A DNA stretch of 64,000 nt from Pseudomonas laurentiana (GTDB lineage: Bacteria; Pseudomonadota; Gammaproteobacteria; Pseudomonadales; Pseudomonadaceae): positions 105,499-169,498 of the forward strand of contig NZ_BMQU01000011.1 of NCBI RefSeq assembly GCF_014648275.1, in the 5' to 3' direction. Shown piece after piece: positions 1 to 64,000 of the stretch. The notes beneath the pieces were generated by a model. That model was given only the letters and a program-made list of their open reading frames with translations, searched no databases and had not been told where the DNA came from. Position numbers and translations under genes: made by a program. Each line of letters begins with the position of its first letter. The stretch's first letter is position 1.

Positions 1-1
1 G

Positions 2-439
2 ATGGACATCAACGAGATTCGCGAATACCTGCCTCACCGTTACCCGTTCCTGCTGGTGGACCGGGTAGTGGACTTGGACGTAGAGGCTCAGCGCATTCGT
101 GCTTACAAGAATGTCAGCATCAACGAGCCTTTCTTCAATGGTCACTTCCCGGCGCACCCGATCATGCCCGGTGTATTGATCATCGAGGCCATGGCTCAGG
201 CAGCTGGTATCCTCGGCTTCAAGATGCTCGACGTCAAACCTGCGGACGGTACCCTCTACTACTTCGTGGGTTCCGACAAACTGCGCTTCCGACAGCCAGT
301 TCTGCCGGGTGACCAGCTGATTCTTGAGGCCAAGTTCATCAGCTGCAAGCGCCAGATCTGGAAGTTTGACTGCCAGGCTTCGGTGGATGGCAAGCCGGTC
401 TGTTCGGCCGAAATCATCTGCGCGGAACGTAAACTATGA
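2..439 (+). CDS. fabZ: 3-hydroxyacyl-ACP dehydratase FabZ (5' end at window edge)
   Basis: Dehydrates beta-hydroxyacyl-ACP in the cytosolic type II fatty acid elongation cycle, and shares its substrate pool with LpxA. The hot-dog fold signature is visible: [11 protein letters not shown] with the catalytic His at residue 48, and the active-site Glu at 62 in the helix IEAMAQ. The 145 residues match the family length. The window begins one base before this ATG and that base is g, so a preceding ATG codon (start MMDIN) could be cut off. The stop overlaps the lpxA start as ATGA, so the two genes are translationally coupled in the lipid A operon. Confidence 0.97.
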
Positions 440-1212
440 GTTTGATTGACCCTCGGGCAATCATCGACCCTTCGGCCAAGTTGGCCGAAGGCGTCGAGGT
501 CGGCCCCTGGTCGATCATCGGCGCAGATGTCGAGATCGGGGAGGGGACCGTTGTCGGTCCGCATGTGATCATCAAAGGGCCAACCCGTATCGGTCGGCAC
601 AATCGCATTTATCAGTTTTCCTCAGTTGGCGAAGACACCCCTGATCTGAAGTACAAGGGTGAACCTACCCGCCTGGTCATTGGCGATCACAACGTGATTC
701 GCGAGGGCGTGACCATTCATCGGGGCACCATACAGGACCGCTCGGAGACGACACTGGGTGATCACAACCTGATCATGGCTTATGCTCACATCGGCCACGA
801 TAGCGTCATTGGCAACCATTGCATTCTGGTTAACAACACCGCGCTGGCCGGCCATGTGCACGTTGATGATTGGGCGATCCTCTCCGGATTCACTCTGGTT
901 CATCAGTTCTGCCATATTGGCGCTCATAGCTTCTCTGGCATGGGTACCGCAATCGGCAAGGATGTACCGGCATTCGTAACGGTCTTTGGCAACCCCGCTG
1001 AAGCACGCAGCATGAACTTCGAAGGCATGCGTCGTCGTGGGTTCAGTGACGATGCCATTCATGCGCTGCGCCGTGCCTACAAGGTGGTTTACCGCCAAGG
1101 ACTGACGGTCGAGCAGGCCATCGTCGAACTCGCCGAGTCGGCCAGTCAATTTCCTGAAGTCGACCTGTTCCTCACGTCGATCAAGAACTCCACTCGCGGC
1201 ATCACTCGCTGA
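436..1212 (+). CDS. lpxA: UDP-N-acetylglucosamine acyltransferase LpxA
   Basis: First step of lipid A synthesis: transfers a 3-hydroxyacyl chain from ACP to the 3-OH of UDP-GlcNAc. The N-terminal two thirds is a run of hexapeptide repeats ([14 protein letters not shown] and similar) that form a left-handed beta helix. The catalytic His is expected at residue 121 in AHIGHD. The 258 residues equal the usual family size. It overlaps fabZ by 4 bases and is followed two bases later by lpxB, giving the usual fabZ-lpxA-lpxB order of Gram-negative bacteria. Confidence 0.97.
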
Positions 1213-1214
1213 CC

Positions 1215-2342
1215 ATGGCGCAGCTTTGTATAGCGCTGGTGGCGGGTGAGGCCAGTGGCGATATCCTGGGTGCGGGCCTGATGCGCGCATTGAAGAGCCG
1301 TCACCCGGATATCCGCTTCATTGGCGTAGGCGGCCCGTTGATGCAGGCCGAAGGCCTGGATTCGTATTTCCCTATGGAGCGCCTGGCCGTCATGGGCCTG
1401 GTCGAGGTGCTTGGGCGCCTGCGTGAGTTGCTCAAGCGCCGCAAGGCACTGATCCAGACGCTGATGGCCGAGAAGCCCGATGTGTTTATCGGTATCGATG
1501 CCCCGGACTTCACCCTCAATATCGAGTTGAAGCTGCGTCAGGTCGGCATCAAGACGGTGCATTACGTCAGCCCGTCGGTCTGGGCCTGGCGGCAGAAGCG
1601 TGTATTGAAGATTCGCGAAGGTTGCGACCTGATGCTCACCCTGCTGCCTTTCGAGGCGAAGTTCTACGAGGAGCAGGGCGTTCCGGTGCGCTTCGTCGGT
1701 CATCCGTTGGCCGATACCATCGACCTGACATGCGACCGCAACGCAGCTCGCGCTCAGTTAGGGTTGTCGGATGGGCCGCTGGTAGCCTTGATGCCAGGTA
1801 GTCGTGGCGGTGAAGTCGGCCGTCTGGGTGCGTTGTTCCTGGATGCCGCGCAACGCCTGCAAGCACTGGTTCCGGGTGTGCGCTTCGTTTCCCCCTGCGC
1901 CAATGCCCTGCGCCGTGAACAGCTTGAGCAGATGCTGGTCGGGCGTGATTTGCCGGTGACCCTGCTTGACGGTCAGTCGCACCAGGCCCTGGCGGCGTGT
2001 GATGCCGTGTTGATCGCTTCAGGTACCGCTACCCTTGAGGCATTGCTGTTCAAGCGGCCGATGGTGGTTGCCTACCGCTTGGCACCGTTGACCTACTGGA
2101 TTCTCAAACGTCTGGTGAAGAGCCCGTACGTCTCCCTGCCCAACCTGCTCGCTCAGCGCCTGCTCGTGCCGGAGCTGCTGCAGGATGCTGCGACGCCCGA
2201 GGCATTGGCCGAAACATTGGCGCCGTTGCTTGCCGATGGTCGTGGGCAGACCGACAGCTTCGATCAGATTCACCGTACGCTGCGCCGTGACGCCTCCAAT
2301 CAGGCGGCTGAAGCGGTGCTTGCCTTGCTGGAAAACCGATAA
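1215..2342 (+). CDS. lpxB: Lipid-A-disaccharide synthase LpxB
   Basis: GT19 glycosyltransferase that condenses UDP-2,3-diacylglucosamine with lipid X on the inner membrane face. The N-terminal motif GEASGD lies at residues 11-16. IGIDAPDF and the SVWAWR segment follow in the first half, and a nucleotide-binding C-terminal half carries [10 protein letters not shown]. The 375 residues fit the family. It starts two bases after lpxA, and its TAA is immediately followed by the rnhB ATG. Confidence 0.96.
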
Positions 2343-2972
2343 ATGCAAATGGGACTGGACTTCAACCTGGTCGAGGACCTCGTCGCCGGTGTCGACGAAG
2401 TCGGTCGCGGGCCGCTGTGTGGCGCGGTGGTCACCGCAGCCGTGATCCTGGACCCGAAACGGCCGATTCTTGGCCTGAATGACTCGAAAAAACTCACCGA
2501 AGCGCGTCGTGAAAAGCTCTTTGACGAGATTTGCGAGAAAGCGCTCAGTTTTTGTATAGCCCGGGCCGAGGTCGAAGAGATCGATCAACTGAACATCCTG
2601 CACGCCACCATGTTGGCCATGCAGCGTGCGGTAGAGGGGTTGCATATCACCCCGAAGCTGGCGTTGATCGACGGTAATCGCTGCCCCAAACTTGATGTGC
2701 CCGCAGCTCCGGTGGTCAAGGGTGATAGTCAGGTGCCGGCGATTGCCGCAGCCTCGATCCTGGCCAAGGTCACGCGTGACCGCGAGATGGCCGAATTTGA
2801 GAAGGTCTACCCCGGTTACGGTATTGGCGGGCACAAGGGCTACCCAACGCCCGTGCACCTTGAGGCATTGGCCCGATTGGGGCCGACCCCCATTCATCGG
2901 CGCTCATTCGCGCCGGTGCGTGCAGCCTTCGAGGCCCGTAGTCTGCACGCTGAAGGTTTTCCGGGTATCTGA
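2343..2972 (+). CDS. rnhB: Ribonuclease HII
   Basis: Cuts the RNA strand of RNA/DNA hybrids and single ribonucleotides embedded in DNA. The metal-binding motif GVDEVGRG holds Asp18 and Glu19, and another conserved Asp lies in the [10 protein letters not shown] segment. The C-terminal [10 protein letters not shown] is typical. The 209-residue length is normal. It starts directly after the lpxB stop codon with no gap, so it is co-transcribed and probably coupled. An alternative start two codons later (MGLDF) cannot be excluded. Confidence 0.95.
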
Positions 2973-3024
2973 CCGTTTGACCATTCATTTTCAGCCAGTG
3001 CCTTGCACCGGCTGATGTTTCGCT

Positions 3025-3057
3025 CAAGGCCCGGTACAATCCGGGCCTTGTTGTTTT
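3025..3057 (+). terminator. Hairpin terminator after rnhB, just before dnaE
   Basis: A perfect 10-bp stem (CAAGGCCCGG with CCGGGCCTTG) and a 6-base loop are followed by TTGTTTT. This fits a Rho-independent terminator closing fabZ-lpxA-lpxB-rnhB. The loop reads TACAAT, a good -10 hexamer about 37 bases before the dnaE ATG, so the same DNA may also carry a dnaE promoter. No convincing -35 was found. Confidence 0.7.
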
Positions 3058-3076
3058 GCGCTGCTATAGGATCATC

Positions 3077-6598
<3,522 letters not shown>

Positions 6599-6696
6599 AT
6601 TTTTAATCTCGACCTGAATGCGCCCGATCCCTTAAGGTAGGGCGCCAAACGGATCAACCGGCCGGCCGCCTGGCCGTCGACCCAAGACGGAAGCCT

Positions 6697-7644
6697 ATGA
6701 ACCCGAATTTTCTGGATTTCGAACAGCCGATTGCTGACCTGCAAGCCAAGATCGAAGAGCTGCGCCTGGTTGGTAACGACAACTCGTTGAACATTGGCGA
6801 GGAAATTTCGCGCCTGCAGGACAAGAGCAGCGCCCTGACTGCCAGCATTTTCAACAATCTGACCAGTTGGCAGATTGCACGAATGGCTCGTCATCCGCGT
6901 CGTCCTTACACCCTGGACTACATCGAACACATTTTCACCGAGTTCGACGAACTGCACGGTGATCGTCACTTCTCCGACGACGCCGCTATCGTTGGCGGTG
7001 TCGCGCGCCTGGACGGTCGGCCAGTCATGGTCATCGGCCATCAGAAAGGCCGCGAAGTGCGCGAGAAAGTTCGCCGCAACTTCGGTATGCCGCGTCCTGA
7101 AGGCTACCGCAAGGCCTGCCGCCTGATGGAAATGGCCGAGCGTTTCAAGATGCCGATCCTGACCTTCATCGACACTCCGGGTGCTTACCCAGGTATCGAC
7201 GCAGAAGAACGCAACCAAAGTGAAGCCATTGCCTGGAACCTGCGGGTCATGGCTCGCCTGAAGACCCCGATCATCGCTACCGTTATCGGTGAGGGTGGTT
7301 CCGGTGGCGCGCTGGCCATTGGTGTCTGCGATCAACTGAACATGCTGCAGTACTCCACCTATTCGGTGATTTCGCCGGAAGGTTGTGCGTCGATTCTCTG
7401 GAAAACCTCCGAGAAGGCTGCTGACGCTGCCGAGGCCATGGGCATTACGGCTGAGCGTCTGAAAGGCCTGGGTATTGTCGACAAGGTCATCGCCGAGCCT
7501 CTGGGTGGTGCGCACCGTGATCCGGCAGCCGCCGCCGCCTCGATCCGTGGTGAGTTGCTTGAGCAACTGGACATGCTGAAGAAGTTCGACAACGACGCGC
7601 TGCTTAAGCGTCGCTACGACCGTCTGATGAGCTACGGGCTCTGA
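6697..7644 (+). CDS. accA: Acetyl-CoA carboxylase carboxyltransferase alpha subunit
   Basis: With AccD it forms the carboxyltransferase that passes CO2 from biotin to acetyl-CoA, the committed step of fatty acid synthesis. The crotonase-like fold shows the GDRHFSDD segment, the RPEGYRKA region, and the [10 protein letters not shown] oxyanion loop. The 315 residues match the Pseudomonas protein. A GC-rich inverted repeat (6620-6645) lies in the 98-base leader, without a T-run, and its role is unknown. Confidence 0.97.
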
Positions 7645-7746
7645 TCTGAAGGCATCGGTGCCCCGCTTGCAGGTGTGCCAGGCTCCTTTGTTGGGGCTTG
7701 GCATATCGGTGATCGAGCGCAGCGCGCTCGCTGACGAGGTGCACCG

Positions 7747-9054
7747 ATGACAGACCTTTCCTCCAGGCTGCTCGCCAGCCTGGCGCCCTGGCGCAGCGCA
7801 CCGTCCTGGTGTGTGGCGCTATCCGGTGGGTTGGACTCCAGCGTCCTGCTCCATCTGCTGGTGCTCTTGTCCCGCCAGCATGCCTTGCCCCCTCTACGTG
7901 CTATTCACATCCATCACGGTCTTCAAGCCGCTGCTGACGCTTGGCCGCAGCTTTGCCAGCAACGCTGCGACGCGCTCGGTATTGAGCTTCAGGTCATCCA
8001 TGTCACGGTAGCGCCAGGTGCGAGCCTGGAGCAGGGCGCACGGGATGCACGCTACCGTGCGTTTACCGAAGCATTGCGCCCCGCTGAGGTGTTGTTGACG
8101 GCTCAGCACCGTGAGGATCAGGCTGAAACGGTGTTGTTTCGGTTGCTGCGTGGCGCAGGTGTGCGAGGGTTGGCGGCGATTCCGGTGCAGCGCCCATTGG
8201 GCGCGGGACAACTGGTGCGTCCGCTTTTGGCGGTGGGGCGCGAAGAGCTGGAGCGCTATGCGAGGCAGCAGGGGCTGGAGTGGGTCGAAGATCCCTCCAA
8301 TACCGATAGTCGCTTCTCGCGTAACTACTTGCGCCATGACGTGTTCCCGGCATTGACCCGGCGCTGGCCTCAGGCGGCACTTAGCCTTGCACGTAGCGCT
8401 GTTCACCTCGAAGAGGCCCGGGTGCTGCTCGAGGAGCTGGCGCAGCAGGACCTGGCTCAGGCGCGCACTGACAGTGGCTTTGAATGGTTGGCATTGCCTT
8501 CGCTGGATTTGCCGGCACTCAGGGCGCTTTCCCCAGCACGCCAGCGCAACGCGTTACAGTGCTGGTTGGCCGGGTACACCCGTTTACCCGACAGCCGGCA
8601 CTGGGCTGGCTGGGAAGATCTACGCGATGCAACCGAGGGTAGTCGTGCCCTGTGGCGCCTCACTGATGGTGAGTTGCACCGGTGTGGTGAGCGCATCTGG
8701 TGGTTGGCGGGTGACTGGCTGAAACCGCAGCCACCGAGTCAGTCCTGGAGTGATCCTGGCCGCCCACTGGCGTTGATCGATAATGGCTGTGTCCGGATAA
8801 GCGGTGACGCGCCGCAGGGCGTATTGCAGATTCGCTATCGTCAGGGCGGTGAAACGCTTCATGTGCCGGGGCGCGGTCAGCGCGATCTCAAGCGCTTGCT
8901 TAATGAGCGACATCTGCCGCTGTTCGTGCGTGCCCGGCTACCATTACTGTTTGCCGGTGATCGCTTGTTGGCGGTAGCGAACCTGCCGTCGCTGGCGCAG
9001 GATGGGTGGCAATTGCACTGGTCAGTACCGACGAACGAGCAAGGTTTGAGATGA
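7747..9054 (+). CDS. tilS: tRNA(Ile)-lysidine synthetase
   Basis: Converts C34 of the CAU-anticodon tRNA(Ile) to lysidine, so that AUA is read as Ile. The N-type ATP pyrophosphatase PP-loop SGGLDSS occupies residues 26-32. HHGLQ and the AQHREDQAET segment follow. Middle and C-terminal tRNA-binding TilS domains complete the 435 residues. Its high-GC coding sequence and its place between accA and pyrG are typical for the genus. Confidence 0.95.
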   Translation: MTDLSSRLLASLAPWRSAPSWCVALSGGLDSSVLLHLLVLLSRQHALPPLRAIHIHHGLQAAADAWPQLCQQRCDALGIELQVIHVTVAPGASLEQGARDARYRAFTEALRPAEVLLTAQHREDQAETVLFRLLRGAGVRGLAAIPVQRPLGAGQLVRPLLAVGREELERYARQQGLEWVEDPSNTDSRFSRNYLRHDVFPALTRRWPQAALSLARSAVHLEEARVLLEELAQQDLAQARTDSGFEWLALPSLDLPALRALSPARQRNALQCWLAGYTRLPDSRHWAGWEDLRDATEGSRALWRLTDGELHRCGERIWWLAGDWLKPQPPSQSWSDPGRPLALIDNGCVRISGDAPQGVLQIRYRQGGETLHVPGRGQRDLKRLLNERHLPLFVRARLPLLFAGDRLLAVANLPSLAQDGWQLHWSVPTNEQGLR

Positions 9055-11803
<2,749 letters not shown>

Positions 11804-11821
11804 TCCTCATTTCTCCGGTAA

Positions 11822-13252
<1,431 letters not shown>

Positions 13253-13411
13253 GCAAGAAATGGTAAAAAGACAGCAGTGTGCCGCTGATCGGTCATACTG
13301 ATCGTTAGCAACATGCTTGCTGCAGGCAATTGCCCACAAAGCCTGGCTTCGGCCAGGCTTCGTGCCATCAGCGACCTGCACAAGCAGCGGTCTTTTCCAC
13401 TGGATACCTCG

Positions 13412-13690
13412 ATGCGCAGTCCCTATTGGTTGTTCCTCGTTCTGCTCTTGTTGCTTGCCGGCCTGCAGTATCGTCTGTGGGTGGGTAATGGCAGCCTGGC
13501 GCAGGTCACCGAGCTCAAGCAGCAGATCGCTGATCAGCACGCCGAAAATGAACGGCTGCTGGAGCGTAATCGTGTGCTCGATGCTGAAGTGCTGGAGTTG
13601 AAAAAAGGTATGGAGACCGTCGAAGAACGGGCGCGCCACGAATTGGGCATGGTCAAAGAGGGCGAAACCCTCTACCAGTTGCCGCAATGA
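13412..13690 (+). CDS. ftsB: Cell division protein FtsB
   Basis: Small bitopic membrane protein of the FtsQLB divisome complex. From the ATG at 13412 (MRSPYWLF) it has 92 residues: a very short cytoplasmic end, one transmembrane helix at about residues 5-20, then a leucine-zipper coiled coil (LKQQIADQHAENERLLERN) and the conserved end EERARHELGMVKEGE. It lies between eno and ispD, as in most gamma-proteobacteria, and overlaps ispD as ATGA. Confidence 0.93.
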   Translation: MRSPYWLFLVLLLLLAGLQYRLWVGNGSLAQVTELKQQIADQHAENERLLERNRVLDAEVLELKKGMETVEERARHELGMVKEGETLYQLPQ

Positions 13691-14394
13691 CCCAGTCCCT
13701 GCCTGCCTTCTGGGCAGTGATCCCTGCTGCGGGCGTTGGCGCCCGAATGGCAGCCGACCGTCCCAAGCAGTACCTGCAATTGGGTGGCCGGACAATCCTC
13801 GAGCATAGCCTCGACTGTTTTCTTGACCATCCCTGCCTCAAAGGGGTGGTGGTCAGCCTTGCTGCTGACGATCCCTACTGGCCGGGCCTTGGTTGCGCGG
13901 CCGATCCACGCATCCGGCGAGCCGCCGGTGGTCGTGAGCGAGCCGATTCGGTGCTCAATGCGTTGTTGCTGCTGCACGCTCAGGGAGCTGATGACGCTGA
14001 CTGGGTGCTGGTGCATGATGCGGCGCGACCGAACCTGGCGCGCACGGACCTGGATCGTCTGCTGGCCGAGCTTGCCGATGATCCGGTGGGTGGGTTGCTG
14101 GCAGTGCCGGCGCGAGACACGCTCAAGCGTGCTGATGCCCAGGGGCGGGTAGCCGCTACCATTGACCGCAGCACGGTCTGGCAAGCCTATACACCGCAGA
14201 TGTTTCGCCTGGGCGCCCTGCACCGTGCATTGGCCGATAGCCTGGTGGCGGATGTAGCGATCACCGATGAGGCTTCTGCCATCGAATGGTCTGGTCAGGC
14301 CCCTAAATTGATCGAGGGGCGCAGTGACAACATCAAGGTCACCCGCCCGGAAGACCTTGAGTGGCTGCGTCAGCGCAGGGCAATGCGCGGCTGA
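13687..14394 (+). CDS. ispD: 2-C-methyl-D-erythritol 4-phosphate cytidylyltransferase
   Basis: Third step of the MEP isoprenoid pathway: transfers CMP from CTP to MEP. The nucleotide-binding loop PAAGVGARM is at residues 13-21, followed by DRPKQYL. VLVHDAARPNL and the T-D-E-A-S segment near the C-terminus are also present. The 235 residues are normal. It is coupled to ftsB by a 4-base overlap. It faces the convergent LysR gene with a 7-base gap, so any terminator must lie inside a coding region. Confidence 0.95.
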   Translation: MTQSLPAFWAVIPAAGVGARMAADRPKQYLQLGGRTILEHSLDCFLDHPCLKGVVVSLAADDPYWPGLGCAADPRIRRAAGGRERADSVLNALLLLHAQGADDADWVLVHDAARPNLARTDLDRLLAELADDPVGGLLAVPARDTLKRADAQGRVAATIDRSTVWQAYTPQMFRLGALHRALADSLVADVAITDEASAIEWSGQAPKLIEGRSDNIKVTRPEDLEWLRQRRAMRG

Positions 14395-14401
14395 TTGTCG
14401 G

Positions 14402-15313
14402 TCAGGCGGGTTCCTGCGGCGTTCGGTACTCCGGAAGGCCTGCCAATCCTTCTCGCAAGTAGTCCACCAATTGGCGCACTTTGGGCGACAGATGTCGTTG
14501 TTGTGGGTACAGCGCCCATACAGCGGTGTTAGGTGGCTGGTGCGCTTCCAGCAGTGATACCAGTGCACCACTGCGCAGGTGCTCCTGCACATAGTAATCC
14601 GGCAGTTGGCACAAGCCGACGCCTAGCAGTGCTGCATCGAGCACTGCCTGGCCGCTGTTACAGCGCCAGTTACCTTGTACGCGCTGTGCAATTTCGCGCC
14701 CATCCTGTTGCAGCGGCCAGTTGTCCGAACTGCCAATCAGGCAGTTGTGTCGCGCCAGTTCCGAGAGGCTGTGCGGGCGGCCATAGCGCTCCAGATACGC
14801 AGGTGAGGCGCAGAGGTACATTCGCCGGGGCGCCAGGCGGCTGGCCACCAGTCGCGAGTCCTGCAGGCGTCCCAGTCGAATGGCCATGTCCATGCCCTCA
14901 TGCAGCAGGTCCAGTGTACGGTTGGTCAGTTCGATATCCACCCGCAATTGCGGGTAAAGGGCCATGAACCGGGTCACCAACGGCACAATGAAACGTTCGC
15001 CGTACGCCACCGCGCAGGTCATGCGCAGCAGCCCCTTGGGTTCGCTGCCAAGGTCGCCCATGGCCCGCAGTGCTTCGTCACGACCATCTTGCAGACGCTG
15101 GCAATGTTGCAGGAACGTCTGTCCTGCCTCCGTCAGGCTGACCCTTCGGGTGCTGCGATACAGCAGGCGGGTCTGCAGGCGCTCTTCGAGGCGGGCAATT
15201 TGGCGGCTGATATGGGAAGACGAAACCCCAAGGCGCTCAGCTGCTGCAGTGAACTGTCCTGATTCGGCGACGGCGACGAACTCATCGAAGCCTTCCCAGT
15301 GACTGCTTGCCAT
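14402..15313 (-). CDS. LysR-family regulator next to frmA
   Basis: 303-residue LysR-type transcription factor. The N-terminal winged helix (FDEFVAVAESGQFTAAAERLG, then SSSHISRQIARLEERL) occupies about residues 8-65, and the periplasmic-binding-protein-like effector domain fills the rest. It is divergent from frmA, with a perfect 9+9 bp palindrome in the gap, so frmA-fghA is its likely target. The inducer cannot be read from sequence. Start ATG at 15311-15313. Confidence 0.88.
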   Translation of the reverse strand: MASSHWEGFDEFVAVAESGQFTAAAERLGVSSSHISRQIARLEERLQTRLLYRSTRRVSLTEAGQTFLQHCQRLQDGRDEALRAMGDLGSEPKGLLRMTCAVAYGERFIVPLVTRFMALYPQLRVDIELTNRTLDLLHEGMDMAIRLGRLQDSRLVASRLAPRRMYLCASPAYLERYGRPHSLSELARHNCLIGSSDNWPLQQDGREIAQRVQGNWRCNSGQAVLDAALLGVGLCQLPDYYVQEHLRSGALVSLLEAHQPPNTAVWALYPQQRHLSPKVRQLVDYLREGLAGLPEYRTPQEPA

Positions 15314-15336
15314 CTATTATCCCTGTTCAGCATTAA

Positions 15337-16536
<1,200 letters not shown>

Positions 16537-16544
16537 GGTCCGCC

Positions 16545-17387
16545 ATGAGCCTGGAAAACCTTTCCTGCCAAAAGAGCTTCGGTGGTTGGCACAAGCGATA
16601 TCGGCACCGTTCCAAGGTGCTGGGGTGTGACATGGTTTTTGCTGTCTACCTGCCGCCGCAAGCGGAGCAAGGCGGCAAGCTGCCCGTACTGTACTGGCTG
16701 AGTGGCTTGACCTGCACGGACGAGAACTTCATGCAGAAAGCCGGTGCGCACAAGCTGGCTGCAGAGCTGGGGTTGATCATCGTTGCTCCTGACACCAGCC
16801 CGCGCGGTGCCCAGGTGCCGGGTGATCCGGAAGGTGCCTGGGACTTCGGTCTCGGCGCCGGCTTCTACCTCAACGCCACAGAGCGGCCATGGGCAGAGCA
16901 CTACCGCATGCACGACTATGTCGTCGAGGAACTGCCCGCACTGGTCGAGGCGCACTTTCCGGCCTCAGACAAGCGCGGTGTCAGTGGTCACTCCATGGGG
17001 GGGCATGGGGCATTGGTTTGCGCCTTGCGCAATCCGGGTCGTTACCGCTCCGTCTCGGCATTTGCCCCGATCACCAACCCGATGGATTGCCCTTGGGGGC
17101 AGAAGGCCTTTTCCCGTTATCTGGGAGAGGACCGTGCGCGTTGGCGTGAATGGGATGCCAGTGTCCTGATTGCCGAGGCGAGCGAGCGGCTGCCATTACT
17201 GGTTGATCAGGGTGATCGCGACGATTTTCTGGTCACTCAGTTGAAGCCGGAAGTCCTGGCCCAGGCGGCGCGCGTTGCTGGTCATCCCCTGGAATTGCGC
17301 CTGCAGCCGGGGTATGACCACAGCTACTACTTCATTGCCAGCTTCATCGATGACCATCTGCGTCATCACGCCGCTGCGTTGCGCTAG
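16545..17387 (+). CDS. fghA: S-formylglutathione hydrolase
   Basis: Hydrolyses S-formylglutathione to formate and glutathione, completing the pathway begun by FrmA. An alpha/beta hydrolase (esterase D type) with [12 protein letters not shown] near the N-terminus, the nucleophile Ser in [10 protein letters not shown], and a late His in the DHSYYF motif. The 280 residues are normal. It is in an operon with frmA, 8 bases downstream. Confidence 0.95.
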
Positions 17388-17433
17388 GGCTTCGGACAAA
17401 TCAAGCCCAAGCCCGGGTAAAGCAGGTAGAATC

Positions 17434-17460
17434 ACGCCCTGACTCAATCAGGGCGTTTTT
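17434..17460 (+). terminator. Hairpin ending 2 bases before the ispF start
   Basis: Stem ACGCCCTGA/TCAGGGCGT (9 bp, loop CTCAA) followed by T5 fits a terminator for frmA-fghA. It also holds the only SD-like bases near ispF, because the 3' arm contains CAGGG. TAGAAT at 17427-17432 could be an ispF -10 box, which would put this hairpin in the ispF leader. Confidence 0.7.
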
Positions 17461-17462
17461 CT

Positions 17463-17936
17463 ATGCGTATTGGCCACGGCTACGATGTACATCGCTTCGC
17501 ACAGGGCGATTTTATTACCTTGGGCGGTGTGCGCATTGCGCACTCTTCCGGGCTGTTGGCTCACTCTGATGGCGATGTGCTTTTGCACGCCCTGAGCGAT
17601 GCCTTGCTTGGTGCGGCAGCATTGGGCGATATCGGCCGGCACTTTCCCGACACGGACCCGCAGTTCAAGGGTGCAGACAGCCGCGTGCTGTTGCGCCATG
17701 TGCTGGCCAAGGTTCAGGCCAAGGGTTGGAAGGTCGGCAATGTCGACGCAACCATCGTTGCCCAGGCACCGAAAATGGCGCCCCATATCGAAGCCATGCG
17801 CGCCCTGATTGCGCAAGACCTGCTGGTCGATATCGATCAGGTCAACGTCAAGGCCACCACCACCGAGAAGCTCGGTTTCACCGGGCGTGAAGAAGGCATT
17901 GCCGTTCACGCTGTTGCCTTGTTGCTGTCAGCATGA
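17463..17936 (+). CDS. ispF: 2-C-methyl-D-erythritol 2,4-cyclodiphosphate synthase
   Basis: Fifth step of the MEP isoprenoid pathway, releasing CMP. The N-terminal [11 protein letters not shown] supplies zinc ligands (Asp and His), [19 protein letters not shown] follows, and [16 protein letters not shown] closes the C-terminus. The 157 residues are typical. It is separated from ispD here by lysR-frmA-fghA, the Pseudomonas arrangement. It overlaps truD by 4 bases. Confidence 0.95.
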
Positions 17937-18978
17937 CCGAACTTGAATTGCTTGGCCCGTGCGCATCGGGTCCATCCTTGGGGCATGCCGTGCTCAAGGC
18001 AACCGCAGAAGATTTTCAGGTCGACGAAGTACTCGACATACCCCTCTCCGGTGACGGCGAGCACCTGTGGTTGTGGGTCGAGAAACGCGACCTCAACACC
18101 GAGGAGGCAGCCCGCCGCCTGGCTCGTGCAGCCGGTGTGCCGGTGCGTAACATCAGTTATGCCGGCCTCAAGGATCGTCAGGCCCTGACGCGTCAGTGGT
18201 TCAGCCTGCACCTGCCGGGCAAAGCCGATCCTGACCTGTCTGCCGCAGAAAACGAAACCCTGCGAATCCTCAAGCGTGCCCGACATAAGCGCAAACTGCA
18301 GCGCGGTGCGCACTCGGCCAACGGCTTCACCTTGCGCCTGACTCAACTGTCGGCTGACCCCGTGGCTATTCAGGCCCGCCTGGAGCGTTTGCGCAGTGAG
18401 GGTGTTCCCAACTACTTTGGCACGCAGCGCTTCGGCCATAACGGTGGGAACATTGTCGATGCCCGTGGTTGGGCCGCCCGTCAGGCACTGCCGGAGCAAC
18501 GTAATGTGCGTTCGCGGCTGCTTTCGAGTGCGCGTAGCTACCTGTTCAACCGGGTGCTGGCCGCACGCGTTGCCAACGGCACCTGGAACCAGGCGCAGGT
18601 CGGCGACTTGCTGGCCTTCACCGACAGCCGCAGTTTTTTCCCGGCAGGGGAGGCTGAGTGCCAAGATCCACGTCTTTCGATTCTTGACCTGCATCCAACC
18701 GGTCCACTGTGGGGCGAGGGTCTTTCTGCCACAGGGGGGGCTGTTGGTGAGTTGGAGCGGCGCATCGGTGAAGAAGAGGCCGTGTTATGCGAATGGTTGA
18801 GCAAGGCCGGTATGAGTCATGAGCGACGCATTCTGCGACTGCCCATTGGCGGTCTGACGTGGCATTATCCCGAGCCTGATATCCTGCAACTGGAATTCGT
18901 CCTTCCGGCCGGATGTTTCGCCACCGTTGTGGTGCGTGAACTCATCGATCTGGCGCCGGCAGGGCAGACGGACAGCCC

Positions 18979-18991
<13 letters not shown>
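17933..18991 (+). CDS. truD: tRNA pseudouridine(13) synthase TruD
   Basis: Makes pseudouridine 13 in tRNA(Glu). The catalytic Asp is in YAGLKDRQA near residue 80. The conserved NYFGTQRFG, and the insert domain typical of TruD, follow. The 352 residues fit the family. It overlaps ispF by 4 bases and surE by 13, so ispF-truD-surE-pcm read as one coupled unit. Confidence 0.94.
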
Positions 18992-20402
<1,411 letters not shown>

Positions 20403-20580
20403 GCCAGGCTTTTTTCGGCATGAACGAATTCTCTCGCAGGTTTCGAGTCTACTGGCCGGTCCGTTGCAAACATTCTGAGTAAATTTGTGCTGTGTGTGTC
20501 CGCCGCAACCGGGGCACGCTCAGTTATAATTGCAACATTATTTCATTTTTCTTATCGGTCACCATTAGAGGGAGCGGCGG

Positions 20581-21438
20581 GTGAGTCACACAGTCATTCG
20601 GCAGCGTATGGGTCTATCGAGCTTCAGGCTTCTGGTGATTGCACTTGCCTTTGGTACGCTGGTTACGGGTTGTACCAGCACTTCTTCAAGCAGCGTTGGC
20701 GTGGTAGACCGCAATAATGCGGCACCCAAACGCCCGGTAGTGACCACTGGTCAGTATGTTGTCCGCCCGGGCGATACACTGTTCTCCATCGCCTTTCGTT
20801 ATGGTTGGGACTACAAGGCGTTGGCCGCGCGCAACAGTATCGCGCCGCCCTATACCATTCGCCCTGGGCAGACGATTCGGTTTGATGGCCGTTCCGGTGG
20901 TGCCTCGGGTTCGGCATCCCAGACAGTGGTCAGCAGTTCGTCGTCGTCAAGCAAGACTACGGTTACGCGCCGTCCGGTGGGTACCCCGGCACCATCCACC
21001 AGCACGCAATCGAACGTTGCCAGTAGCACGCCTGCGCCTGTCCAGGTGCCGGCATCGGAGCGTGCAGTTGGCGGTTGGGCATGGCCAGCAAACGGCGTGT
21101 TGATTGGAAAATTTGCTTCAAACGGTAGTTTGAATAAAGGCATTGATATCGCCGGTGATTTGGGACAGCCTGTTTTTGCTGCGTCTGATGGTTCGGTGGT
21201 GTACGCCGGAAGTGGCTTGCGGGGCTACGGTGAGTTAGTAATCATCAAGCACAGCGATACCTACGTCAGTGCTTACGGTCATAACCGTAGGCTGTTGGTT
21301 CGGGAGGGGCAGCAGGTCAAGGCAGGGCAGACAATTGCCGAAATGGGGTCCACGGGTACTGACCGGGTCAAGCTTCATTTTGAGATTCGCCGTCAGGGGA
21401 AACCTGTAGATCCGTTGCAATTCCTGCCGCGTCGTTGA
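20581..21438 (+). CDS. nlpD: NlpD: LysM/M23 lipoprotein activator of amidase
   Basis: Outer membrane lipoprotein that controls septal peptidoglycan amidase. The signal peptide ends in a lipobox LVTGC near residues 27-31. Then come a Ser/Thr-rich linker, a LysM domain (YVVRPGDTLFSIAFRYGWDYKALAARN), a low-complexity Ser/Pro stretch, and an M23 peptidase-like domain (GIDIAGDLGQPVFAASDGSVVYAG) that lacks the full zinc set, as in other NlpD. The GTG at 20581 has GGGAG upstream. An ATG at 20608 is a second choice. rpoS promoters in Pseudomonas lie inside this gene (established knowledge). Confidence 0.93.
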   Translation: MSHTVIRQRMGLSSFRLLVIALAFGTLVTGCTSTSSSSVGVVDRNNAAPKRPVVTTGQYVVRPGDTLFSIAFRYGWDYKALAARNSIAPPYTIRPGQTIRFDGRSGGASGSASQTVVSSSSSSSKTTVTRRPVGTPAPSTSTQSNVASSTPAPVQVPASERAVGGWAWPANGVLIGKFASNGSLNKGIDIAGDLGQPVFAASDGSVVYAGSGLRGYGELVIIKHSDTYVSAYGHNRRLLVREGQQVKAGQTIAEMGSTGTDRVKLHFEIRRQGKPVDPLQFLPRR

Positions 21439-21545
21439 CCTATTGTGCCTTGCCTGTTCCTTCGCGTAGTGGGGACAGGCTCCAGCGCTGCCAAGGATGA
21501 GGTGACGCTCGAGTCTGAGTTCGAACTCAGCAAAGGATTATAACA

Positions 21546-22553
21546 ATGGCTCTCAGTAAAGAAGTGCCGGAGTTTGACATCGACGATGAGGTCCTCCTGA
21601 TGGAGACCGGTATCGTTTTGGAAACGGATGTGGTGTCAGACGAACCTGCTGTATCTTCGGTTCGGACCAAAGCTAAACAAGGAACGTCTCTCAAACAGCA
21701 CAAGTACATCGACTACACCCGAGCACTTGATGCTACTCAGCTTTACCTGAATGAAATCGGATTCTCACCCCTGCTTTCGCCCGAGGAAGAAGTTCATTTT
21801 GCACGTCTGTCGCAAAGTGGTGACCCTGCCGGGCGTAAGCGCATGATCGAAAGCAACCTGCGTCTGGTGGTAAAAATCGCCCGGCGTTATGTCAATCGGG
21901 GGCTTTCGCTGCTTGACCTCATCGAGGAAGGCAACCTGGGTTTGATCCGTGCTGTCGAGAAGTTCGACCCTGAACGTGGTTTCCGTTTCTCTACCTACGC
22001 CACCTGGTGGATCCGGCAGACCATCGAACGGGCGATCATGAACCAGACCCGTACCATTCGCTTGCCGATTCACGTGGTCAAGGAACTGAACGTCTACCTG
22101 CGTGCCGCTCGGGAGCTAACCCAGAAGCTCGATCACGAACCGTCGCCGGAAGAGATTGCCGGCTTGCTGGAGAAACCCGTTGGAGAGGTCAAGCGCATGC
22201 TTGGCCTTAACGAGCGAGTGTCCTCGGTGGATGTTTCGCTGGGGCCTGATTCCGACAAGACCCTGCTTGATACGCTGACTGACGATCGACCTACCGACCC
22301 CTGTGAGCTGCTTCAGGATGACGATTTGTCCCAGAGTATCGATCAGTGGCTCAGTGAGTTGACTGACAAGCAACGTGAAGTAGTGATTCGCCGTTTTGGC
22401 TTGCGTGGTCACGAGAGCAGTACCCTTGAAGATGTCGGCCTGGAGATTGGCCTGACCCGTGAGCGGGTTCGTCAGATCCAGGTTGAGGGGTTGAAGCGCT
22501 TGCGCGAGATCCTGGAGAAAAATGGTCTGTCCAGTGAGTCGCTGTTCCAGTAA
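21546..22553 (+). CDS. rpoS: RNA polymerase sigma factor RpoS
   Basis: Stationary-phase and general stress sigma factor of the sigma-70 family, 335 residues. Region 1.2 begins [18 protein letters not shown], region 2 contains [17 protein letters not shown] and [17 protein letters not shown], region 3 follows, and region 4 ends with the helix-turn-helix [29 protein letters not shown] strong terminator follows the stop. Here and in relatives it lies upstream of rsmZ, so two stationary-phase regulators are neighbours. Confidence 0.97.
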
Positions 22554-22566
22554 GTGTGATGCATTG

Positions 22567-22597
22567 AAAAACGCCCCGACTGGTTCGGGGCGTTTTT
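22567..22597 (+). terminator. rpoS terminator
   Basis: AAAAACGCCCCGA pairs with TCGGGGCGTTTTT around a 5-base loop, with the T-run as the last part of the right arm. It is a textbook Rho-independent terminator 13 bases after the rpoS stop. The A-rich left side could let it work in both directions. Confidence 0.9.
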
Positions 22598-22687
22598 GTT
22601 CGTGTTGGGATAACACAGGGCTGCTCAGCGTTGAAACATGTTGGTATGAGCCAGAGCCTACCAGTGTGTTGGTACTGTGCGTGTTGT

Positions 22688-22705
22688 TGTAAGTGATCGC
22701 TTACA
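22688..22705 (+). promoter_or_regulatory. GacA upstream activating sequence of rsmZ
   Basis: TGTAAGTGATCGCTTACA is an exact match to the TGTAAG-N6-CTTACA box bound by GacA. Its centre is about 183 bases before the predicted rsmZ start. The AT-rich DNA between them (about 22740-22830) is where H-NS-like MvaT proteins act in P. aeruginosa (established knowledge). Confidence 0.88.
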
Positions 22706-22843
22706 GTGTGCGTAAGTTAAAGCTGTAGGCGCGAGTAAATGGTTGTCGATTTCTCAGTCGGCTTTTATTTATCTTATTGATAAATAAGGAATTTTATTTT
22801 TGCTTGGACAACCCTTAAGTCTTTTTTTGAGAGGTTTTGCCAG

Positions 22844-22871
22844 TTGCTCCGGGCGCCCCAGCGATTACTAT
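22844..22871 (+). promoter_or_regulatory. rsmZ core promoter
   Basis: TTGCTC (22844-22849) and TACTAT (22866-22871), 16 bases apart, put the start near 22880, where the first stem-loop of the RNA begins. Confidence 0.6.
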
Positions 22872-22879
22872 CTTCCCTG

Positions 22880-23011
22880 TGTCCACGGATTTGGACACAG
22901 GCCTTCAAGGATGAGGGTCAAGGACATCGCAGGATGCGATTCATCAGGATGATGAAAAGGAATAAAGGGACTACGGAAAAAATGTGGGCGGGTTAAACCG
23001 CCCCTTTTTTT
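22880..23011 (+). ncRNA. rsmZ: Small regulatory RNA RsmZ
   Basis: Sequesters the translational repressor RsmA/CsrA under GacS/GacA control. The region between rpoS and fdxA is its known Pseudomonas address. Eight GGA motifs are visible between 22887 and 22978, several in stem-loop contexts: TGTCC/GGACA around ACGGATTT at the 5' end, then AAGGATG, AAGGACA, two CAGGATG, AAGGAAT, AGGGAC and ACGGAAA. It ends at a terminator with stem GGGCGG/CCGCCC and seven T. There is no open reading frame. Confidence 0.92.
22986..23011 (+). terminator. rsmZ terminator
   Basis: Six-base-pair GC stem GGGCGG/CCGCCC with a 6-base loop and T7, forming the 3' end of RsmZ. Confidence 0.88.
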
Positions 23012-23015
23012 GTCC

Positions 23016-23047
23016 GCAAAAAAGAAAAAGGCCCCTGTAGGGGCCTT
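23016..23047 (-). terminator. fdxA terminator
   Basis: Stem AAGGCCCC/GGGGCCTT with loop TGTA. On the minus strand it is followed by a T-rich run (A-rich on the plus strand at 23018-23029). It lies 19 bases past the fdxA stop and directly next to the rsmZ terminator, insulating the convergent genes. Confidence 0.85.
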
Positions 23048-23066
23048 TTGCATAGAGCGAGAGCGT

Positions 23067-23390
23067 TTAGCGCTCCAGATCCTTGATCTTGCCTTTGACG
23101 CCGTCGAATTCCTCGGCATCGGGCAGTGCTTCTTTCTTCTCGGTGATGTTTGGCCAGATCTCAGCCAGCTCAACGTTCAGTTGGATGAACTCCTGCATAT
23201 CCTCAGGCACTTCGTCCTCAGAGAAAATGGCTTGTGCCGGGCATTCAGGCTCGCACAGTGCACAGTCGATGCACTCATCCGGGTGAATGACCAGGAAGTT
23301 CGGGCCTTCGTAGAAGCAGTCCACCGGACAGACTTCTACGCAGTCGGTGTACTTGCACTTGATGCAGTTGTCGGTGACGACGAAGGTCAT
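23067..23390 (-). CDS. fdxA: 7Fe ferredoxin FdxA
   Basis: Small soluble electron carrier with one [3Fe-4S] and one [4Fe-4S] cluster. The 107 residues begin [25 protein letters not shown] and carry a second cysteine cluster [12 protein letters not shown] near residues 40-50. The C-terminal tail is acidic and helical, as in Azotobacter ferredoxin I relatives. It is convergent with rsmZ and upstream of nothing in its own operon. mutS ends on the same strand 139 bases before its start. Confidence 0.95.
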
Positions 23391-23529
23391 TTCTAATTTT
23401 CTCCTCAGGCGACGGCAGCACGGCCCTTCCAGACAGGGTCGCGAGGTTTGGTAGATGGCTGCAGACCAGGCTAATAATCTGCAGTGTCGCCAAACCGCGC
23501 GGGATTCTATCAGCTTGTGGGGCAGTGCG

Positions 23530-26112
23530 TTAGATCAGAGTCTTTAGTGTATAGAGCATTTCGAGCGCCTGACGAGGTGTCAGGTTATCAATATCGGTTT
23601 TGCTGATTTCCTCCAGCACCGGGTGCGGCAGGCTGGCGAACAGATCGCTCTGGTGCGGCACTGCTGGCGCGCCTCTACTGGCTACAGGCGCTGCGTCATG
23701 CGGCAGGCTTGCGGTTTCCAGGCGGCTCAGGTGTTCGCGGGCACGCTGAATGACCGGGCCAGGTACACCGGCCAGTTGGGCAACCGCGAGGCCATAGCTC
23801 TGGCTGGCAGGGCCAGGCAGTACATGGTGCAGGAACACGATGCGTTCGTTGTGTTCAGTGGCATTGAGGTGCACGTTGGCTACCAGCGGTTCGCTTTCCG
23901 GCAGTACGGTCAACTCGAAGTAGTGCGTGGCGAACAGCGTATAGGCACGCAGTTGCGCCAGACGTTCGGCCGCAGCCCAGGCCAGCGACAGGCCGTCGAA
24001 GGTGCTGGTACCGCGCCCGACTTCATCCATCAGCACCAGGCTGCGTTCGGTGGCGTTGTGCAGGATATTGGCGGTTTCGCTCATCTCGACCATAAAGGTC
24101 GAGCGGCCACCCGCCAGGTCGTCACTTGAGCCAATTCGGGTGAAGATACGGTCAACCAGTGACAGCTCGCAGCTGGCGGCTGGTACGAAGCTGCCGATGT
24201 GCGCCATGAGCACGATTAGTGCGGTCTGGCGCATGTAGGTGGATTTACCGCCCATGTTCGGACCGGTAATCACCAGCATGCGGGTGTTGTCATCGAGTGC
24301 CAGATCGTTTGCCACGAACGGCGTGGTCAGTACCTGCTCGACCACCGGGTGGCGCCCCTGATTGATCCGCATGCAGGGTTCGTCAACGAACGTTGGGCAG
24401 TTCAGATCGAGGTTCAGCGCGCGCTCTGCAAGGTTGCTCAGCACGTCCAGTTCGGCCAGTGCCGCTGCGGTGTCCTGCAGGGGGGGTAGATGGCTGATCA
24501 GGTTTTCCAGCAGTGCCTCATAGAGCATTTTCTCTCGCGCCAAGGCGCGGCTTTTGGCTGACAGCGCCTTGTCTTCAAAGGTTTTCAGCTCGGGCGTGAT
24601 AAAACGCTCGGCACCTTTGAGGGTCTGGCGACGGATGTAGTCGGCAGGCGCCTGTTCAGCTTGCTTGCTGGGCAGTTCGATGAAGTAACCATGGACACGG
24701 TTGTAGCCGACCTTGAGGTTGGCCAGGCCGGTACGAGCCTTCTCGCGGGCTTCCAGGTCAATCAGGAACTGGCCGGCGTTCTCGCTCATCGACAGCAGTT
24801 CGTCGAGCTCGCTGTCATAGCCCGTCTTGAGGACGCCGCCGTCGCGGATTACCGCAGGTGGATTGTCGATGATCGCTTTTTGCAGCAGGTCAGCCAGCTC
24901 CGGGTAGGTGCCGGCGATAGCCGCCAGACGTGCCAGGTGCGGTGCCTCCAGCTCGGCCATTGCGTTTTGCAGCTCAGGCAATGCACCCAGCGCATCGCGC
25001 AGGCGAGCCAGGTCACGAGGGCGGGCATTACGCAAGCCGATCCGGGCCAGGATCCGCTCGATATCACCGATTTCCTTCAACTGCGGTTGCAGCTTTTCAA
25101 AGCGGTAGCCATCGAGCAGGCAGCGAATGGAGCTCTGGCGTGCCAGCAGTACCTTCAGGTCGCGCAGGGGGCGGTTCAACCAACGGGTCAGCAAGCGGCT
25201 GCCCATGGCGGTCTGGCAGCGGTCGATGACCGACTGCAGGGTATTGTCGCGCCCGCCCGCAAGGTTGACGTCCAGTTCAAGGTTGCGGCGGCTGGCGCCG
25301 TCAAGCACGACGGTATCGTCCAGCCGTTCATGTTTGAGGCTGCGCAGATGGGGCAGGGCGGTACGCTGGGTTTCCTTGGCGTAGCCGAGCAGGCAACCGG
25401 CGGCACCGATGGCCAGGGTCAGCTTCTCGCAGCCAAAACCTTTGAGGTCTTGGGTTGCGAACTGCTGGCACAGGCTCTTGCGGGCGGAATCACGGTCAAA
25501 GTCCCAGGGCGCGCGGCGCCTGGCGCCACGACGCTTCTCGGCAGGCAAACCCTGTGGCCAGTCGTCCGGGATCAGCAGCTCCACCGGGTTGATCCGTTCC
25601 AGCTCAGCCAGCAGGTTCTCCCAGCCTTTGAGTTCCTGGACGGTGAAGTTGCCGCTGGTGATATCCAGGACAGCCAGGCCGAACAGGCGCTCATCGCCCA
25701 GCACGGCAGCGATCAGGTTGTCACGGCGTTCATCGAGCAGCGCTTCATCGCTGACCGTGCCCGGTGTGATGATGCGCACGACCTGGCGCTCGACCGGGCC
25801 TTTGCTGGTTGCCGGATCACCGATCTGCTCGCAGATCACCACCGACTCGCCCAGCTTCACTAGCTTGGCCAGGTAGCCTTCTGCTGCATGGAAGGGGATA
25901 CCGCACATGGGGATTGACTGGCCCGCTGACTGCCCGCGGGCAGTCAGGGTAATGTCCAGGAGTTTTGCGGCTTTCTTCGCATCTTCGTAGAAGATTTCGT
26001 AGAAATCGCCCATGCGGTAGAACATCAGCTGGTCTGGGTGCTGGTTCTTCAGCTTCCAGTATTGCTGCATCATCGGGGTGTGTGCGGAAAAATCGGAAAT
26101 TGCTTTATTCAT
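23530..26112 (-). CDS. mutS: DNA mismatch repair protein MutS
   Basis: Recognises mismatches and starts methyl-directed repair with MutL. The N-terminal mismatch-binding domain shows the Phe-x-Glu motif in GDFYEIF. Connector, lever and clamp domains follow, then the ABC-type ATPase with Walker [10 protein letters not shown] and Walker [11 protein letters not shown]. The C-terminal dimerisation end is complete ([12 protein letters not shown]). I use the ATG at 26110-26112 (MNKAISDF), giving 860 residues. An in-frame start 13 codons upstream is possible but weak. It is the last core gene before the prophage. Confidence 0.96.
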
Positions 26113-26351
26113 CAATAGGTTAGCTGATAGTTGGCTTCGGCGCTGGGGCAATTTTGGGGCATTTCAACCATTAGTCTGCCCTTTGCTGATATTTCTGCCA
26201 GGCAGCAGTCTTGAGCTGTGCAGGGTACCACGAGGCGTGGCTTCTTGTGAGAAGTCGAAGCACCCTCTGGGGCTACAGAAGACAGGATCTCCTGATTGAC
26301 CTGAGGCTTGACTACTGGCTTAATGCCGACCTATGCCTCTCTCTTGCTCGC

Positions 26352-26406
26352 TGCAGGATAACCACCCACTGCCTTCTTAGAGAAGGCAGTGGGTGGTTAT
26401 CCTGCA
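26352..26406. repeat. 26+26 bp perfect inverted repeat with a 3-base loop
   Basis: The left arm 26352-26377 is the exact reverse complement of the right arm 26381-26406, with TAG between them. The arms start TGCAGGATAACC and end GGTTATCCTGCA. No T-run follows on either strand, so it is not an ordinary terminator. It lies 239 bases from the mutS start and 112 before the cargo operon. It could form a cruciform, mark an element end, or be a folding RNA. Its function is unknown. Confidence 0.9.
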
Positions 26407-26487
26407 CGCCGATGCACTTTATGGCTTGTTTCTAGATTTCGTTTACACTTCACCTCAGATGTGCGTCTCGGTGAAGGGTTGACCGCG

Positions 26488-26504
26488 CTGATCAGGATGA
26501 TCAG
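26488..26504. promoter_or_regulatory. Palindrome before the TPR/HEPN operon, operator candidate
   Basis: CTGATCA and TGATCAG are perfect reverse complements around GGA. It sits four bases upstream of the AGGGGGA ribosome binding site of the first cargo gene. Binding here would block transcription or translation start, as in autoregulated toxin-antitoxin or phage cargo operons (inference). Confidence 0.45.
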
Positions 26505-26518
26505 CTTCAGGGGGATTG

Positions 26519-27307
26519 ATGCCTGTTCAGCTCACGATTGCTCACAATATTACCGACCAGATTAATCTGCTCGCGAGTCGCGAGGAGCATTCTGAGTTCG
26601 AATTGCGGCGCATCAGACGAGAGATTGAGCAGCTCAAAGGTGTTGATGCCTGTCAGTACTATATGATAATGGGCATGTTTTACTCCGTTGTGGGTGATAA
26701 AGCAGAGTCGATAAGTAATCATGAAAAATCATTGAAACTTTCTTCGGAAACGATTTTTCTCGAAAACTATGCTTTTTCACTTAAGCGGTTAGGTGCAGGT
26801 CCTGAGGCATTGCAAATACTTCTTCGGGCATTTGATGCGGCCCCCACGGAAGAGGTCCTTGAAGAGGTTGCGCATGCAATGATTTATACTGGCGATTTAA
26901 ATGAGTTTGAGCGGACGTTACAACGTTTTGCAAGAGCTAACCCAGATAAAGATCCGGCCAGCTCAAGCTCGGTGAGTTATATCGTTAGCCTTCAGGGGAA
27001 ATTGGCTAGAGCCAAGGTTTCTTATCAAGACTTAAAGTTGAGTATGGATCTCGTACAGGATCTAATTTGGCGCAAGGGTTACAGGAATGCCATCGAGGCC
27101 ATAAATTTTGATACTGGAAGCTTCGATGATGTTCCGCACGTTGATGTCAGTATTAAATTGAAAACCCGGTCTTGCGATGCATTGTTTGAAATCAATGAAG
27201 GTATAGCTGAAGCTATGGCCGGTGCTGAGCACATTGAGGCCTGGAATAGGTTGGTCTTCACGGTATGTGATTGGCACGGAACCCCAGAAGAACATAATGT
27301 GGCTTAA
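26519..27307 (+). CDS. TPR-like protein, first gene of cargo pair
   Basis: 262 residues of unknown function. Residues about 39-135 are helical and TPR-like (YYMIMGMFYSVVGDKAESISNHEKSL, then a second and third helix pair with LGAGPEALQILLRAFDAAP). The C-terminal third (from about 180) is a separate region, with alternating strands around DVPHVDVSIKL. I use the ATG at 26519 behind AGGGGGA. The TTG directly before it is less likely. Codon use is AT-rich: 60 bases from 26701 contain only 20 G/C, unlike the surrounding GC-rich genes, suggesting recent acquisition. The partner gene starts 15 bases after its stop. Confidence 0.75.
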   Translation: MPVQLTIAHNITDQINLLASREEHSEFELRRIRREIEQLKGVDACQYYMIMGMFYSVVGDKAESISNHEKSLKLSSETIFLENYAFSLKRLGAGPEALQILLRAFDAAPTEEVLEEVAHAMIYTGDLNEFERTLQRFARANPDKDPASSSSVSYIVSLQGKLARAKVSYQDLKLSMDLVQDLIWRKGYRNAIEAINFDTGSFDDVPHVDVSIKLKTRSCDALFEINEGIAEAMAGAEHIEAWNRLVFTVCDWHGTPEEHNVA

Positions 27308-27322
27308 GGACTAGTCTAGCTC

Positions 27323-27727
27323 ATGACTATTAGTTACAAGGACTTTCTCGTCTACGCCGATGGCGCAATCAAGATCGAAGATTGTGAATTTAGCCGTCGC
27401 AACTCGATGTCGCGCTCCTACTATGCTGTGTATCATGCTGCCTTGGAGTATGGCGATTCTGTAAGTGTTCCACCGGTAAGTGACTTTTCGGGGCCTACTC
27501 ATAGGAAGCTTTCTAAGTTCTTCGAAGATAACATGCAGGCTGATAAGCCACTTCGTCTGAAGCTTCGCAGGCTTGGTTATTCCCTGAAGCAATTGCATCA
27601 AGGCCGCTGTGATGCTGATTACGAAATCGATGAAACCATAAGCCAGTTAACAGCGCGAGACCATCTCGCGCGCTGTGAATCGCGGCTTAAGGAGTTTGAA
27701 GAGTTGCTTTCATCTGCGGCTGCTTGA
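27323..27727 (+). CDS. HEPN-motif protein, second gene of cargo pair
   Basis: 134 residues, mostly helical. SRSYYAVYHAALEYG contains Arg31-x6-His38, the HEPN ribonuclease motif, in the form seen in small HEPN toxins. HEPN proteins commonly cut RNA and pair with an antitoxin. Here the partner is the TPR-like protein upstream rather than an MNT nucleotidyltransferase, since no GS-x10-DxD motif is seen. Its last 41 bases overlap the convergent integrase gene, so it is physically tied to the prophage. RNase activity and toxicity are inferred. Confidence 0.78.
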   Translation: MTISYKDFLVYADGAIKIEDCEFSRRNSMSRSYYAVYHAALEYGDSVSVPPVSDFSGPTHRKLSKFFEDNMQADKPLRLKLRRLGYSLKQLHQGRCDADYEIDETISQLTARDHLARCESRLKEFEELLSSAAA

Positions 27728-28964
27728 ATTCTGCCTTCAAACTCTTCCAGATTCGTTCTAGCTCAAATGAGGATTCGCTGTCTATCCACTTGGCGTATAC
27801 CTCTACAAGCATTGTGAAGTCCTTGTGCCCCATCTGTTTGGCAATGAAAGCTAAGTTTCCTCCAGCAGTAAGGCACCAGCACGCATAGGTATGTCGGGTT
27901 TGGTATGGTCGGCGCGGTCGGATTCCCGCTCGGCGCTGGATCGTGGCCCACTTAGTGTTCCATGCCGTCGACACAAACCAGTGGTTGATGAGCTTCTTCC
28001 TGGCCTGGGTTGTTGGTGATAGTAGGGGGGTGACCAACTCGTCTCTGCTCTCATGTCGGTTGTGGTAGACCTTGATATGCTGTTTCGGGTGATCAGCTAC
28101 CAGTCCCAGCAAAGTGCGGCATGCTTCCAGCGCCGGGGGCATCAGCAAGACTGAGCGTGGTTTACCGGTCTTGGGTACTTTGAAGGTTTTGTCGGCGGTG
28201 ATTGCACGGGATATGTGGATCTGCCCGGTGGTAAGGTCGACATCTTCTGCAGCTAGCGCGCACATTTCCCCGGGTCGAATCCCGGTGTAAACGGCTAGCG
28301 TGACTGCTGCAACATCCTGTGGGTGTAGGCACCCCTTACTGATCAGCTGTTCAAACTCATCCTGTGTCAGCGGATCTGGATCTTTGTCACTCATTGCGAA
28401 GCGAGTACAGGCAGCGGCTAGGCCTGCTTTGCAGTAGCGGTTGCTCTCGCACCAGGTGAGGAACCCGGCGAAAGTTGCGAGGTAGTGGTTGCTCGTTGAC
28501 GGTGCACGGTCAGCGATCAGCTTCGTTCGCAGTAACTGGATATCCTCGGGTAGCAGTACTCCGGCGAGGCGGTCTGCGCCGATCAGGTCCACGCAGATGT
28601 CCAGTGCATAGCCGTACTTCTCTTCTGTCATCGGCGTGATATCCACAGCTTTCAGCGGCTTGTATCGGGCCACGAGTGCGGATAGGCGTTCATCCTTTGC
28701 TGTGCTGTAGTTATTGGCGTGCTTGGAGTTTGGGAAGTGCCGGCCATAGTCGAACGTCCCTATTTTGATTTCATGAAGAATCGCCGCCCTGAGTAGGGCG
28801 GCATGCTTGATGTTGGCTTTGGTGATAGGGAGTCCTAAGGACTCCCGGCAACGAATGCGGCGCCACATGAACACGACGCGTAAATTGCCGCCGTGTATCT
28901 CGATGCCTTTATGCTTTGCCAGCTCGATCTCTAAGCCGCTTCCTGCGGTGCGCTCTCTGCCCAC
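27687..28964 (-). CDS. int: Tyrosine-type phage integrase
   Basis: Integrates and excises the prophage by site-specific recombination. 425 residues. An Arm-type DNA-binding N-terminus (DUF3596-like, IEIHGGNLRVVFMWRRIR) is followed by a SAM-like core-binding domain at about 85-185, then the catalytic domain. Catalytic set: Arg230 in TGIRPGE, Lys265, Tyr354-x-x-Arg357 in place of the usual His-x-x-Arg, His380 in MGH, and Tyr390. The start is GTG and overlaps the excisionase-like gene by 34 bases. The 3' end overlaps the HEPN gene tail to tail. Confidence 0.93.
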   Translation of the reverse strand: MGRERTAGSGLEIELAKHKGIEIHGGNLRVVFMWRRIRCRESLGLPITKANIKHAALLRAAILHEIKIGTFDYGRHFPNSKHANNYSTAKDERLSALVARYKPLKAVDITPMTEEKYGYALDICVDLIGADRLAGVLLPEDIQLLRTKLIADRAPSTSNHYLATFAGFLTWCESNRYCKAGLAAACTRFAMSDKDPDPLTQDEFEQLISKGCLHPQDVAAVTLAVYTGIRPGEMCALAAEDVDLTTGQIHISRAITADKTFKVPKTGKPRSVLLMPPALEACRTLLGLVADHPKQHIKVYHNRHESRDELVTPLLSPTTQARKKLINHWFVSTAWNTKWATIQRRAGIRPRRPYQTRHTYACWCLTAGGNLAFIAKQMGHKDFTMLVEVYAKWIDSESSFELERIWKSLKAEFKQPQMKATLQTP

Positions 28965-29128
28965 TTGTCGTACTCCGTCATGTTGATTGCAATGCGTCCA
29001 TCGGGGGCTTTGCGCCAGATCCGGCCCTGTGCCCAGGTGCCGTCTTTGACCTTGTGCCTGATGGCATCCTCGCTGTACCCGGTGAGTTCGGCTGCTCGTT
29101 TGATCATTACCCAGCGCGGAAGGCTCAT
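28931..29128 (-). CDS. Excisionase-like small DNA-binding protein
   Basis: 65 residues. A winged-helix, MerR-like N-terminus (VMIKRAAELTGYSEDAIRHKVKDGTW) is followed by a wing reading RIWRKAPDGRIAINMTEYDKW. Its size and place directly upstream of int suit a recombination directionality factor. I use the ATG at 29126-29128, which overlaps the previous gene as ATGA. A longer in-frame reading upstream is a shadow of that gene. Confidence 0.75.
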   Translation of the reverse strand: MSLPRWVMIKRAAELTGYSEDAIRHKVKDGTWAQGRIWRKAPDGRIAINMTEYDKWAESAPQEAA

Positions 29129-29331
29129 GCGTGTCTCCCCAATGCTCGTTTCGCGTTCACGTTGGCCATGTAGGCGGCCCATTTTTCGCTCTCGCGCTGT
29201 TGGCGGATCTGGCTGCATTTTGTGTGTCGTCGGGTCGACCTGCCCTGGCCGCAAACATCGCAGATGGCAGGCAAGTCGAGGCTGTGCGAGGCCATGGGCG
29301 GACGGGTGCGAGTGGTTTGCTGGTTGGTCAT
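29125..29331 (-). CDS. Small zinc-ribbon-like protein (paralog 1)
   Basis: 68 residues. One metal-binding-like motif CDVCGQGRSTRRHTKC is followed by a basic helical tail (QIRQQRESEKWAAYMANVNAKR). The same motif occurs in the gene at 29789-29977, so the two look like paralogs. Role unknown. It overlaps both neighbours by 4 bases (ATGA) in the early operon. Confidence 0.65.
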   Translation of the reverse strand: MTNQQTTRTRPPMASHSLDLPAICDVCGQGRSTRRHTKCSQIRQQRESEKWAAYMANVNAKRALGRHA

Positions 29332-29792
29332 GGGTGCGCCTCGTCGTCATAACTCACTGCTTCACTACCATTGTCCAAAGCGGCTAGGGCGGCCTCGTCA
29401 AGCATGCGGTGCATCGAGTTTGTGCCCTGTTCGTCCTCGCGCTGCAGCTCGTGGATGATTTCCTTTACCATCAGCGGCCCGTTGATGACGCTGATCGGCG
29501 AGCCGGCTTCGTTGGCTGGCCACTGCGAGGAGCATGTGACAGCATGGAGCAAGCACTCGGTGGTAATACGGATCACCAGTTGGTCGCCCTCGACCGCCAC
29601 TACCGGCAGGATGTTGTTGTCGGGCGAACCGCCCTCGGCGTTTACCTGGCGGTGGCGCTCGATTTCTGCGATCAACTCCAAAGTCACCGCTGGCGGCATC
29701 GCCATGCCGTAGTCGTTGAGTGCTACGTAGTCGTACTGATCGCGTTTCGCCGCTGTGGCGAGCGCCTTCAGCTTTAGGATATCGACGCTCAT
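29328..29792 (-). CDS. Phage protein of unknown function
   Basis: 154 residues from the ATG at 29790-29792 (MSVDILKLKALATAAK). The N-terminus is helical. The middle is mixed alpha/beta, with ELIAEIERHRQVNAEG, a segment often seen in Pseudomonas phage proteins that handle single amounts of host regulation, though no function is assigned. It overlaps the genes on both sides by 4 bases. Confidence 0.65.
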   Translation of the reverse strand: MSVDILKLKALATAAKRDQYDYVALNDYGMAMPPAVTLELIAEIERHRQVNAEGGSPDNNILPVVAVEGDQLVIRITTECLLHAVTCSSQWPANEAGSPISVINGPLMVKEIIHELQREDEQGTNSMHRMLDEAALAALDNGSEAVSYDDEAHP

Positions 29793-29977
29793 GCCTTGGT
29801 CTCCCGCTTGATGATGAAGCCCGCTGCTTGGCGGATCTTGGAGCATTTGTCGTGGCCGCCCTTGCGAGTCCGTGCTTTGCCGCACACGTCGCAGATGATG
29901 GACATGGCTGGTCGTACCAGCGGCTGCATTCCCTTTGCTGTCCGGACTGCCGGTTGATAGGTCGTCGTGGTGTTCAC
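29789..29977 (-). CDS. Small zinc-ribbon-like protein (paralog 2)
   Basis: 62 residues with CDVCGKARTRKGGHDKC followed by a basic tail (SKIRQAAGFIIKRE). It matches the gene at 29125-29331 in motif and in the following K/QC-S-IRQ segment. A DNA- or RNA-binding role is plausible but unproved. ATGA overlaps on both sides. Confidence 0.65.
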   Translation of the reverse strand: MNTTTTYQPAVRTAKGMQPLVRPAMSIICDVCGKARTRKGGHDKCSKIRQAAGFIIKRETKA

Positions 29978-30177
29978 AGCGAATACCTCTCATGGGGGCG
30001 GCGGGCTGTAGGGCTCAGTACAAGAGTCGGTGCATCGCTGAGGCTGTTAGCAGTCGGTAACGTGCCAGTTGCGCGCTGGCCGGTTGTCGCGTGCTGATGC
30101 AGGGCTATGAGGGAGGCGGCAAGTACAGCAGCCAACAGCAGGCTGATCAGTTGCCAGGTGCGTACCGGGTTGATCAT
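29974..30177 (-). CDS. Small membrane protein
   Basis: 67 residues. One predicted transmembrane helix at about residues 8-27 (WQLISLLLAAVLAASLIAL) is followed by a polar Ser/Thr/Pro-rich tail. It is coupled to both neighbours by 4-base overlaps. Candidate lysogenic envelope-modifying or superinfection protein by location only. Confidence 0.55.
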   Translation of the reverse strand: MINPVRTWQLISLLLAAVLAASLIALHQHATTGQRATGTLPTANSLSDAPTLVLSPTARRPHERYSL

Positions 30178-30473
30178 GGTGTCACCCCTCCATTGCCCTC
30201 GCGGCTCGGGAACAGCGAGTGTCGGGCATGCTGCAGCAGTTCCTTTTGAGAGACGGGGCGCAGTAGTTGCTCGCCATTACGCATGGCTTCCAAGCGACTC
30301 GCGTACAGCCCGGCCTGGCCGAGCCAAGCGGCGGCGCTGTGTTCTGCGTCGGAAACCGGGCAGTCGTTGGTTTCTGGGCGGGGGGCTTGGGTCTGTCGGC
30401 GGCACTTCTTGCAGCTGTGCAGTTCATCGCCGTCCAGCTCGACGCACTCCCAGCGATGAGCGTTGTTGGTCAT
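30174..30473 (-). CDS. Small phage protein with CxxC motif
   Basis: 99 residues. HSCKKCRRQ near residues 19-27 could be half of a zinc site. The C-terminal half is helical (AAWLGQAGLYASRLEAMRNGEQLL). Unknown function. It directly follows the methyltransferase gene with a 4-base overlap. Confidence 0.6.
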   Translation of the reverse strand: MTNNAHRWECVELDGDELHSCKKCRRQTQAPRPETNDCPVSDAEHSAAAWLGQAGLYASRLEAMRNGEQLLRPVSQKELLQHARHSLFPSREGNGGVTP

Positions 30474-32299
30474 GCGGCCTCCTGCTGATAAAGATCGATC
30501 AGGTCTTTCGCGTTGGCGGCGATCAGGTCTTCCGCTTCGTCGGGGCAGACGCTGTTGCCGATCAAGCGGATCTGGTCAGTGTTCTTGATGGGGCGCCACT
30601 CCAGCTGCCCGGTTTCCGGGTTCTCGAACAGGCCGCGATCAAGGATGTAGTCGGGGCTGAAGCCCTGGGCGAGCTTTAGCTCGGGGGCCTTGAGCATGCG
30701 CAGGGTGAAGTCGACCAGGGCGTGTTCGCCCAGCAACACCACGTCGACCGGCTCGGGGAAGTGTTCCGGCAGGTACTTGTGCAGGAAGCGGGCGCACTTG
30801 CGGGCTTTCTCCATCAGTTCGGGCGGCAGGATCGCGGCGGGCACCTGGATTATGGTGACCAATGCCATGCGTTCCTTGGTCGGCAGGGTGTGCATAGGTT
30901 CGCCCATGCCTTGCCATTGGCCGCCCGTTCCGTAGTACTTCACCAGGTACGCAGAGGCCAGGCGTTGATTGGTGCCGCGTCCGAGAATCGTGCTCAGTGG
31001 CGCTTTGGCTGCTCGGCCATCACCCTTGTAGAATCCGCCGTTCGCCTGCTCGAAGTGGCATGCTGCGACCGCGTGGTGACCGCTGTTGGTGGTAAGGGCA
31101 TTGACGGGCTGGCCCATGCCGTTGCCGATGGAGCCTTTGCGCAGGGTGATCATGGAGGCGGTGACCAGAGCCTGCTCGCCTCGGTTGGCGCCGGTGATCG
31201 TGCGGGTCGCCTCGGTCATTGGGTAGCCCGAACGGTCCCCGTGATGGGTCAGGTGAGTGAGGTGTGCTGCAGCCAGGGCGAAGTGGCCGCCCTTGATCTG
31301 CGCAACCTGAGTGCGCAGCGGCTCGGTGGCACTGAACGTCCGCTGAGTGCTCGCGTTAGCAAATTCGGTAAGGCTCGCCGCTGCCAGCTGTTGCTCGTCC
31401 AGTTGGAGCACGAATGGCTGCTCAGCCATGACGGTATGGCGCCAGAAGCCCTTGGCTACGCGGCGGCATGTGTTGTCCACCAGCGGTCGTTTTCGGGTGA
31501 ACAGGCTTTTGCCCAGGTCGGTGAAGTCAATGCACTCGGCGGCGGTTCGCCACGGCAGTTGGCCCGGCTTGGGGTTCTCGTGTCGTTTCGGTTTCGTCCA
31601 CACGATGGGACGGCCATCGGTGCGGCCGATGAGAAACAGACGCTTACGGATGGTGGGTGATCCTGCGTTCGAAGCGCGGCGCTCACGCCATTGCACTTCG
31701 CAACCCAGTCCGCGCACCAAGGCGTCTGTTGGCACCCACTGGCCGATGCAATCGATGATCTCGCCCATGTCCGGGTGATCGGCTGCGAGGCCGGTGGTGA
31801 GGCAGGCGACGAAAGCCTTGAAGGTGCGGCCCATGTCCGACTTGATCGGCTTGCCCTGGTCGTCCAGTGGGCCCCAGGCCTGGAACTCTTCGACGTTTTC
31901 CATCAGGAACAGGCGTGGGCGGGTCGCGTAGACCCAGCGAACCACGACCCAAGGTAGCGAGCGCACGCTCTTACTGCGTGGGGCGCCGCCTTTCGCCTTG
32001 CTGAAATGGCGGCAGTCTGGCGAGGCCCACAGGATGCCGACAGGTTGACCGCCGGTCGCCTGCAGTGGGTCGACCTCGTAGATGTCGCTGATGTAGTGGC
32101 GGGTGTTGCGATGGTTCGCTCGATGGACTGCGATAGCGACTGGGTTGTGGTTGATGGCCACGTCGGGATCGCGGTAGACGCGGGCCCCGCCACTGCTGGC
32201 CCCGCCGGCACCGGCAAACAGGTCCACATAAAGCTCGCGCTGGAAGGGCAGGGCGTGTTGCTGTGCTCCCGCCAAATTGATCTGTTGGGCTACCGTCAT
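30470..32299 (-). CDS. Phage DNA cytosine-5 methyltransferase
   Basis: Probably modifies phage DNA against host restriction. From the ATG at 32297-32299 it has 609 residues. Motif I is DLFAGAGG (26-33). Motif IV is ASPDC with the nucleophile Cys96, not the usual GPPC. Motif VI is ENV (134-136). A motif VIII-like QWRERRA segment follows, and motif X is IGNSVCP near the C-terminus. The long region between VIII and X should hold the target recognition domain. No restriction enzyme gene lies nearby, so it is an orphan enzyme. The recognition site is unknown. Confidence 0.88.
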   Translation of the reverse strand: MTVAQQINLAGAQQHALPFQRELYVDLFAGAGGASSGGARVYRDPDVAINHNPVAIAVHRANHRNTRHYISDIYEVDPLQATGGQPVGILWASPDCRHFSKAKGGAPRSKSVRSLPWVVVRWVYATRPRLFLMENVEEFQAWGPLDDQGKPIKSDMGRTFKAFVACLTTGLAADHPDMGEIIDCIGQWVPTDALVRGLGCEVQWRERRASNAGSPTIRKRLFLIGRTDGRPIVWTKPKRHENPKPGQLPWRTAAECIDFTDLGKSLFTRKRPLVDNTCRRVAKGFWRHTVMAEQPFVLQLDEQQLAAASLTEFANASTQRTFSATEPLRTQVAQIKGGHFALAAAHLTHLTHHGDRSGYPMTEATRTITGANRGEQALVTASMITLRKGSIGNGMGQPVNALTTNSGHHAVAACHFEQANGGFYKGDGRAAKAPLSTILGRGTNQRLASAYLVKYYGTGGQWQGMGEPMHTLPTKERMALVTIIQVPAAILPPELMEKARKCARFLHKYLPEHFPEPVDVVLLGEHALVDFTLRMLKAPELKLAQGFSPDYILDRGLFENPETGQLEWRPIKNTDQIRLIGNSVCPDEAEDLIAANAKDLIDLYQQEAA

Positions 32300-32793
32300 G
32301 CTGCTTCCCCTGCCTTCGCGGCGCTGGCCGGGGTAGTGCGAAGCTGTTCGTGAATGCGCCGAGCAAGGGCCTGGATGCTGAGGCGTTCGTTGTGGGCCCT
32401 GACGCACCAAGGTTCAGTCCCCTTTGCCGTTTCCCATGTACGTTGTGCGAGCTGCAGGGTCTCTGCTGCTTTGGTCAGTTGCTCATGGTCGAGTTTGGTC
32501 ACCGCGAGCCCGGTGTAAGACATGATCCGGGCTTCCAGCTCGGCGATCACATCGCGGCGGGCGTTCATGGCCTGGGTGAAATTCTGCTTCGCGTCCTCAA
32601 GCTCCGTGACTTTGTCGGCCAGGGTCTTTTCTAGTGCTTTGATGTGGTGATTGTTCACTGCTTGCCATGAGACCTTTCCAGCTGTCAGGCCGTTCTCGAA
32701 GGCGCGGCGTCGGGCGACACTGAACAGGAACGGCAGGATCGCAAGCGTGAAGAGCCACAGGGTGGCCAGTGCGAGGATGTAATTTTGTTGCAT
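32296..32793 (-). CDS. Membrane-anchored coiled-coil protein
   Basis: 165 residues. A transmembrane helix at about 5-25 (ILALATLWLFTLAILPFLF) is followed by a basic stop-transfer RRR and a long helical region with coiled-coil character (LEKTLADKVTELEDAKQNF). Unknown function. It overlaps the methyltransferase start by 4 bases. Its start context GGAGCACAGCACATG is identical to that of the gene ending at 34072. Confidence 0.6.
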   Translation of the reverse strand: MQQNYILALATLWLFTLAILPFLFSVARRRAFENGLTAGKVSWQAVNNHHIKALEKTLADKVTELEDAKQNFTQAMNARRDVIAELEARIMSYTGLAVTKLDHEQLTKAAETLQLAQRTWETAKGTEPWCVRAHNERLSIQALARRIHEQLRTTPASAAKAGEAA

Positions 32794-32861
32794 GTGCTGT
32801 GCTCCGTTTAGGGTGCCCGCCGCCGTGATCTTTGGTGAGAGGTCGGCGGCGGGCGATGGTG

Positions 32862-33680
32862 TTATTTGCCTACGCTGAAGGTGCCCAGGGTGAGGGTGGC
32901 TGCGCCGCCGACTTCCTGGCTGAGGACTGCTTTGAACTCTTGGGCGATTTCTTCCTGCTGCACTTCCTTGCCGACCCAGCGGAGCTTGAGCGCGGGTTTG
33001 TCGCCGCCAGTCAGGATGCTGAGCTTGAGGGTAAAGGTGCGCTCGCCCAGGCCTTCATAAGGAGCGAAGGTGAAATGCAGGGCGTCGATGCGGATGTCAT
33101 CGCTGGCCGCTTCGATGCTGTCCATGGCGCTGCGTGAGGCTCCGAAGTTGTGTTCGGAGTGGTTCGCGGCGGAACTTGCCTTGATGGTGATGTTGCGCAC
33201 AGCGTTCACAGCCGCGCCGATGGCGAGCTGGGTGCCGGTATCTTGGATCGCGGTCAGGCTGGCGTGCCAGTCTTCCATCCATTCGGCCAGCTCGCGCTGA
33301 GTGAGCTGCTTGCCGGCGATGGCAGTCAGCGCCTGGTAAGCGGCGGTTGGCTTCAGCGCCAGTTTGGCCAAGTCGTCGCCATGGCCCGGCAGGGTTGAAT
33401 CACCCAGGTTGAAGAAGACAGTGCAGCTCATGCTGTCCTGATCGACAAAGCCTCGAGCGGTGGTCTCCGAGGATTGCGCCAGCACGTAGTCTGCGAAGTC
33501 GTGAAGGCTATTGGTGTTCAGCATTCCGCGGAAACGCGACCGATTCAGTTGGAGGTGTTCCAGGCTGCGGACCTGAACGTTATCCGGTAGGGCGACTACG
33601 GGCACATAAGTCATCGGCAATTCTCGCGCTGCTGCTGCGTTGTCGATGATCAGTTCAAGGGTGTCTTTGTTCAGGGACAT
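32862..33680 (-). CDS. DUF2303 family protein (YfdQ-like)
   Basis: 272 residues. It starts MSLNKDTLELIIDNAAAA and shares the DUF2303 features: the early SLEHLQ segment, a central block DFADYVL...VDQDSMSCTVFFNLGD, and a C-terminal beta-rich half. E. coli YfdQ on prophage CPS-53 is the reference member. The family function is unknown. It lies in the early leftward operon 68 bases before the membrane protein gene. Confidence 0.75.
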   Translation of the reverse strand: MSLNKDTLELIIDNAAAARELPMTYVPVVALPDNVQVRSLEHLQLNRSRFRGMLNTNSLHDFADYVLAQSSETTARGFVDQDSMSCTVFFNLGDSTLPGHGDDLAKLALKPTAAYQALTAIAGKQLTQRELAEWMEDWHASLTAIQDTGTQLAIGAAVNAVRNITIKASSAANHSEHNFGASRSAMDSIEAASDDIRIDALHFTFAPYEGLGERTFTLKLSILTGGDKPALKLRWVGKEVQQEEIAQEFKAVLSQEVGGAATLTLGTFSVGK

Positions 33681-33724
33681 CGGGTATTTCCTTTTTGGTG
33701 AGAGGTTTTGGTGCAGCTCGGGGC

Positions 33725-34072
33725 TTAAACTTCGCGGGCCTTGACCGGGGCTTCGTCGCGGGTAAACAGCTGCGCGGTCGGGTCTGTCTGGAACAGGGTC
33801 AGCCCTTGAGCAGTTACGTAAAGCGGGGTGTCCAGGGTGGTGTCTTCGCGGCGTTTACCACGCTTGGTGGGCTCGACAAAGTCCAGGGTGTGGCTGATGG
33901 CGACTTGGTTGCTCTGGCCGATCTGTTTGATCTTGAGCTTGATGGTCACTTCCCCGACTTTGCTATGGTCAACAACGCCGGCGGCAACGTCCGAGAGGGC
34001 GCGGCCAATCTGCTGGCTGAATACGCCAGCATTGAGTGAGTTGAAAAAGTCGTTGGTATCAGTTGCTTTCAT
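33725..34072 (-). CDS. Conserved phage protein upstream of DUF2303
   Basis: 115 residues from the ATG at 34070-34072 (MKATDTNDFFNSLNAGVF). It continues with a beta-rich body (VTIKLKIKQIG, AISHTLDFVEPTKRGKR). It is the usual neighbour of DUF2303 genes in phage operons. Function unknown. The ribosome binding site GGAG lies within GGAGCACAGCACATG. Confidence 0.65.
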   Translation of the reverse strand: MKATDTNDFFNSLNAGVFSQQIGRALSDVAAGVVDHSKVGEVTIKLKIKQIGQSNQVAISHTLDFVEPTKRGKRREDTTLDTPLYVTAQGLTLFQTDPTAQLFTRDEAPVKAREV

Positions 34073-34115
34073 GTGCTGTGCTCCTGGTGAATGCCCCTGT
34101 AGGCCGGGGCCGCCG

Positions 34116-34355
34116 TCATGCTGCTTGCTGTGCCTGTGCATCTAGGTAGGCGGCAAGGTCATGCAGATAAACCACAGGCTTGGCGCGTGCCGAGCCGTGC
34201 AGCTTGGTGAGCTTGAGTTTGATCCGGCCTGCCCTGATCTCGTCCCGCAGATGGCGATCGGTTCGGATGTGCGGAAAGTAGTGCTCCCGAATAGCGGTCA
34301 GAGTTGGGCAGGGCGTTGTCCATTGGCGGCGTAGCTGATTAAGCGTGTCGCTCAT
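34116..34355 (-). CDS. PrtN-like pyocin activator family protein
   Basis: 79 residues. The layout TLTAIREHYFPHIRTD, then a helix and GRIKLKLTKL, ending PVVYLHDLAAYLD, matches the PrtN family. In P. aeruginosa PrtN activates R/F/S pyocin genes after DNA damage. Here the gene is inside the early operon of a prophage at the tailocin-prone mutS locus, so it may act on its own late genes or on resident tailocin genes (inference). It overlaps the upstream gene by 4 bases. Confidence 0.72.
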   Translation of the reverse strand: MSDTLNQLRRQWTTPCPTLTAIREHYFPHIRTDRHLRDEIRAGRIKLKLTKLHGSARAKPVVYLHDLAAYLDAQAQQAA

Positions 34356-34723
34356 GGGGTCTCCCCACGCCCCTCAGTGGGCGGCAGCAACTTGAGGCGG
34401 ATCAGTTCTGCCAGCCCCTCTTTGGTCTTTCCTGATGCGGCTGCGCAGACTTGCCCATTGGCATCTGCTACCACTGCGCCCAGAGGGAACTCTGGCGAGT
34501 TGGTTGGGGTGACGTAGGCAACCTGGCCTTCAGCGATCACCTGTTCGACGCAGCGAAAGGCTTCGATCAGCTCTACCGCTGCTGGGGGAATACCCTCCAG
34601 CAGTGTTAGGGCCTCAGCAGCGGCGCCGGTCAGAGTGGCGCGACTGATCACCGTAGGGTGATTGAGGAACATGGGTACCAGCTTCAGGGCACCGACTGCA
34701 GAGGTGATAGCGTTTTGGCTCAT
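34352..34723 (-). CDS. Phage protein of unknown function
   Basis: 123 residues, Ala/Leu/Val-rich and helical in the first half, with a beta segment (PLGAVVADANGQVCAAA) after residue 80. No recognised domain. 4-base overlaps with both neighbours show it is part of the early operon. Confidence 0.6.
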   Translation of the reverse strand: MSQNAITSAVGALKLVPMFLNHPTVISRATLTGAAAEALTLLEGIPPAAVELIEAFRCVEQVIAEGQVAYVTPTNSPEFPLGAVVADANGQVCAAASGKTKEGLAELIRLKLLPPTEGRGETP

Positions 34724-35001
34724 GCCACGTTGTCCTTGCTCTGTTGGGTCACTTCGAGGCCGAGTTGCTTGGCGAGCCAGGCAACGCCTTTCTCTTTCAC
34801 GATGACCACGCTGTAGTGGCTGAAGGTGTTGATGCTGGGGTTCCAGCGGCTGCGTGCGTCGACGTACAGGTAACCCCGATCCCGGTGCTTGCTTGCAAGC
34901 TCGCCGGATTGGGTCAGGATGCCGATTTCACGCAGACGTTTACGGAATGTCCGTGGCTTCAGGCCGAGCAGGGAGGCGGTCGCGTCGAGGGTTCGGTTCA
35001 T
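34720..35001 (-). CDS. KilAC-domain-like antirepressor fragment or protein
   Basis: 93 residues resembling the KilA C-terminal DNA-binding domain: LLGLKPRTFRKRLREIGIL, then GELASKHRDRGYLYVDAR, and a final VVIVKEKGVAWLAKQLG. It lacks the N-terminal antirepressor domain, as in many short phage proteins. Likely a DNA-binding regulator. It lies 9 bases after the dNMP kinase stop. Confidence 0.65.
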   Translation of the reverse strand: MNRTLDATASLLGLKPRTFRKRLREIGILTQSGELASKHRDRGYLYVDARSRWNPSINTFSHYSVVIVKEKGVAWLAKQLGLEVTQQSKDNVA

Positions 35002-35010
35002 GGCTGTTCC

Positions 35011-35583
35011 TCACGCTGCAAAGCGCTGAGCGCGTTTAGCCAGCACATGCACGAACTCGTCGATCTGGCCGTACAGGTCCTCCAGCGAACCGATGTTGTG
35101 TAGCACCAGGTCGTTGTCCTGAATGCCGATACCCAGTTCGCTGCTGTGAGGATTGACCTCTGGAGCGTCAGGGCGGATCAGGTGAATAACTACGCCTCCA
35201 CGCTTGCGGACAAACTCGGCTTCATTCTCGAAACGCAGATCGCTGATGACGAAGCCCGATGCGGTGTCATACGTTTCAGCCAGGAATGCGAGATTTTGTT
35301 CTGCGACCAAGAGCCAGAGTTCCGGGTGGACCAAGTTGCGGCCCCACTCTGTGCCGATGGATTGCATCAGCTCGCGTGGCGATTTGCCGAGCCAGCCAAT
35401 CGACTGCTCCTTGCGATCACCATCAAAGTCGCATGGGCTCAGGTTGAAAATGTTCATCAGGCCGTCACGCAATGGGTCGGCGAACGCGTATGCCTGGAGA
35501 TTGTGAGTGTTGACCAGGTGCTTTGCTGCGGTGTCTTTGCCGGAACGGGCGCGGCCAGCCAGGCCAATCAGAAGTTTGGTCAT
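35011..35583 (-). CDS. Deoxynucleoside monophosphate kinase
   Basis: Phosphorylates dNMPs for phage DNA synthesis (T4 gp1-like family). The P-loop is GRARSGKDT at residues 10-18. FADPLRDGL, then IGTEWGRNL and DLRFENEAE, are typical of this family. 190 residues. It overlaps the upstream small gene by 4 bases and is the first enzyme of the early leftward operon. Confidence 0.83.
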   Translation of the reverse strand: MTKLLIGLAGRARSGKDTAAKHLVNTHNLQAYAFADPLRDGLMNIFNLSPCDFDGDRKEQSIGWLGKSPRELMQSIGTEWGRNLVHPELWLLVAEQNLAFLAETYDTASGFVISDLRFENEAEFVRKRGGVVIHLIRPDAPEVNPHSSELGIGIQDNDLVLHNIGSLEDLYGQIDEFVHVLAKRAQRFAA

Positions 35584-35768
35584 GCTGCGTCACCCCCGAA
35601 TGGGGCGCCGGTGGCATTGCTGGTTTTTACGGCTTGGGCGCGGCCCTTGGGGGAGGTGATGATCATCAGGCCGGTGCGGCGCTGGATAGCCTCAACCGCT
35701 GCGCGGGAGCTGCAGGCGGCTGGATGCAGGTACACCTGGCAGGGTGTGCTGTGCTGTGTGGAATTCAT
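35580..35768 (-). CDS. Small protein at head of early operon
   Basis: 62 residues (MNSTQHSTPCQVYLHP...). No known domain. It overlaps the dNMP kinase gene by 4 bases, which supports translation. It lies 34 bases downstream of the predicted early promoter -10. Confidence 0.5.
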   Translation of the reverse strand: MNSTQHSTPCQVYLHPAACSSRAAVEAIQRRTGLMIITSPKGRAQAVKTSNATGAPFGGDAA

Positions 35769-35801
35769 GTCACGTACTCTGTGGTGAGGGGGTACGCGAC
35801 A

Positions 35802-35830
35802 AAATTAGTGCCACTGCTTTATTATGTCAA
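35802..35830 (-). promoter_or_regulatory. Predicted early leftward promoter
   Basis: On the minus strand TTGACA (35830-35825) and TAATTT (35807-35802) are separated by 17 bases, a near-consensus sigma-70 promoter for the operon 35768-27687. AGTGCCACT and AGTGATACT repeats around it are possible operators. Confidence 0.75.
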
Positions 35831-35852
35831 CAGTGATACTTATATTTTGGTG

Positions 35853-35880
35853 CAAAAATTAGGGCGCTGCTCGGCGCCCT
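35853..35880 (-). terminator. Terminator of the repressor gene
   Basis: Stem AGGGCGC/GCGCCCT with a 6-base loop. On the minus strand it is followed by AATTTTTG. It lies 5 bases after the repressor stop and before the early leftward promoter. Confidence 0.8.
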
Positions 35881-35884
35881 ATGG

Positions 35885-36697
35885 TTACAGTAGTACGGAA
35901 TACCAGAAAACCTTGCCGATTACCTGAATGTGAGACTCCACATAGTCGCCATCGTAACGCTCGTCTGGATGCTCATCGGAGTTGTAACTCCGCAGACGTA
36001 GGCCACCACCAGGCATCCTATAGAGCAGCTTCACGCGCAATTGGCCGTCATGATTGATAGCGTACATTTTGCCGTCCTGAACCTGAGTCGCTGCGGTATC
36101 TACTCCCACAGTACTTCCGTCAGGCAAGACGGGCTCCATGCTATTGCCGGTAACCGGGACGCAACCGGCAGATGCAGGGTCGATCTGCTTTCTTTGCAGC
36201 GTCCGTTTACCAAAGCGCAACTTACGGCCATTTGTCTCCAGCATAACCTCTGAACCCTTACCAGCTGACAGCTCGACTTCCTTGAAAAATGGCAGCTCTA
36301 CTTCGTCGCTACCGAGCGGCGTGCTGTCGTCCCAAACCTCGATTGGAATGAGTTCTGGTCCGATCTGGGGGTTGGATGCTTCACCGATACTTGGGGCAAA
36401 ACTATCGTGTGGGGCTCCCAGTACTGGCATGCGTGCGAGCTTTGCCAGGCGTGGGCTGACTTCGTCAATCTGGAAATTTAGATATGCGGCGAGTCGATAC
36501 AGGGCGCTAATGTTCAGTGGGATTTTGCCATTCATGTACTGGCTCACCACGCTCTGACCAGCCCAACCACAGGCATCTGCAAGCTTCTCTTGGGTTAGAG
36601 AGGGATCCTCACGCTTTTTAGCCTGATAGATCGCCTTGAGGCGCGCAGCTTCAGCGCTTCTTATTTCTGGTGTCGGAGTAAGCAGGTCGTAGGTCAT
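35885..36697 (-). CDS. Phage repressor, HTH plus S24 LexA-like domain
   Basis: CI-type lysogeny repressor, 270 residues from the ATG at 36695-36697. A helix-turn-helix at about 35-70 (TQEKLADACGWAGQSVVSQY) leads to a linker and an S24 serine protease-fold domain. The catalytic Ser186 is in VTGNSMEP and Lys223 in RVKLLY. Self-cleavage in the linker, with Ala145-Gly146 as one candidate bond, would allow RecA-dependent induction. It is divergent from cro. Confidence 0.9.
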   Translation of the reverse strand: MTYDLLTPTPEIRSAEAARLKAIYQAKKREDPSLTQEKLADACGWAGQSVVSQYMNGKIPLNISALYRLAAYLNFQIDEVSPRLAKLARMPVLGAPHDSFAPSIGEASNPQIGPELIPIEVWDDSTPLGSDEVELPFFKEVELSAGKGSEVMLETNGRKLRFGKRTLQRKQIDPASAGCVPVTGNSMEPVLPDGSTVGVDTAATQVQDGKMYAINHDGQLRVKLLYRMPGGGLRLRSYNSDEHPDERYDGDYVESHIQVIGKVFWYSVLL

Positions 36698-36709
36698 ACC
36701 ATCAAATTT

Positions 36710-36724
36710 ATAAGCGAAGCTTAT
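36710..36724. promoter_or_regulatory. Operator palindrome upstream of the repressor
   Basis: ATAAGC-GAA-GCTTAT is a perfect 6+6 palindrome just before the repressor gene. A promoter-like TATAAA on the minus strand overlaps it and ends within about 10 bases of the repressor ATG, so that transcript would be almost leaderless. Confidence 0.65.
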
Positions 36725-36754
36725 TTTAACCAAACAGTAGGGCTGATTTTTCGC

Positions 36755-36783
36755 TTGCGACAAGAAAGAAGTAACACTAATAT
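36755..36783 (+). promoter_or_regulatory. Rightward (cro) promoter with overlapping palindrome
   Basis: TTGCGA (36755-36760) and TAATAT (36778-36783) are 17 bases apart, reading toward cro. The -35 overlaps the palindrome TCGC-TT-GCGA at 36751-36760, which shares TTCGCTT with the reverse complement of the operator at 36710. Confidence 0.7.
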
Positions 36784-36814
36784 CTATTGCTGGCAGCCTT
36801 TCGAGGACGTAGGT

Positions 36815-37024
36815 ATGAGCAACGAGATTGGTATTCCCCTTTGCGAGTTCGCCAAGGGTAGAACGCAGCCAGAGCTTGCTGCACTCCTGTGTGTATCGCA
36901 AAGCGCGGTATCACAGATGATTAACTCGGCTCGCGACATACGGATCAGAGTCAACGATGCTGGGGAGTGTACGGCCGTGGAAATACGGCCCATTGGAAAT
37001 CGCAAAAAAACAAATGCTGTTTAA
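36815..37024 (+). CDS. Cro-like repressor
   Basis: 69 residues from the ATG at 36815 (MSNEIGIPLCEFAKG) behind GAGG. A helix-turn-helix QPELAALLCVSQSAVSQMI at about 17-36, then a C-terminal strand. The size and divergent position against the S24 repressor identify a Cro-type switch protein. The upstream in-frame extension reads through the promoter and is discarded. Confidence 0.8.
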   Translation: MSNEIGIPLCEFAKGRTQPELAALLCVSQSAVSQMINSARDIRIRVNDAGECTAVEIRPIGNRKKTNAV

Positions 37025-37032
37025 AAGACGCC

Positions 37033-37069
37033 GGGCCGGGACCCTCTCACCACAAGATCATCCCGGCCC
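37033..37069 (+). other. Long-loop hairpin between cro and cII-like gene
   Basis: GGGCCGGGA (37033-37041) pairs exactly with TCCCGGCCC (37061-37069) across 19 bases. There is no T-run. It could be an antitermination (nut-like) or leader structure. Function unknown. Confidence 0.35.
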
Positions 37070-37165
37070 AGCTACGACGACACACAGCACATGCACATCG
37101 GTCGTAGTCATAGGATAGGGCGTGCCCGCTTTTATGGCTACACCGTAAACAGGGGATTTACGGTT

Positions 37166-37654
37166 ATGAGTCGCACAGACCTACTGCCGGACGCTGGTCC
37201 GGTCCTGTCTTTGCGTCAGGCGCTTTATCGTGCCGGGCGCGACTTCAAGGGCGGTGTTACCGCTCTTGCCTTTCAAATGGTGATCGACAACGACGCCTTG
37301 CAGAAAAAGCTGAAGCTCGATGAGGAGCGCCGGTGGCTCACCCCAGATGAACTGGAAGAGGTCATTCGCCTGACGGCTGATCCGCGACTGCTGGATGCAC
37401 TTGTGCGCCCGGCTGGTGCTGTGTGGTACCGCCCGGTACCAGTGCCTGCGACCCATGAGGCTCTGAAGGCCGTAGGCAGACTGCTGGAAGAGGCAGGTGA
37501 GTTTGTTGCCAGCATGCACGATGGTGCAGCCGACAAACGATGGGAGCAGCACGAAGTGCTCGACCTTGAGCAGCGCGGTATGGATGTGATTCGCGAGGTG
37601 CTTGGCATCATGGCCGGTGCACGCAAATCGATGGAGGACCGTCTCAATGGCTGA
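37166..37654 (+). CDS. Phage CII-family regulatory protein
   Basis: 162 residues from MSRTDLLP. The segment LSLRQALYRAGRDFKGGVT followed by MVIDNDALQKKLKLDEERRWLTPDELEEVIRLT is characteristic of the PF06892 phage regulatory CII family, common in Pseudomonas phages. It probably tunes the lysis-lysogeny choice. It overlaps the zinc-finger gene by 8 bases. An upstream in-frame ATG at 37091 adds 25 unlikely residues. Confidence 0.8.
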   Translation: MSRTDLLPDAGPVLSLRQALYRAGRDFKGGVTALAFQMVIDNDALQKKLKLDEERRWLTPDELEEVIRLTADPRLLDALVRPAGAVWYRPVPVPATHEALKAVGRLLEEAGEFVASMHDGAADKRWEQHEVLDLEQRGMDVIREVLGIMAGARKSMEDRLNG

Positions 37655-37850
37655 CATCGCTGATCTGGCCAATGAACAGGCCGACTACCACTTGCAGGTC
37701 GCGCTGGGGCGCCACAAGCGCCAGGGCGCCAAGCCAAGTGCAGATTTCTGTGTGGATTGCGATGATTCCATTCCGTTGCGTCGTCAACAGTCTGTGCCTG
37801 GCTGTGAAACCTGCATCAGTTGCCAGGAACTGCGGGAGCGTTGCAGATGA
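37647..37850 (+). CDS. TraR/DksA-type zinc finger protein
   Basis: 67 residues: a short helical N-terminus (IADLANEQADYHLQVALG) and a C4 zinc finger CVDCDDSIPLRR...CETCISC. TraR/DksA-like proteins bind RNA polymerase's secondary channel and alter host transcription. Phage members often lie next to replication genes, as here. It overlaps the primase gene by ATGA. Confidence 0.8.
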   Translation: MADIADLANEQADYHLQVALGRHKRQGAKPSADFCVDCDDSIPLRRQQSVPGCETCISCQELRERCR

Positions 37851-40543
37851 CTGAGCGCAATGGAATGCCTGTATCTGCTTGGGCTCGTCGTTACATTGAA
37901 ACATTCGGTCTTGCGTTGGTACCGATCGAACCAGGCGAGAAGGGACCTAAAGGCAAAGGTTGGAACCAGCCAGGTGGCTACATCACCGATGCTCAGGCCG
38001 CTGAGGCATTCTGGCAAGACAACCCTTCGCATAATCTTGGTGTCGTACTGGGGCCGAGTCGGGTCTGTTCCCTAGACGTCGACGACGTTGAATGGACCCG
38101 CTTTGTATTGCGTGAACAGCTGGGGATGGATCTGGATGCGCTTGCGGAGGCTCACCCTACGGTGGTGGGCAACCCGGCGCGTTTTCGTGTGTTGTTCCGA
38201 GTACCCGACGGCATTGATCTCAACCGTCATTCCTTGAGTTGGCCCAATCAGAGTGATCCCGATGGGTCGATATGGAAAGGGCTGATGGCCCAGGCTAAGG
38301 CCGCGAAGGATGCTGGTGATCTTGAGCGCGAAGCTGTAATGCGGGCAGCTGCGGATCCTTTTAAAAAGTTCACTGTGCTCGAGCTGCGGGCAGGCCTAGT
38401 TCAAGATGTCATGCCGCCCTCAATTCATCCTGGTACCGGTAAGCCTTACACCTGGCGAAACCCGCCAAAGCCAGAGGGGCTGCCGGACTTGCCGTCCGAT
38501 CTGTTGGCGATCTGGCAGGGGTGGGACGAGTTCAAGCGTGGCGCAGAGGCAGTTTGCCCGTGGGTGTCCAGCGCTGCGTCAATGGCGAAGCCCGCAGTTA
38601 CAGAGCCTCACCGCCCAGCCCCTCGCAGCGGTCGTGAGCTGCCCAAAGTGATCGAAGAGTTCAATCGTTCCCACGACATTGAGTCGCTGATCACTGCGCA
38701 TGGCTATACACGCCACGGTGCCAAGTGGTTGTGTCCTCACAGCAGTAGCGGTCTGCCCGGGATCACCATTACCGATGGAAAGCTGTACTCCCATCACAGT
38801 TCAGACCCGCTGGCCAACGGGCATCAAAACGATGCTTTTGATGTGTTTTGCGTGCTCGAGCATGGCGGTGACGTGCAGGCTGCAACCCGCGCTGCTGCTC
38901 GCATTCTCGGGTTGAATGCTCCGGTTCGAGTGCCTGCGCAGCCACCAGTTGGCGAGCTTCCCCGCGCCCCATCTGACGACAGCGAACCCGGCGCGGGCCG
39001 CTCCTCTGGCAATGGGGGCGCGGGGGAGGGTGATGCTCTAGGTATCGAACAATTGCGCCGCCGCTTTGCCTTGGTCGAGGGAACCACTCATGTGTGGGAT
39101 CTGGATAAGGCCAAGGTAATGAAGAAGTCGGGCTTTGAGGCTCTGGTCGGTAAGGCTTTGGCCAAAGAGTGGATCGAGCGGCAGGACAAAAGACTGATTT
39201 CGCCTGATCAGGTACAGGAGTTCGAGCAGGCGCGGCGCATGACCACCAAGAAGGGCGGTGCGCTGCAGATGTCGCCGATCGACAGGTACGTCTATATCGA
39301 CGGTACCAAAGATGTTTGGGACCGAGAAAAGAAGCGCCGTATCGCTGAGGGTGCTGTCAAGATGGCGTTAGGTGATGCCTATGCGCTATGGCTGAACAGT
39401 GCGGAGAGGCGGGTTGTGGATGTCGACCATATCGTCTTCGACCCAACTATGACCAAAGACCCGAACCTCTACATCAATACCTTCGAGGGGCTGCCTCTTG
39501 AACCTGTGAGAGACGACGCAGCCTGTGAGAACTTGCGCTGGCTGATTTCGTTCCTTTGTAACAATGACGAGCGGGCCACCGAGTGGCTGACCAAGTGGCT
39601 TGCATACCCATTGCAGCACTTGGGCGCCAAGATGGACACCGCTGTATTGATGCACTCCATCATGGAGGGCTCCGGTAAGAGCCTGCTGTTCGCTGATGTA
39701 TTTGGTGCCCTTTATGGGCAATACGCCGCGACCGTCGGACAGACGCAGTTGGAAGGCAGTTTTAACGCCTGGCAGAGCCGCAAGCTTTGGGCTGTGTTCG
39801 AGGAAGTTGTCAGCCGCGACCAGCGCTACAACCAAGTCGGCAAGATCAAGCACATGATCACCGGCAAGACGGTGCGGATGGAATCGAAGTTCATCAATGG
39901 CTGGGAAGAGTCCAACCACATGAACGCTGTCTTTCTGAGCAATGAGATCCTGCCTTGGCCGATCAGCGACAGCGACCGGCGCATGCTGGTGATGTGGCCC
40001 ACGGAAACCTTGCCTGTCGAACGACAGAAAGCCATTGGGCATGAGTTGGCGAATGGTGGGGTGGCTGCGTTGTATGGCTGGCTGCTGAGTGTCGACATTG
40101 GCGATTTTAACCAGCGCACGCGGCCACCCAAGACTGAGGCGAGGGAGCGTTTGGTTGCGCTGAGCCGGGCTGCTTGGCAGACCTTTCTGCACCTCTGGCG
40201 GTGTGGTGATCTGGGGCAGGGCCTGTGGGGCAGTTGCACCACTTCGGACTTGTACGCGCTGTTTCTTGAATGGTGTCAGCGCAACAAGGAGCATTCGATG
40301 AGTCAGACGAAGTTCTCTCTGTTCATCAGCTCGGTCGTGGAAAAGACGCGGCCCATTCCCTGGACCGATGGCAACAACAGAAGGTTTGCCGCGTTCTTTT
40401 TCCCTGATGACCCCGAGGCTTCCCTGCCCCCATCACTGACAGCGGCCGACCTGGGCGAGGCGGTCGTTAAGTGGCGCGCCAAGGCAAGACTGGCTGGGTG
40501 GAATGTCGACGGCTGGGACCATGTTAAGGGGCTGGCAGCATGA
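37847..40543 (+). CDS. Phage primase-polymerase / helicase
   Basis: 898 residues. An N-terminal bifunctional primase-polymerase domain (WARRYIETFGLALVPIEPGEKGPKGKGW; VCSLDVDDVEW carries the metal Asp residues) is followed by a central linker rich in Pro/Gly near 370-400 and a C-terminal DUF5906/SF3-like helicase. Walker A is MEGSGKSLL at about 605-613 and a Walker B-like WAVFEEV follows. It should open and prime the phage origin. ATGA overlaps link it to its neighbours on both sides. Confidence 0.88.
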   Translation: MTERNGMPVSAWARRYIETFGLALVPIEPGEKGPKGKGWNQPGGYITDAQAAEAFWQDNPSHNLGVVLGPSRVCSLDVDDVEWTRFVLREQLGMDLDALAEAHPTVVGNPARFRVLFRVPDGIDLNRHSLSWPNQSDPDGSIWKGLMAQAKAAKDAGDLEREAVMRAAADPFKKFTVLELRAGLVQDVMPPSIHPGTGKPYTWRNPPKPEGLPDLPSDLLAIWQGWDEFKRGAEAVCPWVSSAASMAKPAVTEPHRPAPRSGRELPKVIEEFNRSHDIESLITAHGYTRHGAKWLCPHSSSGLPGITITDGKLYSHHSSDPLANGHQNDAFDVFCVLEHGGDVQAATRAAARILGLNAPVRVPAQPPVGELPRAPSDDSEPGAGRSSGNGGAGEGDALGIEQLRRRFALVEGTTHVWDLDKAKVMKKSGFEALVGKALAKEWIERQDKRLISPDQVQEFEQARRMTTKKGGALQMSPIDRYVYIDGTKDVWDREKKRRIAEGAVKMALGDAYALWLNSAERRVVDVDHIVFDPTMTKDPNLYINTFEGLPLEPVRDDAACENLRWLISFLCNNDERATEWLTKWLAYPLQHLGAKMDTAVLMHSIMEGSGKSLLFADVFGALYGQYAATVGQTQLEGSFNAWQSRKLWAVFEEVVSRDQRYNQVGKIKHMITGKTVRMESKFINGWEESNHMNAVFLSNEILPWPISDSDRRMLVMWPTETLPVERQKAIGHELANGGVAALYGWLLSVDIGDFNQRTRPPKTEARERLVALSRAAWQTFLHLWRCGDLGQGLWGSCTTSDLYALFLEWCQRNKEHSMSQTKFSLFISSVVEKTRPIPWTDGNNRRFAAFFFPDDPEASLPPSLTAADLGEAVVKWRAKARLAGWNVDGWDHVKGLAA

Positions 40544-40875
40544 TCACGACTGCATGTGTGGCGGGTGTGTTGGGTTTGTGTTGGGCGGATTATCTATGGT
40601 CAACACAGGCCAAGTCCGCATTTTATGCGGGTTGCCGGGGTGGTGTTGTGGGTGTGTTGGGTTTGTCGTCGCGCACGCGCATGCGCGTTATTTTTGAGCG
40701 TAATAAACAGGTGAAAAATAATCCCCATGCGAGCCAAGAAAAACCCAACAAACCCAACACACTAAACACAGAGCCTCTGAAGCCATTGAAATCACTGGTG
40801 TTCGGTTGTGTTGGGTTTGTGTCGGGTAGTGCTGTTTTGTGTCGGGTACAGGTTTTATGGGGGATTCAGGGATGA
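40540..40875 (+). CDS. Possible small protein overlapping the repeat cluster
   Basis: 111 codons that overlap the primase stop and the next gene's start by ATGA at both ends, which suggests translational coupling. The predicted protein is hydrophobic at the start (TTACVAGVLGLCWADYLW) and low in complexity, because the DNA holds four 14-bp repeats. It may be a real small protein, or merely an open frame bridging the origin. Confidence 0.42.
   Translation: MITTACVAGVLGLCWADYLWSTQAKSAFYAGCRGGVVGVLGLSSRTRMRVIFERNKQVKNNPHASQEKPNKPNTLNTEPLKPLKSLVFGCVGFVSGSAVLCRVQVLWGIQG
40566..40820. other. Iteron cluster, candidate phage replication origin
   Basis: TGTGTTGGGTTTGT occurs four times without mismatch: plus strand at 40566-40579, 40653-40666 and 40807-40820, and inverted at 40748-40761. 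Between the second and third copies lie a 14-bp palindrome ACGCGCATGCGCGT (40675-40688) and a strongly AT-rich run (40688-40732). Repeats around a palindrome and an AT-rich patch, directly after a primase-helicase gene, are the layout of an iteron origin. No experiment or homology is claimed. Confidence 0.65.
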
Positions 40876-41348
40876 TTTACGACATCGAGAGCTTGATGCG
40901 GCATTGGGGCGAGCAGCACGCCCGGCTCGGCCACGAAGCCAGCCTGGGCAGCCAGATGGGCGCGATCATGGACTGGAAGGGCAGCGCGCCGCGTGGCACG
41001 CCAGGTACTCGTCCACTCCTGGGTGGCGGATCGGGAATGGACTACGCAGCAGCCGAGGTTGATGCGGCTGTTGCTGAGTTGGAGCGCCGCGATGAGCGCG
41101 GGCAGAAACTGGCGCACCTGGCCCGACTCCGTTACCGCCATAGCGTGACGGTGCGTGAACAGATGCAAGAAATTGGCCTGGCTGAAGGGGCGGACCGCAC
41201 TTATCGCAATTGGGTTCAGGCGCTACACCAACAGGTCGTGGTGATCCTGATGGCTCGGCAAGGTGTGGTTCGCGGCTATACCGTTCGTCGGAGTGATATG
41301 CGTCAGAGTTGCGCCAAAGTTGCGTCAAAGTCGCGTCGAAGCGAATGA
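40872..41348 (+). CDS. Antiterminator Q-like protein (candidate)
   Basis: 158 residues starting MIYDIESLMRHWG. The C-terminal half has a helix-turn-helix-like LARLRYRHSVTVREQMQEIGLAEGADRTYRNWVQALHQQV, similar to the phage Q/sigma-region-4-like regulators that sit upstream of lysis and packaging genes. Its place between replication genes and a terminator before the holin supports a late-gene antitermination role (inference). Confidence 0.55.
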   Translation: MIYDIESLMRHWGEQHARLGHEASLGSQMGAIMDWKGSAPRGTPGTRPLLGGGSGMDYAAAEVDAAVAELERRDERGQKLAHLARLRYRHSVTVREQMQEIGLAEGADRTYRNWVQALHQQVVVILMARQGVVRGYTVRRSDMRQSCAKVASKSRRSE

Positions 41349-41536
41349 CCGATAACTGCCTCTTTTCGGTTTTTCCGGTAGGGGGTAAAACGTCGCCACG
41401 ATATGCGAATTGCGCTTAGGCGCTCCCCAGGCACTGTGCTGTGCAAACCCGCCCCGAGTTGTCGGAGCATCGAGAACCCTGCCATCTGGCGGGGTTTTCT
41501 TTTTCCGGCGCCGTGCATTCGACCTATGAGGCCCTC
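41349..41536. other. Late-control intergenic region
   Basis: 188 bases between the Q-like gene and the holin gene. It contains a terminator (41475-41504). This is the expected position of the phage late promoter and Q action site. No hexamer pair is clear enough to call. Confidence 0.45.
41475..41504 (+). terminator. Terminator upstream of the holin gene
   Basis: Stem AACCCTGCC/GGCGGGGTT (9 bp with one G-T pair), loop ATCT, then a T-rich tail. It is 33 bases before the holin ATG. A Q-type antiterminator would have to override it. Confidence 0.75.
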
Positions 41537-41884
41537 ATGACCAATGAGCAACAAGCGTTAATCGAAATGCCAATCTGGATGGTCGTCGTGCTGTCCCTGG
41601 TTGGCGGCGTGTCCGGTGAAATGTGGCGGGCTGACAAGGCAGGTGCAAGGGGCTGGGGCTTGGTGCGACGCATCGCGTTGCGGTCAGGTGCCTGCATTGT
41701 CTGCGGCCTGTCGACCATCATGCTCATGTACTCCATGGGCGTGTCGATTTGGGCGGCAGCATCCATTGGTTGCCTGACGGCAATGGCCGGTGCCGATGTC
41801 GCCATCGGGCTTTACGAACGCTGGGCCGCCAAGCGGCTGGGCGTTTGCGATTTGCCTCCATCGAACGGCGGCGCTGGCCAGTGA
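41537..41884 (+). CDS. Phage holin (superfamily III, LydA-like)
   Basis: 115 residues from MTNEQQALIEMPIWM. Three hydrophobic segments at about 10-28 (MPIWMVVVLSLVGGVSGEM), 45-65 and 70-88, then a charged C-terminal tail. This fits phage holin_3_3 proteins that form the inner membrane lesion for lysis. In this phage the endolysin is far away at the end of the tail genes, a layout seen in tailocins. Confidence 0.78.
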   Translation: MTNEQQALIEMPIWMVVVLSLVGGVSGEMWRADKAGARGWGLVRRIALRSGACIVCGLSTIMLMYSMGVSIWAAASIGCLTAMAGADVAIGLYERWAAKRLGVCDLPPSNGGAGQ

Positions 41885-41970
41885 GCCGGCCAGCAACCCG
41901 CCAAGGCCGGGGACCCTGGCGCTTTTTCGGGGGTACGGGGTCGGAAACCCGCGGGACTTTGTTAGCGGCA

Positions 41971-42033
41971 GGTTCACCAGCTTAGTGAACTGCGGTGAAC
42001 TGGTGAACTCCCCGTGTTTATTGGGTGAACTGG
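41971..42033. other. GGTGAACT repeats before the terminase, cos/packaging site candidate
   Basis: GTGAACT occurs at 41985, 41995, 42003 and 42025 (GGTGAACTG at 41994-42002 and 42024-42032, GGTGAACTC at 42002-42010), with an inverted GGTTCACCAG at 41971-41980. They lie within 75 bases before the small terminase ATG. In lambda the terminase-binding R sites sit in the same place, so these may be its recognition sites (inference). Confidence 0.5.
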
Positions 42034-42043
42034 ACTATCCAAC

Positions 42044-42613
42044 ATGACCGTTATCAGCAAATCTGAATTTGCGGCACGGCGCGGCTGGGCGAAATCCTAC
42101 GTTTCCAAACTGGCCAAGCAGGATCGGCTGGTGCTGACGGCTGATGGCAAGGTTGACCTGGAGGCTACCGAAGCCCTGCTGGCTGAATCGACCGATCCCA
42201 GCAAAGCGGCCGTTACGGCTCGGCATGAAGAGGCACGCGTTGATCGTGACGTGCGCAGTCAGTTGCAGCCGATCGCCGAAACACCTGCGGTGCCAGCAAC
42301 CAGCAAGGGCCCGGACTTCCAGAAGGCCCGCGCACACCGCGAGTACTACCTGGCCCAGTTAGCTGAGGCCGAATTTCACAAAGTGCAGGGCAACCTGGTC
42401 GAGCGAGTCGCGGTCGAACAGGCCGCTTACACCGCTGGGCGCACGGTACGCGACCTGATGTTCGGGTTGTCACCGCAATTGGCGCCTGAGTTGGCCGCGA
42501 TGAGCGACCCCTGGCAAATCGAAAAACACCTGACGGGCGCATTCCGCCGCGTCTTTGAGGACGCTGGACGAATGATCACCGCCGACCTTGAACAAGCCAT
42601 GACACAGAGCTGA
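42044..42613 (+). CDS. Terminase small subunit (Nu1-like)
   Basis: Recognises the packaging site and recruits the large subunit. 189 residues. The N-terminal winged helix (VISKSEFAARRGWAKSYVSKLAKQ) resembles lambda Nu1, and a helical C-terminal part follows. It is immediately upstream of the GpA-type large subunit, which supports the role. Confidence 0.82.
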   Translation: MTVISKSEFAARRGWAKSYVSKLAKQDRLVLTADGKVDLEATEALLAESTDPSKAAVTARHEEARVDRDVRSQLQPIAETPAVPATSKGPDFQKARAHREYYLAQLAEAEFHKVQGNLVERVAVEQAAYTAGRTVRDLMFGLSPQLAPELAAMSDPWQIEKHLTGAFRRVFEDAGRMITADLEQAMTQS

Positions 42614-42617
42614 GCCT

Positions 42618-44639
42618 ATGCCCACTGGATACGCAGACGGTGCAGAGGTGTACCGCGATGCGTATTGCCGTGGGCTGCAGCCCGACCCTGAGCTCTGGGT
42701 CGATGAGTGGGCGGACGAGTACATGCGGATCCCGCGTGATACTGGTGCCGCCGAGCCCGGCCAGTACCGCACGGCGCGAACACCTTATGCCCGTGAACCT
42801 ATGCGCTGCTTGTCACCAGCCCACCCGTGCAAGCGGGTGGTGACCATGGTCGCCTCGCAGTTGATGAAAACCCAGATCGCCTTGAACTGGATCGGCGCGC
42901 TGATCCATATGTCGCCGTCGAACATCCTGACGCTGCTGCCCAGCCTGAGCCTGGCCAAGCGGGTGTCGGCGCGGATCGGCAAGACCATCAAGGCCACCCC
43001 AGTGTTGCGGGAACGTGTTGCTTCACCGCGTTCGCGTGACTCGCGCAACACCATGGACACCAAGGAGTTCGAGGGCGGCTCGCTGTATGCCACCACGGCT
43101 GGTTCAGCCGCTAACCTCGCGGAACTCTCGGCGCGCTATGTCTACGGTGACGAGGTGGACCGCTGGGACGTGGACGTCGATGAAGAGGGCGACCCGATCG
43201 AGCTGGCCGAGACCCGGGGCAGTACCTTCGGGCGCAATGCCAAGTTCTACTTCTCCAGCTCGCCAACCATTAAGGGCGCCTCGCGGATCGCCGACCTGTT
43301 CGAGGTCAGCGACCAGCGTTACTACTACGTGCCATGCCCAACTTGTGGGCACATGCAGACTCTGGATTGGGAGCGCCTGTTGTACTCGCCGGACTTTCGT
43401 ACGGTGCATTACCAGTGCGCAGGCCCTGATTGCGACGTGCTGATCGAAGAGCACCACAAGGGTGACATGCTCGCCCGTGGTGAGTGGCGATCGCATGCCG
43501 ACGGCGATGGTGAAACGGTGGGCTTTCACCTCAATGCTTTGTACGCACCGCTGGGCTGGCAGGATTGGGCGTCGCTGGCCAAGCAGTATGAGAAGGCCAA
43601 GAAAGCCCAGGACCGTGGCGACCTTGAACCCATGCAGGTGTTCTACAACACCCGACTGGCCAAGGTCTGGGACAGTGCTCAAGAGCAGACCAAAGCCGAT
43701 GTACTCCAAGCCCGTGCGCTGCAGGAAGACTTCGTGCTGGGTACGCTGGCTGTTGGCGTGTTGTCGCTGACTGCTGCGGTCGACGTCCAGGCCAACCGCT
43801 TGGAGATGATCGTCATTGGTTGGGGCATTGGCATGGAGCGCTGGGTGGTCGATCACCAGGTGATCATGGGCGACCCCTCGGACGAACGCACCTGGTCAGC
43901 GCTGGACGAGAAACTCAAGGAGCGCTATCGCCACCCTTGTGGCGTCAGCCTCGCAATTCTCGCTACGGCGGTCGACTCCGGTGGTCACCACACCCACGAG
44001 GTGTACCAGTTCTGCCGGATTCGTCGTTGGCGCAACATCTTTGCGGTGAAGGGCGCGAGCAAGTCCGGCAAGCCGGTGATTGCCCAGCGCCCGTCGTTGG
44101 TCGACGTGACCTGGAAGGGCCAGACCGAACGCAATGGCGCTGAGCTCTGGATCGTCGGTACCGACACCGCCAAGGACTGGATCTATAACCGCTATGTCGT
44201 CGAGTCGGGACCAGGTGCATTGCACTTTGCCAAGGACCTGCCAGAGGACTTCTTTGCGCAATGCGTGGCTGAGCGGAAAGTTGCCCGGTACGTGAAGGGC
44301 TACAAGCGCATCGAGTGGGTCAAGGGCAAGGCGGATCGCAACGAAGCGCTCGACTTGATGGTGTACAGCCTGGCCATGGCGCATTACCTGGGGCTGCACC
44401 GCTACGGCGAGCACGACTGGGACCGGCTCCGGCAGGCACTGGCGCAGGCCAGCCTGTTCGATGACGTGGTCCAGGCCAAGCCAGTGGCTGCGGAGCGTGT
44501 CCCGGACGACGAGCCTGCTGCACCACAGCCCGCTCCAAGTCCGCCACCGGTGGCGGCCGCGGCTAGCCCGCCACCACGTCAAACATCGCAACCCATGCAA
44601 CGCCGCGCTTCAACCAGCGGCTATCTGAAGAGACGTTGA
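42618..44639 (+). CDS. Terminase large subunit (lambda GpA family)
   Basis: Packaging ATPase and nuclease, 673 residues. The ATPase domain holds a Walker A-like ASQLMKTQ at about 78-85 and Walker B VYGDEVDRW. A zinc-ribbon-like CPTCGH...CAGPDC follows. The nuclease half carries LTAAVDVQANRLE with an active-site Asp, and the C-terminal tail is Pro/Ala-rich. The GpA type predicts cohesive-end packaging. The start ATG is 5 bases after the small subunit stop. Confidence 0.93.
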   Translation: MPTGYADGAEVYRDAYCRGLQPDPELWVDEWADEYMRIPRDTGAAEPGQYRTARTPYAREPMRCLSPAHPCKRVVTMVASQLMKTQIALNWIGALIHMSPSNILTLLPSLSLAKRVSARIGKTIKATPVLRERVASPRSRDSRNTMDTKEFEGGSLYATTAGSAANLAELSARYVYGDEVDRWDVDVDEEGDPIELAETRGSTFGRNAKFYFSSSPTIKGASRIADLFEVSDQRYYYVPCPTCGHMQTLDWERLLYSPDFRTVHYQCAGPDCDVLIEEHHKGDMLARGEWRSHADGDGETVGFHLNALYAPLGWQDWASLAKQYEKAKKAQDRGDLEPMQVFYNTRLAKVWDSAQEQTKADVLQARALQEDFVLGTLAVGVLSLTAAVDVQANRLEMIVIGWGIGMERWVVDHQVIMGDPSDERTWSALDEKLKERYRHPCGVSLAILATAVDSGGHHTHEVYQFCRIRRWRNIFAVKGASKSGKPVIAQRPSLVDVTWKGQTERNGAELWIVGTDTAKDWIYNRYVVESGPGALHFAKDLPEDFFAQCVAERKVARYVKGYKRIEWVKGKADRNEALDLMVYSLAMAHYLGLHRYGEHDWDRLRQALAQASLFDDVVQAKPVAAERVPDDEPAAPQPAPSPPPVAAAASPPPRQTSQPMQRRASTSGYLKRR

Positions 44640-44640
44640 G

Positions 44641-45081
44641 TCAGGAACTCAGCCCCAACACTGGGCTGATGATTCGTGCACCAATCCCCAGGGCTTGGCC
44701 GACCAGCCCTCTGAGCGCTTCGCGACCCTCTTCTTTGGCGGTGTTCGCTAGTTGCTCACCGATTGAAGTCTTCGAACTGACACTGTCTGGAACCGCCTTG
44801 AGCACCTCAAGGCCTTTGGCAGTTAGGACCGCATCCTCAATTCGGAGATAGGGGTATGGCTTGCCTTTCAAATAGCCCGCCTCAATGAGCCAAACCGCAG
44901 TTGCGATAAAAAACTCAGCCTCTGGGGTAGACACTTCCATTCCGTGTTGCTCGCTGAACCGCATAGCGTCATCAACGAAATCCTCCGCCATCAGGTACTG
45001 GGGGATAGGAAAACTTTGGTACAGCGCGGCGAAAATTTTGCCGGTGATGTCATCGAACTTCTCGATATTGGAGACAGCCAT
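44641..45081 (-). CDS. Opposite-strand moron of unknown function
   Basis: 146 residues from the ATG at 45079-45081. The body is helical (NIEKFDDITGKIFAALYQ; AEFFIATAVWLIEAGYLKG) and ends with VLTAKGLEVL, a pattern of winged-helix proteins. A Gly/Ala-rich amphipathic tail (GQALGIGARIISPVLGLSS) may contact membranes. It reads against the late operon and stops 2 bases after the terminase stop. Its ATG overlaps that of the next rightward gene as CATG. GGAG lies 9 bases upstream of its start. Confidence 0.65.
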   Translation of the reverse strand: MAVSNIEKFDDITGKIFAALYQSFPIPQYLMAEDFVDDAMRFSEQHGMEVSTPEAEFFIATAVWLIEAGYLKGKPYPYLRIEDAVLTAKGLEVLKAVPDSVSSKTSIGEQLANTAKEEGREALRGLVGQALGIGARIISPVLGLSS

Positions 45082-45322
45082 GTCACAAAACTCCGAGTCA
45101 AAAATGGAAAAGATCAAAGCCGCTGCCGAACTGCAGGGTGAACTGCGGCGTGTGATTGCGGACCAGCTTACTGGAAGGATGGACTGGGTCCGGGCACGCA
45201 CTTATTGGGGCTTGCGGCTACCTGCTACGTCAACGGACGAGCTTGCAGAAGCACTGGCCCACGTCCTGGCAGGCGGTAGTTTCCGTCAAGAAATCAATTC
45301 ACGGAACCAGAATTTCCTCTGA
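45080..45322 (+). CDS. Small protein divergent from the moron
   Basis: 80 residues (MSQNSESKMEKIKAAAELQGELRR...). Helical, with no known domain. Its ATG (45080-45082) overlaps the opposite-strand ATG. GGAG 8 bases upstream supports it. It lies between the terminase and gpW genes, so it may be part of the late operon or of a moron cassette with the gene on the other strand. Confidence 0.55.
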   Translation: MSQNSESKMEKIKAAAELQGELRRVIADQLTGRMDWVRARTYWGLRLPATSTDELAEALAHVLAGGSFRQEINSRNQNFL

Positions 45323-45362
45323 CTTCGCGTCGCGTGCAGGACAATTTTGTGAGAGATATTCC

Positions 45363-45569
45363 ATGGCCTACACCCAGAAGCACCTCGACGCCGTCGAGGC
45401 GGCGATCGCACGCGGTGAAAAAACCGTGCGCTACGCCGATCGTACCGTGGAGTACCGCTCGGTTGACGAGTTGCTCCAGGCCCGCGACGTCATTCGTACC
45501 AGCCTGTCCAATGCCGCTGGGCCACGCCCCCGCGTGGTTCGGCTCTATCACGGAGGCAAGGGCTTGTGA
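45363..45569 (+). CDS. Head-tail joining protein gpW
   Basis: 68 residues from MAYTQKHLDAVEAAIARGEK. The pattern TVRYADRTVEYRSVDELLQARDVI matches lambda gpW, which plugs the portal and makes the tail-binding site. It overlaps the portal gene by GTGA, and its order terminase-W-portal is exactly that of lambda. Confidence 0.85.
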   Translation: MAYTQKHLDAVEAAIARGEKTVRYADRTVEYRSVDELLQARDVIRTSLSNAAGPRPRVVRLYHGGKGL

Positions 45570-47047
45570 CGACACGTTATCCCACGCTGACCCGCTCCGG
45601 GTTCCTCCTGCCTGAGCGTCTCAAGGCCAGTTATGAAGGCGCCGCCGATGGGCGGCGTTCTGCAAGCTGGGATGCGCCCGATCTGGGCGTCAACAGCCTG
45701 ATCATGCCGGCCTTGCGCAACCTGCGCTCACGCTCTCGGGCAGCGGTTCGTAATGACCCGTACGCGGCCAACGCGATTGATCGCCGCGTCAGTAACCTGA
45801 TCGGTACCGGTATCACGCCTCAGCCTCGGCTGACGGATAAGGTGCTGCGTACGCTGCTGCAGGAGGTTTGGGAAGACTGGGTCGACGAGTCCGATGCCGA
45901 CCAGTTGACCGACTTCTATGGCCAGCAAGCCTTGGTGGCACGCACTGTCGAGCAGTCGGGTGAGTGTTTCATTCGTCTGCGGCCACGTCGGCAAGAGGAC
46001 GGTCTTGCGGTACCGCTGCAACTGCAGTGTCTGGCCCCTGAGTTTGTGCCGCACGATAAGTTCGAGGTCACCAGCAACGGCAACGTTATCCGCGCCGGGA
46101 TCGAGTTCAACGGGTTCGGACAGCGAGTGGCGTACTGGGTATATCGCTCGCACCCCAGTGACCTGGCCTCGCTCAACGCGGGGCATAACCTGTTGGTGCG
46201 TATCCCGGCCAGCCAGATGCTGCACATCTTTGAGCCCGTCGAGCCCGGCCAGTTGCGCGGCGTGCCCCGACTGGCGCCGGTGCTCAAGCGTCTGCGTAGC
46301 CTGGACAACTACGACGACGCAGTGCTGTTCCGCCAAGAGGTGGCCAACCTGTTTGCCGGCTTCATTCGCAAGCCTTCTGCCGATGGCGCGCCGATGTTGG
46401 ACCCGGTCACGGGGGCTCCGATTAAGACAGGCGCTGATGGGTTCACGCCTATGGTGGCGTTGGAGCCCGGCACCATGCAGGAGCTGCTGCCCGGGGAAGA
46501 GGTCGAGTTTTCCTCACCACCGGATGGTGGCAACAACTATCCCGACTTCATGCGGCAGCAACTGATGGCTGCGGCAGCCGGGGCAGGGTTGCCTTATGAA
46601 CTGATGACCGGCGATATGCGCGAGGTCAACGACCGGGCTATTCGCGTAGTGCTCAACGAGTTTCGTCGCCGGTTGGAGCAACTGCAGTTCAGTGTGTATG
46701 TGCATCAATTGTGCCGCCCTGTTCGGGCAGCCTGGCTCGACATGGCCGTGCTGTCCGGCGCGCTGCCACTGGATGACTACGCGCAGCGGCGGCGCGAGTA
46801 CTTGCGCACGCGCTGGGTGCCACAGGGCTGGGCCTACATCCATCCCGTTCAGGACGTGCAGTCGCGGACGATGGAAATCAACGCCGGCTTGGCCTCTCGC
46901 AGCGAGATGTGCCTGCGATCCGGTACCGATGCCGAGATCGTGGACGAAGAAAACGCCGCCGATGCGGCGCGTGCCCATGCCTTGGGCCTGAACTACAGCA
47001 CCTTGTCGGCGTTCGATGAGGATCCCGACGAGAAGGAGAAACCATGA
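45566..47047 (+). CDS. Portal protein (lambda gpB family)
   Basis: Dodecameric DNA entry ring of the capsid, 493 residues. The N-terminal RAAVRNDPYAANAIDRRVSNLIGTGI and the C-terminal MTGDMREVNDRAIRVVLNEFRRRLEQLQF are typical of the family. The start is GTG, overlapping gpW by 4 bases, and the gene ends in ATGA overlap with the protease gene. Confidence 0.92.
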   Translation: MTTRYPTLTRSGFLLPERLKASYEGAADGRRSASWDAPDLGVNSLIMPALRNLRSRSRAAVRNDPYAANAIDRRVSNLIGTGITPQPRLTDKVLRTLLQEVWEDWVDESDADQLTDFYGQQALVARTVEQSGECFIRLRPRRQEDGLAVPLQLQCLAPEFVPHDKFEVTSNGNVIRAGIEFNGFGQRVAYWVYRSHPSDLASLNAGHNLLVRIPASQMLHIFEPVEPGQLRGVPRLAPVLKRLRSLDNYDDAVLFRQEVANLFAGFIRKPSADGAPMLDPVTGAPIKTGADGFTPMVALEPGTMQELLPGEEVEFSSPPDGGNNYPDFMRQQLMAAAAGAGLPYELMTGDMREVNDRAIRVVLNEFRRRLEQLQFSVYVHQLCRPVRAAWLDMAVLSGALPLDDYAQRRREYLRTRWVPQGWAYIHPVQDVQSRTMEINAGLASRSEMCLRSGTDAEIVDEENAADAARAHALGLNYSTLSAFDEDPDEKEKP

Positions 47048-48213
47048 AACCGCTGATGCCGTTTCGCATTTTCAACAAGGCCAAGACCGCCTTGCCGGTC
47101 GAAGATCAACACTGGTACCGGATCAAGGCGGAAACCCAGGCTGATCAAACGACTATCGAGATCTACATCTACGGTGAGATCGGTGGCTGGGGCATCACGG
47201 CTAACCAGTTCATTCAGGATCTCAAGGCTCTGGACGACGGTGTATCTCCCGTGGTCGTTGCGTTCAACACCATCGGAGGCGATCTGTTCGATGGCCTGGC
47301 CATCCATAATGCGCTGAGCCGTTTGGGCGAACGTTGCACGGCACGCATTGACGCGCTGGCTGCCAGTGCTGGCAGCGTAGCGGCGTGCGGGGCACACCGT
47401 ATGGTCATGGCCTCCAACGCCATGTTGATGATCCACAACCCCTGGACCTATACGGCAGGCGATGCCGAGGACCTGCGCAAGGTCGCGGATGTGCTCGATC
47501 AGACCTTGGAGGCCATCATTGCGGCCTATAAGGCGAAGTCACCTGACATCGACGATGCCGAGCTGCGGCGCATGGTCAACGCTGAGACCTGGCTGACGGC
47601 GCAGGAATCGCTGGCCTTGGGGCTGGCCGATGAGATCGGTAACGGTGTCGAGGTCAAAGCCTGCCTTGGACAGGGCGCCGCTATACAGCGCTACCGACAG
47701 ACGCCCAAGGCGTTGCTCGACCAGCTCAACGCTGTGGTGCCGGAGCCAGATCCCACAGACCCACCGGCTCAACCGGATCCCAAAGATCCGCCGAGCCCGG
47801 ACGTGGCCAACTCGGCCAAGCTTGCCCTGATGATCACTCAGGCCTGTGCCAAGGCCGGCATCAGCAACCTGGTGGAGCCATTGATTGCCTCGACCAAGCT
47901 GGCCGACGAAGCCACGGTTCAGGCCGCAATCACCCAGGCCAAGAGCGTGCGTGACCTGTGTGTCGCGGCACGATTGCCTGAGTTGGCAGTCGAGTTCGTC
48001 AAAGCTGGCTTGGACAAGCAAGCCGTGCAGGCACGGTTGTTCGACAAACTGGTCAGCGGCGGTAAGGGTTTCGAGATCGACAACAGCCTGCCACCGGCCG
48101 ATGACGAGCCTGAGAAGGTCAAGGCTCAGCTACCCAATCCCAGTTCGATCTGGTCTGCCCGTCGGCAGGCAACGGCTGGTAAATCCAACCCCAGCAAAGG
48201 AGCACGTCCATGA
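47044..48213 (+). CDS. Head maturation protease (ClpP-like) with scaffold-like tail
   Basis: 389 residues. The N-terminal serine protease fold has the oxyanion strand NTIGGDLFDGLAI, the nucleophile Ser108 in LAASAGS, and His131 in MIHNPWT. The C-terminal half (about 230-389) is Pro-rich, then helical, and probably works as the internal scaffold, as in lambda gpC/Nu3. It starts in ATGA overlap with the portal gene and ends overlapping the decoration gene. Confidence 0.87.
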   Translation: MKPLMPFRIFNKAKTALPVEDQHWYRIKAETQADQTTIEIYIYGEIGGWGITANQFIQDLKALDDGVSPVVVAFNTIGGDLFDGLAIHNALSRLGERCTARIDALAASAGSVAACGAHRMVMASNAMLMIHNPWTYTAGDAEDLRKVADVLDQTLEAIIAAYKAKSPDIDDAELRRMVNAETWLTAQESLALGLADEIGNGVEVKACLGQGAAIQRYRQTPKALLDQLNAVVPEPDPTDPPAQPDPKDPPSPDVANSAKLALMITQACAKAGISNLVEPLIASTKLADEATVQAAITQAKSVRDLCVAARLPELAVEFVKAGLDKQAVQARLFDKLVSGGKGFEIDNSLPPADDEPEKVKAQLPNPSSIWSARRQATAGKSNPSKGARP

Positions 48214-48557
48214 GCAACATCAAACAAGAGCCGGTACACGCCGGGGAGTTCCTGCTGAGCGAAGGCGCCGGGAAGATCTCCCGCGAGGCCATCAACGTCG
48301 TAGCGGGGCCTGCAGTGATGGCCGGTCAAGTCCTCGGCATGGTCGCTGCCACGGGAGAGTTCGCGCCTTACAACCCGGCTGCTGAGGATGGCAGCGAGAA
48401 TGCCGCCTGCATCCTGTTTGCCTCGCTGGGTGAGTCCGATGTGACGCGGCGCGGTCGTGCAGTGGTGCGCTTGGCCGAGGTGAGCGAGGTCTTGCTGACA
48501 GGCCTGGACCCGGATGCCGAGAAAGCCCTGGCCGCCAACTTCATCATCGTTCGCTGA
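48210..48557 (+). CDS. Head decoration protein (lambda gpD family)
   Basis: 115 residues. AGEFLLSEGAGKISREAINVVAGP and GILF-like segments (AACILFASLGESDVT) are characteristic of gpD-type proteins that stabilise the expanded head. It lies between the protease and the major capsid genes, as in lambda. Confidence 0.83.
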   Translation: MSNIKQEPVHAGEFLLSEGAGKISREAINVVAGPAVMAGQVLGMVAATGEFAPYNPAAEDGSENAACILFASLGESDVTRRGRAVVRLAEVSEVLLTGLDPDAEKALAANFIIVR

Positions 48558-48579
48558 CGCGCTCGAAACCTTTTTCTAG

Positions 48580-48607
48580 ACCCCGCCCTGAGCGGGGTTT
48601 CTTCTTT
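48580..48607 (+). terminator. Hairpin before the major capsid gene
   Basis: Stem ACCCCGC/GCGGGGT with a 5-base loop and TTTCTTCTTT. It is followed by TCTGGAG 6 bases before the capsid ATG. It could thin readthrough or mark an old module joint. Confidence 0.7.
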
Positions 48608-48619
48608 CTGGAGTACCCC

Positions 48620-49615
48620 ATGGCTGATATCGCCATTTTTGAAGACGACGCCTTTGGTGTCGCTGCGTTGACCGCTGCCATCAATGAGCAGGAGTTTGTC
48701 CCTGGTCGCCTGGCCAGCCTCGGCTTGTTCGAAGAGGAGGGCGTGACCACCCTGACTGTGCAGATCGAGAAGGACGGTGACAAGCTGGCCCTGGTACCGG
48801 CTGGTGAGCGCGGCACCTCTGGCTTGGTGGTTGGCGGGAGTAAGCGCATTTTGCTGCCATTCAATACCGTCCACCTGCCCGAGCGCTTTACCATCAAGGC
48901 AGATGAGATTCAGGGTATTCGCGCTTTCGGTACCCAGACCGAGTTGCAGGCGGTTCAGGATGTGGTCAACAAGCGGCTCGACAAGGCGCGTCGCCAGTTG
49001 GATGCCACCCACGAATTTCATCGGATGGGCGCGCTGAACGGCAAAGTGCTCGATGCTGACGGTAGCACGGTGTTGCTGGACATCTACGATCGCTTTGGTG
49101 TCCAGCGTCAGACCTTGCCGATGGGGCTGAATGTCCCCGATACCAACGTGCAGGTGCAGTGCGTAGAAGCGCTGGACATGCAGGAAGACGCGCTGGGCAA
49201 CGTCACCACAACCTCGTCGCGTGCTTTCTGCGGCAAGACCTTCTGGAAGAAACTGATCGCCCATCCTTCTGTCGTTGATACCTACAAAGGCAGCCAGCAG
49301 GCAGCAGCGCTGCGCGGTGATGCTCGCGAAGCGTTCGAGTTCGGCGGTATCACCTGGGAGCGCTATCGCGGCAAGGTCGCTGGTATTGCGTTCATTCCTG
49401 ACGACGAGGCCCGCCTGGTGCCCGAGGGCGTTCCTGAGATGTTCCTCTCGGCCTATGCACCGGCTGACTACATGGAGACAGTCAACACCCAGGGTCTGCC
49501 GTACTACAGCAAGCTCGAACCATTGCCGTTCGGCAAGGGTATTGCCGGTGAGGCTCAGTCCAACCCGTTGCACATCTGCACCCGTCCACGCGCAGTTATT
49601 CGCCTGACGCTCTGA
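48620..49615 (+). CDS. Major capsid protein (lambda gpE family)
   Basis: 331 residues. TTLTVQIEKDGDKLALVPAGERG, SGLVVGGSKRILLPFNTVHLP and FGGITWERYRGK are typical of the E-type HK97-fold capsid. A separate ribosome binding site TCTGGAG follows a hairpin, as expected for a highly expressed structural protein. Confidence 0.9.
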   Translation: MADIAIFEDDAFGVAALTAAINEQEFVPGRLASLGLFEEEGVTTLTVQIEKDGDKLALVPAGERGTSGLVVGGSKRILLPFNTVHLPERFTIKADEIQGIRAFGTQTELQAVQDVVNKRLDKARRQLDATHEFHRMGALNGKVLDADGSTVLLDIYDRFGVQRQTLPMGLNVPDTNVQVQCVEALDMQEDALGNVTTTSSRAFCGKTFWKKLIAHPSVVDTYKGSQQAAALRGDAREAFEFGGITWERYRGKVAGIAFIPDDEARLVPEGVPEMFLSAYAPADYMETVNTQGLPYYSKLEPLPFGKGIAGEAQSNPLHICTRPRAVIRLTL

Positions 49616-49617
49616 TC

Positions 49618-49932
49618 ATGGGCTTTCGCGACCTGATCGACAGTGTCGATGGCGCGGTGTTTGAAGCGCTTGGCGATACCGCCTACATCGAGGGGCGTGC
49701 GGTGCTGGGTATGTTCTCGGCACCTTGGCTGCAACCGAAGTTTGGCGGCATCAACACTGCCTTGCGTGAGCCGCACCTGGTGATTCGTGTTTCAGACTCA
49801 GCCGGTGTCCAGGTACGGCAGCAGGTCCGCGTTGAACTGCCTGCCCATGATGGCGGTGGCGAATACACCTTGACCCGCCTTGAGCCCGGTGGCGATGGGC
49901 TGGTCGCTCTAATTCTGAGGATCAACCCATGA
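49618..49932 (+). CDS. Head-tail attachment protein (FII-like)
   Basis: 104 residues in the lambda FII position after the capsid gene. A beta-rich protein with GRAVLGMFSAP and REPHLVIRVSDSAGV, then EYTLTRLEPGGDGLVALIL, similar in layout to lambda FII, which seals the connector to the tail. Assigned partly by position. It overlaps the Z-like gene by 4 bases. Confidence 0.6.
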   Translation: MGFRDLIDSVDGAVFEALGDTAYIEGRAVLGMFSAPWLQPKFGGINTALREPHLVIRVSDSAGVQVRQQVRVELPAHDGGGEYTLTRLEPGGDGLVALILRINP

Positions 49933-50597
49933 GCGTTGGCAGCTATTACAAGCAGTCAGCCAGCCAGGGCATGATCACCCTGCAGGCTAATCCGGAACAC
50001 CTCAAGACGTTCCAAGATTTCTCGGTTCTTGCCCCCAAGGCGATTGCTGCAGCCCAACGGCGAGCGATCAACAAGACCCTGCGCTGGCTGCGTACGCACA
50101 TTGCGCGGGCCGTCAGCCAGAAGGAACGGATTGTGGTCACCGCTGTGCGGCAGCGTTTGCGTGCATACCCAATGAGTGGCAAGGGTCAGGGCAAGCTGTG
50201 GTTCGGGATCAACCCCATCGAGGCCAGTCGTACCGGCCGTCCCAGGCAGTCCCGCGCTGGGGTTTCGGTAGCGGGGCGCAGCTATAAAGGGGCGTTCTAC
50301 AAGAAGGTCTATGGCGGTCAGGCTGACATCTGGATCCGTACGGCCAGCAAACACTTCAGGGCCAGCGACTACCCCGACAGCGATGTGTCGATGGTGGACG
50401 GGGTTAGCACGGGTTGGATCTCTGAAGGCGGCAATGACAGTCGATTCCCTCTGGCCAAGGCCAAAGTCTCGTTGGAGGACGTGCGCCCCCAGTTTGAATC
50501 GTGGACCAATCGCGCTCACAACCGGCTGTTAGAGGTCATGCAGCAGGAGCTGAACTATGAGCTTCAGAAATACCTCGGAGGGATAAAGCGTGTCTGA
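49929..50597 (+). CDS. Minor tail protein Z-like
   Basis: 222 residues. The N-terminal RRAINKTLRWLRTHIARAVSQ and central RQSRAGVSVAGRSYKGAFYKK belong to the lambda gpZ family that helps complete the head-tail joint. It is in ATGA overlap with FII and overlaps the next gene by 8 bases. Confidence 0.78.
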   Translation: MSVGSYYKQSASQGMITLQANPEHLKTFQDFSVLAPKAIAAAQRRAINKTLRWLRTHIARAVSQKERIVVTAVRQRLRAYPMSGKGQGKLWFGINPIEASRTGRPRQSRAGVSVAGRSYKGAFYKKVYGGQADIWIRTASKHFRASDYPDSDVSMVDGVSTGWISEGGNDSRFPLAKAKVSLEDVRPQFESWTNRAHNRLLEVMQQELNYELQKYLGGIKRV

Positions 50598-51120
50598 TGA
50601 GCCGTTTAGTTTGGAGGCCCTGTATGGCGCTATTGAACAGCATATTAGCGATGCCATCGCGGGGCTGGCCTATGTAGGGACCATGCCGGACATGCTCCAG
50701 CGTGTGGCTGTTCCAGCAGTGGTGCTGGAGTTGACCGAGCTGGAGCCTGGTGAGGATCAGGGCACGGGTGAAGCCGCACTGATCGCTCGTTTCGAGGCCC
50801 GGGTGATTGTCGGGTCTGACCGTGAGCAGTGCCACCAGCAGGCTGCCTTCGCGGCCTCGCAACTCGCTGTGTTATTGCGCATGCAGACTTGGGGCCTGGA
50901 AGTCGGGCATGCCGAGTTCGTTCGTGCGACTCAAGACTGGACCCGCCCGGAGCTGGATAGCTACGCCGTATGGGTTGTCGAGTGGACTCAGCCGATCTGG
51001 CTCGGCCAAGAGGACTGGCCGTGGCCTGATCAGCCGCCTGGTTCGCTGGTGATTGGCTTCAGTCCTGATACCGGTCCTGGCAGTGAAGGCAACTATCAGT
51101 CGCCGGAGCAGATGGAATGA
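50590..51120 (+). CDS. Tail terminator-like protein
   Basis: 176 residues from GTG. An alpha/beta fold (SLEALYGAIEQHISDAI; VPAVVLELTELEPGED; RFEARVIVG) with size and position (after Z) like tail completion or terminator proteins such as lambda U or phage DUF1834-type proteins. Its C-terminal Gly/Pro/Ser tail is unusual. The next gene, at 51117, is already P2-type. Confidence 0.55.
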   Translation: MSDEPFSLEALYGAIEQHISDAIAGLAYVGTMPDMLQRVAVPAVVLELTELEPGEDQGTGEAALIARFEARVIVGSDREQCHQQAAFAASQLAVLLRMQTWGLEVGHAEFVRATQDWTRPELDSYAVWVVEWTQPIWLGQEDWPWPDQPPGSLVIGFSPDTGPGSEGNYQSPEQME

Positions 51121-51677
51121 GCTACGCAGGCGCAGCCCATGACCGCATGATCGCGGGCCTGATCATTCCGTGCAGTGTGGTCGGTGTTGATCTGGCTGCG
51201 GCAATGGTGCGGGTTTCTGATGGTGCTGGCTGGACCAGTGCCTGGGTGCGTTGGCACAGCCAGGCTGCTGGCAAAGCCCGCCATTGGCGAGCCCCAAGTA
51301 TGGGCGAGCAGGGAGCCTTGATCAGTCCCAGCGGCGAACCCGCGCAGGGCACCTTCGTGCCGGGGCTTTACGGCAACGCCGGTCCCCCGCCGGACAACCG
51401 CGACCACGTCGAGGTGTGGCGCTTCGATGATGGCGGTTCGCTGGTCTACGACTGGCAAGCCAAGAGTTACACCATCAGTGTGCCCAGCGGCACCGTGGCC
51501 ATCAAGGTCGGTGGCAGCAGTGCGGTTGTTACGGATAACGCGATTGATGCTGCAGCCGCCAACATCACGTTGACCGGTGCCGTGCAGATCAACGGATCGT
51601 TACGGGTAACGGGCGACATCAACGGCGACGGAAAGATCATCGACGCCGGTGGCAACACCGCAAACCATAAGCACTAG
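51117..51677 (+). CDS. Baseplate spike protein V (P2 gpV family)
   Basis: Trimeric membrane-piercing spike of the contractile tail, 186 residues. The N-terminal OB-fold domain (VRVSDGAGWTSAWVRW) is followed by beta-helix-like repeats, and the chain ends in NHKH, the His-x-His motif that binds iron at the spike tip in P2. It marks the change from the lambda-type head to the P2-type tail. It overlaps the previous gene by 4 bases. Confidence 0.85.
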   Translation: MSYAGAAHDRMIAGLIIPCSVVGVDLAAAMVRVSDGAGWTSAWVRWHSQAAGKARHWRAPSMGEQGALISPSGEPAQGTFVPGLYGNAGPPPDNRDHVEVWRFDDGGSLVYDWQAKSYTISVPSGTVAIKVGGSSAVVTDNAIDAAAANITLTGAVQINGSLRVTGDINGDGKIIDAGGNTANHKH

Positions 51678-51685
51678 ATCAACCC

Positions 51686-51710
51686 AAGCCCGCCAAGTGC
51701 GGGCTTTTTC
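51686..51710 (+). terminator. Hairpin after gpV
   Basis: Stem AAGCCCGC/GCGGGCTT (8 bp), loop CAAGT, then T-rich tail. It precedes the CTGGAG ribosome binding site of the next gene at 51726. Confidence 0.75.
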
Positions 51711-51725
51711 TTACCTGGAGAAATC

Positions 51726-51962
51726 ATGGCAAAACCAGATGAAGATTCAGCGCCGGTTGAGCGGCTGCCTGCTCCGGCGGGCGTACCGAAGCCAGGCAGT
51801 ACCGGCCTGTTCCGTGACACGGTCTACACCTCCCGAGTGCTGATCCTGCCGGACGGTCGCCAGTTGGCGGTCGCCCGTGGCCGGGTATCGGTACAGCCTG
51901 ACGACGCCGTCGCCCTCGAATACCTCGGCAAGCACCCAGACCTGAAGCCGCTGCAGGAGTAA
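51726..51962 (+). CDS. Small baseplate-region protein
   Basis: 78 residues (MAKPDEDSAPVERLPAP...). An unstructured N-terminus and a short beta domain (RVLILPDGRQLAVARGRVSV). It lies between V and W, an occasional position for small accessory genes in P2-type clusters. Function unknown. Confidence 0.55.
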   Translation: MAKPDEDSAPVERLPAPAGVPKPGSTGLFRDTVYTSRVLILPDGRQLAVARGRVSVQPDDAVALEYLGKHPDLKPLQE

Positions 51963-51966
51963 TCCC

Positions 51967-52293
51967 ATGATAGGAGTGGACCGACGCACAGGCCAACCGC
52001 TGTCTGGCCTCGAGCATCTGCGGCAGTCCATCGAAGACATTCTTAGCACGCCGCTCGGCAGTCGGCGCATGCGCCCGGAGTACGGCAGCAAGCTACGGCG
52101 CTTTGTCGACCTGCCGGTAAACGACGGTTGGAAAAGCGCGGTACAGGCTGAGGTGGCGCGGGCGCTGGGGCGCTGGGAGCCGCGCCTGAAGTTGGAACGC
52201 GTTCGGGTGATTGCAGTAGTGGGCGGCAAGATCACGTTCCAGCTGACTGGGCAGTACCTGGGCGACAGTGCAATTTTGGAGGTGACGGCATGA
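51967..52293 (+). CDS. Baseplate wedge protein W (gp25-like)
   Basis: 108 residues. RRTGQPLSGLEHLRQSIEDILSTPLGSRRMRPEYGS matches the GPW/gp25 lysozyme-like fold family. It is a subunit of the baseplate wedge, with gpJ. It overlaps gpJ by 4 bases. Confidence 0.85.
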   Translation: MIGVDRRTGQPLSGLEHLRQSIEDILSTPLGSRRMRPEYGSKLRRFVDLPVNDGWKSAVQAEVARALGRWEPRLKLERVRVIAVVGGKITFQLTGQYLGDSAILEVTA

Positions 52294-53171
52294 GTACCGT
52301 GGATTTGTCGGCGCTGCCCGCGCCCCAGGTGCTGGAAGACCTCAACTTTGAAGAGGTCTATCAGGAGGACCTTTCGACGTTTCGGTTGCACATGGGTGAT
52401 AACTGGAGCGCGGCGCTGGAAAGCGATCCGGTAACCAAGCTGCTTGAGGTCGGGTCTTACCGGAAACTGGGCAACCGGGCACGGGTCAACGATGCCGCCA
52501 AGGCGCTGATGCTGGCTCATGCCAAACGAGGCGACCTTGATCAGTTGGCCGCCAACGTTGGACTCAAGCGGCTGGTGGTACAGGCCGAGGATCTGACGGC
52601 TGTCCCACCGGTTGCCGAAGTCCTGGAGGAAGACGACGCCCTGCGCGAGCGGATACAGCTGGTGTACGAAGGCCTGACCACGGCTGGGCCCCGCAACAGC
52701 TACATCCTGCACGCGCGCAATGCCTCGGGCCTGGTGGCCGACGCTTCGGCTGAGAGCCCTTCACCGGCGACGGTGGTGGTTACGGTGCTTGGCTTGCTCG
52801 GTGATGGCGTGGCCGACGACGAGCTGCTGGACGTTGTACGCGACGGCCTGAGTGACGAAGACGTAAGGCCGCTGGGTGATCGGGTGATTGTGCAGTCTGC
52901 CGAGATCCTGCCGTATCGCATTGATGCTGTGGTTTACATGGCCGGTACCGGCTCGGAGAACGAGGCCATTCTTGCCGAGTGCAAGAAGCGCCTGAATGCG
53001 TGGATCAATCCGCGGCGCCGGTTGGGCGTTGAAGTGTCGCGCTCGGCCATTGATGCGCAATTGCACATCAATGGCGTGGAGAGAGTCGAGTTGACGGGCT
53101 GGGCGGATATGAAACCCACCAAAGCCCAAGCGGCCTGGTGTACGGGCATTGATGTTGTGCGGGGGCGGTAA
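52290..53171 (+). CDS. Baseplate protein J
   Basis: 293 residues. VDLSALPAPQVLEDLNFEEVYQEDLS, HAKRGDLDQLAANVGLKRLVV, and the late RLGVEVSRSAIDAQLHINGVERVEL identify the P2 gpJ family (large wedge subunit). Normal length. The gene order V-W-J-I is P2-like. Confidence 0.87.
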   Translation: MSTVDLSALPAPQVLEDLNFEEVYQEDLSTFRLHMGDNWSAALESDPVTKLLEVGSYRKLGNRARVNDAAKALMLAHAKRGDLDQLAANVGLKRLVVQAEDLTAVPPVAEVLEEDDALRERIQLVYEGLTTAGPRNSYILHARNASGLVADASAESPSPATVVVTVLGLLGDGVADDELLDVVRDGLSDEDVRPLGDRVIVQSAEILPYRIDAVVYMAGTGSENEAILAECKKRLNAWINPRRRLGVEVSRSAIDAQLHINGVERVELTGWADMKPTKAQAAWCTGIDVVRGR

Positions 53172-53173
53172 AA

Positions 53174-53785
53174 ATGAAAAGCCTTCTTCCGCCCAACAGC
53201 ACATCACTGGAGCGGGCGATTGAGTCCGCTGCCTATGAAAGCCCCGAGATACCACTACGGACGCTGTACAACCCAGACACCTGCCCAGCGCATTTGCTGC
53301 ATCAGCTTGCATGGGCGTGGTCTGTCGACCGCTGGGACGAAACATGGTCTGAGGCGGTCAAGCGCTCCGTCTGCCGCTCGGCGTTCTATGTGCATTCCCG
53401 AAAGGGCACCATCGGCGCGATTCGCCGTGTGGTCGAGCCTTTGGGCTACCTGCTCAAGGTCACCGAGTGGTGGCAGACCGAACCCATGGACGAGCCCGGC
53501 ACCTTTGCCTTGGATGTGGGCGTACTTGATACCGGCATCAGCGAGGAAATGTACGCCGAGCTGACTGCGCTGATCGATGACGCAAAGCCAGTCAGTCGGC
53601 ACATGAAGGGACTGAACATCAGTCTCGAAACGCCCGTGAACAGCTATGTCGGTATCGCGGTGTATGACGGCGATCAGATCGACGTGTACCCCTGGGAAAA
53701 CCCTGATATCGACGTGCAGGTGCAGGGCTTCCAAGGTGTGAATGACTACACCCTCGACGAACAGGATGTATACCTGAATGGTTAA
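53174..53785 (+). CDS. Tail protein I
   Basis: 203 residues. SLLPPNSTSLERAIESAA, then NPDTCPAHLLHQLAWAWSVD and GTIGAIRRVVEPLGY are typical P2 gpI, which links the baseplate to fibres. It overlaps the fibre gene by 8 bases. Confidence 0.85.
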   Translation: MKSLLPPNSTSLERAIESAAYESPEIPLRTLYNPDTCPAHLLHQLAWAWSVDRWDETWSEAVKRSVCRSAFYVHSRKGTIGAIRRVVEPLGYLLKVTEWWQTEPMDEPGTFALDVGVLDTGISEEMYAELTALIDDAKPVSRHMKGLNISLETPVNSYVGIAVYDGDQIDVYPWENPDIDVQVQGFQGVNDYTLDEQDVYLNG

Positions 53786-56444
53786 TCAAAACTCGATCTT
53801 TGGCGGCATGCTGACTACGGCTGGCGCGGCCAAGAAAACCAACTGCGACGCGCTCGGGGTGCCGTGGGAGCCAAGCCATATGTTGATCGGTGATGCCAAT
53901 GGCGCTGATCCGGTACCGAACCCTGGGCAGACCAAACTGATCAATCAGGTCTACCGCGCACCGTTGAATCATCTGTATGTGTCACCGACCGATCCGAATG
54001 TGCTGGTGGCCGAGCTGGTGCTGCCGCCCAACGTCGGTGGCTGGTGGATTCGTGAGCTGGCCCTGGAGGACGTGGATGGCGTGTTCTCGGCAGTGGCCAA
54101 CTGCGCACCGAGCTACAAGCCGCTGCTGGTGCAAGGCTCTGGCCGCAACCAAGTGGTGCGGATGCACATCGCCACCAGTGGCACCGCCAACATTCAACTC
54201 AAGATCGACCCCAGCGTGGTGCTGGCGACGCGAGAGTTTGTTACTGAAGAGCTGGCCAAGCAGGACTTCAAACACTCGGTGTTGGCGGCAACCACTGGGC
54301 CAATCGTACTTAGCGGTCTGCAGACCATTGATACTGTGGTGCTGCCAGCGGGTGCTGCGGTGCTGGTAAAGGATCAGGTCGCAGCCAAGGACAATGGCCT
54401 CTATGTGGTAGCGGCTGGTGCCTGGGCGCGTCGAGCGGATGCGGACACCAGCGCGAAGGTCACGCCGGGGCTGCTGGTTCATGTCGAGAAGGGGGCGGTT
54501 AACGGTGACGCGGGATGGCAGTTGGTCACTGATGGGCCGATTAACCTGGGCGTCTCAGCACTGGCCTTTGAAATGGCCTTTGGGCGCACGGGTGTTGCGG
54601 CTGGTACCTATCGCAGTGTGACCGTGGATAAGTGCGGTCGTGTGGTAGGTGCGACCAACCCGAACACCGTTGAGGGTTACGGTCTGACCGACGTTTACAC
54701 CATGACCCAAATTGACCAGGCCTTGGCCCTCAAGGCGCCGTTGGCCAGCCCTGATTTTTCCGGTATTCCAAAGGCACCGACCGCTGCACCTGGAACCAAC
54801 ACCCTGCAGCTGGCTAGCACTGCATTTGTGCAAGCAGCACTAGCGGCACTGGTCGCGTCTTCGCCGGCGGCTCTGGATACGCTGAGCGAACTGGCAAACG
54901 CCTTGGGTAATGACCCAAATTTTGCAACCACGATACTCAATGCGCTGGCATTGAAAGCGCCGCTGGCCAGCCCGGCGCTGACCGGTACCCCAACAGGGCC
55001 GACCGCAGCACCTGGAACGAACACTCTTCAGTTGGCAACAACGGCGTTTGTGGCTGCACTTGGTGCGTTAAAAGCCAACTTGGCTAGCCCAGCGTTGACG
55101 GGTACTCCAACTGCACCTACTGCTGCGCCAGGTACAAACACCCTTCAGCTGGCGACAACAGCTTTTGTCCAGGCTGCTGTGGCGGCACTGGTAAGTTCGT
55201 CACCTGCTGCATTAGACACACTTAACGAGCTGGCAGCAGCGCTGGGCAACGATCCGAACTTTGCTACCACAATGACCAACATCTTGGCAGGCAAGGCGGC
55301 CATCGTGGATGTGGTGCGCAACAAGACCGATGGCACTGTGGATGTGGGAGTGGACTGGAACACGATCGTTTCTGCCGGACGACACCCGAAGCTTGCGCCG
55401 GGCGACTCCCCGAGCGGCCCTGGCGCGGCTGGCTCCTATTTTTATCCAGAGGTGATGTATCACGCCGGCCAGGCATTCACGCAACTGGCATATCCGTATG
55501 CGACGTCTTTTGAGGGCGCGGACTCAATCTACTTCCGCTCCCGTTACAACACGACGTGGCACCCATGGCGTGCGCTGCAGCACTCCGGTCACTATGCATC
55601 GAAGACCGAGGCGGAGGAAGGTACCGCGAGCAAGCGCCTTATGAGTCCGCTGGCGGTTTCCCAGGCGATTGCCAGCCATGCCCCGCCGGGTTTCATCAGC
55701 GGCCTGTCGCTGGCCGTCAACGCGACCACGCCGAATACGGATATCGATGTTGAGGTGGGCAGGGCGCGGGATTCGACCGACACCGTCGATCTGATCCTGG
55801 CTGCCGGTTTGACCAAGCGCTTTCAGGCGGCGGGCGCTTGGTCTGCTGGCGCGGGCGGCAATGCGCTGTTCCCCGGTGCCAAGGTGGCGAACACCTTCTA
55901 TCACTTCTTCCTGATCCGTAAGGACAGTGACGGCAGCGTCGACGTCGGGTTCGACACGTCTCTGGTCGCGGCCAACAGACCGGCGGGCTACAGCAAGTTC
56001 GTGCGCCTGAAGGGACGGGCGGTCAAGACCGATTCCGCAGGCAATATCATCCCATTCATCAATATCGGCAACACCACGGAATGGAAGGCGCTGCAGCGTG
56101 ACATGCAGTTGACGAACGCTACACCGGGTAGCACCACGGTGGCCGTCAGCGTGCCGCCGGGCATTCGGGCTCGGGCTCGCACGTATGCCTCGATTGCCGG
56201 CGAGACAGCGGTGATCTTCGTCCGCTCTCCCGAGTCGAGCGCGGCAGTTTTGGCGGGGCCCCAAGGGTCAACCTATGCGGGGGGTATCGGCCTGAACAAC
56301 GACGGCATTGCCGGCGAAAACCTCGCGGGTTACTGCGAAGTGCTCACCAACCAAAGCGCCCAGGTGGTCGTACAGGCATACGCCTATCCGGGCTATCAAG
56401 TGATACTTGCCAGCCTACACACCGTTGGCTGGACGGAGGTATGA
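53778..56444 (+). CDS. Tail fibre protein
   Basis: 888 residues. The N-terminus binds the baseplate (NQNSIFGGMLTTAGAAKKTNCDALG...). A shaft contains three imperfect repeats reading SPALTGTP.APTAAPGTNTLQLATTAF, with two AALDTL.ELA.ALGNDPNFATT blocks (about residues 330-510). The C-terminal part holds the receptor-binding region, with phage-variable sequence. The protein defines host range. The assembly chaperone gene follows 3 bases later. Confidence 0.85.
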   Translation: MVNQNSIFGGMLTTAGAAKKTNCDALGVPWEPSHMLIGDANGADPVPNPGQTKLINQVYRAPLNHLYVSPTDPNVLVAELVLPPNVGGWWIRELALEDVDGVFSAVANCAPSYKPLLVQGSGRNQVVRMHIATSGTANIQLKIDPSVVLATREFVTEELAKQDFKHSVLAATTGPIVLSGLQTIDTVVLPAGAAVLVKDQVAAKDNGLYVVAAGAWARRADADTSAKVTPGLLVHVEKGAVNGDAGWQLVTDGPINLGVSALAFEMAFGRTGVAAGTYRSVTVDKCGRVVGATNPNTVEGYGLTDVYTMTQIDQALALKAPLASPDFSGIPKAPTAAPGTNTLQLASTAFVQAALAALVASSPAALDTLSELANALGNDPNFATTILNALALKAPLASPALTGTPTGPTAAPGTNTLQLATTAFVAALGALKANLASPALTGTPTAPTAAPGTNTLQLATTAFVQAAVAALVSSSPAALDTLNELAAALGNDPNFATTMTNILAGKAAIVDVVRNKTDGTVDVGVDWNTIVSAGRHPKLAPGDSPSGPGAAGSYFYPEVMYHAGQAFTQLAYPYATSFEGADSIYFRSRYNTTWHPWRALQHSGHYASKTEAEEGTASKRLMSPLAVSQAIASHAPPGFISGLSLAVNATTPNTDIDVEVGRARDSTDTVDLILAAGLTKRFQAAGAWSAGAGGNALFPGAKVANTFYHFFLIRKDSDGSVDVGFDTSLVAANRPAGYSKFVRLKGRAVKTDSAGNIIPFINIGNTTEWKALQRDMQLTNATPGSTTVAVSVPPGIRARARTYASIAGETAVIFVRSPESSAAVLAGPQGSTYAGGIGLNNDGIAGENLAGYCEVLTNQSAQVVVQAYAYPGYQVILASLHTVGWTEV

Positions 56445-56447
56445 CCG

Positions 56448-56807
56448 ATGTCTTATGTACAACGCGACGAGAACGGGCGGATCTTCGGCTTGTATGCCAA
56501 CCGGCAGGAGGGATTTGCCGAGGAGTGGCTGGACGCTGATGATCCCGAGCTGATCGCCTTTGGCGGTGAGCAACTGGCCGTCACCGAGCGGGCCTGGCGC
56601 GACACTGCGCTGGCGGCAGTCGTCTGGCTGCGTGACCGGCACCGTGACCAGCAGGATCTCGGGGGTAGTACCACGCTCACGGCTGAGCAGTTCCAGGAGC
56701 TGCTGCTTTACATGCAGGCGCTCCGTGACTGGCCCCAGTCAGAGCAGTTTCCCGAAGCCGAGCACCGCCCCGTGGCGCCGCCCTGGATCGCCGAGCAGCA
56801 CCCATAA
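56448..56807 (+). CDS. Tail fibre assembly chaperone
   Basis: 119 residues. MSYVQRDENGRIFGLYANRQEGFAEEWLDADDPELIAF has the usual start of the phage tail assembly chaperone family (PF16778-like). It lies directly behind the fibre gene and likely folds its C-terminal region. It has its own terminator afterwards. Confidence 0.75.
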   Translation: MSYVQRDENGRIFGLYANRQEGFAEEWLDADDPELIAFGGEQLAVTERAWRDTALAAVVWLRDRHRDQQDLGGSTTLTAEQFQELLLYMQALRDWPQSEQFPEAEHRPVAPPWIAEQHP

Positions 56808-56832
56808 CGCCCCGCACTGTCGGGGCGTTTTT
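56806..56832 (+). terminator. Terminator after fibre assembly gene
   Basis: 9-bp stem AACGCCCCG/CGGGGCGTT, loop CACTGT, T-run. It ends the fibre module. Confidence 0.85.
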
Positions 56833-56853
56833 ATTCCTGGCTTCAACCCTTAC

Positions 56854-56876
56854 AGCCCTGCATTGCGGGGCTTTTT
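56854..56876 (+). terminator. Second hairpin before the sheath gene
   Basis: AGCCCTGC/GCGGGGCT (8 bp with one G-T pair), loop ATT, then T5. It is 22 bases after the previous terminator and followed by TCTGGAG and the sheath ATG. The tandem arrangement makes this a strong stop or a double module joint. Confidence 0.75.
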
Positions 56877-56894
56877 CGTATCTGGAGTACATCC

Positions 56895-58061
56895 ATGAGT
56901 GGATTCTTTCACGGCGTTACCGTAACGAACGTGGACACCGGGGCGCGCACCATCGCGCAGCCGTCGTCCTCGATCATCGGTCTGGTCGACACTTTCACCG
57001 AGGCTCCGGCCTTCAGCGCTAAGGTCAATGACCTGATGCTGATCACCAGCGAGCGCGAAGCCATCGCGGCGTTCGGCCCCGACTCGGCCATCACCAAGGC
57101 CTGCCAGGCCATCTACACCCGCGCCAAGGCGGTGATCGTCGCCTGTGGCGTGGCCAAGCTGGAAGACCCCGCGCAGCAAACCTCGGCGATCATCGGCGGT
57201 GTCAAACTCGACGGCACCCGTACCGGCCTGCAGGCGTTGCTGGACGGTAAAAGCCGTTTCAACGCGCAACCGCGCTTGCTGGTTACCCCCAAACACAGTT
57301 CGACCCTGGCGGTCGGTACCGCGCTGGTCGCGCTGGCTGACAAGCTGCGCGGCCTGGCCATCCTCGACGGCCCGAACACTACCGATGAAGCGGCGATGGA
57401 ATACGCCGAGAGCTTCGGCGCGAAGCGTGCCTATCTGGTCGACCCCGGTGTGCAGTACTGGGATACCACGGAAAGCGCAACGGTCAACGCGCCGGCTTCG
57501 GCCTGGGTGGCTGGCCTGTTCGCCTGGACCGATGCCGAGTACGGTTTTTGGGCTTCGCCATCGAACAAGGAATTTGTCGGTATCACCGGCACCACGCGCC
57601 CGGTCGAGTTTCTGGACGGCGACGAAACCTGCCGGGCCAACCTGCTCAACAACGCGAATATCACCACCATCATTCGGGATGACGGCTACCGCCTGTGGGG
57701 CAACCGCACCCTGTCCAGTGATCCGAAATGGGCGTTCGTCACCCGCGTGCGGACGATGGACATCGTTATGGACGCGATCCTCTACGGCCACAAGTGGGCG
57801 GTCGACCGCTCGATCACCGCGACCTACGTCAAGGACGTGACAGAAGGCCTGCAGAACTTCATGCGCGACCTGAAGAACCAAGGCGCGATCATCAATTTCG
57901 AGGTCTTCGCGGACACCGAGCTGAACACCGCCAGTCAGCTGGAGCAGGGCAAGGTGTTCTGGAACATCCGTTTCACCGACGTGCCGCCTGCCGAAAACCC
58001 AACCTTCCGGGTCGAGGTCACCAATCAATGGCTGACCGAAGTCCTCGATGCTGCCGCTTAA
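56895..58061 (+). CDS. Tail sheath protein FI
   Basis: Contractile sheath, 388 residues. GVTVTNVDTGARTIAQPSSSIIGLVDTF, FWASPSNKEFVGITGTTRPVEF, and the C-terminal NIRFTDVPPAENPTFRVEVTNQW are diagnostic for P2 FI. Strong ribosome binding site TCTGGAG. The tube gene follows 12 bases later. Confidence 0.92.
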   Translation: MSGFFHGVTVTNVDTGARTIAQPSSSIIGLVDTFTEAPAFSAKVNDLMLITSEREAIAAFGPDSAITKACQAIYTRAKAVIVACGVAKLEDPAQQTSAIIGGVKLDGTRTGLQALLDGKSRFNAQPRLLVTPKHSSTLAVGTALVALADKLRGLAILDGPNTTDEAAMEYAESFGAKRAYLVDPGVQYWDTTESATVNAPASAWVAGLFAWTDAEYGFWASPSNKEFVGITGTTRPVEFLDGDETCRANLLNNANITTIIRDDGYRLWGNRTLSSDPKWAFVTRVRTMDIVMDAILYGHKWAVDRSITATYVKDVTEGLQNFMRDLKNQGAIINFEVFADTELNTASQLEQGKVFWNIRFTDVPPAENPTFRVEVTNQWLTEVLDAAA

Positions 58062-58073
58062 GGAGCGCACCCA

Positions 58074-58583
58074 ATGGCAATGATTCCTCAAACCCTGGCG
58101 AACATGAACCTGTTCGCCGACGGCATCAGCTTCAATGGCGATGTGCCCAGCCTGACCCTGCCCAAACTGACCCTCAAGACCGAGGAACACCGTGCCGGTG
58201 GCATGGATATGGGGATCGAGCTTGACCAGGGCATGGAGAAGATGGAGGCCGGGTTTGTCACCACGGGCGTTCGGCGTGAGTCGCTGAAGTTCTTCGGCCT
58301 GGCAGATGCCACGGCGTTCAACGGCACGTTCCGGGGGGCCTTCAAAGGCCAAAAGGGCGCGATCACCCCGGTCGTGGTCACCCTGCGCGGCATGCTGAAA
58401 GAGGTCGATATGGGCGACTGGAAGGCCGGCGACAAGGCCGAGATTAAACACAACGTGGCGGTCACCTACTACAAGCTGGAGATCGAAGGCCGCGTGATGT
58501 ACGAAATCGACCCGCTTGGCATGAAGCGCGTTATCAATGGCGTCGACCAGCTCGCCGCTCAACGTTCGGCCCTTGGCCTGTAA
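58074..58583 (+). CDS. Major tail tube protein FII
   Basis: 169 residues. MAMIPQTLANMNLFADGISFNGDVPSLTLPKL and RRESLKFFGLADATAFNG match P2 FII. It forms the inner tube inside the sheath. It starts 12 bases after the FI stop. Confidence 0.9.
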   Translation: MAMIPQTLANMNLFADGISFNGDVPSLTLPKLTLKTEEHRAGGMDMGIELDQGMEKMEAGFVTTGVRRESLKFFGLADATAFNGTFRGAFKGQKGAITPVVVTLRGMLKEVDMGDWKAGDKAEIKHNVAVTYYKLEIEGRVMYEIDPLGMKRVINGVDQLAAQRSALGL

Positions 58584-58614
58584 CCCTCTCTATCTGACAT
58601 AAGGAAAACACGCC

Positions 58615-58917
58615 ATGAGCAAGAAAGTCCCCGTTCCAAGCTGGCTGAACATCACCGAGGACGGCGTCATTGTGACGCTCCGAAAACCAATCGTGATCGA
58701 TGGTGTCACAGTCGACAAATTGACCATGCGCGAGCCTACCGTGCGCGATATTCGTGCAGCCAGTGCGATGGCGAACGGAGATGACGAGGTGCGCGAGCTG
58801 AACCTGCTTTCATCGCTGACTCAAGTCGGACAGAGCGCTCTGGATTCTATCGGCCTCCGTAACTATAAGCGTCTGCAGGAAGGCTATTTTCGTGTGGTCG
58901 AAGACGACGAACTTTGA
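58615..58917 (+). CDS. Tail assembly protein E
   Basis: 100 residues. KPIVIDGVTVDKLTMREPTVRDIRAASAM and the LNLLSSLTQVGQSALDSI segment fit the P2 E family, the tape-measure chaperone encoded with a frameshifted longer form. It ends GAA-CTT-TGA, followed by C, the same shift-prone sequence as the E. coli prfB site. Confidence 0.85.
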   Translation: MSKKVPVPSWLNITEDGVIVTLRKPIVIDGVTVDKLTMREPTVRDIRAASAMANGDDEVRELNLLSSLTQVGQSALDSIGLRNYKRLQEGYFRVVEDDEL

Positions 58918-59029
58918 CCCGATCGTGCAAAAGATGGTGGCAAAGCGGCTCGCCAAGGAGCTGAACTTTTCCGCCGCCGAACTCATGACCATGTCGTTTT
59001 CCGACATGGTCTGGTGGCTCACGGATTGA
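58892..59029 (+). CDS. Tail assembly protein E' (GpE), in +1 frame of E
   Basis: 45 codons from a GTG preceded by AGGAAGG 8 bases upstream, or the 37-residue C-terminal part of an E-E' fusion made by +1 shift at 58912. The sequence ends KELNFSAAELMTMSFSDMVWWLTD, like the HWPPSEL...MSLSEL..W end of GpE. In P2 this part is made by -1 frameshifting, and in Mu by -2. A fusion here would have 137 residues. Confidence 0.6.
   Translation: MWSKTTNFDPIVQKMVAKRLAKELNFSAAELMTMSFSDMVWWLTD
58912..58918 (+). other. Candidate +1 programmed frameshift site CTTTGAC
   Basis: In the E frame CTT is the last sense codon and TGA the stop, followed by C. Slipping one base forward makes CTT-T-GAC and continues in the E' frame to 59029. 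CTT-TGA-C is the known release factor 2 (prfB) shift sequence. The strong SD stimulator of prfB three bases upstream is absent here: the bases before it read GAAGACGACGAA. Confidence 0.55.
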
Positions 59030-59058
59030 GCCTGCTTTCGCACGCATAGGGGTTTCCG

Positions 59059-61683
59059 ATGGCGAACAAGCTGGCGTTAGGGCTGGTGATCGGCGGCGCC
59101 GTCAGTGCGACGGTGGGCGCCGCCTTCAGCACGGTCGAAGGCCGTATCAAAAAACTGGAGCAGCAGGGCAACAACGCCAAGGTGTTGAAGAACACCATCG
59201 GCGAAACCATGCGCTTGCGTGATGAGTGGAAGAAAGCGCATGACAGCGGTGCAGCCTCGGCCAGTGGCCTGCTGCGCAAGCTGGAGTCCAATCTGGATAG
59301 CCTGCGCAAGCAGGGCGTGGAAGTCGGGCGACTGGCGAAGGAATACCAAGCCCTTGGCCGGGTAGCCAAGGGCGTTGATCTGCAGATGAAAGGTCATCAG
59401 CAGATCGAGCAGGGCAAGGCCAGCCTCAAGTCGGGGATCGGCCAGGCCGTGGCTGGTGTCGGTGCAGTGGCGGTACCGACCACGATCAGCGCGGGCTATC
59501 AGGCGATCATCCGCGACATTGCGATCAAAGCCGACGTGGCCAACAAGCCACAAGAACAGGAAATGACCCGCGCCATTATCCAGACCTCGCAGGATACGGG
59601 GATGGGGCGCAACGACGTTGCCGACCTGGTGAACCAACTGGTCGGCGCCGGTATGGAGCTGGACAAGGCGCTGGCCTATGCGCCGGTGGCGGCGAAGTTC
59701 GCTATAGGCCAGGGGGCAAGCGGCGTCGACACGGCCAACATGATTCAGGCGCTGCAGCAGAACGCCAAGATCAGCGACCCCAAGGTCATGGAGAAAGCCC
59801 TGGAGGGCATTGCGCTGCAGGGCCAGGCCGGTAGCTTTGAAGCTGCCGACATGGCCAAGTGGTTTCCGCAACTGCTCGCCGGTATGGATAAGCTGGGTAT
59901 CAGTGGCCCTGATTCGGTTGCCCAGCTTGGCGCCATGCTGCAGGTGCAGATGAAGACGGCCGGCAGTTCGGATGAAGCGGCCAACAACCTGAAAAACTGG
60001 ATGGAGAAAATCGGTTCCGGGGATGTGGTAAAGGCCTACAAGGACGCCGGCATTGACTACAACGCGTCGCTGAACACCGGCATACAGGATGGCATGTCGA
60101 CGCTGGAGTCGAGCTTTGCCCTGGCGCAACGCTACGTCGAGGCGACCAACCCCGAGCAGGCCAAGAAGATGGCCGAGGCGACGGCCAAAATCAGTAAGGA
60201 GACTGATCCGGCCAAAGCACAGGCCATGCTCGACTCATTGGAAAAGGCTCTGCGTACTGGCGATATCTTCGCTGACATGCAGGTCAAGGCGGCGCTGACC
60301 GCCTACGCCGCCAACCGGGGCTTGTACGAGAAGCTGAAAACCGACGCCAAAGACGCCACTGGCATTCTCGACAAGAACCTGGCCGAGCGCCGGGAAACCT
60401 CGGCGCAGATGTGGAAGGAGATGGGGCATGCGGTGGATGACAGCATGCGTGCCATTGGCGATGCCATACGCCCAGCAACGGACATGGCGGCCCAAGGCCT
60501 GACGTGGGTGGCCCGTTCGCTGACCCGCGTTACTGAATCGGCCTCGCCGCTGGTGTTGGGGGTTACTGCACTCGGCGCCGGTTTCATCGCCCTGAAAAAC
60601 GCGATGGCCGTGCTCAAGATCGGCAAGGGCATGCTCAACGTCGCCCGTGGCTCGATGATGGGCGACCCCAAGGTCGTGCAGCGGGTGTTCGTCACCAACG
60701 CCCCAGCGGCGGGCGGTGGCAGCAGCGGTGCGGGCGACCTTGGCGACGCAGACGGCAAGCGTGACAAGCGCAGCAAGGGCGGCAAGGGGCGCTCAGGCGG
60801 TGGTCTGAGCATCGGCAGTGTGGTCAAGGGCGCAGGGGTTGTCGCGGTCGTTGATGCCGGCATGAAGGCCGTCGACACCTACCAGAACGCCGAAACCCGA
60901 GACGAGAAAGCCGAGGGTTACGGCGAGGCTGCAGGCGGTTTGGCAGGCACTCTGGCGGGTGCTGCTGCCGGTGCTGCGGTAGGCTCACTGGTGCCGGTTA
61001 TCGGTACCGCCGTGGGCGGTGTTGTCGGCGGTATCCTGGGCTCCATGGGTGGGACGGACCTCGGCGGCTGGTTGGGTAAAAAGCTGTTCGGGGGCGAGGA
61101 TGATCCGGCTGCTGAGGCACCTGCTGCAGCACCGATCTCGCTGCTCAAGCCGGTTCAGGTTGGTCCAGCCGTGCCAAGCCTTGGTGCGACGGCGCAAGCC
61201 TTTGCCCCGAAGGCCGGGCCGATTGCCGCCCATGCGGTCGGGCCCGTGGCACAACCCGTCGTTGCCTCAACGCCGGTGTCCTATGACCCGCGCGACCCTG
61301 GCTCAAAAGATCCGTTCCTGCTTCCCACGCTGAACAACAAGGTCAGGTTTCCGGGCGCCGCTCCGGTACGGCCTGAATCGCGGCCACCGACGCCAAACAT
61401 GGGGGATGTGGTGCGGTCGATGGCGGTGACCAAGCCTGCCGCCGAGGCGGTACCGGCGATCCTCAAGGCACCGGAGGCGAGCAAGCCCGAGCCGAAGCCT
61501 GAGCCGCCCAAGATCGACCAGCAGTTCACGTTCTCCCCGGCGCTGTCTGTTACGGTTCAGGGCGATGTGAAAGACCCGGCGCAATTGGCTCGTGACCTAT
61601 CGCCGCACCTGCAGCGCCTGTTCGATGACTTCAGTCGCCAGGCTGCAGCCCGTCAAATGTTTGATGCCCCGCATGTGGGCTAA
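59059..61683 (+). CDS. Tail tape measure protein (P2 gpT family)
   Basis: 874 residues, setting tail length. Long alpha-helical and coiled-coil stretches at both ends (AAFSTVEGRIKKLEQQGNN; residues about 370-450). A glycine/alanine-rich hydrophobic segment near 625-675 (GGLAGTLAGAAAGAAVG, then VGGVVGGILGSMGG) could insert in the membrane at ejection. The C-terminus has Pro/Ala-rich linkers and a final VTVQGDVKDPAQLARDLSPHLQ motif. It starts 29 bases after the E' stop. Confidence 0.9.
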   Translation: MANKLALGLVIGGAVSATVGAAFSTVEGRIKKLEQQGNNAKVLKNTIGETMRLRDEWKKAHDSGAASASGLLRKLESNLDSLRKQGVEVGRLAKEYQALGRVAKGVDLQMKGHQQIEQGKASLKSGIGQAVAGVGAVAVPTTISAGYQAIIRDIAIKADVANKPQEQEMTRAIIQTSQDTGMGRNDVADLVNQLVGAGMELDKALAYAPVAAKFAIGQGASGVDTANMIQALQQNAKISDPKVMEKALEGIALQGQAGSFEAADMAKWFPQLLAGMDKLGISGPDSVAQLGAMLQVQMKTAGSSDEAANNLKNWMEKIGSGDVVKAYKDAGIDYNASLNTGIQDGMSTLESSFALAQRYVEATNPEQAKKMAEATAKISKETDPAKAQAMLDSLEKALRTGDIFADMQVKAALTAYAANRGLYEKLKTDAKDATGILDKNLAERRETSAQMWKEMGHAVDDSMRAIGDAIRPATDMAAQGLTWVARSLTRVTESASPLVLGVTALGAGFIALKNAMAVLKIGKGMLNVARGSMMGDPKVVQRVFVTNAPAAGGGSSGAGDLGDADGKRDKRSKGGKGRSGGGLSIGSVVKGAGVVAVVDAGMKAVDTYQNAETRDEKAEGYGEAAGGLAGTLAGAAAGAAVGSLVPVIGTAVGGVVGGILGSMGGTDLGGWLGKKLFGGEDDPAAEAPAAAPISLLKPVQVGPAVPSLGATAQAFAPKAGPIAAHAVGPVAQPVVASTPVSYDPRDPGSKDPFLLPTLNNKVRFPGAAPVRPESRPPTPNMGDVVRSMAVTKPAAEAVPAILKAPEASKPEPKPEPPKIDQQFTFSPALSVTVQGDVKDPAQLARDLSPHLQRLFDDFSRQAAARQMFDAPHVG

Positions 61684-61692
61684 GGAGGTGTT

Positions 61693-62538
61693 ATGGCCTA
61701 TGCCGAGCAGATGCAGTCGGCGCTCAAGTCCCTGGTGGCAGCAGGTGAAGCAGGGCGCCGCAATATGGACGACATGCTTGGGCCCATGAACGGTGCCATC
61801 AGCGACATGACTGGCGCGGCCTCGGAGCTGGAGAACGTGCCTTTTGTAGGGCCAGCACTGGGCGAGAAATTGCAGCGGACCATGCGCGGCATCAACGCCG
61901 CGCAAGCCAAGGTCGGTCAGGTGGTGGCCACCTACTCGCGGGCTACGACCGCCATGTCGCAGATTCAGGAGCGCATGGGGGCTATGAAGGAGCAGGCAGC
62001 CCGAGCAGGCGCGGCGATCAACCGCATCGCCGGCAAGGTCAGTCCGTCCCTGGCCAACATCCTGCCGACTGGCAGCTTTGCCACCGAGCTGACCCCGGCC
62101 GCTGAGGCGGTGAAGCCGTTCCCGCACCTGCTGATCATTCAGCCGCTCAAGCCCGAGGCGCAGCCGTACTACTTCAACCTGGACACGGCAGCCTTTGATG
62201 AACTGCGCCGACAGACCGCGTTCCGCTGGGCGGGTCAGGAGCGCCTGACGCGCAGCATTGCCCAGCAGGCGGTGGGGCAGGGCGAGGACAAGCTGAGCCT
62301 CAAGGGTGCGATCTATCCGCTGTTCAAGGGCGGGATCAGGCAATTGGACACGCTGCGCAGCATTGGCCGGCAACTGCAGCCGCTGACCCTGACCACGGGT
62401 TACGGCGAGGTGCTGGGTAACTGGTGCCTGCTCAGTGTCGCCGAAGACCAGAGCGCACTGCTCGCGGGTGGCATCCCGCGTAAACAAGGGTTCTCCCTGG
62501 AGTTTGTAGCCTATGGCGACGATATGCAGAACGTCTGA
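61693..62538 (+). CDS. Tail protein U with long N-terminal extension
   Basis: 281 residues. The C-terminal half (from about 140) matches P2 gpU (FRWAGQERLTRSIAQQAVGQGED, then GEVLGNWCLLSVAEDQ), a tail completion protein of about 160 residues. The first 120 residues are an extra alpha-helical, tape-measure-like domain (MDDMLGPMNGAISDMTGAASELE). It overlaps the X gene by 26 bases. Confidence 0.82.
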   Translation: MAYAEQMQSALKSLVAAGEAGRRNMDDMLGPMNGAISDMTGAASELENVPFVGPALGEKLQRTMRGINAAQAKVGQVVATYSRATTAMSQIQERMGAMKEQAARAGAAINRIAGKVSPSLANILPTGSFATELTPAAEAVKPFPHLLIIQPLKPEAQPYYFNLDTAAFDELRRQTAFRWAGQERLTRSIAQQAVGQGEDKLSLKGAIYPLFKGGIRQLDTLRSIGRQLQPLTLTTGYGEVLGNWCLLSVAEDQSALLAGGIPRKQGFSLEFVAYGDDMQNV

Positions 62539-62719
62539 AGGGGATCTGCTCGACACCCTGTGCCAGAACTATTACGGGCACCTCAACGGCTCCGTCGAGG
62601 CGGTGCTCGATGCCAACCAAGGGCTGGCGGATGAGCCCCAACCGTTTCGGGCCGGGGTGCTGATCCGCCTGCCTGAGCTGCAGGCGGTGACCGAGGCAGT
62701 CATTCAGCTGTGGGATTAG
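62513..62719 (+). CDS. Tail protein X
   Basis: 68 residues (MATICRTSEGDLLDTLCQNYYGHLNGSVEAVLDANQGL...) typical of the P2 gpX LysM-like family, probably tail-completion or peptidoglycan-binding. It starts inside the U gene and is followed by a hairpin, then gpD. Confidence 0.82.
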   Translation: MATICRTSEGDLLDTLCQNYYGHLNGSVEAVLDANQGLADEPQPFRAGVLIRLPELQAVTEAVIQLWD

Positions 62720-62725
62720 CCACGG

Positions 62726-62739
62726 CGTTACGCGTAACG
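62726..62739. repeat. 14-bp palindrome CGTTACGCGTAACG
   Basis: Perfect palindrome 6 bases after the gpX stop and directly before the terminator. Related CGTTAC-N-GTAACG sequences occur at 51598-51611 and 56915-56927. Possible joint or protein-binding sequence. The number is too small to decide. Confidence 0.4.
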
Positions 62740-62740
62740 G

Positions 62741-62764
62741 AGCCCCGCCCAGTGCGGGGTTTTT
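62741..62764 (+). terminator. Hairpin before gpD
   Basis: CCCCGC/GCGGGG stem with a 5-base loop and T5, then TCTGGAG and the next ATG, the same cassette as before the capsid and sheath genes. Confidence 0.75.
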
Positions 62765-62783
62765 CATTTCTGGAGCCTGAACA

Positions 62784-63830
62784 ATGCAACCTGTTTTCCG
62801 CATCGTCGCAGACAGCAAGGATATCACCGCGCTGATCAACGACCGGCTGTTGCTGCTGCGCACCTCGGACAAGCCCGGCATGGAGTCGGACGAGTTTGAG
62901 CTGCGCATTGATGACCGCGACGGCGCGGTGGCGCTGCCCAAACGCGGCGCGAACATTGAGGTTTACATGGGCTATGCCGGTCAGTCGCTTGCGCGCCTGG
63001 GGCGTTACACCGTCGATGAGGTCGAGGTTTCAGGCCCGCCTGACAGCATTGTCATACGCGGCAAGGCCGGTGACATGCGCGGCAGTGGCAAGACCACGCG
63101 CAGCGGCAGTTGGGAAGGTGTGCCGCTGCAGCAGATCGTGCGGGACATTGCAGCGCGCAATGGCTGGCAGCCGGTGTGCTCAGTGCAAACCAAAGTCCCC
63201 CGCGTCGACCAGCTCAATGAGTCGGACTTTAACTTTATCACCCGACTGGCCAGGCAATATGACTGCACGGCCAAGGTCGCTGACGGCAAGTTGATGGTGA
63301 TGCCCCGCCAGGGCGGTCAGAGCGCGAGCGGCAAGACGCTGGGTGTCGTCGTGATCAAGCGCAGCGACGTCAGCCGTTGGCAATTCCGCTTCAGCGACAA
63401 GACCACGCACAAGGCCGTGCAGACCAAGCATCAGGACAAGAAAACCGGAAAGCTGCAGGTGGTCGACCTGGGCAACGATGAATCGCCTGACGGCCTGCCG
63501 CCCGTGCATACCGACCGGCATATCTACCCGAACAAGTCTGCCGCCGAACAGGCCGCCAAGGCGCGCCTGGCCGCATTCAGCCGCAGTACTGCAGGTGTGC
63601 GCCTAGAGATGGCGGGGCGTGTCGATCTGTTCGCTGAGCGGATGATCAACGCCCAGGAGTTCAAGCCCGGACTGGATGGTGAGTACCTGGTCGATTCGGT
63701 CGAGCAGGTGTTTACCCAGTCCGGCTGGTCCACCACCGTCGAATGCAACGGCGGTAAACAGGGCAAGGCCAAGGCGAAGGGCGGGAAGAAAAAGAAAGCG
63801 ACCAAGCCGCTCAAGGTTGTGCAGCTCTAA
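62784..63830 (+). CDS. Late control / baseplate hub protein D
   Basis: 348 residues. GMESDEFELRIDDRDGAVALPKRGANIEVYMG and VDEVEVSGPPDSIVIRGKAGDMRGS are characteristic of P2 gpD, the T4 gp27-like hub that holds the spike. The C-terminus is Lys-rich (KGGKKKKATK). It is last in the tail cluster and precedes lysis genes, as in P2-like tailocins. Confidence 0.88.
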   Translation: MQPVFRIVADSKDITALINDRLLLLRTSDKPGMESDEFELRIDDRDGAVALPKRGANIEVYMGYAGQSLARLGRYTVDEVEVSGPPDSIVIRGKAGDMRGSGKTTRSGSWEGVPLQQIVRDIAARNGWQPVCSVQTKVPRVDQLNESDFNFITRLARQYDCTAKVADGKLMVMPRQGGQSASGKTLGVVVIKRSDVSRWQFRFSDKTTHKAVQTKHQDKKTGKLQVVDLGNDESPDGLPPVHTDRHIYPNKSAAEQAAKARLAAFSRSTAGVRLEMAGRVDLFAERMINAQEFKPGLDGEYLVDSVEQVFTQSGWSTTVECNGGKQGKAKAKGGKKKKATKPLKVVQL

Positions 63831-63871
63831 CCCCTATCGGCCGCAGCGCGGCCATCATTGGAGAACACCGT

Positions 63872-63970
63872 ATGCCTATCACTGCGCAGCAACTGCTGCA
63901 GATCCTCCCCAACGCCGGCGCAAAAGCCGGCGTTTTTGTTGTGCGCCAGGCATGGCGCGTTGCGCGTTAG
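63872..63970 (+). pseudogene. Fragment of a GH19-type endolysin
   Basis: 32 codons (MPITAQQLLQILPNAGAKAGVFV...). The first 23 residues are the usual start of Pseudomonas phage and tailocin chitinase-like endolysins. After GVFV the reading turns to VRQAWRVAR and stops at TAG, so the rest of the enzyme is missing in frame. GGAG 8 bases before the ATG is a good ribosome binding site. The window ends 30 bases later, so a frameshift, deletion or recombination joint cannot be separated. Confidence 0.6.
63911..63939 (+). terminator. Terminator inside the endolysin start
   Basis: AACGCCGGC/GCCGGCGTT (9 perfect pairs), loop GCAAAA, then TTTTTGTT. The stem is made from codons for Asn-Ala-Gly...Ala-Gly-Val-Phe, so any intact gene with these codons would carry the same structure. 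Confidence 0.75.
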
Positions 63971-63976
63971 CGCAAC
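63959..63976. repeat. Hairpin near window end
   Basis: GTTGCGC and GCGCAAC pair around GTTA. No T-run within the window. Function unknown. Confidence 0.5.
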
Positions 63977-64000
63977 CCGTTTGGCTGTGGTGGCTGAATG

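Follow-up and report, generated by a model that had tools for sequence, protein, structure and literature searches.

The stretch analysed here, called the window, comprises 64,000 nucleotides of Pseudomonas laurentiana (contig NZ_BMQU01000011.1, positions 105,499 to 169,498 of the forward strand) and constitutes the end of its contig. It carries a prophage whose head genes are of the lambda type (GpA terminase, portal, Clp protease and capsid protein E) and whose contractile tail is of the P2 type, with genes in the order sheath, tube, E and tape measure (Table 1). The product of gene E belongs to Phage_TAC_7 (PF10109), scoring 69.7 bits over residues 20-95 against a curated cut-off of 25. Its reading frame ends with GAA CTT TGA CC, exactly at the CTT-TGA-C heptamer named in the initial annotation, and from the GAC that follows CTT the +1 frame continues for the 37 codons counted there, up to its own TGA. 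The left part of the prophage (window 37091-49612), with a CP76-type regulator, a Prim-Pol primase and the lambda-type head joined to the P2-type tail, resembles the chimeric prophage 03 of P. fluorescens Pf-5, as far as the accessible part of its description goes (PMC2647930).

Table 1. Tail genes and candidate recoding features of the window.
Feature	Position	Strand	Remarks
Tail sheath gene (FI)	56895..58061	+	PF04984 and PF17482
Tail tube gene (FII)	58074..58583	+	PF04985, E-value 1.2e-58
Gene E, tail assembly chaperone, 100 aa, frame 0	58615..58917	+	PF10109, E-value 2.2e-19; between tube and tape measure genes
AGGAAGG, Shine-Dalgarno-like	58877..58883	+	ends 4 nt 5' of TTT; 9-mer CAGGAAGGC, duplex energy -6.5
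Proposed +1 shift site UAU_UUU_CGU	58885..58893	+	putative slip UUU -> UUC
Codons at the shift site	TAT (E site) 58885-58887, TTT (P site) 58888-58890, CGT 58891-58893	+	
E' in the +1 frame, 45 codons (VWSKTTNF...WWLTD)	58892..59029	+	stop TGA 59027-59029
Overlap	58892..58917	+	frame 0, end of E; +1 frame, fusion linker (probably both read)
CTT-TGA-C, end of E	58912..58918	+	CTT 58912-58914, TGA 58915-58917, C 58918; +1 codons Phe-Asp (TTT GAC)
Tape measure gene	59059..61683	+	PF10145, E-value 1.6e-23

The second reading frame downstream of E

A search of the genus found E in 120 of 399 genomes, and 130 genus loci were analysed after exclusion of the weakest ones, the unlisted ones and the first copies of tandem genes. 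The set was extended by two samples that overlap with it, comprising the 80 best among 548 viral-contig relatives and the 80 best among 120 loci of named genomes; of 80 named genome records with a close E, 78 bear the name Pseudomonas. Removal of identical stretches gave 210 distinct junctions (150 bases) with the E stop in place, and the counts at UUU_C refer to 290 loci, 233 of them distinct, including 13 genus loci without a stop at the junction. All of these loci come from one gene family, and the locus counts are not independent. A class-wide search for E detected it in only 4 other genomes among 369, a nucleotide search of phage records gave no match, and E as a single query against viral contigs detected no relative.

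Downstream of E, all 130 genus loci analysed have an open +1 frame with the WW-type motif that identifies an E' domain, which supports the initial proposal of a P2-type E/E' pair with a shift into the +1 frame instead of -1. Within 87 nt past the junction, a premature stop interrupts the -1 frame in 168 of the 210 distinct junctions and frame 0 in 83, but the +1 frame in none. The pN/pS of the E' region is 0.39 when read in +1 and 1.21 when read in frame 0 (896 pairs with 70-93% identity), compared with 0.20 for frame 0 before the junction, and close to the junction the most variable codon position changes from that of frame 0 to that of the +1 frame. Moreover, E' is co-linear with the E' of -1-shifting phages (hhalign probability 95.5, 35 columns). 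As in other tail assembly chaperones, two overlapping frames thus lie between the tube and tape measure genes, the second of them homologous to a known E'. E' alone matched no Pfam, PHROGs or NCBIfam model; since no Pfam family was listed up to an E-value of 10, E' is not assigned to Phage_P2_GpE (PF06528). Profile comparison with P2's own E' was likewise not significant (E-value 0.21), so that the "GpE-like" ending of the initial annotation stands through intermediates, the E' of -1-shifting phages, and not as a direct match to P2. Taken as sequence evidence, the comparison supports a programmed +1 frameshift that would give an E+E' fusion; the computational evidence is strong for a shift into the +1 frame and good for the site discussed below.

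Position of the shift and alternative routes to E'

Near the end of E, TTT followed by C is found in 233 of 233 distinct loci, at one and the same codon in 226 and one codon later in the remaining 7. The context of the former is TTT-CGC in 173, TTT-CGT in 51 and TTT-CGA in 2, so that the overlap holds a conserved slippery site as in known tail chaperone pairs, with frame-0 UUU_C followed by CGU or CGC as in the UUU_C class of shift sites. In the window this TTT lies 24 nt upstream of CTT-TGA-C and begins 27 nt before the E stop. Among the 78 representatives examined, TTT is the codon used in 75/75 of those with Phe at this position, against a background of 34%. In the tree analysis of E it is the codon of 76/76 representatives with Phe there and shows no change, while a control Phe codon at -108 changed at least 14 times. 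The synonymous diversity ratio is 0.00 at the TTT codon and averages 0.51 after it and 0.86 upstream, although it is noisy, with upstream lows of 0.23 at -48 and 0.42 at -81 and a high of 1.11 at -15 within the overlap.

The +1 frame is also constrained between this codon and the E stop. A +1-frame TGG is present in 233/233 distinct loci although the frame-0 codon there varies, and no locus (0/233) has a +1 stop between the slip and the E stop, where 8.9 were expected and the minimum in 300 synonymous shuffles was 3. Further upstream such stops are common, at -59 in 90/233 loci and at -65 in 71/233. In the overlap, Val before a codon starting with A is written GTC in 8/8 cases and otherwise GTG in 168/205 (Fisher p 2e-6), a choice of Val codon that avoids a +1 stop. 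Because the +1 constraint begins at UUU_C, upstream of the E stop, the shift is placed there; the site is most likely UAU_UUU_CGU, and it is quite probable that the fusion arises there by a slip of tRNA-Phe.

The initial annotation had instead placed the shift at CTT-TGA-C, which is probably wrong. At such a prfB-like shifty stop, tRNA-Leu would slip from CUU to UUU while termination is slow, giving the junction peptide VVEDDELDPIVQK. In fact, the NTT counts first led us to favour this heptamer as the main site. Of 130 genus loci, 117 have the E stop at the junction, one of these with an additional E' codon, as do 80/80 of the best viral contigs (of 548) and 80/80 of the named genome loci (the best among 120). 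The last E codon is NTT in 196/210 distinct junctions and CTT or TTT, the codons expected before a prfB-type stop, in 132/210; of the 45 representatives whose E ends with Leu, 39 use CTT, a codon with 5.3% use elsewhere in E. TGA is the E stop in 154/210, whereas the control, the tube gene from the same loci, terminates with TAA in 123/140 and has CTT as its last codon in just 24/140. Mapping of the synonymous constraint led us to drop this position. A shift at the stop accounts neither for UUU_C and TGG nor for a +1 frame that is already open before the stop; coding in +1 should begin at a prfB-type stop, yet here the frame is open and constrained already from -24. Moreover, 13 of the 130 genus loci lack the E stop at the junction and still carry the +1 E' and UUU_C, and none of the 19 E'-bearing loci of another genus of the family and P. 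aeruginosa has it there. All three stop codons are used. The strong Shine-Dalgarno that in prfB directly precedes CUU is absent; near the junction the best mean duplex energy, reached in windows whose end lies 7 nt before CTT, is -4.4, compared with -10.3 for a prfB 9-mer.

The NTT codon itself is adequately explained as a residue of the fusion, with TGA or TAA providing the start of an Asp or Asn codon. Read in +1, this position encodes Phe in 212 of the 233 distinct loci, Cys in 17 and Leu in 4. The residue reading is preferred because the 13 stop-less loci retain Phe, as TTC, before E' in 7 cases, and otherwise Leu (4) or Cys (2). Likewise, the 14 of 210 junctions that read CTG-TAA or GTG-TAA, where re-pairing in +1 looks poor, are an anomaly for slippage at the stop and become plain Cys codons in +1 if the shift occurs at UUU_C. 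Altogether we regard a shift at the E stop as very improbable. Both sites could also be active, UUU_C first and the NUU-stop as a second chance, producing two fusions that differ in their linker. Both are conserved in the genus of the window and lead to the same frame, but selection at NTT appears to act on the residue, as these same stop-less loci suggest, and two active sites seem to us very unlikely.

E' could alternatively be made as a free protein, from GTG 58892 after AGGAAGG, from an ATG in some relatives or by re-initiation after the E stop. The GTG put forward initially as the competing explanation is present in the window, with a well-spaced Shine-Dalgarno. Yet among the 210 distinct junctions the window alone has a GTG at this position (-23), and 92/210 have no ATG, GTG or TTG from -51 to +24; the same lack is seen in 55 of the 117 genus loci with a junction stop, and only 10 of the 117 carry such a codon between -24 and 0. 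An AUU start at -29 fares no better, as the codon is ACN in 18/78. Since no general start codon exists, many loci must rely on a frameshift, and homology makes the same probable for the window; on these start-codon counts an independent start was rejected as the general route in the genus of the window, and for E' as such we consider it distinctly improbable.

It may nevertheless act in some relatives. A +1-frame ATG at -8 to -14 is found in 11 of the 13 stop-less genus loci (L080, L084, L088, L096, L104, L109, L124, L131, L029, L133 and L136) and in 3 of the 117 with a stop, as though a start of its own for E' might stand in for something at the stop. Five independent pairs on the tree show this association and none opposes it (sign test, median p 0.125). 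These 11 loci may also make free E', but loci with ATG retain UUU_C and TGG.

Tandem duplication of E provides a natural control. In 22/22 tandem genes the first copy, with no E' behind it, lacks Phe at the site and has Ser, Ala, Thr or Lys instead, whereas the second copy has TTT-C in 22/22; the set consists of genes in which both copies matched the motif, and most belong to one clade. In several lineages of the genus, E is duplicated in this way within one open frame of about 200 aa, with E' only after the second copy (L086, L093, L095, L097, L100 and 17 others).

Another genus of the family, together with a P. aeruginosa record, has UAC_UUU_CGC and a +1 E' in 19 of 21 loci, where E ends 42-69 nt after the Phe codon and never at the junction. 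The two other loci, L352 and L353, both of the same genome, read TTC-ATG at the site, and no frame downstream of it contains a recognisable E'. This control is weaker than it appears, because 18 of the 19 loci have a +1-frame ATG 40 nt after TTT that makes a free E' possible there. The exception, L337, has neither a junction stop nor an ATG, GTG or TTG between TTT and E', which speaks against a free E'. In the tail clusters of these P. aeruginosa and other-genus loci (L033 (OQ658366), L308-L310 and L337-L351), E' is situated between E and the tape measure gene. In OQ658366, an 18.5-kb P. aeruginosa record and perhaps an R-pyocin, E' is unannotated. The P. lundensis plasmid-phage L354 has UAU_UUU_CGU, with no gene between E and the tape measure gene in its incomplete gene table.

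Proposed mechanism and relation to known frameshifts

In the proposed model, a P2-type tail assembly chaperone is encoded in two parts, E and E'. The majority of ribosomes would read E in frame 0 and terminate at TGA 58915, while a minority would slip with tRNA-Phe in the P site of UAU_UUU_CGU, its anticodon re-pairing from UUU to UUC; we infer that the move is +1 rather than -2, with GTG 58892 as the first codon of the new frame. The predicted product is a 137-aa fusion of E residues 1-92 and 45 aa (VWSKTTNFDPIVQK...WWLTD), with the junction peptide LQEGYFVWSK. By analogy with lambda G/GT and P2 E/E+E', many copies of E and few of the fusion would attach to the tape measure protein and bring in tube subunits.

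No strong general stimulator of the slip was found among the features inspected. AGGAAGG, 4 nt before TTT, may stimulate the slip in the window copy, although it occurs in only 4/210 distinct loci and is not general; across loci no consistent Shine-Dalgarno was found at either candidate site, and the Shine-Dalgarno potential upstream of UUU_C is weak and inconsistent. Folding energies around the site match those of synonymous shuffles (mean z 0.19 and -0.09), and RNAalifold detected no conserved structure on the junctions (covariation term -0.13). In the window, an 8-bp hairpin (GGUCGAAG/CUUUGACC, 58894-58920; folded stretch -10.4) follows right after the site; it was set aside as a general stimulator, as it was not found to recur across loci. 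Transcriptional slippage was also rejected, there being no homopolymer run beyond TTTT at the site. CGC in the A site is not rare, accounting for 54% of the Arg codons in these E genes. UAU precedes UUU in 60 of 78 representatives (background 19%) and is not universal. This preference recalls prfB, where weak E-site pairing accompanies more +1 shifting, according to the accessible part of PMC6321510.

The arrangement resembles that of P2 E/E+E' and the lambda G/GT class, in which the tube, E, E' and tape measure genes follow one another as they do here and a short chaperone likewise has a frame-shifted C-terminal extension. P2 differs in that its record annotates E+E' with a -1 site at a TTTTTTG run, against +1 at UUU_C here. 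Phages Mano and Mica have a homologous PF10109-type E and a co-linear homologous E' annotated as chaperone frameshift products, but their E' lies in the -1 frame. Tailed phages are described, in the available text of PMC5009743, as shifting by -1, -2 or +1 depending on the phage. The same text mentions +1 shifts in structural or tail assembly genes of Listeria phage PSA and the archaeal virus HSTV-2, that of PSA differing by a Pro codon at the shift.

The closest likeness at the site itself is PA-X of influenza A, where, in the accessible portion of PMC3498833, a +1 shift occurs at UCC_UUU_CGU with UUU re-pairing to UUC, and where a broader group of UUU_C sites, limited in their E- and A-site codons, is predicted. 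In both cases the shift is +1, and UUU_C at the P site has CGU as its A-site codon. Unlike E/E', PA-X is translated by eukaryotic ribosomes from an unrelated gene with another E-site codon, and its shift was proved by mass spectrometry, whereas that of E/E' is proposed from comparison of sequences. With prfB (release factor 2) the locus shares the CUU_UGA_C heptamer at the E stop and the UAU that mostly precedes UUU_C. It differs from prfB in the strong adjacent Shine-Dalgarno, which the host's own prfB has (GGGGGTATCTTTGAC) and the E junction lacks, in the use of all three stops and in a stop site that is dispensable in relatives. All CUU-stop sites in RECODE are prfB, as stated in the part of PMC10885494 that is accessible.

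No report of a +1 shift in a P2-type E/E' of Pseudomonas was found in the open-access literature, a scope outside which key subscription papers lie. Chaperone frameshifting by -1, -2 or +1 and UUU_C slippage as in PA-X are both known; their combination was not found in print. If the shift takes place as proposed, a large and naturally varied set of +1 sites in bacteria would be available beyond prfB, with natural controls built in as tandem genes and stop-less relatives. One phage protein pair would then be made via -1 in some phages and via +1 in others, and an overlooked protein part would be added to Pseudomonas tail clusters. A conserved-looking CUU-stop, moreover, may be a by-product of another reading frame and should be judged with caution.

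In 28 loci from other families of the class or order, inspected by eye, the E'-like domain lies in the -1 frame in 26 and in the +1 frame in L324, L321 being cut off. We find it somewhat probable that a UUU_C-type +1 shift, without a stop codon, an obvious rare codon or a conserved structure, is the standard route to the chaperone fusion in contractile-tail prophages and R-pyocin-like clusters of Pseudomonas and a sister genus, that it replaced the -1 shift of relatives, and that it may have arisen again elsewhere, as the UUU_CGU with a +1 E' in L324 would suggest. In this locus, from another family of the same order, E ends with AAA TTT TTT CGT CAT TAA and is followed by the +1 E'-like domain, a possible independent UUU_CGU shift; L331 and L332, in contrast, have a -1 shift after a run of T.
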